A stretch of DNA of 32,547 bases from a virus (IMGVR_UViG_3300031578_000206:1-32547); one strand, 5' to 3'; shown: positions 1 to 32,547, counted from the stretch's first letter. Translations and numbers: made by a program. Notes: generated by a model from the sequence alone, not told the origin.

Positions 1-108
1 GAAGATTTTATAATGTTAAGAGATGGTGCTTGGGAACCTGATGAAAAATCATGTAATGCAAGTATAGACAATGTTCAAGATGTAATAAATATCATAGAAA
101 ATGAGTAA
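1..108 (+). CDS. C-terminal end of an upstream gene (partial)
   Basis: Frame 1 is open from the first base of the window and ends at TAA (106-108), giving the last 35 residues of a protein whose start lies outside the window. The tail is acidic and contains the sequence LRDGAWEPDEKS. I do not recognise the family. It overlaps the start of the helicase gene by 8 bases, so it probably belongs to the same replication operon and is translationally coupled to it. Confidence 0.6.
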   Translation, partial: EDFIMLRDGAWEPDEKSCNASIDNVQDVINIIENE

Positions 109-1057
109 ACCAACAGAATCATGGATAGGTCAATATGCTGCTTTTAATGATGCATTGAAGTATATGCATGCTAGATCAGTAGGTGAAGAAAAGTCTATTT
201 ATACACCATGGCCAAAATTTAATGATGCTACAACTGATGGTTTAGAATGGAATACATTAACTGTTGTTGGTGGAAGACCTGGTTCAGGTAAAACACTTAT
301 TAAAGATCAAATCATAAGAGAATCTTTTGCTTTAAATCCCAATGATGATTTTAGAGTATTAGAATTTCAATATGAGATGGTTGGTAGAACCTCAGCAATT
401 AGAGAATTTTCATCAGTCACTGGTAAAACTTATAAAGAGTTATGTAGTGCAGGAAGTTTAGTTACTGCTGATGTACTTAATACTTGTCATCAGTATGCTA
501 AACAAAGAGTTAAGCATCCTGTAGATATTGTTAGTACCCCAATGACTGTAAATCAAATGCGTGAGCAAATTGATATGTATATGCATCAACATAAAGGCAA
601 GAAGACTATTATTACTTTAGATCACACAATGTTAGTAAAAAGAGCACCTTATCAAAATAATTCATTAGATATGTTATTTGAATTAGGTGAGTTCTTTACA
701 CAATGTAAGCGTGATTATCCTTGTTTATTTATTGCATTATCACAACTCAATAGAAATATTGATAATCCTGAAAGAGCAATAGATGGTAAGTATGGTAATT
801 ATATTCTTGAATCAGATATATTTGGTTCAGATGCAATGCTACAACATGCTGATACCTTAATTGGTATTAACAGACCGGCAAAGCAAAAAATTAGATTTTA
901 TGGCCCAGATAGATATATCATTGAAGATGATAAAACTATAGTATTACATTTTCTTAAAGCAAGAAATGGTGACACTAGAATGAGTTTCTTTAAAGCTAAG
1001 TTTGAATCAATGCAGATTGAAGAAATGCCAACACCTGGAGTTCAAGAAAGAAGATAA
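101..1057 (+). CDS. DnaB-type replicative DNA helicase (RecA-fold domain only)
   Basis: This is probably the hexameric helicase that unwinds DNA at the phage fork. Motifs of the DnaB C-terminal ATPase are visible in order: Walker A GRPGSGKT (58-65), a conserved Glu in FQYEM (about 92), Walker B TIITLDH with Asp174, SQLNR (214-218), and the C-terminal HADTLIGINRP and KARNGDTR stretches that in DnaB hold the DNA-binding loop and arginine finger. At 318 residues it is far shorter than bacterial DnaB (about 450-470) and lacks the N-terminal primase-interaction domain. Its primase is encoded separately at 3068. It starts inside the previous gene and is followed by Sak4-like and SSB-like genes, which supports a replisome role. 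Confidence 0.9.
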   Translation: MSKPTESWIGQYAAFNDALKYMHARSVGEEKSIYTPWPKFNDATTDGLEWNTLTVVGGRPGSGKTLIKDQIIRESFALNPNDDFRVLEFQYEMVGRTSAIREFSSVTGKTYKELCSAGSLVTADVLNTCHQYAKQRVKHPVDIVSTPMTVNQMREQIDMYMHQHKGKKTIITLDHTMLVKRAPYQNNSLDMLFELGEFFTQCKRDYPCLFIALSQLNRNIDNPERAIDGKYGNYILESDIFGSDAMLQHADTLIGINRPAKQKIRFYGPDRYIIEDDKTIVLHFLKARNGDTRMSFFKAKFESMQIEEMPTPGVQERR

Positions 1058-1062
1058 ATAAT

Positions 1063-1605
1063 ATGATAAATACTAAAAATTTAAATAAAACAAAAAATAT
1101 GGCAATAACACCTGATGAACGTAAAACCAAGGTAAATGCATTAAGAGAAGAGCATGAAGATTACTTCCAAACCAATGGGATAATCAATGCATTATACATT
1201 CCTAAGATGGCTTACAGGCCAACTGGCAAAGATGAATTATATGTTAGTTTCTTCCCAAGTGAATTTGAGAAGAATGAAGACATCTATACTGAATTTGTAA
1301 GTATAAATTATGATACAGAGGATCCAAAAAGAACTCTATATCTTCATAAACACAATCCTCATTGGAAGGAAGAGTATGAATTAATTGAATCAAGTACTGG
1401 ATTTATTAGACACATAATCCCGGTTAATGAATTAAAGATCATAAATGATGTAACAAATAGAGGTAAACTTATCCATGACTTTGCTAATCCAGATCTACCA
1501 GATCCTGATAAGAAAGAAGTACCAGGTTTAGTTGAAGCTTTAGTTGAAATTAATAAGACACTTAAATCAATTCAATTAACATTAAATAGTATCCTTAATA
1601 AATAA
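1063..1605 (+). CDS. Conserved-looking hypothetical protein in replication operon
   Basis: The product is 180 residues and of unknown function. The internal ATG at 1099 (MAITPDERK) is preceded by an A-rich stretch like those before other starts here. The true product may therefore be 168 residues and the first 12 codons leader sequence. The body is mixed alpha/beta with many aromatic and charged residues. The last 30 residues (VEALVEINKTLKSIQLTLNS) look like an amphipathic helix that could oligomerise. It sits between the helicase and the Sak4-like ATPase with gaps of only a few bases, so a replication or recombination accessory role is plausible. No motif supports a specific function. Confidence 0.75.
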   Translation: MINTKNLNKTKNMAITPDERKTKVNALREEHEDYFQTNGIINALYIPKMAYRPTGKDELYVSFFPSEFEKNEDIYTEFVSINYDTEDPKRTLYLHKHNPHWKEEYELIESSTGFIRHIIPVNELKIINDVTNRGKLIHDFANPDLPDPDKKEVPGLVEALVEINKTLKSIQLTLNSILNK

Positions 1606-1611
1606 ATAAAT

Positions 1612-2295
1612 ATGGCACAAAGTGTATTAATCATTGCTGACTCAGGTACAGGCAAATCAACATCAATCAGACATCTAAATCCTGATGAAACTTTTGTAAT
1701 CAACATTGCAAATAAACCACTACCTTTTAAAGGTTGGAAAGGAATGTATACTGCAATTTCAAAAGACAATCCAAAAGGTAATTTAGCATCATCATCTTCT
1801 GCAGCAGGAGTTATTAAAGCTATTTTACATGTTAATGAAAAAATGCCGCACATCAAAACATTAGTTGTAGATGATTGGCAGTATATGAGTTCTTTTGAAT
1901 ATTTTGATAGAGCTAATGAAAAAGGTTATGAAAAATTTACACAAATTGCAGCAAACTTAGCTCAAGTAGCTAAACTACCTAAAGATTTGAGAGATGATCT
2001 AACTGTATTCTTTTTGACACACTCAGAAGATTCAACTGATATTAATGGGAATAGAAAAATTAAGGCAAAAACAATTGGTAAAATGATTGATAATGCATTA
2101 ACTTTGGAAGGTCTATTTTCCATTGTCTTATTTGGTAAAGTAAGTAAAAATGATGATGGTGAACTTATCTATGGTTTTGATACACAAAACAATGGAGAGA
2201 ACACATGTAAATCACCCCAAGGAATGTTTGAGGACATCTTTATCCCAAACAATTTGCAATTTGTAAAAGATTGCATCAAAAAATATGAAGAATAA
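1612..2295 (+). CDS. Sak4-like RecA-fold ATPase (single-strand annealing/recombination)
   Basis: This is a short RecA-core ATPase with Walker A ADSGTGKST (9-17) starting almost at the N-terminus and Walker B TLVVDDWQY (Asp87, Asp88). A sensor-like FFLTHSE stretch follows (about 133-139), then a C-terminal GFDTQNNGENTCKSPQGMF segment typical of phage Sak4/AAA_24 proteins. Sak4 proteins act with an SSB in single-strand annealing and homologous recombination of phage DNA. The SSB-like gene directly downstream fits that pairing, as does the PD-(D/E)XK nuclease at 9737. No DNA-binding L1/L2 loops of full RecA can be assigned. The alternative is a generic phage P-loop ATPase. Confidence 0.8.
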   Translation: MAQSVLIIADSGTGKSTSIRHLNPDETFVINIANKPLPFKGWKGMYTAISKDNPKGNLASSSSAAGVIKAILHVNEKMPHIKTLVVDDWQYMSSFEYFDRANEKGYEKFTQIAANLAQVAKLPKDLRDDLTVFFLTHSEDSTDINGNRKIKAKTIGKMIDNALTLEGLFSIVLFGKVSKNDDGELIYGFDTQNNGENTCKSPQGMFEDIFIPNNLQFVKDCIKKYEE

Positions 2296-2326
2296 TAAAT
2301 AAAAATCAATTAATTAAAAAAAAACT

Positions 2327-3004
2327 ATGTTAAGTACTAAAGGAATGTCAGCCGCTTCAGGCAAAGAAAAACCAGTAATTGGGACGGGAAACCACAAAGT
2401 AAAAATCAATTCAATTAGTTTTGATAAAACCCCTTATGATGAAAATTCATACAACATTATGTTGCATGTAGAATCAGAGCCAGTAACGGGAGATTTTCAA
2501 GGATTTTTGAAAGATATGAATAATCCTAATGGACCGCGTTATAAAGGTCAAGTGGGTAGAGTAAGATATTCACCATATCCATATAAAGACACTGTATTAC
2601 CCAACGGTAAAGAAATCAGCAGAGATACAGAAGTACAAAGAGCAATGATATTTTTAGCTGAAGCTTTAGATAAAAGAACAGAATTAGATAATATTGAAGC
2701 TAATACAATTGAAGATTTCATGGCAAAGTGTAATACATTACTATCTGGCCCTGAATATGTAAATGTTTGCCTTGGTGCCCGTGAATGGGAAAATGCTGAG
2801 GGATATGTGAATAATGATCTTTACTTACCTAAAATTAGTAAAGACGGTGTTTCTATAGAAGCATTGAATGTTGAAAATTCTAAGTTGTTAATTTTTGACA
2901 GCAATAATGTTAATCATTTGAGAAAAGTAGAGAAAAAAAATTCACCTACAACAGATAAATTTGAACCTAGTTCAGCTGCTTCTGGTGATGATTTTGATTT
3001 ATAA
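2327..3004 (+). CDS. Single-stranded DNA-binding protein-like (acidic C-terminal tail)
   Basis: The product has 225 residues. The N-terminal half starts GTGNHKVKINSISFDK and alternates short beta strands, as in phage OB-fold SSBs. The C-terminus is a low-complexity linker ending SGDDFDL, the acidic, hydrophobic-tipped tail by which SSBs recruit partner proteins. Position after a Sak4-like ATPase and before the primase supports the call. The leader before the ATG is a run of A residues. Family membership is inferred from architecture and context, because no catalytic motif exists for SSBs. A hairpin terminator follows directly. Confidence 0.7.
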   Translation: MLSTKGMSAASGKEKPVIGTGNHKVKINSISFDKTPYDENSYNIMLHVESEPVTGDFQGFLKDMNNPNGPRYKGQVGRVRYSPYPYKDTVLPNGKEISRDTEVQRAMIFLAEALDKRTELDNIEANTIEDFMAKCNTLLSGPEYVNVCLGAREWENAEGYVNNDLYLPKISKDGVSIEALNVENSKLLIFDSNNVNHLRKVEKKNSPTTDKFEPSSAASGDDFDL

Positions 3005-3020
3005 TAACTAACATAACTGT

Positions 3021-3052
3021 GGGGCTGGCTGTAATATGCCAGTCCCATTTTT
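3021..3052 (+). terminator. Intrinsic terminator after SSB-like gene
   Basis: A 9-bp stem (3021-3029 with 3038-3046, one G-U pair) closes an 8-base loop and is followed by ATTTTTATTT. It lies 17 bases after the SSB-like stop, so it would end or attenuate the first operon segment. Confidence 0.75.
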
Positions 3053-3067
3053 ATTTATATTCTCAAT

Positions 3068-4042
3068 ATGTTTAACACAAAAAATTTAGTATTAGAAGAA
3101 ACAGATGTTCCAAGCTATTGGGTGTTTCAATATTATTTAAACTTATCAAAACCCCTAACGGGTCAGGATGTGAAGATTAAATCAATCTTTAACCCTAATG
3201 ACAAAACTCCTAGCTTTTGTGTATACGTAGATAAATCTATAGGTATGTATAAGTTTAAGGATTTTTCAACTGGTAAAAACGGTAACAAAATAGACTTAGT
3301 TAAACTTATGTTTGATTTGGAATATAGAGATGCCGTTAGAAAAATAGTAGAAGATTACAACTCTTATGTTAAAACAACTGATTTTGAACAAGTATCTTTT
3401 AAAGTTCAGGCAAAATGGGAAATTGATTTTGTCAATACAAGACAATGGACTGAAAATGATGGTAGATATTGGTTAAATTTTAGAATAGGGTCTAACCTAT
3501 TAAAAGAATATAATGTAAAACCTATTGAGTATTACAATTTAATTAAACAAGAAGAAGGTGAAGTTAGAAAATTAAAAATTGAAGGACATTCTATTTATGG
3601 ATATTTTGATAAAAATGATGAGTTGTATAAAATATATCAACCATTAAGTAAACACAAATTCCACAAAGTAAAATCATACCTTCAAGGATTTGATCAATTA
3701 ACTTACACTCAACCTTATTTAGTAATTTGTTCATCATTGAAAGATGTCTTATGTCTTAAAAGTATTGGTTATAACATTGAAGTATTAGCACCAGACAGTG
3801 AAAATACAATAATTAAGCCCCATGTTATTGAGCACTTAAAAAAGAAGTATAAAAAAATAATCACATTCTTTGACAATGATACTGCAGGTAGTTTAGCAAT
3901 TGATAAGTATAAGACCTTATATAATCTAGATGGCTTTGCATTACCTTTGTCTAAAGATATTAGTGATTCTATGCGTGAACATGGTTTTGATATTGTACAT
4001 CAAACATTAAAGCCTTTACTTAAAGAAATTTTAAACAGATAA
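3068..4042 (+). CDS. DnaG-type DNA primase with TOPRIM domain
   Basis: This protein probably synthesises RNA primers at the phage fork. The N-terminal part FNPNDKTPSF (41-50) followed by KDFSTGKNGNKIDLVKLMF matches the CHC2 zinc-ribbon region of DnaG (SPFHxEKTPSF, GxxGNxIxFLM). The zinc-binding cysteines are missing. A TOPRIM-like segment follows: YLVICSSLKDVLCL (217-230), where the usual catalytic Glu region is replaced by SSLKD, then ITFFDNDTAG (265-274) with the DxD pair Asp269 and Asp271, and a KDISD segment at 296-300. Length (324) is short for DnaG because there is no helicase-binding domain. The gene starts just after a terminator and is 4 bases from the resolvase gene. Confidence 0.8.
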   Translation: MFNTKNLVLEETDVPSYWVFQYYLNLSKPLTGQDVKIKSIFNPNDKTPSFCVYVDKSIGMYKFKDFSTGKNGNKIDLVKLMFDLEYRDAVRKIVEDYNSYVKTTDFEQVSFKVQAKWEIDFVNTRQWTENDGRYWLNFRIGSNLLKEYNVKPIEYYNLIKQEEGEVRKLKIEGHSIYGYFDKNDELYKIYQPLSKHKFHKVKSYLQGFDQLTYTQPYLVICSSLKDVLCLKSIGYNIEVLAPDSENTIIKPHVIEHLKKKYKKIITFFDNDTAGSLAIDKYKTLYNLDGFALPLSKDISDSMREHGFDIVHQTLKPLLKEILNR

Positions 4043-4046
4043 AAAA

Positions 4047-4430
4047 ATGAAATGGTTCATACCGGGCTCAGTCCCAAGTAGTAAAAATGGTAGAAGATGG
4101 ACCGGCAAGTATTTTATAGCAAGTAAAACTGTTGTAAATTATAGAAAAATAGCTAAAGATTATTATGCGCAGTATGCAGAAGAGTTTAAAGCTGAGTTGG
4201 CCAAACATCAACAACCCGTAAGTATTCAATTTACATTTATCAGAGGCAGTAAACACAAGTTTGATTATATTAATCCCGCGCAGACAGTGCAAGATGATAT
4301 GGTTACATTTGGTTGGATTGAAGATGATAATGCTGATTGTATATTACCTGTATTTGTAGAATACAAATATGATAAACTTAACCCTGGAGTAATTATAGAA
4401 ATTTTACCAGATGGCAAGAATAACAGCTAA
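4047..4430 (+). CDS. RusA-like Holliday junction resolvase
   Basis: At 127 residues it matches the usual RusA size (about 120). The N-terminus IPGSVPSSKNGRRW is the typical RusA opening. Acidic positions appear in the expected places: Asp73 in FDYINPAQ, Asp83-Asp84 in VQDD, and Asp93-Asp94 in IEDDNAD, matching the RusA pattern of aspartates that bind magnesium. The DxDN motif reads DYIN here, so one acidic ligand is changed. RusA enzymes resolve four-way junctions formed during recombination-dependent phage replication or packaging. The gene overlaps the next one by 20 bases. Confidence 0.8.
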   Translation: MKWFIPGSVPSSKNGRRWTGKYFIASKTVVNYRKIAKDYYAQYAEEFKAELAKHQQPVSIQFTFIRGSKHKFDYINPAQTVQDDMVTFGWIEDDNADCILPVFVEYKYDKLNPGVIIEILPDGKNNS

Positions 4431-4713
4431 AGAGTTTTTCTCATTACGTGAGATGTTTATGGGTCTAGATGAAGACTTTGAATTAGCTTTAGAAAACTAC
4501 AAAAATTTAAATTTTAATGACAAACCTGTTTTAGACTTATTATTTACTAAATCAATGTTGTTTGATAAAAGAAAACGTTTTGTAAAAGCTATTGATAAAA
4601 GTTATACATCTGAAGAATTGATTGGTAAAAACATTAACTCTGTAGTAAAACAGTTTGGAGACTATGTTATTTACAAAAAAATATTATTAAAAATATTAGT
4701 TCCAGAAAAATGA
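4411..4713 (+). CDS. Small hypothetical protein upstream of VWA gene
   Basis: This is a 100-residue, mainly helical, Lys-rich protein with no recognised motif. It overlaps the resolvase gene by 20 bases and shares ATGA with the VWA/metallopeptidase gene downstream, so it is probably translationally coupled to that gene. It may be a partner of the VWA-MoxR module, but nothing in the sequence proves this. Confidence 0.7.
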   Translation: MARITAKEFFSLREMFMGLDEDFELALENYKNLNFNDKPVLDLLFTKSMLFDKRKRFVKAIDKSYTSEELIGKNINSVVKQFGDYVIYKKILLKILVPEK

Positions 4714-5870
4714 TAAATATACAAGATGGTGTTGCAAGAACCACCAAAACTTTAATTTTAGATGAGCCCTTTTATGGGCTTTTTTTAATTGGTATAAATA
4801 AACAATTCAGTGACCGTATACCTACAGCAGGTGTAAGTAAACATGGAATTGGAATGCAGTTAACAATTAACCCTAATTTCTTCACTGAGCTAAGTGAATT
4901 ACATAGAGTTGGATTGATTAAGCATGAATTATTACACATAGCATTTGGACATTTATTAATGAGAGATCTTTATCCTGATCACAAGTTATTTAACATAGCT
5001 GCAGATCTAGAGATTAATCAATATATTAGTTCAAACATGTTACCAGACGGTGGATTATTACTAAGTAGTTTTCCTGAATTAAATCTTCCTATAAAAGCAG
5101 GAACAAAAGTCTATTACAATTTATTAGAACAAGCCAAAGAAGATGGAACATCTCCTTCATTAGATTCATTAATGGATCAAATGGATGGTGAATCAGAGTA
5201 TTGCCATTCTACATGGGAGGAGTTTGATGATTTATCTGAAGCTGATAAAAAACTTGTTCAAAAACAAATAGACCATCAGTTAAAAGAAGCTGCTGAACAA
5301 ACTCAAAAAAAACAAGGAAATGTTCCCGGTGAGTTAAGTGAATTGATTGCAAAGTTATTTCACATTGAGCCAGCTAAATTTGATTGGAAAGCTTACTTGA
5401 GAAGATTTGTTGGAAACTCATCTGTAGTATACACTAAAAAGCTGAGACGTAAATACAATAAAAGATATGCTGAAAACCCAGGATTGAAGATTAAATTTAA
5501 AAATCACATCCTTGTTGGTATTGATACATCTGGATCTGTAAATACTAAAGAGCTTAAAGAGTTTTATAATGAGTTATGTCACATGAGTAAAACAGGACAC
5601 AAAATTACTGTTGCGCAGTGTGATACATCACTTAGAACTGTAGAAGAGTTTAATCCAAAAAAAGATTGGGCCATACACGGTAGAGGTGGAACAAGTTTCC
5701 AACCTGTAATTGACCACTATAATGAAAAAAAGTGTTATACAGCACTTATATACTTGACAGATGGTGAGGCTTATACTCCATCAGGTTGTCCAAACAATGC
5801 CTTATGGGTATTGAGTAGTATATCCACTATGAATGATGAACTTCCTGGTAAGGTTATTAAACTAAACTAA
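4710..5870 (+). CDS. VWA-domain protein with N-terminal zinc-metallopeptidase-like domain (DUF2201-like)
   Basis: The N-terminal half contains KHELLHIAFGH: a zincin HExxH (His72, Glu73, His76) with a further His81, followed by NIAADLEINQYI, which could supply a third ligand. The C-terminal half is a von Willebrand factor A-like domain with a complete MIDAS metal site: Asp272, Ser274, Ser276 in DTSGS, Thr328 in GGTSF and Asp351 in TDGEA. This order is that of DUF2201 proteins, which in bacteria are encoded beside MoxR-type AAA+ ATPases. Such an ATPase lies at 6301, one gene downstream. MoxR-VWA pairs usually remodel protein complexes or insert metal cofactors. Its target in a phage is unknown. 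The start overlaps the previous stop by ATGA. Confidence 0.85.
   Translation: MINIQDGVARTTKTLILDEPFYGLFLIGINKQFSDRIPTAGVSKHGIGMQLTINPNFFTELSELHRVGLIKHELLHIAFGHLLMRDLYPDHKLFNIAADLEINQYISSNMLPDGGLLLSSFPELNLPIKAGTKVYYNLLEQAKEDGTSPSLDSLMDQMDGESEYCHSTWEEFDDLSEADKKLVQKQIDHQLKEAAEQTQKKQGNVPGELSELIAKLFHIEPAKFDWKAYLRRFVGNSSVVYTKKLRRKYNKRYAENPGLKIKFKNHILVGIDTSGSVNTKELKEFYNELCHMSKTGHKITVAQCDTSLRTVEEFNPKKDWAIHGRGGTSFQPVIDHYNEKKCYTALIYLTDGEAYTPSGCPNNALWVLSSISTMNDELPGKVIKLN
4764..4786 (+). terminator. Terminator-like hairpin inside the start of the VWA gene
   Basis: AGCCC (4765-4769) pairs with GGGCT (4776-4780) across a 6-base loop and is followed by a run of seven T. By shape it is an intrinsic terminator, but it lies at about codons 19-26 of an intact gene. 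It may attenuate transcription into the VWA-MoxR module, or be a by-product of coding the residues DEPFYGLFL. Confidence 0.4.
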
Positions 5871-5872
5871 TT

Positions 5873-6283
5873 ATGGGAAGATATTATAATGGAGATATTG
5901 AAGGCAAGTTTGTCTTTGGTTCTCAAAGTAGTGCTGCTGCAGATAGATTTGGTGTAACAGGACAAACACCAGGTTACTTAGAGTATTATTATGATGAAAC
6001 TAATTTGGATGACCTGGAAACAGAACTTAAGGAAATAGAAAATTCATTTAAAGAATATAAAATTCCTTTATTAGCTTATTATGATTTATTTGGTGTAAAT
6101 GATGATGTTGAAATAACATTTGAAGAATATATCAAAAAAGGTAATCTTAAAGCTATGGATAATAAAAAACAAAGTGATTTTAATGACTATAGAATAGGTA
6201 GAAAAATTCTTGATTGTATCAAGGAATATGGAGAATGTAGTTTTACCGCTGAATGTTGTCCAGATCCTAAGAATTATAAATAA
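5873..6283 (+). CDS. Hypothetical protein between VWA and MoxR genes
   Basis: The product is 136 residues and acidic, opening GRYYNGDIEGKFVFGSQSSAAADRFGV and continuing with a helical, Glu/Lys-rich centre (DLETELKEIENSFKEY) that may form a coiled coil. I know of no assigned function. The start is 3 bases after the VWA stop and an A-rich leader precedes the next gene, so it is co-expressed with the VWA and AAA+ genes. Four Cys residues occur, three of them in the C-terminal ECSFTAECCPDP. Confidence 0.75.
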   Translation: MGRYYNGDIEGKFVFGSQSSAAADRFGVTGQTPGYLEYYYDETNLDDLETELKEIENSFKEYKIPLLAYYDLFGVNDDVEITFEEYIKKGNLKAMDNKKQSDFNDYRIGRKILDCIKEYGECSFTAECCPDPKNYK

Positions 6284-6300
6284 AAAAACAATTAAAAAAA

Positions 6301-7572
6301 ATGGCACAAGTAAATTTAAATGTAACTGAGTTAAAAGGATTTGTAAATCACATAATTACAAACAACAGATTTTTGCAAGAACAAGGTAAGAATTCTGTAT
6401 CAGTAGAGGTAGTTGGTGAGTCAGGTATTGGTAAAACATCTACCATTGTTGAACTGGCAAAGGAAAATGATTTAAACTTTGTAAAGTTAAACCTAGCACA
6501 GATAGAAGAGTTGGGTGATCTAGTGGGTTTTCCTGTTAGACAATTCCAAATGTATAAAGAGACAAGAGTTTCAGAACCAAAAATAGATGATTTATCCTAT
6601 ACTGCAGCACAAAGAACAGCTGCATCATCAGACATTGCTAAAATACAAGCACCAGTGACTAAAAAAGTTGGTTTATGGGTTGATGAACTTGCTGTACAAG
6701 AGTATCTAAAAAATGGATACAAAATGACAGGTAAGAACAGGATGTCTTATTGTCCACCGGAGTGGATTGCTGATAAAAAAGAAGGTGGTATACTTCTTTT
6801 AGACGATTGGAACCGCGCAGATACCCGCTTCATCCAGGCAGTAATGGAGTTAATAGATAGACAAACCTATATCTCTTGGACTTTACCAAAAGATTGGCAT
6901 ATTATATTAACAGCAAACCCAGATAATGGTGAGTATATGGTAAATTCAGTAGATGCTGCACAAAAGACCAGATATGTTACAGCAAACCTTAAGTTTGATG
7001 TTAATGTATGGGCGCAATGGGCAGAAGAAGCAGGTATTGACTCAAGATGTATCAACTTCTTGTTGTTACACCCGGAGTTAGTTACACTAGAAACAAATGC
7101 AAGATCTATCACAACATTTTTCAATGCTATATCTAGTTTTGATAATTTTGAAGATAACTTATCATTAATCCAAATGATTGGTGAAGGTTCTGTAGGAGAT
7201 GCTTTTGCTTCTATGTTTACTACATTTATTAATAATAAACTGGACAAACTGGTAACACCTAAAGATTTGTTAACTCATGATAATGAATCATATATCTTAG
7301 GTGAGCTAAGAGGTTGTATTGGTAAAGATGATACATACCGCGCAGACATTGCTGCTACATTAGCAACAAGGTTAGCTAACTACTCAGTTGTTTACAGTAA
7401 AGAAAACACTGTAAACCAAAAACTTACTGATAGATTAATTGCACTTTGTACTAAAGACTATTTTACTAGTGATCTTAAGTATTTAATTGTACGTACAATC
7501 TTTAGTGGTAACAAACAGAAGTTTAACAAAATGATGATGAATCCTGATATCATCAAAATGACAATGAAATAA
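6301..7572 (+). CDS. MoxR-type AAA+ ATPase
   Basis: AAA+ features are visible: Walker A GESGIGKT (39-46), Walker B ILLLDDWNRA (164-173, Asp168-Asp169), sensor 1 ILTANPD with Asn206, and QKTRY around Arg224, a candidate arginine finger. The Walker B and sensor sequences are those of the MoxR/AAA_5 group, and length (423) fits. MoxR ATPases act with VWA-domain partners; the DUF2201-like VWA protein is one gene upstream. The two probably form an ATP-driven remodelling machine. The leader before the ATG is an A-rich stretch, and the next gene starts 1 base after its stop. This could instead be a dynein-like AAA_5 ATPase of other use, but the pairing argues for MoxR-VWA. Confidence 0.85.
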   Translation: MAQVNLNVTELKGFVNHIITNNRFLQEQGKNSVSVEVVGESGIGKTSTIVELAKENDLNFVKLNLAQIEELGDLVGFPVRQFQMYKETRVSEPKIDDLSYTAAQRTAASSDIAKIQAPVTKKVGLWVDELAVQEYLKNGYKMTGKNRMSYCPPEWIADKKEGGILLLDDWNRADTRFIQAVMELIDRQTYISWTLPKDWHIILTANPDNGEYMVNSVDAAQKTRYVTANLKFDVNVWAQWAEEAGIDSRCINFLLLHPELVTLETNARSITTFFNAISSFDNFEDNLSLIQMIGEGSVGDAFASMFTTFINNKLDKLVTPKDLLTHDNESYILGELRGCIGKDDTYRADIAATLATRLANYSVVYSKENTVNQKLTDRLIALCTKDYFTSDLKYLIVRTIFSGNKQKFNKMMMNPDIIKMTMK

Positions 7573-7573
7573 A

Positions 7574-8596
7574 ATGGCAAGTAAATCAGTTTATCAATCA
7601 TATGATACTGGTGCTTTGAATCATTTTGGATTAGATAGTGCCCCATATTATGGGGTGCTGTCATCCAATCTGGTAGAAGAAGTATTAGTCACTCAAGATG
7701 AAACAACATTTGAACAAATAAAAAATATATTAACGGACAGTACTGAAGATAGTACAACTTTTAAAACTAAAAAGAAAGCTTTTGTTTTGCCCAAGTGTAG
7801 TATTTCATTAGACAGAATTAAATATGCTTTAAAAGAACACGGTATAACTGTAACCAATGATTATAAGTTAGCTGATTTAATTATTACCCATGATGATATC
7901 TATGAAAGATTTGAAAGTGGAGAAAATATTAAGTCAACTATATTAATGTCTAAGTTATGGAACTATCAAACTCTTGAAGAAACAAATGGTGAAGTCTTAG
8001 CTGTAGATGCTTATGCGGGAGATGTAATTTATGATGGTAATTTAGCTAGCAAAGTAAGATATTATAATTGTACTACAGGTGACTCATTATATGATGAATG
8101 GATGATTACTGGTATGGCTGTTAATCTTGCTCATAAAATTGATGCAGGATTAGTTGGAACAATTGATGCAGATACAGTAATTTATGAATCAGCTAATAAA
8201 CAAATTTTAGATGAAACATTATTAGAAGATCTGCAAAAGTATTTAAGATCTCCTAATGATGAAGATAGGGCCATAGCCGCAAAAGTTATTCCTACAATTA
8301 ATTACTTACAAAATTATCATTTATTATGGCAGTTTGCTCAAAATGCAGAACATTATATGTATCACTTTAATAGAGACAAAGATGTACAGTATTGGTTAAA
8401 ACAATCTAACTTCATTAGATTCTCTAGAAAGAGTGCGCATGATATGATTCTTTGGTTAGAAAAAAATGAAAAGCTTGATTCAGTTAGTTTTAAGTATTTA
8501 GAACCAACTGTAAGAAAAGAAATCTATATTACCAACAGAGACTTGTATGTATTTAAAGTGCAAGTAAAACCAGAATATTTAAAATATTTAAAATAA
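7574..8596 (+). CDS. Hypothetical protein, first of two tandem paralogues
   Basis: The product is 340 residues with no recognised family. Residues 69-107 (SLDRIKYALKEHGITVTNDY, then KLADLIITHD) form an alternating beta/alpha segment. The C-terminal part is helical with SPNDEDRAIAAKVIPTINYL (about 228-247), resembling a HEAT-like helical pair. The downstream gene at 8598 has matching segments in the same order (ELADIHIVSD and SEDKDNRTLAVEMLANCNVE), so the two are diverged duplicates. It starts 1 base after the MoxR-type ATPase stop, hence is probably part of that module. The 39-residue segment has a faint BRCT-like look, which I do not consider established. Confidence 0.8.
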   Translation: MASKSVYQSYDTGALNHFGLDSAPYYGVLSSNLVEEVLVTQDETTFEQIKNILTDSTEDSTTFKTKKKAFVLPKCSISLDRIKYALKEHGITVTNDYKLADLIITHDDIYERFESGENIKSTILMSKLWNYQTLEETNGEVLAVDAYAGDVIYDGNLASKVRYYNCTTGDSLYDEWMITGMAVNLAHKIDAGLVGTIDADTVIYESANKQILDETLLEDLQKYLRSPNDEDRAIAAKVIPTINYLQNYHLLWQFAQNAEHYMYHFNRDKDVQYWLKQSNFIRFSRKSAHDMILWLEKNEKLDSVSFKYLEPTVRKEIYITNRDLYVFKVQVKPEYLKYLK

Positions 8597-8597
8597 A

Positions 8598-9752
8598 ATG
8601 AAAAAAAAACATTATATATTAGACATAACCGTTTCAGCTGAAAATTCAATCTGGTCAAACGGAAAGCAAAGATTGGGTATTGGATCTTTTACTTTAAAAG
8701 AAAATGGTTATTACTTTGGTAGATCTAAAAACTGGTATCCTGATGAAGATGAGCTTGATTTATTAGGTATAATTACTTCAGATAAAGCAATTGATTTGCA
8801 AGATAAAAAAATATACAGATATCCAAATTTAGAATTACCCAGACAAAAAGTAGATTTGCTTAAAACAAAATTTAATGTGAAAATCATTAGAGATGCTGAA
8901 TTAGCAGATATCCACATTGTGTCAGATAAATTAATTACAAATTTGCTAACACTTGATTGGGGTAAATCATTGAAGTATGTTCAAATGTTTGAAATATTTA
9001 AAACTTTGAAAGAAAATGATGATTTAACTGAGACTGGTTTAGATAAATGCAGAGAAATTCTATCTACAGTAGAAGAAGATGCATATGTACGCATTCAAGT
9101 TGCTACAGATTTCAGGTCTACATCATCTATAGCAGATGATATTAATAATAAAATCTCAGATTTTGATCATGATGGTTCTAGAGATATGGTTGTCAGACAT
9201 GATAATGTAGCTTTATATGATTACTTGTGTAATACAACAGCATTGATTGTAAAGGATGTTGAAATCAATAAGATTATATCAGAAGATTTAGCTGTAATAA
9301 GTGAAGATCAATTTGATCAGGTATCTAAAATGATTCAAAGTGAAGACAAAGACAATAGAACTTTAGCTGTAGAAATGTTGGCTAATTGTAATGTTGAAGA
9401 ATCTTTTGACATAGTTAGTTATTTATTCTTTTGGTATTATGATTGGTTCAAAGACACCAGCAACTGGAATAGCATCAATCTAAAAACACTACGTAAAAGA
9501 CTTGATAAGTTTTCTGGTAGTAAAGACAACAACCGTCAGTGGGCTTATGATAAGTATGTACAGTTATTAGAAGAAGAAAATAAATTAACAGATTTTATTG
9601 TTAAAAAAACAATTCAAAAGATGTATGATTCTGTAATTAAAAACACATTTGGTTGTAAAAACAATGTATTTTCAATAGACATTGATTCCATATACTTAGT
9701 AGACAAATATAAAAACTCAATAATAGAAAAAAAAGAATGTATAGAGATTTAA
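8598..9752 (+). CDS. Hypothetical protein, second of two tandem paralogues
   Basis: The product is 384 residues of unknown function. It shares with its upstream neighbour a strand-helix-strand segment (residues about 71-110, ending AELADIHIVSD) and a helical segment with SEDKDNRTLAVEMLANCN. The N-terminal 70 residues and the C-terminal end differ. It begins 1 base after the neighbour's stop. It overlaps the start of the nuclease gene by 16 bases, linking the VWA-MoxR module with the recombination genes. No catalytic motif is apparent. A scaffold or substrate-adaptor role for the AAA+ machine would be a guess. Confidence 0.8.
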   Translation: MKKKHYILDITVSAENSIWSNGKQRLGIGSFTLKENGYYFGRSKNWYPDEDELDLLGIITSDKAIDLQDKKIYRYPNLELPRQKVDLLKTKFNVKIIRDAELADIHIVSDKLITNLLTLDWGKSLKYVQMFEIFKTLKENDDLTETGLDKCREILSTVEEDAYVRIQVATDFRSTSSIADDINNKISDFDHDGSRDMVVRHDNVALYDYLCNTTALIVKDVEINKIISEDLAVISEDQFDQVSKMIQSEDKDNRTLAVEMLANCNVEESFDIVSYLFFWYYDWFKDTSNWNSINLKTLRKRLDKFSGSKDNNRQWAYDKYVQLLEEENKLTDFIVKKTIQKMYDSVIKNTFGCKNNVFSIDIDSIYLVDKYKNSIIEKKECIEI

Positions 9753-10741
9753 TAAAAGAAGAAAAGTTTTATGTAAATAAAAACTTCAAGTTTAGTTATT
9801 CCTCATTGAATAAACTATTGTTTTCACCATCCTTGTTTTACAAGGATTATATTTTAGAAGACCGTGAGATTAAAACTGATAAGCATTTAGTTGAAGGTAA
9901 ATTGATTCACTGCCTTTTATTTGAGGAAAATAAGCTTAATGATAAGTTTAACATTTTACCCGGTAAGCTTCCGGCAGATAGTAATATCAAAGTATTGAAT
10001 GCATTGTATAACATCACAAGTAACCGTGAGTCAACTTTATTAAGTCAAGAACCTACATTTCAACAAGAAATATTACAGGTATTGATTGATCAAAACTTAT
10101 ACCAGTCACTTAAGTTAGATGACGCTAGGTTAGAGAAGATTCAAAATGCAGACAATGAGTCTTATTGGGATTATTTAAAAAATAGTAGCAAAGATGCTGT
10201 TGATGGAGATACTCTAGCAAAATGCAGAGATCAAGCTGAGAACATTAAAAGCAATAAAGATGTAATGTCTTTGTTTGAAGATGTTCAAACTGATTTTGAG
10301 TTAGATCCCGTTGAAACACATACAGAGAAATACTTAACATCTGATTTATTAGACAAACCTTTTGGCCTTCATGGTTATTTGGATTACTACAAAATTAATC
10401 ACTCTACAAAAGAAGTAACAATTTGTGATCTCAAGACAACAGGTAAAACTATTTCAGACTTCAAAGAAACCATTGATTTTTATAATTATTGGTTACAAGC
10501 AGCTATATATTGCAAATTAGTTTTTGCAAATTTGTCTGAAAATGAACAAGAGTATAATATTTTGTTTAAATTTGTTGTAGTAGATAAGTACAAACAAGTA
10601 TATGTTTTTGATGTAACAGATGAAACATTGAACGGTTGGGCTAGTGCATTAGAAGATGTTATTGAAAGAGCTAGTTATCATTATACAAAAAAAAATTACT
10701 CATTACCTTATGATTTCCTTTTGGGAAATGTTAAATTATAA
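9737..10741 (+). CDS. PD-(D/E)XK exonuclease, Cas4/RecB-like
   Basis: This 334-residue protein has the RecB/Cas4-family signature in order: His58 in VEGKLIH, Asp216 in LHGYLDYY, the DxK pair Asp231-Lys233 in ICDLKTTG, and the QxxxY motif Gln254-Tyr258 in WLQAAIYCK. N-terminal FSYSSLNKLLFSPSLFYKDY is also typical of phage PD-(D/E)XK exonucleases (PDDEXK_1/YqaJ-like). No four-Cys iron-sulfur cluster pattern is visible, unlike canonical Cas4. It would resect DNA ends to make single strands for the Sak4-like annealing protein. The first ATG overlaps the previous gene by 16 bases. Confidence 0.85.
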   Translation: MYRDLIKEEKFYVNKNFKFSYSSLNKLLFSPSLFYKDYILEDREIKTDKHLVEGKLIHCLLFEENKLNDKFNILPGKLPADSNIKVLNALYNITSNRESTLLSQEPTFQQEILQVLIDQNLYQSLKLDDARLEKIQNADNESYWDYLKNSSKDAVDGDTLAKCRDQAENIKSNKDVMSLFEDVQTDFELDPVETHTEKYLTSDLLDKPFGLHGYLDYYKINHSTKEVTICDLKTTGKTISDFKETIDFYNYWLQAAIYCKLVFANLSENEQEYNILFKFVVVDKYKQVYVFDVTDETLNGWASALEDVIERASYHYTKKNYSLPYDFLLGNVKL

Positions 10742-10743
10742 GT

Positions 10744-11325
10744 ATGAAGGGTGTATACACTGATTATTTTCAAAAAAGTAAAGTATTTCTTTATCCTTTG
10801 CTGAGGTTTAAATCCGGTTTATTATTTGTTCCCACGCAGACTTATGTCTGCTGGGAGCATTTAATTACAAAAGATGAAAATAAGTTTTTGTGTGAGTACA
10901 ATGTAGGTATAAACGAAAAGTTTGAATTGTTTTGCAATTCATATCTTAAAAAGCACCCGTTGTTTTATGAATATGTACAGCTTGATGAAAATAAACATTT
11001 ATTTATTTTTGACTTTAACCAATACAAATCAGATTTTAAAAGATTTCTTGATGGTAAGTATTCTAAGTTTAGTTTAGATACAAAAATCACAATTTTAGAC
11101 TTTTTTGGAAATAAAGGTAACATTTCAGAATACATAAGTTTGTTTTTATCTCCTGATTCAGCACATGAACTTTATGCAAAGGCCCTAAATGTTTCATTAG
11201 AACAAATTGAAGATGTTTTTGAAGTTTGTAGTATCCCAGATTTAAAGAAAGAAACTCTTTACTTTAAAAAAAATGAACTATTTTGTAAAAAAATTAAAAA
11301 TAGTTCTGTATCTTTGAAAAATTAA
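10744..11325 (+). CDS. Hypothetical protein
   Basis: The product is 193 residues and unusually rich in Phe, Tyr and Lys, beginning MKGVYTDYFQKSKVFLYPLL. It has no signal peptide or membrane segment that I can support. It may be conserved among Bacteroidota phages, but I cannot name a family. It starts 2 bases after the nuclease stop. A strong 11-bp hairpin with one bulge (10830-10856) lies within its early codons (PTQTYVCWE). The C-terminus is very Lys-rich. Confidence 0.75.
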   Translation: MKGVYTDYFQKSKVFLYPLLRFKSGLLFVPTQTYVCWEHLITKDENKFLCEYNVGINEKFELFCNSYLKKHPLFYEYVQLDENKHLFIFDFNQYKSDFKRFLDGKYSKFSLDTKITILDFFGNKGNISEYISLFLSPDSAHELYAKALNVSLEQIEDVFEVCSIPDLKKETLYFKKNELFCKKIKNSSVSLKN

Positions 11326-11335
11326 AATTAACAAT

Positions 11336-11752
11336 ATGTCACAAACAATTGGGCAAAACATGATGTTGGTAACATCTAGTTTTAGAAATGCCAAATCTTT
11401 TACCTTGATTCCAGTGAGCAATGACTCACCATATGTTGAAGCTATGTATGACCCAGCGTCAGGCATTTTAGCTGTTATTAGTAAAGTGATGAAACAATCT
11501 TATCACATGGTTGCAAAACTAGATGAAGATGGTCAACCAATGAGATTAAAGAATCCTAATCCTCAAACTGGTAAAACAGTTAAAGAAGAAAGAAGATTAG
11601 TTGATACCTTTTCTGAGTTCTATTTATCTGATGCTTTGGATATTGAACAATTCATTCATTTGTTTGCTATTAATGCTGCAACTTTTGATTATAAAGCATT
11701 TTTTGTTGAATTGAAAGAAACAAAAAAATCCAATATCATATTGCAAGCATAA
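11336..11752 (+). CDS. Hypothetical protein
   Basis: The product is 138 residues. The N-terminal half looks beta-rich (MMLVTSSFRNAKSFTLIPVS, then SPYVEAMYDPASGILAVISK), followed by a charged loop with NPNPQTGKTVKEERR and a helical end. There is no known family. It lies upstream of an A/T hairpin with a long T run and of the polymerase gene, so it is probably the last gene of this operon segment. Confidence 0.75.
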   Translation: MSQTIGQNMMLVTSSFRNAKSFTLIPVSNDSPYVEAMYDPASGILAVISKVMKQSYHMVAKLDEDGQPMRLKNPNPQTGKTVKEERRLVDTFSEFYLSDALDIEQFIHLFAINAATFDYKAFFVELKETKKSNIILQA

Positions 11753-11774
11753 TTTAATAAGTCATTAATTTAAG

Positions 11775-11807
11775 AAAAAAGATGTATTAACTTATGTCTT
11801 TTTTTTT
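11775..11807 (+). terminator. Possible terminator before polymerase gene
   Basis: AAAAAAGA (11775-11782) can pair with TCTTTTTT (11797-11804) around a 14-base loop, followed by more T. The stem is almost entirely A-T, so strength is doubtful. It occupies part of the 105-base gap between two genes. Confidence 0.4.
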
Positions 11808-11857
11808 GCTTAAAAAATAAAACATGCTAGAAAAAGCAATAAATTATTTAAAAATGT

Positions 11858-13855
11858 ATGAGTAAAAAACACTGGGTCCACGACTATGAAACCCTTCAAA
11901 ATTGTTTTACAGGTGTATTTGAAGATTATAAGACCATGGAAACAAAAGTCTTTGTTATTCATGACCTGCAAAATGATTTAGATAAGTTTGTAAGTTTTTT
12001 AAATACAAATATAGCCAATAAAGAATGGCATATATCTTATAATGGTTTAGCTTTTGATGCTCAAATAACACATTTTATATTAGATAATCATAATGATTGG
12101 TTAGATTTTACGGGTTGTGAAATTGCAAGTATTATTTATAAATGTGCACAAAAAGCTATACAAAAAAGCAATAAAAAAGAATTTGCTGATTATCCTCAAT
12201 GGAAAATGTCAATTGGTCAAATAGATATCTTTAAAATGCATCACTGGGATAACCCGGCCAAGCGTTCTAGTTTAAAATGGATCCAATATAGCATGGATTG
12301 GGATAACATTCTTGAAATGCCTATTCACCATGAATCAGCAATAACTACAAGAGAGGAAATTGATACAATATTAGAATACTGTATTAATGATGTAAGGTCA
12401 ACTAAGGAAATATATAACAGATCAAAATCACAGATAGGATTAAGAAAAGAATTGACTAAAAGATATGGTATTAATTTATTTAGTGCATCTGAACCAAGAA
12501 TCAGCAAAGAGCTGTTTGGATATTATTTATCTGAAAAACTAAATATTCCTAAAAAAGAATTAAAGAATATGAGGACCCATAGAGATATCATAAAAATCAA
12601 AGATATCATTCTACCTTATATCAACTTTAGTTCTGTTGAGTTTAGTACTTTACTACAAAGATTTAAGGCATTAGAAATAAATGGAAAGAATCTTAAAGGT
12701 AGTTTTAAGTACAGTTTGAACTATAAAGATGTTAAAACTGACTTTGGTTTAGGTGGTGTGCATGGTGCAAGAAAAAAAGGTGTTTATGAAAGCACTGAAG
12801 ATATGATTATAATGTCTTCAGATGTTACCAGTTTTTATCCTAATCTTGCAATCAGAAATAAATGGTCTCCGGGACACTTTCCTGTTGATGCATTTTGTGA
12901 TCAATATGAATGGTTCTTTGAAGAGCGTAAGAAGATCCCTAAGAGCAATCCAATGAACTATGTATACAAGATTATACTTAACTCTACTTTTGGTCTTAGC
13001 AATGATGAAAACAGCTTTTTTTATGATCCTGAGTTGTGTATGAAGATTACAATTAATGGCCAGTTAACTTTAATGATGCTTTATGAGCAAATCATGGAAA
13101 GAATTCCCGGTGCAGTAGCATTATTACATAATACAGATGGTGTTGAGACATTAATACCCAGAAAGTACTATGATGAGTATATGCTTATTTGTAAAGAATG
13201 GGAAGAAACTACCAATTTGTCTTTAGAACATGATCAATACCAAAAATTGGTACTTGGAGATGTAAACAATTACATTGGTATCAATGACTACAAAGAAGTT
13301 GACATTACTAAATGGAGAGCAATTAAACAATCTGATCCACATTATTTATTTAAAGTAGAAAATGATAAGTTTAGTTATGCTGCTGTAAAATTAAAAGGTA
13401 GATTTGATTTTCATAATCTGCAGTTGCATAAAAACAAATCAAAGTTGGTTATACCAAAAGCAATTTATCAGTATTTTGTACACAATGTTCTTCCTGAAGA
13501 ATACTTGGAACAAAACAAAAATATACTTGATTATTGTATTGGTAGTAAGTCAAATGGAGATTGGAAATGTGTGGCCAGATCAATCAAGCAAGGTGCCTTT
13601 GTAGAAGATGAGCTTCAAAAAATTAATAGATATTATATATCTAAGACTGGAGTTAAGATTATAAAGGTAAACAGAGTTGATAAAAGAGAAATACAACTGG
13701 AGGCTGGTAAATGGATACAAGCAATCTTTAACAAAATGAAGATGGAACCCAAATGGGAAACATACAATATTGATAAAGGTTATTATATCCAGGCCATTGA
13801 GAATGAAATAAATAACATTCTAACTGTATCATCAAATCAATTGAGATTATTTTAA
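11858..13855 (+). CDS. Family B DNA polymerase with 3'-5' exonuclease
   Basis: This is the phage replicative polymerase. Exonuclease motifs: Exo I DYET (Asp9, Glu11) very near the N-terminus, Exo II YNGLAFD (Asn62-Asp67), Exo III YCIND (Tyr174-Asp178). Polymerase motifs: a GLGGVHG stretch (297-303) in the place of the YxGG element, motif A DVTSFYP (Asp322-Pro328), motif B KIILNSTFG (371-379), motif C HNTDG (424-428). Motif C has Asn in place of the first Asp and Gly for Ser; the second, metal-binding Asp427 is kept. Only about 43 residues separate motifs A and B, which is short. Length 665 is small for cellular PolB and similar to compact phage enzymes. No TPR insertions of protein-primed polymerases could be assigned. 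Confidence 0.92.
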   Translation: MSKKHWVHDYETLQNCFTGVFEDYKTMETKVFVIHDLQNDLDKFVSFLNTNIANKEWHISYNGLAFDAQITHFILDNHNDWLDFTGCEIASIIYKCAQKAIQKSNKKEFADYPQWKMSIGQIDIFKMHHWDNPAKRSSLKWIQYSMDWDNILEMPIHHESAITTREEIDTILEYCINDVRSTKEIYNRSKSQIGLRKELTKRYGINLFSASEPRISKELFGYYLSEKLNIPKKELKNMRTHRDIIKIKDIILPYINFSSVEFSTLLQRFKALEINGKNLKGSFKYSLNYKDVKTDFGLGGVHGARKKGVYESTEDMIIMSSDVTSFYPNLAIRNKWSPGHFPVDAFCDQYEWFFEERKKIPKSNPMNYVYKIILNSTFGLSNDENSFFYDPELCMKITINGQLTLMMLYEQIMERIPGAVALLHNTDGVETLIPRKYYDEYMLICKEWEETTNLSLEHDQYQKLVLGDVNNYIGINDYKEVDITKWRAIKQSDPHYLFKVENDKFSYAAVKLKGRFDFHNLQLHKNKSKLVIPKAIYQYFVHNVLPEEYLEQNKNILDYCIGSKSNGDWKCVARSIKQGAFVEDELQKINRYYISKTGVKIIKVNRVDKREIQLEAGKWIQAIFNKMKMEPKWETYNIDKGYYIQAIENEINNILTVSSNQLRLF

Positions 13856-13859
13856 GATT

Positions 13860-14120
13860 ATGAATAAAGCACTGGATAAAAAAATAGAAGATGTTATGAC
13901 CAGCATATATACTGAATTGTATGCTGTGTCAGAACCATCTGTAAGTTGGAATTATTTACTTGAATCTGCTGAATTAAATGAGCAAGGTCAAAAAATTATC
14001 CCATATATGGAAATAAGAAAAAAATTAAAAGAAGGTTCTTCAGGTAGAAGTTTGTCTAAAGAATATAATATGAGTGAAGGAATGATTTCATTAATAAAAA
14101 ATAATAAATACTGGATATGA
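13860..14120 (+). CDS. Small helix-turn-helix protein
   Basis: The product is 86 residues. Residues 51-86 (MEIRKKLKEGSSGRSLSKEY, then NMSEGMISLIKNNKYW) fit a resolvase/MerR-like helix-turn-helix: a first helix, then SLSKEYNMSEGMISLIK as the turn and recognition helix. It could regulate phage genes or bind DNA beside the polymerase. The N-terminal 45 residues are helical and unassigned. It starts 4 bases after the polymerase stop and its stop overlaps the kinase start by ATGA. Confidence 0.7.
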   Translation: MNKALDKKIEDVMTSIYTELYAVSEPSVSWNYLLESAELNEQGQKIIPYMEIRKKLKEGSSGRSLSKEYNMSEGMISLIKNNKYWI

Positions 14121-14719
14121 TACTAGGAATAAACGGAAAAATAGGCTCAGGTAAAGACACAGTTGGTAAAATTATTCAACATCTTACATCAGAATGGGAA
14201 GATGAAGAATTTCAAGACACAGACATGCTTGATGTAAGAAGTAATTGGGAAATCAAAAAGTTTGCGGGCAAACTAAAACAAATTGCTTCAATCCTTACAG
14301 GTATCCCTGTAGAAAACTTTGAAGACCAAGAATTTAAAAAACTTGACATGTCTCCTGAATGGGGTATGACATACAGAGAGTTTTTACAAAAGCTTGGTAC
14401 AGAAGCAATGCGTGAAGGATTACATACAAATGTATGGGTGAATGCTTTGATGGCTGACTATATTACAGAATCATTTAGGTCTGATAAAAAAACTAACTGG
14501 ATTATTACAGACGTGAGATTTCCTAATGAAATGGAAGCTATTGTAGAGAAAGGTGGAATTACTATTAGAGTGGTTAGACCCGGAACTGTAGTTGGAGAAC
14601 ATCCTAGTGAAACAAGTTTATATAGTGCAGAATTTGACTATACAATAGTAAATGATTCTACAATAGAAGAACTTGTAAAAAAAGTTAGAGACATTCTTGT
14701 ACTAGAAAAACTGATATGA
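14117..14719 (+). CDS. Deoxynucleoside monophosphate kinase
   Basis: The N-terminus MILGINGKIGSGKDTVGKII holds a P-loop (GKIGSGKD, 7-14). The centre contains TYREFLQKLGTEAMREGLHT followed by WVNALMADY, and then WIITDVRFPNEMEAI, a pattern typical of phage dNMP kinases (T4 gp1-like). At 200 residues the size fits. It would phosphorylate dNMPs to dNDPs in the cytoplasm, feeding DNA synthesis together with the ribonucleotide reductase encoded at 22495-25243. ATGA overlaps on both sides show tight translational coupling. Confidence 0.85.
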   Translation: MILGINGKIGSGKDTVGKIIQHLTSEWEDEEFQDTDMLDVRSNWEIKKFAGKLKQIASILTGIPVENFEDQEFKKLDMSPEWGMTYREFLQKLGTEAMREGLHTNVWVNALMADYITESFRSDKKTNWIITDVRFPNEMEAIVEKGGITIRVVRPGTVVGEHPSETSLYSAEFDYTIVNDSTIEELVKKVRDILVLEKLI

Positions 14720-14865
14720 ACTCATATAAATTAAATGGAATAGCCGGACATGCTTGTAGGGCAGCTATATGTGAATCTTTAAAAATCAGACATGTTGATA
14801 TTTACGAAGCACTTTGGAGACCTTATCAATTAAAAGAAAAGAAAAAAAAACATGGATTATTTTGA
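14716..14865 (+). CDS. Small hypothetical protein (49 residues)
   Basis: It begins with ATG in an ATGA overlap with the kinase stop and ends TGA, running 14 bases into the next gene. The product opens MNSYKLNGIAGHACRAAICE and ends in a Lys cluster before HGLF; it is basic and helical with a WRPYQL segment. Filling the only gap between two coupled genes, with overlaps on both sides, is good evidence that it is translated. Function is unknown. Confidence 0.65.
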   Translation: MNSYKLNGIAGHACRAAICESLKIRHVDIYEALWRPYQLKEKKKKHGLF

Positions 14866-15154
14866 ATTAGAAGCCGTTGTAGAACAATGGGCCGCAGACA
14901 AAGGTATTTTAGAGAAAGCCACACCAATGGCTCAAGCACTAAAAACATTAGAAGAATGTACAGAATTATGTACAGCTATCAACAAAAATGATAGACCTGA
15001 GATTATTGATGCTATTGGGGACATTATGGTTACATTGATTATTCAAGCAAAAATGCAAGGATTAACCTTGGAGGAATGCCTTGAGTCAGCATACAATGTG
15101 ATTAGTAAAAGAACTGGTAAAATGATTGATGGACAATTTGTAAAAAACAGTTAA
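14852..15154 (+). CDS. MazG-like nucleotide pyrophosphohydrolase
   Basis: This 100-residue all-helical protein has the MazG metal-binding signature EExxE (Glu34, Glu35, Glu38 in EECTELC) followed by EIIDAIGD (Glu50, Asp53, Asp57). It matches single-domain phage MazG/dUTPase-2-fold proteins that hydrolyse (d)NTPs, or possibly (p)ppGpp, to monophosphates. It sits beside the dNMP kinase, consistent with nucleotide-pool control. Substrate cannot be read from the sequence. Confidence 0.85.
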   Translation: MDYFELEAVVEQWAADKGILEKATPMAQALKTLEECTELCTAINKNDRPEIIDAIGDIMVTLIIQAKMQGLTLEECLESAYNVISKRTGKMIDGQFVKNS

Positions 15155-15182
15155 ATTGTTAAATGCATTAATATAAAAAATT

Positions 15183-15359
15183 ATGAATATATTTAAAAGA
15201 ACAAAAAAATACACAGAAAAAGATTTAATATCTTTTGGAAATCACTTACTATCTAATGATAGATATCACAGCTTTAAAAAGACTAAAAGTTCTATTCCTT
15301 TAAGAGAAAGATTATCTAAAGTACATCAGTCTGATATAACTAATTGGAAAGATTTATGA
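15183..15359 (+). CDS. Small hypothetical protein (58 residues)
   Basis: The ORF runs from ATG 15183 to TGA 15359, preceded by an A/T-rich leader like neighbouring genes. It encodes a very basic protein opening MNIFKRTKKYTEKDLISFGN and ending DITNWKDL. The YTEKDLISFGNHLLS stretch looks like a short conserved phage protein, but I cannot assign a function. Confidence 0.65.
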   Translation: MNIFKRTKKYTEKDLISFGNHLLSNDRYHSFKKTKSSIPLRERLSKVHQSDITNWKDL

Positions 15360-15376
15360 AAATAGTAACATATTTT

Positions 15377-15406
15377 TTGTTTATCTAAATATTCATTGTA
15401 TATTTA
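15377..15406 (+). promoter_or_regulatory. Bacteroidota-type promoter for the DUF932 gene
   Basis: TTG (15377-15379), a 19-base spacer, then TATATTTA (15399-15406), which matches TAnnTTTG at seven of eight positions. It lies 20 bases before the ATG at 15426, in one of the few real intergenic gaps of this block. Recognition by host sigma factor is inferred. Confidence 0.6.
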
Positions 15407-15425
15407 CACCTTAAAAGTTTAAAAC

Positions 15426-16334
15426 ATGGGTTATAACAAACCAAAAGAAACAACTAGGAATTACCTAGAAAACGCAGCCTTACCAAATTACGGTAAAAGT
15501 TATACAGTTATATCACACAAACAAGTGATAGATAACACAAAACAACTCCTGGAAGATAGTGGTTTTATTATCCAAAAGGAATTATATAGAGCAAATATGA
15601 ATGCCAATGTAGCACAAGGCATATATCATATCTTACCAATCAACACTGTTGATCCTACTATTATGGAGGAAAAAGAGTTAGGGATGATGTTTGCCTGGAC
15701 AAATTCTTATGATAAGAGCACACGTTTTCAATGCGCAATAGGTGCATATGTCACGGTTTGCTATAATGGTATGGTGGCCGGTGATATGATGAACTTTAAA
15801 AGAAAGCACACGGGTTCTGCTGATCATGATATTAGAATGCAAATTTCTAATCAGATCAAGAATGGTGAGAAGTATTACAAACGCATCCTTAATGATAGAG
15901 ATGCAATGAGAAATACTAAATTATCATTACAAGAGCAAGCTGAGATTGCGGGAAGGCTTTACATTAATGAAGATGTTCTTGATGCATCACAAATGTCTTG
16001 TGTAAAAGCTGAGTTAAAAAAACCAACATATGATTATCAATGTGATCAGGAAAATGCTTGGACATTTTATAACCACGTTACACATGCATTGAAAAAAGCT
16101 CATCCAAGAGATTGGTTATCTGATAGTCAAAACTTTCATGATTTTATGACGGCTAAAGTTTTATCAAAAATGAACATTACAATGAATGATACATTAGATT
16201 TATCCAATTTTGATACAACTAAAGACGCAAGTTTAGATATTACCATGCAAGAATGGAATGAACATGCTGTTGAAATTGATGAAGATGTCACACCTTCAAG
16301 GTTAGTACAGGATGCTTATTTAATGAAAGATTAA
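15426..16334 (+). CDS. DUF932-family phage/plasmid protein
   Basis: The product is 302 residues. The central segment (FAWTNSYDKSTRFQCAIGAY followed by VTVCYNGMVAGD) matches the core of DUF932, a family common on phages and plasmids whose members are often highly expressed and whose function is unsettled. The rest is helical and charged. It has its own promoter-like sequence immediately upstream, unlike most genes here, suggesting strong or separately timed expression. The start is supported by the promoter spacing and the A-rich leader. Confidence 0.75.
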   Translation: MGYNKPKETTRNYLENAALPNYGKSYTVISHKQVIDNTKQLLEDSGFIIQKELYRANMNANVAQGIYHILPINTVDPTIMEEKELGMMFAWTNSYDKSTRFQCAIGAYVTVCYNGMVAGDMMNFKRKHTGSADHDIRMQISNQIKNGEKYYKRILNDRDAMRNTKLSLQEQAEIAGRLYINEDVLDASQMSCVKAELKKPTYDYQCDQENAWTFYNHVTHALKKAHPRDWLSDSQNFHDFMTAKVLSKMNITMNDTLDLSNFDTTKDASLDITMQEWNEHAVEIDEDVTPSRLVQDAYLMKD

Positions 16335-16336
16335 TT

Positions 16337-16417
16337 ATGTTGATTTTGTTAGCGGCTATATTTGCATTTATATGCTTTTATTTGTGCATAACAAATGATC
16401 CTAATAATCATGGGTAA
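16337..16417 (+). CDS. Tiny membrane peptide (26 residues)
   Basis: ATG at 16337 is two bases after the DUF932 stop, and the ORF ends TAA. The peptide is one hydrophobic segment (MLILLAAIFAFICFYLCI) with a short polar end. It is followed by a terminator hairpin. Coupling and composition suggest a real single-pass membrane peptide, but so short an ORF could be chance. Confidence 0.4.
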   Translation: MLILLAAIFAFICFYLCITNDPNNHG

Positions 16418-16424
16418 ACCAACA

Positions 16425-16449
16425 GGGGGTGAGTAAAATCATCCCCTTT
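16425..16449 (+). terminator. Intrinsic terminator downstream of DUF932 gene
   Basis: GGGGGTGA (16425-16432) pairs with TCATCCCC (16439-16446), with one G-U pair and a 6-base loop, followed by TTTACCTTTT. It is one of the most GC-rich stems in the window. Confidence 0.65.
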
Positions 16450-16461
16450 ACCTTTTAAAAG

Positions 16462-16635
16462 ATGAGTATAACAACAGAAGAAAAAGCAAAAGAAATTTTT
16501 ATTAAACTGGGAGAGTCTGATGGAAAAAAACATATATTACAATGTTTATATCTAGTAGATTTAGATTTTAAACTATCTGAACACTGGAATGAAATTTTGA
16601 ATGCTTTTTATATATTAACTAAAAAACAAAAATAA
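16462..16635 (+). CDS. Small hypothetical protein (57 residues)
   Basis: ATG 16462 to TAA 16635, encoding a helical protein opening MSITTEEKAKEIFIKLGESD with two predicted helices. It lies between a terminator and the metallopeptidase-like gene, whose ATG is 4 bases after this stop. There is no known family. Confidence 0.6.
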   Translation: MSITTEEKAKEIFIKLGESDGKKHILQCLYLVDLDFKLSEHWNEILNAFYILTKKQK

Positions 16636-16639
16636 AACT

Positions 16640-16975
16640 ATGAAAAAAACTACAATATATGTACCATTATATCAATCTAAGTTAACTATAATATTAGACA
16701 AAAACTTGTCATATATAGAAAAAAAATATGGGACAACATCTTTGTCTGATTATGGAGCAGTTACAATGCGGGTTCCCAATAAGTTTGGTGAGTATGTTAT
16801 GGCTTTTGAATATACAGACGGGACAATAATAGCCCACGAAACAGTGCATTTAAAGAACCATATCTATGAAGACTGCGGTATGGAATTAGATAAAGTTAAT
16901 GATGAACCTGAAGCATATTTAATGGGTTGGTTATTTAAAGAAATAGAAACATTTTTAAAAAAAAATAAACAATAA
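16640..16975 (+). CDS. Minimal zincin-like metallopeptidase
   Basis: This 111-residue protein contains TIIAHETVHLKNHIYEDCG: an HExxH zinc motif (His66, Glu67, His70). The downstream VNDEPEAYLMGW (Glu89/Glu91) can supply the third ligand on a following helix, as in gluzincins. The protein is little more than the active-site helices plus an N-terminal beta segment. It could process a phage or host protein, perhaps an anti-host function, but no substrate is evident. It is the last gene of the rightward block and is followed by a bidirectional terminator. Confidence 0.7.
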   Translation: MKKTTIYVPLYQSKLTIILDKNLSYIEKKYGTTSLSDYGAVTMRVPNKFGEYVMAFEYTDGTIIAHETVHLKNHIYEDCGMELDKVNDEPEAYLMGWLFKEIETFLKKNKQ

Positions 16976-16987
16976 AACCCATTAAAA

Positions 16988-17029
16988 AATTGGGTATAAT
17001 AACTATTATATTAGCCATTATACCCAATT
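16988..17029. terminator. Bidirectional terminator between convergent gene blocks
   Basis: A perfect 13-bp inverted repeat (16988-17000 with 17017-17029, AATTGGGTATAAT and its complement) encloses a 16-base loop. It lies between the end of the + strand block and the end of the - strand block, so it can stop transcription from both sides. Confidence 0.7.
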
Positions 17030-17084
17030 ATAAAATGCGTTATATAACAGACAAAATTAACTGATTTGTGCGTTATAATAGTCA

Positions 17085-17738
17085 TCACTCCTTTACAGGA
17101 ATGGGGGTTCCTACAGGATAAGGAGCACCAACTTTAGCTGCTGTAATTGATTTCATTCCTGACTTAACAGGAACTGCTTTACGTAATGGTACAGCTGCTT
17201 CATTTAAGGGCCCATAGCATCTAGCTAATACAATACCTGTTGAGGTTGTATCAAACACTACTGCAGGCATACAAAACATATTACTTTCACTTGTAGATGC
17301 TGAATCAGTATTTATTATAAATGATCTATTAGTTGGAGGTAACAATTCCCATTGTTTACTTTCTGGATTGAATTGAGGAACGCTATCATTAGAATCAAAA
17401 TACCAAAACAAAGACCATACAGTACTATCTGTTCCATCAGGTGTATTGAAATTGTTTCTTACATTAAAATCACCCCAAGTTCCACCGCTACCATACATAG
17501 CTAAGTTAGAAATTGAAGGACCATCTAATACAGGACAAATAGCACAACCCTCATCATAGGTTACACCCTGAATAACAATCTTCTTACCTGTTGGCACTGC
17601 ACCAGATGCGCCACAAAAAGCAAACTTACCTTTGTGTATTCTTAATACACCATTTTCTTTTGCATCAACATCATCTTGTTGTTTTGCGCAGCTAAATAAC
17701 ATTGTAACTGTAACTAGTAATAATAATAGTTTTTTCAT
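17085..17738 (-). CDS. Phage-encoded lipoprotein, probably surface-exposed
   Basis: The N-terminus MKKLLLLLVTVTMLFSC is a signal peptide ending in a lipobox (LFSC, Cys17). The mature end CAKQQDDVDAKE carries a Q/D-rich stretch directly after the acylated Cys, like the lipoprotein export signals that send Bacteroidota lipoproteins to the cell surface. The remaining 200 residues are beta-rich with several Cys (KFAFCGASG, EGCAICPVL, NMFCMP, ARCYGP), and no enzyme motif is seen. It is the last gene of the leftward block. Plausible roles are superinfection exclusion at the outer membrane or a lysis accessory. Neither is proven. Confidence 0.75.
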   Translation of the reverse strand: MKKLLLLLVTVTMLFSCAKQQDDVDAKENGVLRIHKGKFAFCGASGAVPTGKKIVIQGVTYDEGCAICPVLDGPSISNLAMYGSGGTWGDFNVRNNFNTPDGTDSTVWSLFWYFDSNDSVPQFNPESKQWELLPPTNRSFIINTDSASTSESNMFCMPAVVFDTTSTGIVLARCYGPLNEAAVPLRKAVPVKSGMKSITAAKVGAPYPVGTPIPVKE

Positions 17739-17746
17739 AATTAGTA

Positions 17747-18172
17747 TTATTTTGTTTTTTTGTATGTTCCTTTTTTCATTTGTAATTTTTTTAATGTAGT
17801 AGGAACATCTTTTTTAGAAATAATTTTTGATTTACTACTTGTAACTCTAAATCCGGTTTTATCACCATCTCCTTCTACAGTTTTTAGTTTATAATTATTT
17901 ATTCCTTTAGAATAACCTGTAGTATCAATTGATTGTGTTTTATATTCAAAAGGTTCAAGTAAACCACCTGCAGTAGTTCTTTTTTTAGTTGTTTTAAATA
18001 TACCCATTCCAGGTCTAGTACCTTTTATAGTTTCAACACCTTGTTGTGCTCTATCCATTGAACCAGATGGTACAAAACTAGGATTAGGTGCAACTTTACT
18101 TTTCATTTTGTTAGGATTTAACTCATCACTTGTTCTTGACTGAGTGCTTCCACCTATTTGATATTTTTTCAT
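17747..18172 (-). CDS. Small basic Lys-rich protein starting MKKYQIGGS
   Basis: I chose ATG at 18172 (MKKYQIGGSTQSRTSDE, 141 residues). The frame is open 17 codons further, but those codons run into the upstream gene, and the MKKYQ start has an A/T-rich leader. The protein is low in hydrophobic residues and rich in Lys, Thr, Ser and Gly, probably largely disordered. It carries the Gly-Gly signature seen in other tiny proteins of this block. A virion or DNA-associated role is inferred only from context. Confidence 0.7.
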   Translation of the reverse strand: MKKYQIGGSTQSRTSDELNPNKMKSKVAPNPSFVPSGSMDRAQQGVETIKGTRPGMGIFKTTKKRTTAGGLLEPFEYKTQSIDTTGYSKGINNYKLKTVEGDGDKTGFRVTSSKSKIISKKDVPTTLKKLQMKKGTYKKTK

Positions 18173-18177
18173 ATTAT

Positions 18178-18522
18178 TTATATATAAAGTGCAGCTAAAG
18201 TTACCGAAGTAGTTGCTGTACAAGTTATTGTTATTAATCCCATTGTATCATTAAAGGCACCTGTTTCAAATGGACCTAAAAATCCTGATTGACCTGCAGG
18301 TAATACTAAACTTGCAGTTTGCTTAATAAGTTTCCCTAATACAGGATCTATGAATATAGTAACTACTGGTACTACATTTGCAGTTATAGTAACACCACTT
18401 CCATTCTTAACATGAAAATATTGTATGCCTGTATTAACAAGTTTGTCTCCGCCAACTGATGCTGCAGAGTAAGTAGGAATTAATCCTGACTGTAAAATTT
18501 TTTGTGCTACTATAGTTGCCAT
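18178..18522 (-). CDS. Small beta-rich structural protein (head fibre/decoration-like)
   Basis: The product is 114 residues, almost all beta-type: MATIVAQKILQSGLIPTYSA followed by YFHVKNGSGVTITANVVP and later LPAGQSGFLGPFETGAFND. This layout, with a hydrophobic N-terminus, FHVKNGSG and GPF turns, resembles small phage virion proteins that decorate heads or tails. It lacks charged residues typical of enzymes. It lies in the small-gene late block, 2 bases from its neighbour. Confidence 0.6.
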   Translation of the reverse strand: MATIVAQKILQSGLIPTYSAASVGGDKLVNTGIQYFHVKNGSGVTITANVVPVVTIFIDPVLGKLIKQTASLVLPAGQSGFLGPFETGAFNDTMGLITITCTATTSVTLAALYI

Positions 18523-18524
18523 AA

Positions 18525-18773
18525 TTATTTTTTATGTGAACAATAACCACTTTTAAAAGCTGGTGATTGAACAGGTTCTTTTGCTCTAGTACTAGATCTT
18601 GGAATGTTTATTCCATCCTTTGCTTTTTTAATACTCCTTAATGCTTGAACTTGATTCTTTTTTTGTTGAATAGCTGCGGGTATAGAAGTTGGATTATAAT
18701 ATCCATTTGTTGTTTCTCTTTGGTATTTTGCTCCTTGTATAGGAAAAGAAATACCTGTTTTTGGATTTTTCAT
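18525..18773 (-). CDS. Small basic hypothetical protein
   Basis: The product is 82 residues, Lys/Arg/Ser-rich, opening MKNPKTGISFPIQGAKYQRE. It has a short helical centre (AAIQQKKNQVQALRSIKKA) and a disordered end. It is probably one of the set of tiny virion-associated proteins in this block, with no known domain. Confidence 0.65.
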   Translation of the reverse strand: MKNPKTGISFPIQGAKYQRETTNGYYNPTSIPAAIQQKKNQVQALRSIKKAKDGINIPRSSTRAKEPVQSPAFKSGYCSHKK

Positions 18774-18774
18774 T

Positions 18775-19011
18775 TTATTTTCTTTTAGTTATTACTTTTT
18801 TAACTGTCCTTTTTCTAGGAGCTGACATAACACTTCCCCCATTAGCCAATGTTTGTAATCTTTTGGCTTCTATACTAGCTGCTTTTTTAACATCTCTCAT
18901 TAAAGATGTATTATTTTTAATTTCTTCAGCTCTTTGTAAGGTGCTCAATGCAGATTGAATTTGCCATTTGCGTTCTTCTGCTTTACTTTCTTTATTTATC
19001 ATAATTTTCAT
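18775..19011 (-). CDS. Small basic helical protein with NGGS motif
   Basis: The product is 78 residues. Residues 7-55 form long charged helices (SKAEERKWQIQSALSTLQRA), then LANGGSVMSAPRKRTVKK and a Lys/Arg tail. A second ATG at codon 4 (MINKES) is an equally possible start. Function unknown; grouped with the other Lys-rich Gly-Gly proteins here. Confidence 0.65.
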   Translation of the reverse strand: MKIMINKESKAEERKWQIQSALSTLQRAEEIKNNTSLMRDVKKAASIEAKRLQTLANGGSVMSAPRKRTVKKVITKRK

Positions 19012-19013
19012 TT

Positions 19014-19280
19014 TTATTGGTTGTTATTTAAATTTTCTGAATTTTTTTTACCCCAAATTTTATCTATAGAAGCTAGTCCCAAACATCCAAATGCCAACAT
19101 TGCAACTGCATTAATTAATACGGGAGACGGGTCTATTGTTTTTGGAGTAAATTGATTTACAATAAGTGTAAAAGACAAACAAAGACCTGATATAATACCA
19201 ACAAATCTTTTTGATGAAGGAACACCCCTTTCATCTTCAAGTAAACCTTTAATCCAATTTGTTTTTTTCTTATTTTCCAT
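19014..19280 (-). CDS. Holin-like two-span membrane protein
   Basis: The product is 88 residues with a charged N-terminus, SSKRFVGIISGLCLSFTLIV as a first membrane span and LINAVAMLAFGCLGLASI as a second, and a charged C-terminus (DKIWGKKNSENLNNNQ). Size, two spans and charged ends fit phage holins that permeabilise the inner membrane at lysis. Spanin-like genes lie 1-2 kb upstream in the same operon, but no endolysin is visible in the window. Confidence 0.6.
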   Translation of the reverse strand: MENKKKTNWIKGLLEDERGVPSSKRFVGIISGLCLSFTLIVNQFTPKTIDPSPVLINAVAMLAFGCLGLASIDKIWGKKNSENLNNNQ

Positions 19281-19282
19281 AA

Positions 19283-19882
19283 TTATGGTATTAAAGTACT
19301 TTGAATACCACCACTATTGCTTACAGTTACTTCCCATAAACTACCATCAGGTGCGGTTAATACAACTTTTGATGCATGATTTAATGTAACTTCTGTTCCG
19401 GATTCACTTATTGATACACCCGTACCCATTAATGATTTAAAGTTAAGTGTCTCACCAGTTTTACTAGCATACAAACCCGTACCTGTACCCAAGTTACTTG
19501 CTAAATTAGGTTCACCAGTACTTGTAAACTCAACATAGTTATTATCAATTGATTCATTAATAGTTAAGTTTGTACTTAATGACTTCAAAGATCTGAAATA
19601 ATTTGTACAAACATTAGTTATTGGATCAATAATTTGTTCTTTAAATACTTGACCCGTTCCTGCTGCCGGTGTAGTTGGAGAATTTTCATTATCACAAAAT
19701 GCTGGAGCAATCTTAAGATCTTTAATTTTAATTAATTTGACTGATTTATAAGGTATTGGTGAAGCAACACCAGTCATATCAGGTTGCTCATTTACACCAA
19801 GCACAATAACATCATCCGGGTTTGCGGCTTTAGTAAAAACCCCGCGTCTGATTAAACTTAGTATGTCAGTTAAAATATTCAT
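19283..19882 (-). CDS. Phage structural protein with repetitive beta segments
   Basis: The product is 199 residues. The C-terminal half contains GTGTGLYASKTGETLNFKSL followed by GTGVSISESGTEVTLNHASK, short Gly/Thr/Ser beta repeats typical of phage tail fibre or appendage proteins. The N-terminal part opens MNILTDILSLIRRGVFTKAA. It is probably a virion component. Which one (head fibre, tail appendage) cannot be told from the sequence. Confidence 0.6.
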   Translation of the reverse strand: MNILTDILSLIRRGVFTKAANPDDVIVLGVNEQPDMTGVASPIPYKSVKLIKIKDLKIAPAFCDNENSPTTPAAGTGQVFKEQIIDPITNVCTNYFRSLKSLSTNLTINESIDNNYVEFTSTGEPNLASNLGTGTGLYASKTGETLNFKSLMGTGVSISESGTEVTLNHASKVVLTAPDGSLWEVTVSNSGGIQSTLIP

Positions 19883-19887
19883 AGTTA

Positions 19888-20109
19888 TTATTTTTTAGAT
19901 GAACCAGAATAAACCCAACCACCCATTTTATATGCTTGTTTTTTTGTTGAACCATCAGCATTAGACACATATCTCACAGCATTACCACCCTGTCTCATTT
20001 TTTTAATCATAGACCCCAGCATAGCATCATTTATTTCTCCTCCTTTTTTGCATAAAAGTTTTACTTTTTGTTTAGAAATTTTACTTTGTTGTAAACCTTG
20101 AGTTTTCAT
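19888..20109 (-). CDS. Tiny Lys-rich protein with repeated GG motifs
   Basis: I place the start at ATG 20109 (MKTQGLQQSK, 73 residues). A TTG four codons upstream is possible but weaker. The protein contains CKKGGEIND, MRQGGNAVRYV and YKMGGWVYSG: three Gly-Gly sites each after a Lys/Gln/Met, within a Lys-rich chain. No known function; part of the tiny-protein set of this block. Confidence 0.65.
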   Translation of the reverse strand: MKTQGLQQSKISKQKVKLLCKKGGEINDAMLGSMIKKMRQGGNAVRYVSNADGSTKKQAYKMGGWVYSGSSKK

Positions 20110-20117
20110 AGTTTTTT

Positions 20118-20264
20118 TCAATAATTTAAAGTAAGTGTAATAAAAAATAAATATACCCTTATTGTTTTATAATTATATTCTTCATTTATATCCATATAGT
20201 CCCAACCAAAAGCAAGCCTATTGTGAGGCCAATGAAACGCTATTTCTAATTCCCAATTATTCAT
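20118..20264 (-). CDS. Small aromatic hypothetical protein (48 residues)
   Basis: ATG at 20264 overlaps the upstream stop in ATGA fashion and the ORF ends TGA at 20118. It encodes a Trp/Tyr/Phe-rich peptide (MNNWELEIAFHWPHNRLAFG followed by WDYMDINEEYNYKTIRVYLF). The coupling supports translation. The hydrophobic C-terminal YLFFITLTLNY could touch a membrane. Function unknown. Confidence 0.6.
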   Translation of the reverse strand: MNNWELEIAFHWPHNRLAFGWDYMDINEEYNYKTIRVYLFFITLTLNY

Positions 20265-20398
20265 TTTCCTTGCCCTTTATATGATTTTTTATAATTTTTT
20301 GATGTTTTTGACTTAGACATTTTTGCTTTAGAGTGTACACCCGGTCTACTTACTTTTTTAGTAGGTTTGAAATTTGTTAGTTGTGTTTTTGCTGCCAT
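20261..20398 (-). CDS. Tiny highly basic protein (45 residues)
   Basis: ATG 20398 to TGA 20261 encodes an extremely Lys-rich protein with KPTKKVSRPGVHSKAKMSKS and an SYKGQGK end. It is coupled to the next gene by ATGA. Its composition suggests DNA or polyanion binding, possibly packaged in the virion. The pattern resembles tiny Lys-rich proteins known from crAss-like phages, but I cannot verify this. Confidence 0.65.
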   Translation of the reverse strand: MAAKTQLTNFKPTKKVSRPGVHSKAKMSKSKTSKNYKKSYKGQGK

Positions 20399-20402
20399 TA
20401 GT

Positions 20403-20879
20403 TTAAAATAATTTATATTCTACAAGTACTCCATATCGGTTATTAATATTTGGTATCCCTATATACTGAACACCAAAATTTACTTTTTTATATTCTAAAA
20501 GTAACCGTCCCGTAAACATGGGTATATTAAATGTAAAATTAGAACTTTGAATACCCGTATAACCATGAAATTGTGGTTTAGGCTTTATGTTTCTATATTC
20601 ATTTAAAACACTCATATAATTTTTTTGTTCTTTAATAATAGCATCTTTTATTGTTATGGTATTTTCTAATTTTACAACTATTTTTTCAAAATTAGCAATT
20701 CTTTTATCTTGCTCTTTTGAAGTAATTTTTAAAAAGTCATATTTAACTAAATCAGTTACTACTGCTCTAGCTTGTCTTTCAGAAAGAATAACAACAGAAT
20801 CTTTACTTTGGGTAATGTTCTGTGAAATAGCTTTGAAGACCACTAATAGGAAGGGAATCAATAATGCGTATTTTTTCAT
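20403..20879 (-). CDS. Signal-peptide protein with coiled coil and short beta C-terminus (outer spanin-like)
   Basis: The N-terminus MKKYALLIPFLLVVFKAISQ is a cleavable signal peptide with no lipobox Cys. A periplasmic coiled coil follows (about 60-105, KRIANFEKIVVKLENTITIK). The last 50 residues are beta-rich and end in YKLF, an aromatic last residue as in outer-membrane barrels. Its first codons lie inside the gene at 20803, a 77-base overlap like Rz/Rz1. I infer an outer-membrane partner of a spanin pair linking inner and outer membranes at lysis. An envelope protein of other function remains possible. Confidence 0.6.
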   Translation of the reverse strand: MKKYALLIPFLLVVFKAISQNITQSKDSVVILSERQARAVVTDLVKYDFLKITSKEQDKRIANFEKIVVKLENTITIKDAIIKEQKNYMSVLNEYRNIKPKPQFHGYTGIQSSNFTFNIPMFTGRLLLEYKKVNFGVQYIGIPNINNRYGVLVEYKLF

Positions 20880-21132
20880 ATTCTTTTTGTTTGATTATTT
20901 TAATTTTAGTTATTATAAGAGTATCAATAGTTTTTAAACTATCAACACTTTTTAATTCAGCACTTGCTTTTTTTTCTAAATCTTTAATTTTAGCTTCTAA
21001 AACATATGCCTTATTAAGCATTTCATTTTTTTTATGTTGATATGTAAACAAAGATATCAGCCAAATTATAATTAATATACTACCCAGCCATTGTTCTTTA
21101 AAAAACTTATATGATTTACATAAATCAACCAT
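20803..21132 (-). CDS. Inner-membrane coiled-coil protein (inner spanin-like)
   Basis: The product is 109 residues: a short N-terminal cytoplasmic end, one membrane span (WLGSILIIIWLISLFTY, about 15-31), then a Lys/Glu-rich coiled coil (MLNKAYVLEAKIKDLEKKAS), ending IDSLPISGLQSYFTEHY. This is the layout of an Rz-type inner spanin. Its 3' end overlaps the start of the signal-peptide protein by 77 bases, in a different frame, as Rz1 genes overlap Rz. Assigned by architecture and overlap, not sequence family. Confidence 0.6.
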   Translation of the reverse strand: MVDLCKSYKFFKEQWLGSILIIIWLISLFTYQHKKNEMLNKAYVLEAKIKDLEKKASAELKSVDSLKTIDTLIITKIKIIKQKEYEKIRIIDSLPISGLQSYFTEHYPK

Positions 21133-21134
21133 AA

Positions 21135-21371
21135 TTATTTTTGTGATTTTACTTTAGCTTTTGGTTTGTAATATTTTTTTTTAGGTTTGCTAGGGATACC
21201 TTTAACAGCATCAACAACATCCTTGAGTTCTTCTTTTATTAATTGTTTCCTGTATTGAATTTCTTCTACAACTTCAATTGTTTTTTCATCAATCTCAGTT
21301 TTTGACCAGATCCAGTTCCATCCTTTCTCTAATGAGAAAGTCCATATTACATATAATACTTTTTTAAACAT
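21135..21371 (-). CDS. Small hypothetical protein with Lys-rich tail
   Basis: The product is 78 residues. An aromatic N-terminus (MFKKVLYVIWTFSLEKGWNW) is followed by an acidic helix (EKTIEVVEEIQYRKQLIKEE) and a Lys/Pro-rich tail (PSKPKKKYYKPKAKVKSQK). It may be a membrane-associated lysis or tail accessory. There is no known family. It starts after a 77-base gap that contains a TATATTTG box. Confidence 0.65.
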   Translation of the reverse strand: MFKKVLYVIWTFSLEKGWNWIWSKTEIDEKTIEVVEEIQYRKQLIKEELKDVVDAVKGIPSKPKKKYYKPKAKVKSQK

Positions 21372-21430
21372 ATTTTTACATTTTAGTTAATGATACTTAC
21401 TAATAATATACACATTATAATTTGTATAGG

Positions 21431-21438
21431 CAAATATA
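21431..21438 (-). promoter_or_regulatory. Possible -7 box (TATATTTG) for the spanin/late genes
   Basis: On the minus strand, TATATTTG matches the Bacteroidota -7 consensus fully and lies 59 bases before the ATG at 21371, in the 77-base gap between genes. No TTG lies at the proper distance upstream, so it may be weak or need an activator. Confidence 0.35.
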
Positions 21439-21448
21439 TAAAATTACC

Positions 21449-21763
21449 TTAAACATTCTTAAGTCTCTGATTCTCTTTCTCTAAGTACTCAACTTTAACG
21501 TGCAGCATGCTTACTTCTTTAGTAAGTGAGAGTATTTGATTTCTCATTAAGTCTTTTTCAATTGCACTATCAGTTAGTAATTGCTCAAGCCTTTTAACTC
21601 TATCTCTTAAATCATCTCTATACATATTTTGATCAGTTCTATCTTCACGTTCTAAATCAGTTCTTAACTTTATTTTTTTTTCATAAAATTTCCATGCTCC
21701 CGCAGAAAATAAAACAGTCATCATTGTGACTACTACTGTTGTTAAATTATCATATGATGTCAT
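21449..21763 (-). CDS. Membrane-anchored coiled-coil protein
   Basis: The product is 104 residues: one N-terminal membrane span (LTTVVVTMMTVLFSAGAWKF), a very charged linker with EREDRTDQNMYRDDLRD, then a regular coiled coil (VKRLEQLLTDSAIEKDLMRN) to the end. It could be a second spanin-like or holin-associated protein, or a tail-assembly factor. It overlaps the upstream gene by 14 bases. Confidence 0.65.
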   Translation of the reverse strand: MTSYDNLTTVVVTMMTVLFSAGAWKFYEKKIKLRTDLEREDRTDQNMYRDDLRDRVKRLEQLLTDSAIEKDLMRNQILSLTKEVSMLHVKVEYLEKENQRLKNV

Positions 21764-22136
21764 TGCTTCTTTTTTTTTGTTTTCTATAATATTTTGATGT
21801 CATTGATGTTAAGTTTAAAAAAGATATAATTAATGGTAAAAACCATAACCAATGAGAAGGATTGACCATTGTATCCCTAAATACAAACGCTAATAGTACA
21901 AAAATTGAAAATATAAATGAGGCGTAAGATAAAGTTTTTCTTACTTTAATTGGATGAGAGCAAGTTGCTTTGACCATAGCTAGACCCAATAAGATACTTG
22001 GGATTATGATAAATAAGTTACAAGAGAACTCAAAGCACCATATAACTGGTAGTATGATAAGCCAAATTATACCAATGAGAATTTCCATTGGTTCAGTATC
22101 ATAGTAACTGAAAATATTAACTAATCTCTTTTTCAT
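21750..22136 (-). CDS. Polytopic membrane protein (about four spans)
   Basis: I place the start at ATG 22136 (MKKRLVNIFSYYDTE, 128 residues). The open frame extends 20 codons further but into the divergent promoter region. Hydrophobic spans: ILIGIIWLIILPVIWCF, LFIIIPSILLGLAMV, YASFIFSIFVLLAFVF and WLWFLPLIISFLNL, with a basic end (KYYRKQKKRSND). It is the first gene of the leftward late block. A holin or antiholin role is possible, but family is unknown. Confidence 0.65.
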   Translation of the reverse strand: MKKRLVNIFSYYDTEPMEILIGIIWLIILPVIWCFEFSCNLFIIIPSILLGLAMVKATCSHPIKVRKTLSYASFIFSIFVLLAFVFRDTMVNPSHWLWFLPLIISFLNLTSMTSKYYRKQKKRSNDII

Positions 22137-22153
22137 TATACATATATATATCT

Positions 22154-22161
22154 TATATTTG
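22154..22161 (+). promoter_or_regulatory. Possible rightward -7 box for the RNR cassette
   Basis: TATATTTG on the plus strand fits the Bacteroidota -7 consensus and lies 77 bases before the first rightward ATG (22239). No TTG is found 17-23 bases upstream. It sits immediately beside the leftward box at 22163-22170, so the two promoters would overlap. Confidence 0.35.
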
Positions 22162-22162
22162 C

Positions 22163-22196
22163 CAAAGGTATTTTCCTGACTATATATAATATACAA
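22163..22196 (-). promoter_or_regulatory. Leftward promoter for the late small-gene block
   Basis: Reading on the minus strand: TTG (22194-22196), a 23-base spacer, TACCTTTG (22163-22170), matching the Bacteroidota pattern TTG-N17-23-TAnnTTTG. It lies 26 bases before the chosen ATG at 22136, which supports that shorter start. Confidence 0.5.
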
Positions 22197-22238
22197 AAAT
22201 AATTTTACAAATTAACTTTTTAAACCAAAAAATTCATT

Positions 22239-22433
22239 ATGAATAAAATTAACCCTTTAATCTTTAGAAACAGATTTAATATAGAGTTTCTACCAACAGA
22301 ACCAATACTTGGTCTTAAACTTATTAATTGCCGAGTATTATGTGAAGATGATATTTACCGTCTTGTTTCAGGTATAGAAATAGGCTTTATTTTCTTTACA
22401 TTTAGTTATGCAAATATGCATAATAATAGCTAA
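22239..22433 (+). CDS. Small hypothetical protein at head of RNR cassette
   Basis: The product is 64 residues. The N-terminal half is polar (MNKINPLIFRNRFNIEFLPT) and the rest hydrophobic (LVSGIEIGFIFFTFSYANMH), possibly a membrane-associated segment. It is the first rightward gene of the divergent region, and nrdB follows after 61 bases. Function unknown. Confidence 0.6.
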   Translation: MNKINPLIFRNRFNIEFLPTEPILGLKLINCRVLCEDDIYRLVSGIEIGFIFFTFSYANMHNNS

Positions 22434-22457
22434 AAATTTAGTAAATTATATATACTC

Positions 22458-22475
22458 AAGTTCACTTAAGAACTT
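22458..22475. promoter_or_regulatory. Inverted repeat upstream of RNR small subunit
   Basis: AAGTTC (22458-22463) and GAACTT (22470-22475) form a 6-bp inverted repeat with a 6-base spacer, 20 bases before the nrdB-like ATG. It could be an operator or leader hairpin. A repeat this short may be chance. Confidence 0.25.
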
Positions 22476-22494
22476 TAAAATTCAAAAAATTATT

Positions 22495-23475
22495 ATGAAC
22501 AAAAACATCTTTTTACCACGGGTAAATATTTTACCCTATGAATACCCATCTTTATTAGCATACAAAGATGCAATCAGACATTCTTATTGGATAGACACAG
22601 AATTTAATTTTACTGAAGATATTCAAGATTATAAAATCACAATAAGCAGTAAAGAAAGATCTGTAATTAAAAAAACAATGTTGTCAATTGCTCAAATTGA
22701 AGTCAATGTTAAAACCTTTTGGGCAGACATGTACAAAAGAATGCCAATCACTGAAATAGGTGATGTAGGTATGACATTTGCAGAATCAGAAGTAAGACAC
22801 AAAGATGCATATGCAAGACTCTTAAGAATATTAGGTTTAGAGAAAGAGTTTGAAACTGTTATTAATGTGCCGGCCATTGCAGGTAGAATTCAATATTTAA
22901 AAAAGTATCTAGATGGAACCCGTAGCAAAGACAATAAAATGTATACTAAATCTGTATTATTATTTTCATTGTTTATTGAGCATGTCAGCTTATTTAGTCA
23001 GTTTCTTATTATGATGTCTTTTAACAAAGAGAAAAACTTATTTAAAGGTATTTCAAATGTGGTTGAAGCAACTTCAAAAGAAGAAGAGATCCATGGAAAC
23101 TTTGGTGCTGAAATAATCAACATTATTAAAAAAGAAAATCCTGAATGGTTTGACAAAGAATTTGAAGATATTATTTATTCAGCTTGTATGAAAGCATATA
23201 ATGCTGAGTGTGACATATTAAATTGGATTTTTGAGAAGGGTGAGTTAGAGTTTTTATCTAAAGCCACCATTGAGAATTTTATTAAAAACAGGTTTAACAA
23301 TTCCCTTGAAAAAATAGGAATGAAAACCATATTCAATGTTGATGCTGAATTATTAGCTACAACAAAATGGTTTGATGTGGAAATTCTTTCAACTAAAGAA
23401 GGAGACTTCTTTTACAAAAAACAAATAGATTACAACAAAAAATCAAAAGCTATAACAGCTGATGACTTATTTTAA
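22495..23475 (+). CDS. nrdB: Ribonucleotide reductase, small (R2) subunit
   Basis: The start is ATG 22495 (MNKNIFLPRVNI, 326 residues). The frame is open 29 codons upstream, but those overlap the preceding gene. Iron-binding residues expected of R2 are visible: Glu69 in QIEVNVKTFW, Glu99 and His102 in ESEVRHKDAY, Glu162 in FIEHVSLF, Glu197 and His200 in EEIHGNFG. Tyr106 lies four residues after His102, as the radical Tyr does in class Ia R2. The last residues DDLF match the tail with which R2 docks to R1. It supplies the radical for reduction of ribonucleotides to deoxyribonucleotides with the large subunit encoded next. Confidence 0.93.
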   Translation: MNKNIFLPRVNILPYEYPSLLAYKDAIRHSYWIDTEFNFTEDIQDYKITISSKERSVIKKTMLSIAQIEVNVKTFWADMYKRMPITEIGDVGMTFAESEVRHKDAYARLLRILGLEKEFETVINVPAIAGRIQYLKKYLDGTRSKDNKMYTKSVLLFSLFIEHVSLFSQFLIMMSFNKEKNLFKGISNVVEATSKEEEIHGNFGAEIINIIKKENPEWFDKEFEDIIYSACMKAYNAECDILNWIFEKGELEFLSKATIENFIKNRFNNSLEKIGMKTIFNVDAELLATTKWFDVEILSTKEGDFFYKKQIDYNKKSKAITADDLF

Positions 23476-23492
23476 AACAAAAAAATATCAAA

Positions 23493-23600
23493 ATGAAAAT
23501 ATGGCATATAAGTGATGCACAATTCTCAAATGGTTCTGTGGTTACTGATGGTAAGTTTGGTAAATTGAGCAGTAATGGAAATGTATTTGAAATTATATAA
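23493..23600 (+). CDS. Tiny ORF between RNR genes (35 residues)
   Basis: ATG 23493 to TAA 23600, preceded by an A-rich leader like real genes here. The peptide opens MKIWHISDAQFSNGSVVTDG. The first eight residues recall the start of calcineurin-like phosphoesterases (MKIWHISDTH), but the metal His is absent and nothing of that domain follows. It fills the gap between nrdB and nrdA. Coding status is uncertain. Confidence 0.45.
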   Translation: MKIWHISDAQFSNGSVVTDGKFGKLSSNGNVFEII

Positions 23601-23617
23601 ATAAATTAAATTAAAGA

Positions 23618-25243
23618 ATGGAAAGAAAAAAGTATTATTGGCTTAATGAAGATAGCCGTACATTTTTATCAAGGGGTTATATTAATGAAACCCCTGAACA
23701 ACGTATACATGATATTGCAGTAATAGCTGAGAAATATCTAAATATTCAAGGCTTTGCTAAAAAGTTTGAAGATTATATGGCCAGAGGTTTTTATAGTTTG
23801 TCCACCCCGGTGTGGATTAACTTTGGTAAACAAAAAGGTCTACCTATTAGTTGCTATGGTTCTAATGTAGATGACAATCTTGATAGTATATTAAATGCAG
23901 GCCGTGAAATTGGAATGATGTCTAAGTATGGGGGAGGAACTTCTGTATACTTAGGAAATATTAGATCAAGAGGTACAGCAATAACAACTGGCGGAACTGC
24001 AGATGGGCCCGTACATTATGCTAGAATTTATGATACAGTTGTTGATGTATGTAAACAATCAGAAGCAAGAAGAGGCGCATGTGCTGCATGGTTACCTGTT
24101 GAGCATTCAGATATACTTGAGTTCTTAGAAATAGGAGGAGAAGGAAATCCAATTCAAAATTTACAGTTTGGTATTACAGTTACTGATAAATGGATTGAAG
24201 AAATGAAAGCTGGTGATTCTGAAAAACGTAAAATATGGGCCAAGATACTTCAGAAAAGAAATGAGTTTGGTTTTCCATATATTATGTTTAAAGATAACAC
24301 CAACAATAATTCTCCGTATAAGGAATTAGGACTTGACATTACGGCAAGTAATTTATGTTCAGAAATTCAGTTACCAACAGATTCATTTAATTCATTTGTA
24401 TGTTGTTTAGGTAGTATTAATCTTTTGCACTGGAATGAAATTGTTGAAACAGATGCTATTGAAACTTATACTTTGTTTTTAAACGCGGTAATTGATGAGT
24501 TTATTAATAAATCTGTAGCAATGCCCGGAATGTCTAGGGCTCATAGTTTTGCAAAAGAACATAGAGCAATTGGGGTAGGCGTTCTTGGATGGCATTCATA
24601 TTTACAATCTCAACTTATTGAGTTTGAATCAATGGAAGCTAAGTTTTTAAATTCACAAATTTTTAAAATACTTAAAGATAGAACTGAAGCTGCCTCAAGA
24701 GAACTATGTGAAATTGGTAATGTAAAGTCAATTAGACCGGGGTATGCTAATACCACATTAATTGCAATTGCTCCAACTAAAAGTAGTTCATTTATACATG
24801 GTCAGGTGAGTATGGGAATTGAGCCAATCAAATCTAATTACTTTATTAAAGATTTGGCTAAGTCTAAGACCATCTATAAGAATCCTTTCTTAGAATGTGA
24901 ATTAGATAAATATGATATGAATAATGATAAAACCTGGGACAGTATTTTAAAGAAGGACGGATCAGTTCAACATTTAGATTTTCCTACTAAAGCAGTATTT
25001 AAATCATTTATTGAGATCAGCCCCAAAGAGATTATCATCCAAGCGGGTCAAAGACAAAAGTTTATTGATCAATCTCAGTCATTAAACATTATGATTCACC
25101 CGTCTGTACCGGCTAAAGATATTAATCAGTTATATTTATTTGCACATGAAACAGGAGTTAAAACTCTTTACTATCAGTTTAGTCAGAGTTCAGCACAAGC
25201 ATTCTCAAGAAATATTCTTGAATGTGCAAGTTGTGAAGGATAA
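23618..25243 (+). CDS. nrdA: Ribonucleotide reductase, large (R1) subunit, compact
   Basis: Active-site elements of class I R1 are present: Cys79 in ISCYGSN, NLCSEI with Cys247 as thiyl-radical residue and Asn245/Glu249 beside it, a Cys pair in CCLGSINL (262-263), APTKSS near the end, and C-terminal ECASCEG whose Cys536/Cys539 would shuttle reducing power. Length is 541 against about 760 in E. coli. The catalytic Cys lies about 145 residues closer to the N-terminus, so the ATP-cone regulatory domain is missing and the enzyme may be insensitive to dATP. It works with the R2 subunit just upstream. A strong terminator follows. Confidence 0.93.
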   Translation: MERKKYYWLNEDSRTFLSRGYINETPEQRIHDIAVIAEKYLNIQGFAKKFEDYMARGFYSLSTPVWINFGKQKGLPISCYGSNVDDNLDSILNAGREIGMMSKYGGGTSVYLGNIRSRGTAITTGGTADGPVHYARIYDTVVDVCKQSEARRGACAAWLPVEHSDILEFLEIGGEGNPIQNLQFGITVTDKWIEEMKAGDSEKRKIWAKILQKRNEFGFPYIMFKDNTNNNSPYKELGLDITASNLCSEIQLPTDSFNSFVCCLGSINLLHWNEIVETDAIETYTLFLNAVIDEFINKSVAMPGMSRAHSFAKEHRAIGVGVLGWHSYLQSQLIEFESMEAKFLNSQIFKILKDRTEAASRELCEIGNVKSIRPGYANTTLIAIAPTKSSSFIHGQVSMGIEPIKSNYFIKDLAKSKTIYKNPFLECELDKYDMNNDKTWDSILKKDGSVQHLDFPTKAVFKSFIEISPKEIIIQAGQRQKFIDQSQSLNIMIHPSVPAKDINQLYLFAHETGVKTLYYQFSQSSAQAFSRNILECASCEG

Positions 25244-25276
25244 AAAATCAACCTGTAGGTTTATTTAATGTATGTT

Positions 25277-25319
25277 AAAGCCATCACTAAGCCCTTTTTT
25301 AAGGTTTAATGATGGCTTT
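25277..25319. terminator. Strong hairpin terminator after RNR genes
   Basis: AAAGCCATCA (25277-25286) pairs with TGATGGCTTT (25310-25319). The stem continues inward with one mismatch and an internal CCTT...AAGG pairing, and T residues follow. It lies between convergent genes, and the A run at its other edge would serve as a T tract for leftward transcripts, so it is probably bidirectional. The remaining gap to 25388 is A/T-rich with no gene seen. Confidence 0.8.
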
Positions 25320-25388
25320 TCCATTCATTATATACTTCTCCATATAATTATAGCAAAATTGCATATCGCAATATGTATTTGCATATAA

Positions 25389-28300
25389 TTACTTAATGTA
25401 AAAGTCTTGTGCTTTAATCATATTATCCCATTTTTGAATTGAATATAAAATAGGAACAACATCAGCCCAGTTTTTATACACTTTTAATTTACCTTTATTT
25501 GGTTTAGTTTGATATACATAATCTTTATCAGCATAGAATGCATCTTTACCTTTATATAAATAACCTAATGGTGTCATATAAGTTAATGATAAAGCTTCAC
25601 CTAATTCACCCAATGTTCTTGTAGTTGCAATTGGAGATTTAAATAATGCATACTGTTGTTTTAAACCTTCGGGTAATGGTGTAAATAATACCATTTCTTT
25701 ATAAGTTCTATCACCCTGAAGTCTTACAAGATTTTTTAATCTTTTTGTTAATTCTTCATCATCATCATCAGCGGAAAGTATACCCGATAGTAATGAATTT
25801 AATACAAGAACACTCATCATAATGCCCAGTTCAGCTGTTGTTCTATAAAAACCGCTAAGTTTATCTTCAGCTCTTTGATCTAGATTTCCACCTTCACCTG
25901 TAAAGCCATAAGCTTCTTTAAAGCTTTCATGATACTTAGTAGGATTAATACTGAAATTACCACGGACAATCTCACCTTTAGCATGATTTAAAAATTTAAA
26001 GAAAGATCTATATCTACCTTCAATCCATCCTAAATTTTGATCAAAGTATTCTCTTCTAAATCTAGATCTAATTGCAGGTGCAACCCACTTATGAAATTGT
26101 GTTGCTAAGTTTCCAAGAGTGTGTCCTTGAATAACCATTCTATCATCTTTTGCATAGTTACCGTGGATCTGCTTATTGACTGATTTTATTTGATTTGTTA
26201 AATCATATCTAAATTGATCAGTATATGGTTGCTCACTTCCATTTTTATTTACAATAGTATCATACCCTGGAATTAATTCATTTTTATGTGTTTGTGCATT
26301 ATATTGAAATGCATCATAAAAAGATAATGTTTCACCAGTACTACTATTTTTTATTGTAATATCCATAAGCATGGCTATACCAACTTTACTTTGTACATTA
26401 TATTCAGCAGCATCTTGCATTACATAACCCCATTCTTTAAATCTTGACCAAATAGATTTGCTATCAAACTCAGAAGTATTTTCACGGATATCTGAAGCTT
26501 CATCCATCATTCTAAACATGTCTACAAATGCTTCATATTTATTATTAGGTTTATCTGCATCATAATCAGATTTTTTTAATCCTGTTTTTCCTAATGTAGC
26601 AATATCAGCAAGATCAACTACAGCTGCACTTGTTCTTGTTAATAATCCAGAAATAGCTTGAATATTATATTCTTTAGATGCTCTAGCACCATTTTTTTTA
26701 CTGAAATATCTGGCACCTAACAATTCAATATTATTGTTAATCCTACCCATAACATAGTTATTAAGGTTACCAAATGGGTTAAATGCTACATAAGCTAATG
26801 AAGACACGCCTATAAGTTCATCAGCAATTTTATCAATCATACCTTTTGTTGCAAGTTCATTGTCATAGTAAATCATTGACATGTATTTCTTAGCTCTTCT
26901 CAAAGCATTAGAATCAGAACCTTTAATTGTTCCTGCTTTTTTAAATTTACTATCAACTTTAGTTCCTGTAATTATTGCAGGATCTGCTGGAGTATAAGTT
27001 CTATTTTCAATAACTTTTACCATTGCAGTAAGAGTATCTTCAATTTCACCCATTACCTCATAATGTTCAGCCATAGCACTAAACTTAAGTAAGGCAGAAG
27101 TCATATCTTTATTAAGCTCACCTAATGAGGGTTGAGCTCTAAGTTGCGCTGCTGTACCATTAAGCAAAGCTAATTTTTTCTTATAAGCTTCAGGATTAAT
27201 CAATCCTTTTTTCTTTTTATCTTTTAATGCCGTTATTTCTGTTTCAACATTAGCAAGATCTTCATCAACTCTTACTTTACCCGTATAGAATATAGGAAGT
27301 GAATTTACAAAGTTACCTTGTTCATCAAGTAAAACATTTTTCTGTGTTGCTGTTTCTTGAGTAAAATTCTTAATAGATCTAACAGTACCAGCAAACATTT
27401 TTGATACAATGTTTGGTTTATCTTTTAGACTATCTAAAATATTATTTTTAACAATAGGAACGCGTCCTGCCATTTGATCTTTAATGCCTTGCGGTAGTTT
27501 ATTTAATAATTCAGTTTGATATTTTACAAACATGTTATAGAAGTTTCTTTGAGCAATAGTTAATGCATCTGTTTTATTAGGATCCATCAATGCTTTATAC
27601 TTTTCACTACGCATGTCTTGACCAGATCCTGATATTTCTCTTGCTACTCTATATTGAACTTTTGGAAAACGTGCACTTTTTTCTTTTTCAACTGCACCTG
27701 TTGGTTCACCATTAACTTTTATAGCGTGAGTATATTTACTAAAGTTATAATACCTAGCTTCATAAACTGCATAATCTTTATCTGATATTCTAGGCTTTCT
27801 ATACCAAGTACCGTATTGTTTATTTTTAGAAGGCACCCAATATTCATACTTATTTCTAGCTTTTTTAAACTCATCAGTATATCTATGATATTCACCATCA
27901 ATTAATCTTCCATCTGCATCTACCGATTCAGCTTTAAAAAACTTACTAAATGCGGCTTTCTTTTTAGCTAACTCAATATTGTATTTAATATCTTCTGGTT
28001 TTGCTTTATCTAGATTACTTACGTCTCTGTATTTAAATGGATTATTATCAATTCCATAAAGTTCCTTTCTTAATGATTCTTGCATAGAATAATATTGTTG
28101 ACCAATCTTTCGGATATAGAACCCTGTAAATTGACCATCCTTATCATACTCCAACATAAAATCATAAAGACTTTGAAGATCTTTATTTCCTGAAAGTTTT
28201 AGTAATTGATTACCAGCATTTCTAATTGAAAATTCTCTTTCTTCTATTCTATCTAAAAGTTTTTGTTTTTGACTCTTATATATTTTATCCATTACCGCAA

Positions 28301-31202
28301 GTATGGTATCCTTTTGAGTAGCCATATCTTGAACATTTAATGCATCCATTGCAATATCTGGAGCTATAACTAAAAGATCATCTAGCATATCTTCTGTAAA
28401 ACCACTACCCTTACCACCCCAATCATTAGTTGATCTAGTTCTGATAACTTCTTTTACATAATCTGTAATAGCATCATTTATCAAACCTTCTTTACCATTA
28501 GTACCTAAAAGTTTATTCTGCTCAAGTTGCATCTGAAGAACCAACGTTCTTTGTGTAGCATTAAGTTCTTTAGAATCTTTAATTGAATACAAAGCTTCAA
28601 ATGTACTTAGGAATCTATTAAAGTTTAATGCATATGTAATATACTCAGGTTTATTTATATTGGTAGGATCTTCAACATATGCAGTAAATTTTTGCATTTC
28701 ATTTAAAGAAGCCCTTAACAAATTAGTATAAGTTTGAGATCTTGCTATTGGACCAGTATTTATATTACTTGCAATATATGCTAGTGTGCTTGCAATATCA
28801 TCACGGGTTTGTTGTTTGGTTTTGTCTCTGTAAACATTATTCTTAAGTTTATCTAATGCCTCATTTTGCTCTACTAAAGCAACACTATAGTTTTCTAGTG
28901 CATCAAAAATAGTATTATACTCTGGATACTGTTGAGCTTCTATTGTATCAGCAATTTTTCCCATTGCGTCAACATCTTGATCACCACGGTATATAGCATC
29001 TTCTGCATTACCAATTGCTCTGTCAAGACTTTCTTTTTCTGTATTATTTATTACAGGTGGAACAATCATATCAACATATAATAAATTTTGAGATGGGGGA
29101 TGTTCAACAATACCATATAAACTGAATTTATTTAGTGAATGTTCAACAATACCATCTAATCTAAACTTATTATTAAATACTTGTTCTTTCCCTTTACCGG
29201 TTATATCTACTTGTATATGGAATGTTTTTGCACCACCATCACCTTCATAAACAGTATAGCCCATATTCTCAAACATGCGTCTATAAAGATTTACTTGAAG
29301 ATTATGTTGACCTTCTGTTGATAGTTTATTAACTCCATGGATTTTTTTAAGATCACTACCAAGATAAATCTTTGGTGAACCATCTGAATTTAAAATAGGA
29401 TTTCCTTTTGCATCTAATGCAGGTACATCTTCTTTTAACTCATATTCTTTTAATTCATATTTAGTACCTTGAGTTCTGCCTGGTATTTTATTTTTTACTG
29501 CGTCAACAAAAGTTCTATCATAAATAGAATTTTTACTTGTTTTTAAATCAACAATTCTGATTTTACCATTCTTATCAATAACAACTAAGTCAGCTGTACC
29601 AGCAAGTTTTGTTGCTTCATCAAACACAACTACTTGTGAAATACCAACAGCTCCTTGAGGAATTAACTGAAAAATCTGTTCTTCCAACGTGTCAAACATT
29701 CTTCCAGCTATATCTTTATCAAAAACTTTCATTTGAGGAAATACATCATCAAATGATTGTTTAGATATTACTGCATCTAATAAAGCATCTACGTCATTAC
29801 CAATGGTTAAGTTAAGTTGAACATCTTCTTCATTGGCTAATTGACCTTTGATTGCTGTAGTAACTGACTTATAAATTTCACGGTTAGTAATGTCTACATA
29901 TGTATGATCTTCTTTATTAAGAACTACAATTGTATTAGCAGAAGCAGTGTTACTTAAGTTTGCAGACAATGAATCTATCTCTTCTTTTGAACTAATAGCA
30001 ACATGAAATAACCTTTTAATTATTTCTTTTTGGATACTGTTAGATTTATCTAATGCTTTGTCTACTATCTTTTGTTTTTCAGGAGATAGTGAATATCTTA
30101 CTTTAGCATTAGCCCTACTCTCTAGTTTAAAGCTTATATCCTCTGTATTTAAAAGTTTAGCAATATCACTAAATGTAGCTTTATTATTAATGTCTTTTAC
30201 AGATATAGGTTTACCTGTCATGTATTCATTTAAATTATTGATAACTTCCATAAACCAATCTAATGCTTCTTGGATCCTATCCAAAAATCTTTTAGTTGGA
30301 GCTTTTTCATACTCATTATTAAAATGTCTAGACAATGCTTGAGTTACTATTTCAAGATCTCTTTCTAGTTGACTAAACTTTCTATTATTATTATAAGCTT
30401 CAGTAATAGACTGAACCATTTCAGGAAAGTTTATTTTAGCTTCTGCTAATAAACCATTAAACAATTTAGGATTATCCATTTTAATTGCGTCAGTGAAAGG
30501 GTGAAGCATTTCTTCAATAGCAGTTTCATCTGTTACTCTTCCTTTAACTAAGTAAGCAACATTATCTACATAAAAAGAATTTACATCTTTAAAGTTGACT
30601 TTACTTTTTTGCCATTGAGGTATAGAATTATAAAGAGCTTGTGCATCTGCAACACTAAGCATTTTAACTTGTATCTGTGGAAACATTCTCTTCAAATGCA
30701 TAACAACGGCTAGAGCTCTAGGAGTATCCCAAGATCTAGATGATTCCAATATATCTTTTGGAGTAAAAACATTTTGATCTACTGTTACCTTATATGTTTT
30801 GTTGGTCTTTAAAATTGAAACAGCATCTAAAGGAATATTATTAGCCTCTAGATATCTCTCTATTTTTGTTTTATTATCTTGAACAACTGCTGGATCAGCA
30901 ACTCTTTCAGTATAGAAAACATTTGGGTTTGAAGCATTAATAAGATTTAAACCAAATTCAGTATGAATAAGTTTTTTCTCCCTTAAGTTATTTAATAAAC
31001 TCTCGGCAAAGCTTTTTTGTTTTAGTGCAAAAACAACTTTATTATATTTAGCAAATTGTTGTGCTTCAACTACAGTTGGAAAAATATCTGTATTGTTTGC
31101 ATCTTGCCAACTATTAATAATATTATTTGTTGCAATTTCACTTTTATAAACTTCTTGTAAAGCCTTGTATTCTGCTGTATTTTTATTAGGACATCTTGCC
31201 AT
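25389..31202 (-). CDS. Giant polyvalent virion-type protein (degenerate zincin + PD-(D/E)XK nuclease)
   Basis: The product is 1937 residues. Near residue 230, TAIEEMLHPF has the zincin layout but with Glu for the first His (EExxH, Glu231, His234), and a downstream RDLEIVTQALSR holds a possible third ligand. Around 530-640 is a Cas4/RecB-type nuclease: TADLVV (Asp538), IVDLKTS (Asp552, Lys554) and QVNLY (Gln636-Tyr640). Then come about 1,000 helical, Lys/Glu-rich residues and a conserved-looking C-terminal region (FNPFGNLNNYVMGRINNN) with a hydrophobic segment (IMMSVLVLNSLLSGIL) and DDDDEE. Such multi-domain proteins are packed in virions and ejected with DNA (polyvalent proteins). The neighbour at 31209, 6 bases away, is another. 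Roles are inferred. Confidence 0.75.
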   Translation of the reverse strand: MARCPNKNTAEYKALQEVYKSEIATNNIINSWQDANNTDIFPTVVEAQQFAKYNKVVFALKQKSFAESLLNNLREKKLIHTEFGLNLINASNPNVFYTERVADPAVVQDNKTKIERYLEANNIPLDAVSILKTNKTYKVTVDQNVFTPKDILESSRSWDTPRALAVVMHLKRMFPQIQVKMLSVADAQALYNSIPQWQKSKVNFKDVNSFYVDNVAYLVKGRVTDETAIEEMLHPFTDAIKMDNPKLFNGLLAEAKINFPEMVQSITEAYNNNRKFSQLERDLEIVTQALSRHFNNEYEKAPTKRFLDRIQEALDWFMEVINNLNEYMTGKPISVKDINNKATFSDIAKLLNTEDISFKLESRANAKVRYSLSPEKQKIVDKALDKSNSIQKEIIKRLFHVAISSKEEIDSLSANLSNTASANTIVVLNKEDHTYVDITNREIYKSVTTAIKGQLANEEDVQLNLTIGNDVDALLDAVISKQSFDDVFPQMKVFDKDIAGRMFDTLEEQIFQLIPQGAVGISQVVVFDEATKLAGTADLVVIDKNGKIRIVDLKTSKNSIYDRTFVDAVKNKIPGRTQGTKYELKEYELKEDVPALDAKGNPILNSDGSPKIYLGSDLKKIHGVNKLSTEGQHNLQVNLYRRMFENMGYTVYEGDGGAKTFHIQVDITGKGKEQVFNNKFRLDGIVEHSLNKFSLYGIVEHPPSQNLLYVDMIVPPVINNTEKESLDRAIGNAEDAIYRGDQDVDAMGKIADTIEAQQYPEYNTIFDALENYSVALVEQNEALDKLKNNVYRDKTKQQTRDDIASTLAYIASNINTGPIARSQTYTNLLRASLNEMQKFTAYVEDPTNINKPEYITYALNFNRFLSTFEALYSIKDSKELNATQRTLVLQMQLEQNKLLGTNGKEGLINDAITDYVKEVIRTRSTNDWGGKGSGFTEDMLDDLLVIAPDIAMDALNVQDMATQKDTILAVMDKIYKSQKQKLLDRIEEREFSIRNAGNQLLKLSGNKDLQSLYDFMLEYDKDGQFTGFYIRKIGQQYYSMQESLRKELYGIDNNPFKYRDVSNLDKAKPEDIKYNIELAKKKAAFSKFFKAESVDADGRLIDGEYHRYTDEFKKARNKYEYWVPSKNKQYGTWYRKPRISDKDYAVYEARYYNFSKYTHAIKVNGEPTGAVEKEKSARFPKVQYRVAREISGSGQDMRSEKYKALMDPNKTDALTIAQRNFYNMFVKYQTELLNKLPQGIKDQMAGRVPIVKNNILDSLKDKPNIVSKMFAGTVRSIKNFTQETATQKNVLLDEQGNFVNSLPIFYTGKVRVDEDLANVETEITALKDKKKKGLINPEAYKKKLALLNGTAAQLRAQPSLGELNKDMTSALLKFSAMAEHYEVMGEIEDTLTAMVKVIENRTYTPADPAIITGTKVDSKFKKAGTIKGSDSNALRRAKKYMSMIYYDNELATKGMIDKIADELIGVSSLAYVAFNPFGNLNNYVMGRINNNIELLGARYFSKKNGARASKEYNIQAISGLLTRTSAAVVDLADIATLGKTGLKKSDYDADKPNNKYEAFVDMFRMMDEASDIRENTSEFDSKSIWSRFKEWGYVMQDAAEYNVQSKVGIAMLMDITIKNSSTGETLSFYDAFQYNAQTHKNELIPGYDTIVNKNGSEQPYTDQFRYDLTNQIKSVNKQIHGNYAKDDRMVIQGHTLGNLATQFHKWVAPAIRSRFRREYFDQNLGWIEGRYRSFFKFLNHAKGEIVRGNFSINPTKYHESFKEAYGFTGEGGNLDQRAEDKLSGFYRTTAELGIMMSVLVLNSLLSGILSADDDDEELTKRLKNLVRLQGDRTYKEMVLFTPLPEGLKQQYALFKSPIATTRTLGELGEALSLTYMTPLGYLYKGKDAFYADKDYVYQTKPNKGKLKVYKNWADVVPILYSIQKWDNMIKAQDFYIK
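29100..29155. repeat. 39-bp tandem duplication inside the giant gene
   Basis: The 17-base sequence ATGTTCAACAATACCAT occurs at 29100-29116 and again at 29139-29155, exactly 39 bases (13 codons) apart. The flanking bases are partly alike. In protein it gives GIVEH twice (residues 684-688 and 697-701), just after the nuclease motifs. It looks like a recent in-frame duplication. Confidence 0.75.
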
Positions 31203-31208
31203 AGCTTA

Positions 31209-32547
31209 TTATAAATTACATTGTTTTATTTGTTCAATAAATTCTTCTTGATTTGCATATATACCACTGTTATACATATCTATAAGATCCTCCAAAGATA
31301 ACACATTATTATTTAATCTCAAGTTTTCTTTAGCTTGAGTATTTTTTTGAATGTTAGCATCCCAGAAATTTTCAATTGCTGAATAATCACTTTCTACTTC
31401 AGCAACAAACTCCTCATACAATTCTCTTTCAAGATCACTCATTGAATCAAGTAAGGTTGTTGCCATATCAGTTTTAGTATACTCACTAGTTTGTTGTGTT
31501 GGTTGTTCTATTTCTGAAAAAATATTCTTAATATCTTCTGAAGTAAATTTAAAAAAGCTAGATTTTACATCCACATCTTTTAAAGTATTTGGGTTATAGT
31601 AAGATGCGTCTGTTATTTCTCCATCTCTGTCTATTACCATAGTGTAGTCTTTTCCTTTATAATTTAAATTTAAAGAATATATTCCATCATCAATTTTATC
31701 ATAGACTTCATTTACTACTTTAACCTCACTAGTTTGTTCTGTTAGTTTAACACTAGTAGATGGTTGAGTAACAAACTCTTTAAACCCACCTATATCTTGT
31801 TTATTACCTAATATGTGAATTTGTTCTGGTTTAAATACAATATAATCTGGACTTGATGATAGCTTAAGTTTTTCTTCTCCTTTAGGATAATAATTATTTT
31901 CTCTTGAGTCAATTACTCCATCCCCATTTTTAGATAATTCTTTAGTAGCTTGTTCTAATTCTTCTAATGAATCATAATCGTTTGAATTAAAATCTATTGG
32001 ATTCTTAACATCAATTATACTAAAAGTAATTTCTCCAAAAATTTTACCGTAGTTAAAGTCTTTAGTAAAATAGAATCCTTTACCAGCACCTAGTACTTTA
32101 TGATTTTTTCCAATAAAAACTTCTACAAATATTTCAGTAGGCTTTTTAGTCTTACTACCATGATAAACAATATCTTTTGTTTGGCTATCAGGAAATATAG
32201 TATCAAGATATTGAGAGTATTGTTCTTGTGTACCTATACTAGCTAATTCAGGATTAGATTCAAATAGTTCTAATACTCCTTCTTTAACCCCACTAGCTTG
32301 TTGTGTTGGTTGACTAACACTAGTAGATGGTTGAGCAGGTTGTTTTGGTTCTGCATTAAGCATTGCTTCTAATGCACTAATGTTTGCAATGTTATTACCA
32401 TTAATGTTTACACCAAACTCATTTGCTTCAATATTAGCAGTTTCATCATTTAAAGCTTCTAATTGAATCATTTCAGCAGCTGATAATGCATAGTTTTCTG
32501 TTGCATCATATTGTATACTATCTACATATGCATCTTGACCAGTTGTT
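31209..32547 (-). CDS. Polyvalent protein with ADP-ribosyltransferase-like domain (5' end outside window)
   Basis: The frame is open from the stop at 31209 to the window edge. An ATG at 32471 is internal or optional, because 25 in-frame codons precede it. Numbering from that Met, residues 85-222 look like an ART domain: TKDIVYHGSK (His104), AGKGFYFTKDF (Tyr134), a VKNPIDF segment and DYIVFKPEQIHILG (Glu216), matching the H-Y-E triad. A second small beta domain (251-318) follows, then a helical acidic C-terminus. The domains are separated by similar Gln/Thr/Ser linkers at 47-60, 236-250 and 323-331. It would be ejected with the 1937-residue protein and modify host targets. Target and activity are unproven. 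Confidence 0.7.
   Translation of the reverse strand, partial: TTGQDAYVDSIQYDATENYALSAAEMIQLEALNDETANIEANEFGVNINGNNIANISALEAMLNAEPKQPAQPSTSVSQPTQQASGVKEGVLELFESNPELASIGTQEQYSQYLDTIFPDSQTKDIVYHGSKTKKPTEIFVEVFIGKNHKVLGAGKGFYFTKDFNYGKIFGEITFSIIDVKNPIDFNSNDYDSLEELEQATKELSKNGDGVIDSRENNYYPKGEEKLKLSSSPDYIVFKPEQIHILGNKQDIGGFKEFVTQPSTSVKLTEQTSEVKVVNEVYDKIDDGIYSLNLNYKGKDYTMVIDRDGEITDASYYNPNTLKDVDVKSSFFKFTSEDIKNIFSEIEQPTQQTSEYTKTDMATTLLDSMSDLERELYEEFVAEVESDYSAIENFWDANIQKNTQAKENLRLNNNVLSLEDLIDMYNSGIYANQEEFIEQIKQCNL
31484..31505. repeat. Linker repeat, copy 3 (short)
   Basis: This 22-base sequence, CACTAGTTTG then TTGTGTTGGTTG, corresponds to the first half of the longer copies at 31727 and 32291. In protein it is QPTQQTSE. 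It follows the second small domain of the ART protein. Confidence 0.75.
31727..31768. repeat. Linker repeat, copy 2
   Basis: This 42-base copy lies between the ART-like domain and the next small domain, encoding QPSTSVKLTEQTSE. It shares the 18-base stretch ACACTAGTAGATGGTTGA with copy 1 and the start CACTAG with all copies, but is 3 bases shorter than copy 1. Confidence 0.75.
32291..32335. repeat. Linker repeat, copy 1 (longest)
   Basis: This 45-base copy lies before the ART-like domain, encoding QPSTSVSQPTQQAS. Its halves are CACTAGCTTG followed by TTGTGTTGGTTG, and ACACTAGTAGATGGTTGA. Each half recurs at later domain borders. Confidence 0.75.

What the first reader, a model, noticed from the sequence alone, without database searches (positions are those of the whole stretch)
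4411..9752. Phage-encoded VWA-metallopeptidase and MoxR AAA+ module with two paralogous partners
Six coupled genes with 1-20 base overlaps or gaps bring together a DUF2201-like protein (HExxH plus intact MIDAS), a MoxR-type AAA+ ATPase, two small unknowns and two duplicated proteins. MoxR-VWA pairs are known bacterial remodelling or cofactor-insertion machines. Finding one embedded between replication and recombination genes of a phage suggests an undescribed machine acting on the phage replisome or on a host complex. The zincin motif in the VWA protein adds possible proteolysis.
Basis: partly seen in the sequence, partly recalled or inferred. Interest (0 to 1): 0.72.

Follow-up and report, generated by a model that had tools for sequence, protein, structure and literature searches.

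The report
CrAss-like phage MoxR–VWA peptidase machine
A distant relative of marine crAss-like phages carries, inside its DNA-replication genes, a known type of ATP-driven protein-remodelling pair (a MoxR motor and a peptidase-like partner), here joined to two fast-evolving duplicated proteins that look like DNA-repair-style adaptors and may steer the machine to its unknown target.

Summary
At 4411-9752 six tightly packed + strand genes include a DUF2201 protein (HExxH zincin plus intact MIDAS) and a MoxR-type AAA+ ATPase. The pair itself is not new: it is N4 gp24/gp25, core in Schitoviridae, and was described in jumbo phages by Iyer et al. 2021. New here are the setting and the partners. The window is a fragment of a marine phage distantly related to Crassvirales. 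In 72 of 72 loci fetched with the phage's DNA polymerase, the VWA, AAA and both partner genes are present. The 136-aa gene is optional (10/72). The two partners are paralogues: a more distant clade has one copy in the same place, matching both. Both are predicted to be a BRCT-like domain plus HEAT/ARM-like helices; the 100-aa first gene may be a stand-alone copy of that helical part. One relative fuses VWA and AAA. Catalytic motifs are nearly invariant (HExxH 147/147, Walker A 121/121), and homing elements sit in the HExxH codons and next to Walker B. Best reading: a MoxR-VWA remodelling or proteolysis machine acting during DNA replication/recombination, with the duplicated proteins as adaptors. 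The target is unknown. New variant of a known kind.

The parts
4411..4713 (+). Gene A, 100 aa: small fast-evolving protein; possible stand-alone copy of the helical domain of E/F
   Evidence: No family match above cut-off. Profile comparison A-F, A-EF and A-E ranks 4th, 5th and 9th of 136 family pairs, weak in absolute terms (P 0.004-0.013). Present in 69/72 polymerase-bait loci.
4710..5870 (+). Gene B, 386 aa: DUF2201_N metallopeptidase domain + DUF2201 VWA domain
   Evidence: Pfam PF13203 3.3e-18, PF09967 9.5e-15; phrog_1314 5.7e-62
4923..4952 (+). HELLHIAFGH zincin motif of gene B
   Evidence: HExxH in 147/147 distinct full-length relatives
5523..5537 (+). MIDAS DxSxS (DTSGS) of gene B; T motif at 5679-5693, D motif at 5757-5768
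   Evidence: 142/147, 142/147 and 139/147 in relatives
5873..6283 (+). Gene C, 136 aa: optional accessory insert between VWA and AAA
   Evidence: phrog_33624 3e-11, unknown function. Present in about 17/80 and 10/72 relatives; in most of the others VWA and AAA are 4-16 bases apart.
6301..7572 (+). Gene D, 423 aa: MoxR-type AAA+ ATPase (Walker A 6415-6438, Walker B 6793-6819, sensor 1 6910-6927, putative arginine-finger region 6958-6972)
   Evidence: phrog_1297 8.6e-35; motifs
7574..8596 (+). Gene E, 340 aa: partner 1; BRCT-like domain (about 7754-8194) then HEAT/ARM-like helices (from 8195)
   Evidence: AlphaFold2 pLDDT 86; Foldseek/VIA BRCT hits, Z up to 6.3; Pfam BRCT sub-threshold in 13/36 orthologues
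8598..9752 (+). Gene F, 384 aa: partner 2, paralogue of E; BRCT-like domain (about 8793-9290) then HEAT/ARM-like helices (from 9291)
   Evidence: AlphaFold2 pLDDT 86; BRCT top VIA hit Z 7.5; bridged to E by single-copy homologues
101..4430 (+). Upstream replication/recombination block: DnaB-like helicase, unknown, Sak4, unknown, primase, RusA
9737..13855 (+). Downstream block: PDDEXK exonuclease VIII-like nuclease, two unknowns, DNA polymerase

Best explanation
The module is a MoxR AAA+/VWA remodelling machine with a peptidase head that works during the DNA replication/recombination phase of infection. Gene D would form the ATPase ring. Gene B would dock on it and use its MIDAS metal site to grip an acidic residue on a target protein, as shown for CbbO and proposed for other VWA partners. 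ATP hydrolysis would then remodel the target, and the HExxH domain would cut it or a partner of it. Genes E and F (and perhaps A), products of duplication of one ancestral BRCT-like + helical protein, would be adaptors that bring the machine to its targets, most plausibly at phage DNA or DNA-bound complexes. Shown by computation: the families, motifs, linkage, one fusion, the duplication. Inferred: ring assembly, adaptor role, DNA-linked target, proteolysis.
For: B and D families and intact motifs. Linkage: B, D, E and F all present in 72/72 polymerase-bait loci; the same order Sak4-primase-VWA-AAA-E/F protein-PDDEXK in a distant clade. VWA-AAA fusion of 786 aa in one contig, L405. AAA and VWA are about as conserved as the helicase and more so than the polymerase (87.5% and 80.8% vs 87.7% and 78.0%), while E, F and A are at 56%, 36% and 37%, the pattern of a fixed engine with changing adaptors. 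A LAGLIDADG-bearing insert splits the HEL|LH codons of the VWA gene and a group I intron sits right after Walker B of the AAA gene in distant relatives. Mechanistic precedent: CbbQO MIDAS mutants lose target sensing (PMC4660213); NorQD structure with VWA finger in the AAA pore (PMC13036017). BRCT-like fold of E and F.
Against: No target and no biochemical data. The cultured relative phi14:2 has the replication genes without the module. In some jumbo phages the pair lies beside virion genes (Kaldavass, Madawaska). The BRCT match is below Pfam's cut-off and structural Z values of 5-7.5 are in the range where chance matches occur (notes). No VWA-AAA complex prediction could be run.
Confidence: 0.5

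Rival explanations
1. Virion assembly/maturation machine: the MoxR-VWA pair acts as chaperone and cochaperone for virion proteins and the peptidase processes them, as Iyer et al. proposed for group 2.2 jumbo phages.
For: Published proposal and the precedent of Acidianus two-tailed virus. In Erwinia phage Kaldavass the pair sits next to genes annotated as virion structural proteins; Madawaska has a baseplate gene nearby.
Against: Here and in all relatives examined the genes sit inside the replication block; the replication and virion-type genes lie on opposite strands in relative G001. In N4-like phages the neighbours are RNA polymerase and nucleotide-metabolism genes.
Confidence: 0.2
2. Host-takeover or counter-defence machine: the conserved engine removes, unfolds or cuts host complexes, and E/F/A vary because they track host targets.
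For: E, F and A diverge far faster than B and D; C is an optional insert; module absent in phi14:2.
Against: Fixed position in the replication block and universal retention in the loci of two clades look more like a core function than a host-range accessory; no PADLOC match of note.
Confidence: 0.2
3. Metal-cofactor insertion machine (as NorQD) for a phage enzyme such as its ribonucleotide reductase small subunit.
For: MoxR-VWA pairs insert metals; RNR genes are encoded in the window at 22408-25240.
Against: phi14:2 encodes RNR alpha and beta but lacks the module; a conserved peptidase motif is not explained.
Confidence: 0.05
4. The HExxH site binds zinc for structure only, and the machine is a pure remodeller without proteolysis (a sub-variant that can hold together with any of the target readings above).
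For: Most characterised MoxR-VWA systems are not proteases (own knowledge).
Against: HExxH is invariant in 147/147 distinct relatives, with a homing element inserted in exactly those codons in one relative; neither proves catalysis.
Confidence: 0.3

Closest known systems
MoxR AAA+ / metallopeptidase-vWA pair of group 2.2 jumbo phages (Iyer et al. 2021, PMC7824862)
   Same: Same two proteins: a MoxR ATPase and a vWA protein with N-terminal metallopeptidase domain
   Different: There proposed for virion assembly; no E/F/A partners reported in the passage read; the sampled jumbo-phage pairs have AAA before VWA, here VWA comes first
N4 gp24/gp25 of Schitoviridae
   Same: AAA+ ATPase plus vWFA/metallopeptidase protein, core genes; VWA hit by tblastn in phage Pollock
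   Different: Order is AAA then VWA; Pollock carries no detectable E/F homologue near the pair
CbbQ-CbbO, NorQ-NorD, RavA-ViaA (bacterial MoxR-VWA pairs)
   Same: MoxR AAA+ with VWA partner; proposed mechanism borrowed from them
   Different: None of these has the DUF2201 peptidase domain as far as I know (own knowledge); host metabolic targets
Alteromonas phage AD45-P2 COG3864/COG0714 pair
   Same: VWA-like gene directly followed by MoxR-like gene, the same order as here
   Different: No annotated E/F-like partners; E and F have no tblastn match in the phage collection
Crassvirales, Cellulophaga phage phi14:2
   Same: Distant protein matches in terminase-, portal- and capsid-position genes, large RNA-polymerase-position genes, PolA, Sak4, primase, RusA
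   Different: phi14:2 lacks B, D, E and F

Membership tests
DUF2201 VWA metallopeptidase (gene B) | DUF2201_N and DUF2201 domains above Pfam cut-off | tested here: met
   66.7 and 55.3 bits against cut-offs 23.2 and 26.4
DUF2201 VWA metallopeptidase (gene B) | HExxH and complete MIDAS | tested here: met
DUF2201 VWA metallopeptidase (gene B) | Proteolytic activity | not testable with these tools
   needs an assay
MoxR AAA+ ATPase (gene D) | Walker A, Walker B with DxxRA, sensor 1, arginine-finger region | tested here: met
   121/121, 120/121, 121/121, 121/121
MoxR AAA+ ATPase (gene D) | Score above curated cut-off of a Pfam AAA_3/AAA_5 model | tested here: not met
   AAA_5 20.3 of 22 bits, AAA_3 17 of 27; placed by phrog_1297, motifs and genetic partner instead, so called 'MoxR-type' only
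MoxR-VWA two-component machine | AAA and VWA genes adjacent and co-inherited | tested here: met
   72/72 loci; fusion in L405
MoxR-VWA two-component machine | Physical complex of hexameric AAA with VWA protein | not testable with these tools
   no complex prediction offered
BRCT domain (genes E and F) | Pfam BRCT above cut-off | tested here: not met
   best 16.8 bits (E 0.0083) of 21.3; in a six-frame scan of 11 phage records the only matches (3) fall inside gene E
BRCT domain (genes E and F) | BRCT fold | tested here: inconclusive
   BRCT chains dominate the alpha/beta hits of both models, Z about 4-7.5, rmsd about 3 A over 60-80 residues; Z below 8 is not decisive
E and F as paralogues | Significant similarity, direct or through intermediates | tested here: met
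   Direct: no. Single-copy homologues match F at 1e-19 to 1e-30 and E at up to 1.4e-8 in per-locus searches; collinear alignment over both domains
Crassvirales | Homologous terminase, portal, capsid and RNAP genes in the same genome architecture | tested here: inconclusive
   Complete-looking relative G001 has distant matches to phi14:2 (3e-16, 8e-26, 9e-8, 8e-12); no phylogeny was built

The most novel reading that the evidence does not exclude
A phage-specific DNA-directed AAA+ protease/remodelling machine in which duplicated BRCT-like adaptors, otherwise mainly known from eukaryotic DNA repair and bacterial ligase, bring a MoxR-VWA zincin engine to replication or recombination intermediates.
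Probability: 0.2. Interest if true: 0.8.

Novelty: new variant of a known kind. Interest (0 to 1): 0.5.

Why it matters
The MoxR-VWA metallopeptidase pair is a core gene pair of N4-like phages and occurs in jumbo and, as shown here, crAss-related marine phages, yet I found no published experimental function for it. The crAss-related version gives handles the others lack: dedicated adaptors that duplicated and diverged, a fusion that supports direct contact, and a fixed place among replication genes. It points to cheap tests (N4 gp24/gp25 knockouts, pull-downs) of what this widespread phage machine does.

Tried and rejected
BLASTP of E against F: nothing. E and F against 50,697 phage records by tblastn: no match even at E 0.1; the single-copy homologue also none. 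Sequence search of E and F profiles against PDB: no credible hit. PADLOC: no meaningful match. NCBIfam: nothing useful for B and D. Rfam on the window: nothing. The annotation 'HNH endonuclease' for the VWA family (phrog_1314 and many records) looks like a propagated misannotation; no HNH domain is found in gene B. A bacterial genome scan with the AAA profile found only three phage-like contigs in MAGs of unrelated phyla, so it says nothing on host. Metal insertion into RNR rejected as main reading because phi14:2 has RNR without the module. Literature: two crAss papers read do not mention MoxR or vWA.

Full report
Observation. The six ORFs exist as described, on one strand, with gaps of -20 to 17 bases. 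Gene B (4710-5870) has the DUF2201_N metallopeptidase domain and the DUF2201 VWA-like domain, HELLHIAFGH and a complete MIDAS. Gene D (6301-7572) is a MoxR-type AAA+ ATPase by phrog_1297 and motifs; it stays just under the Pfam AAA_5 cut-off. The neighbours are replication and recombination genes.

What the window is. It is a 32.5-kb virus record. A relative of 118,325 bases with a 127-base terminal repeat aligns to almost all of it at 73-94% DNA identity. That relative carries distant matches to the Crassvirales phage phi14:2 in the terminase, portal and capsid positions and in the giant genes where crAss RNA polymerase lies (position names follow phi14:2's order and my knowledge of crAss-like genomes). 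So the window is best called a fragment of a phage distantly related to Crassvirales; its relatives include several contigs of 107-118 kb.

Is the module fixed? Loci fetched with the AAA gene all carry the block, but that set was chosen by one of its members. I therefore fetched loci with the DNA polymerase: in all 72 with at least 8 kb upstream, B, D, E and F are present; A is in 69 and C in 10. C is thus an optional insert; without it VWA and AAA lie 4-16 bases apart in most loci. A bait using Sak4 of phi14:2 led to a distant clade (L325, L326, L329, then L402-L416) with the order Sak4, primase, VWA, AAA, one E/F-type protein, a RusA-like protein, PDDEXK. phi14:2 itself has neither B, D, E nor F.

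Paralogy of E and F. Direct comparison finds nothing and profile comparison only P 0.009. The single-copy proteins of the distant clade settle it better: they match F at up to 1e-30 and E at up to 1.4e-8 (per-locus databases, so E-values are optimistic), collinear over both domains. In an all-against-all profile comparison of 17 families (136 pairs), all six pairs among A, E, F and the single-copy family rank in the top nine; another top pair is Sak4-AAA, a true P-loop pair. The case for A rests on about 40 residues and is weaker. BFVD structural matches to E include two different proteins of one phage, Podoviridae sp. ctz6O13, and one of a crAss-like virus, which fits a two-copy family.

Fold of E and F. 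Both models are confident (pLDDT 86). For both, BRCT domains dominate the alpha/beta matches over the same region, followed by ARM/HEAT-like helices. Pfam BRCT is the family matched by most E orthologues, 13 of 36, best E 0.0083, always near residues 65-120 in those inspected. In a six-frame scan of eleven phage records the only BRCT matches are three, all inside gene E by coordinates. All of these are below curated cut-offs or Z 8, so BRCT-like is likely but not proven.

Constraint. Mean identity to the window over the same 16 loci: helicase 87.7, AAA 87.5, Sak4 85.6, VWA 80.8, polymerase 78.0, E 56.3, A 37.1, F 36.2. HExxH is kept in 147/147 distinct proteins, MIDAS in 142/147, Walker A in 121/121. 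In distant relatives a LAGLIDADG-bearing insert interrupts the VWA gene between HEL and LH, and a group I intron with a GIY-YIG ORF interrupts the AAA gene directly after LILDDFTRAD. Homing elements tend to sit in highly constrained codons (general knowledge). One contig, L405, fuses VWA and AAA in one 786-aa frame; it is a single case, so an assembly error is not excluded.

Prior knowledge. Iyer et al. 2021 described the MoxR and metallopeptidase-vWA pair in group 2.2 jumbo phages and proposed virion assembly with proteolysis. N4 gp24/gp25 are the same kind of pair and count as core genes. tblastn finds the VWA family in 386 phage records. So the pair is known; I found no report of it in crAss-like phages in the papers searched and no record of the E/F partners in the phage collection.

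Mechanism. From CbbQO (MIDAS mutants mostly keep ATPase but lose target sensing) and NorQD (VWA finger in the AAA pore) the most likely working is target gripping by the VWA MIDAS and ATP-driven remodelling by the ring, with cutting by the zincin as an open extra. The contrast of a rigid engine and fast-changing E/F/A suggests adaptors. Position argues for the replication phase; that is inference. Genome context in other phages is mixed, so the virion-assembly reading stays alive.

Noticed in passing
L325:14384-15419, L329:14600-15541: Group I introns (Rfam RF00028, E about 5e-20) with GIY-YIG/NUMOD ORFs at the AAA gene of distant relatives; in L329 the gene is interrupted right after Walker B.
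   Followed up: partly
L326:13907-16207: A LAGLIDADG-bearing insert splits the VWA gene exactly inside the HELLH motif; not recognised as a group I intron by Rfam.
   Followed up: partly
L405:2581-4950: VWA and AAA genes fused in one open frame of 790 codons; only one contig.
   Followed up: partly
window:25389-31202 and 31209-32471: Minus-strand 1937-aa and 420-aa genes; the 1937-aa one matches distantly, through its orthologue in G001, the giant phi14:2 gene at the crAss RNA-polymerase position.
   Followed up: partly
window:5873-6283: Optional 128-136-aa gene starting MGRYYNGDIEGKF (phrog_33624) inserted between VWA and AAA in about a fifth of relatives.
   Followed up: partly
phrog_1314 and records such as OR602862.1:149175-150347: The VWA metallopeptidase family is widely annotated 'HNH endonuclease', which seems to be a propagated error.
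   Followed up: no
window:4047-11858: No Shine-Dalgarno-like sequences before the eleven genes checked; A-rich leaders, as usual in Bacteroidota (own knowledge), which would fit a Bacteroidota host.
   Followed up: no
KC821624 (phi14:2) 22025-28931: Between primase and RusA, near where the window's relatives carry the module, phi14:2 has gamma-glutamyl cyclotransferase, ATP-grasp and glutamine amidotransferase-type genes.
   Followed up: no
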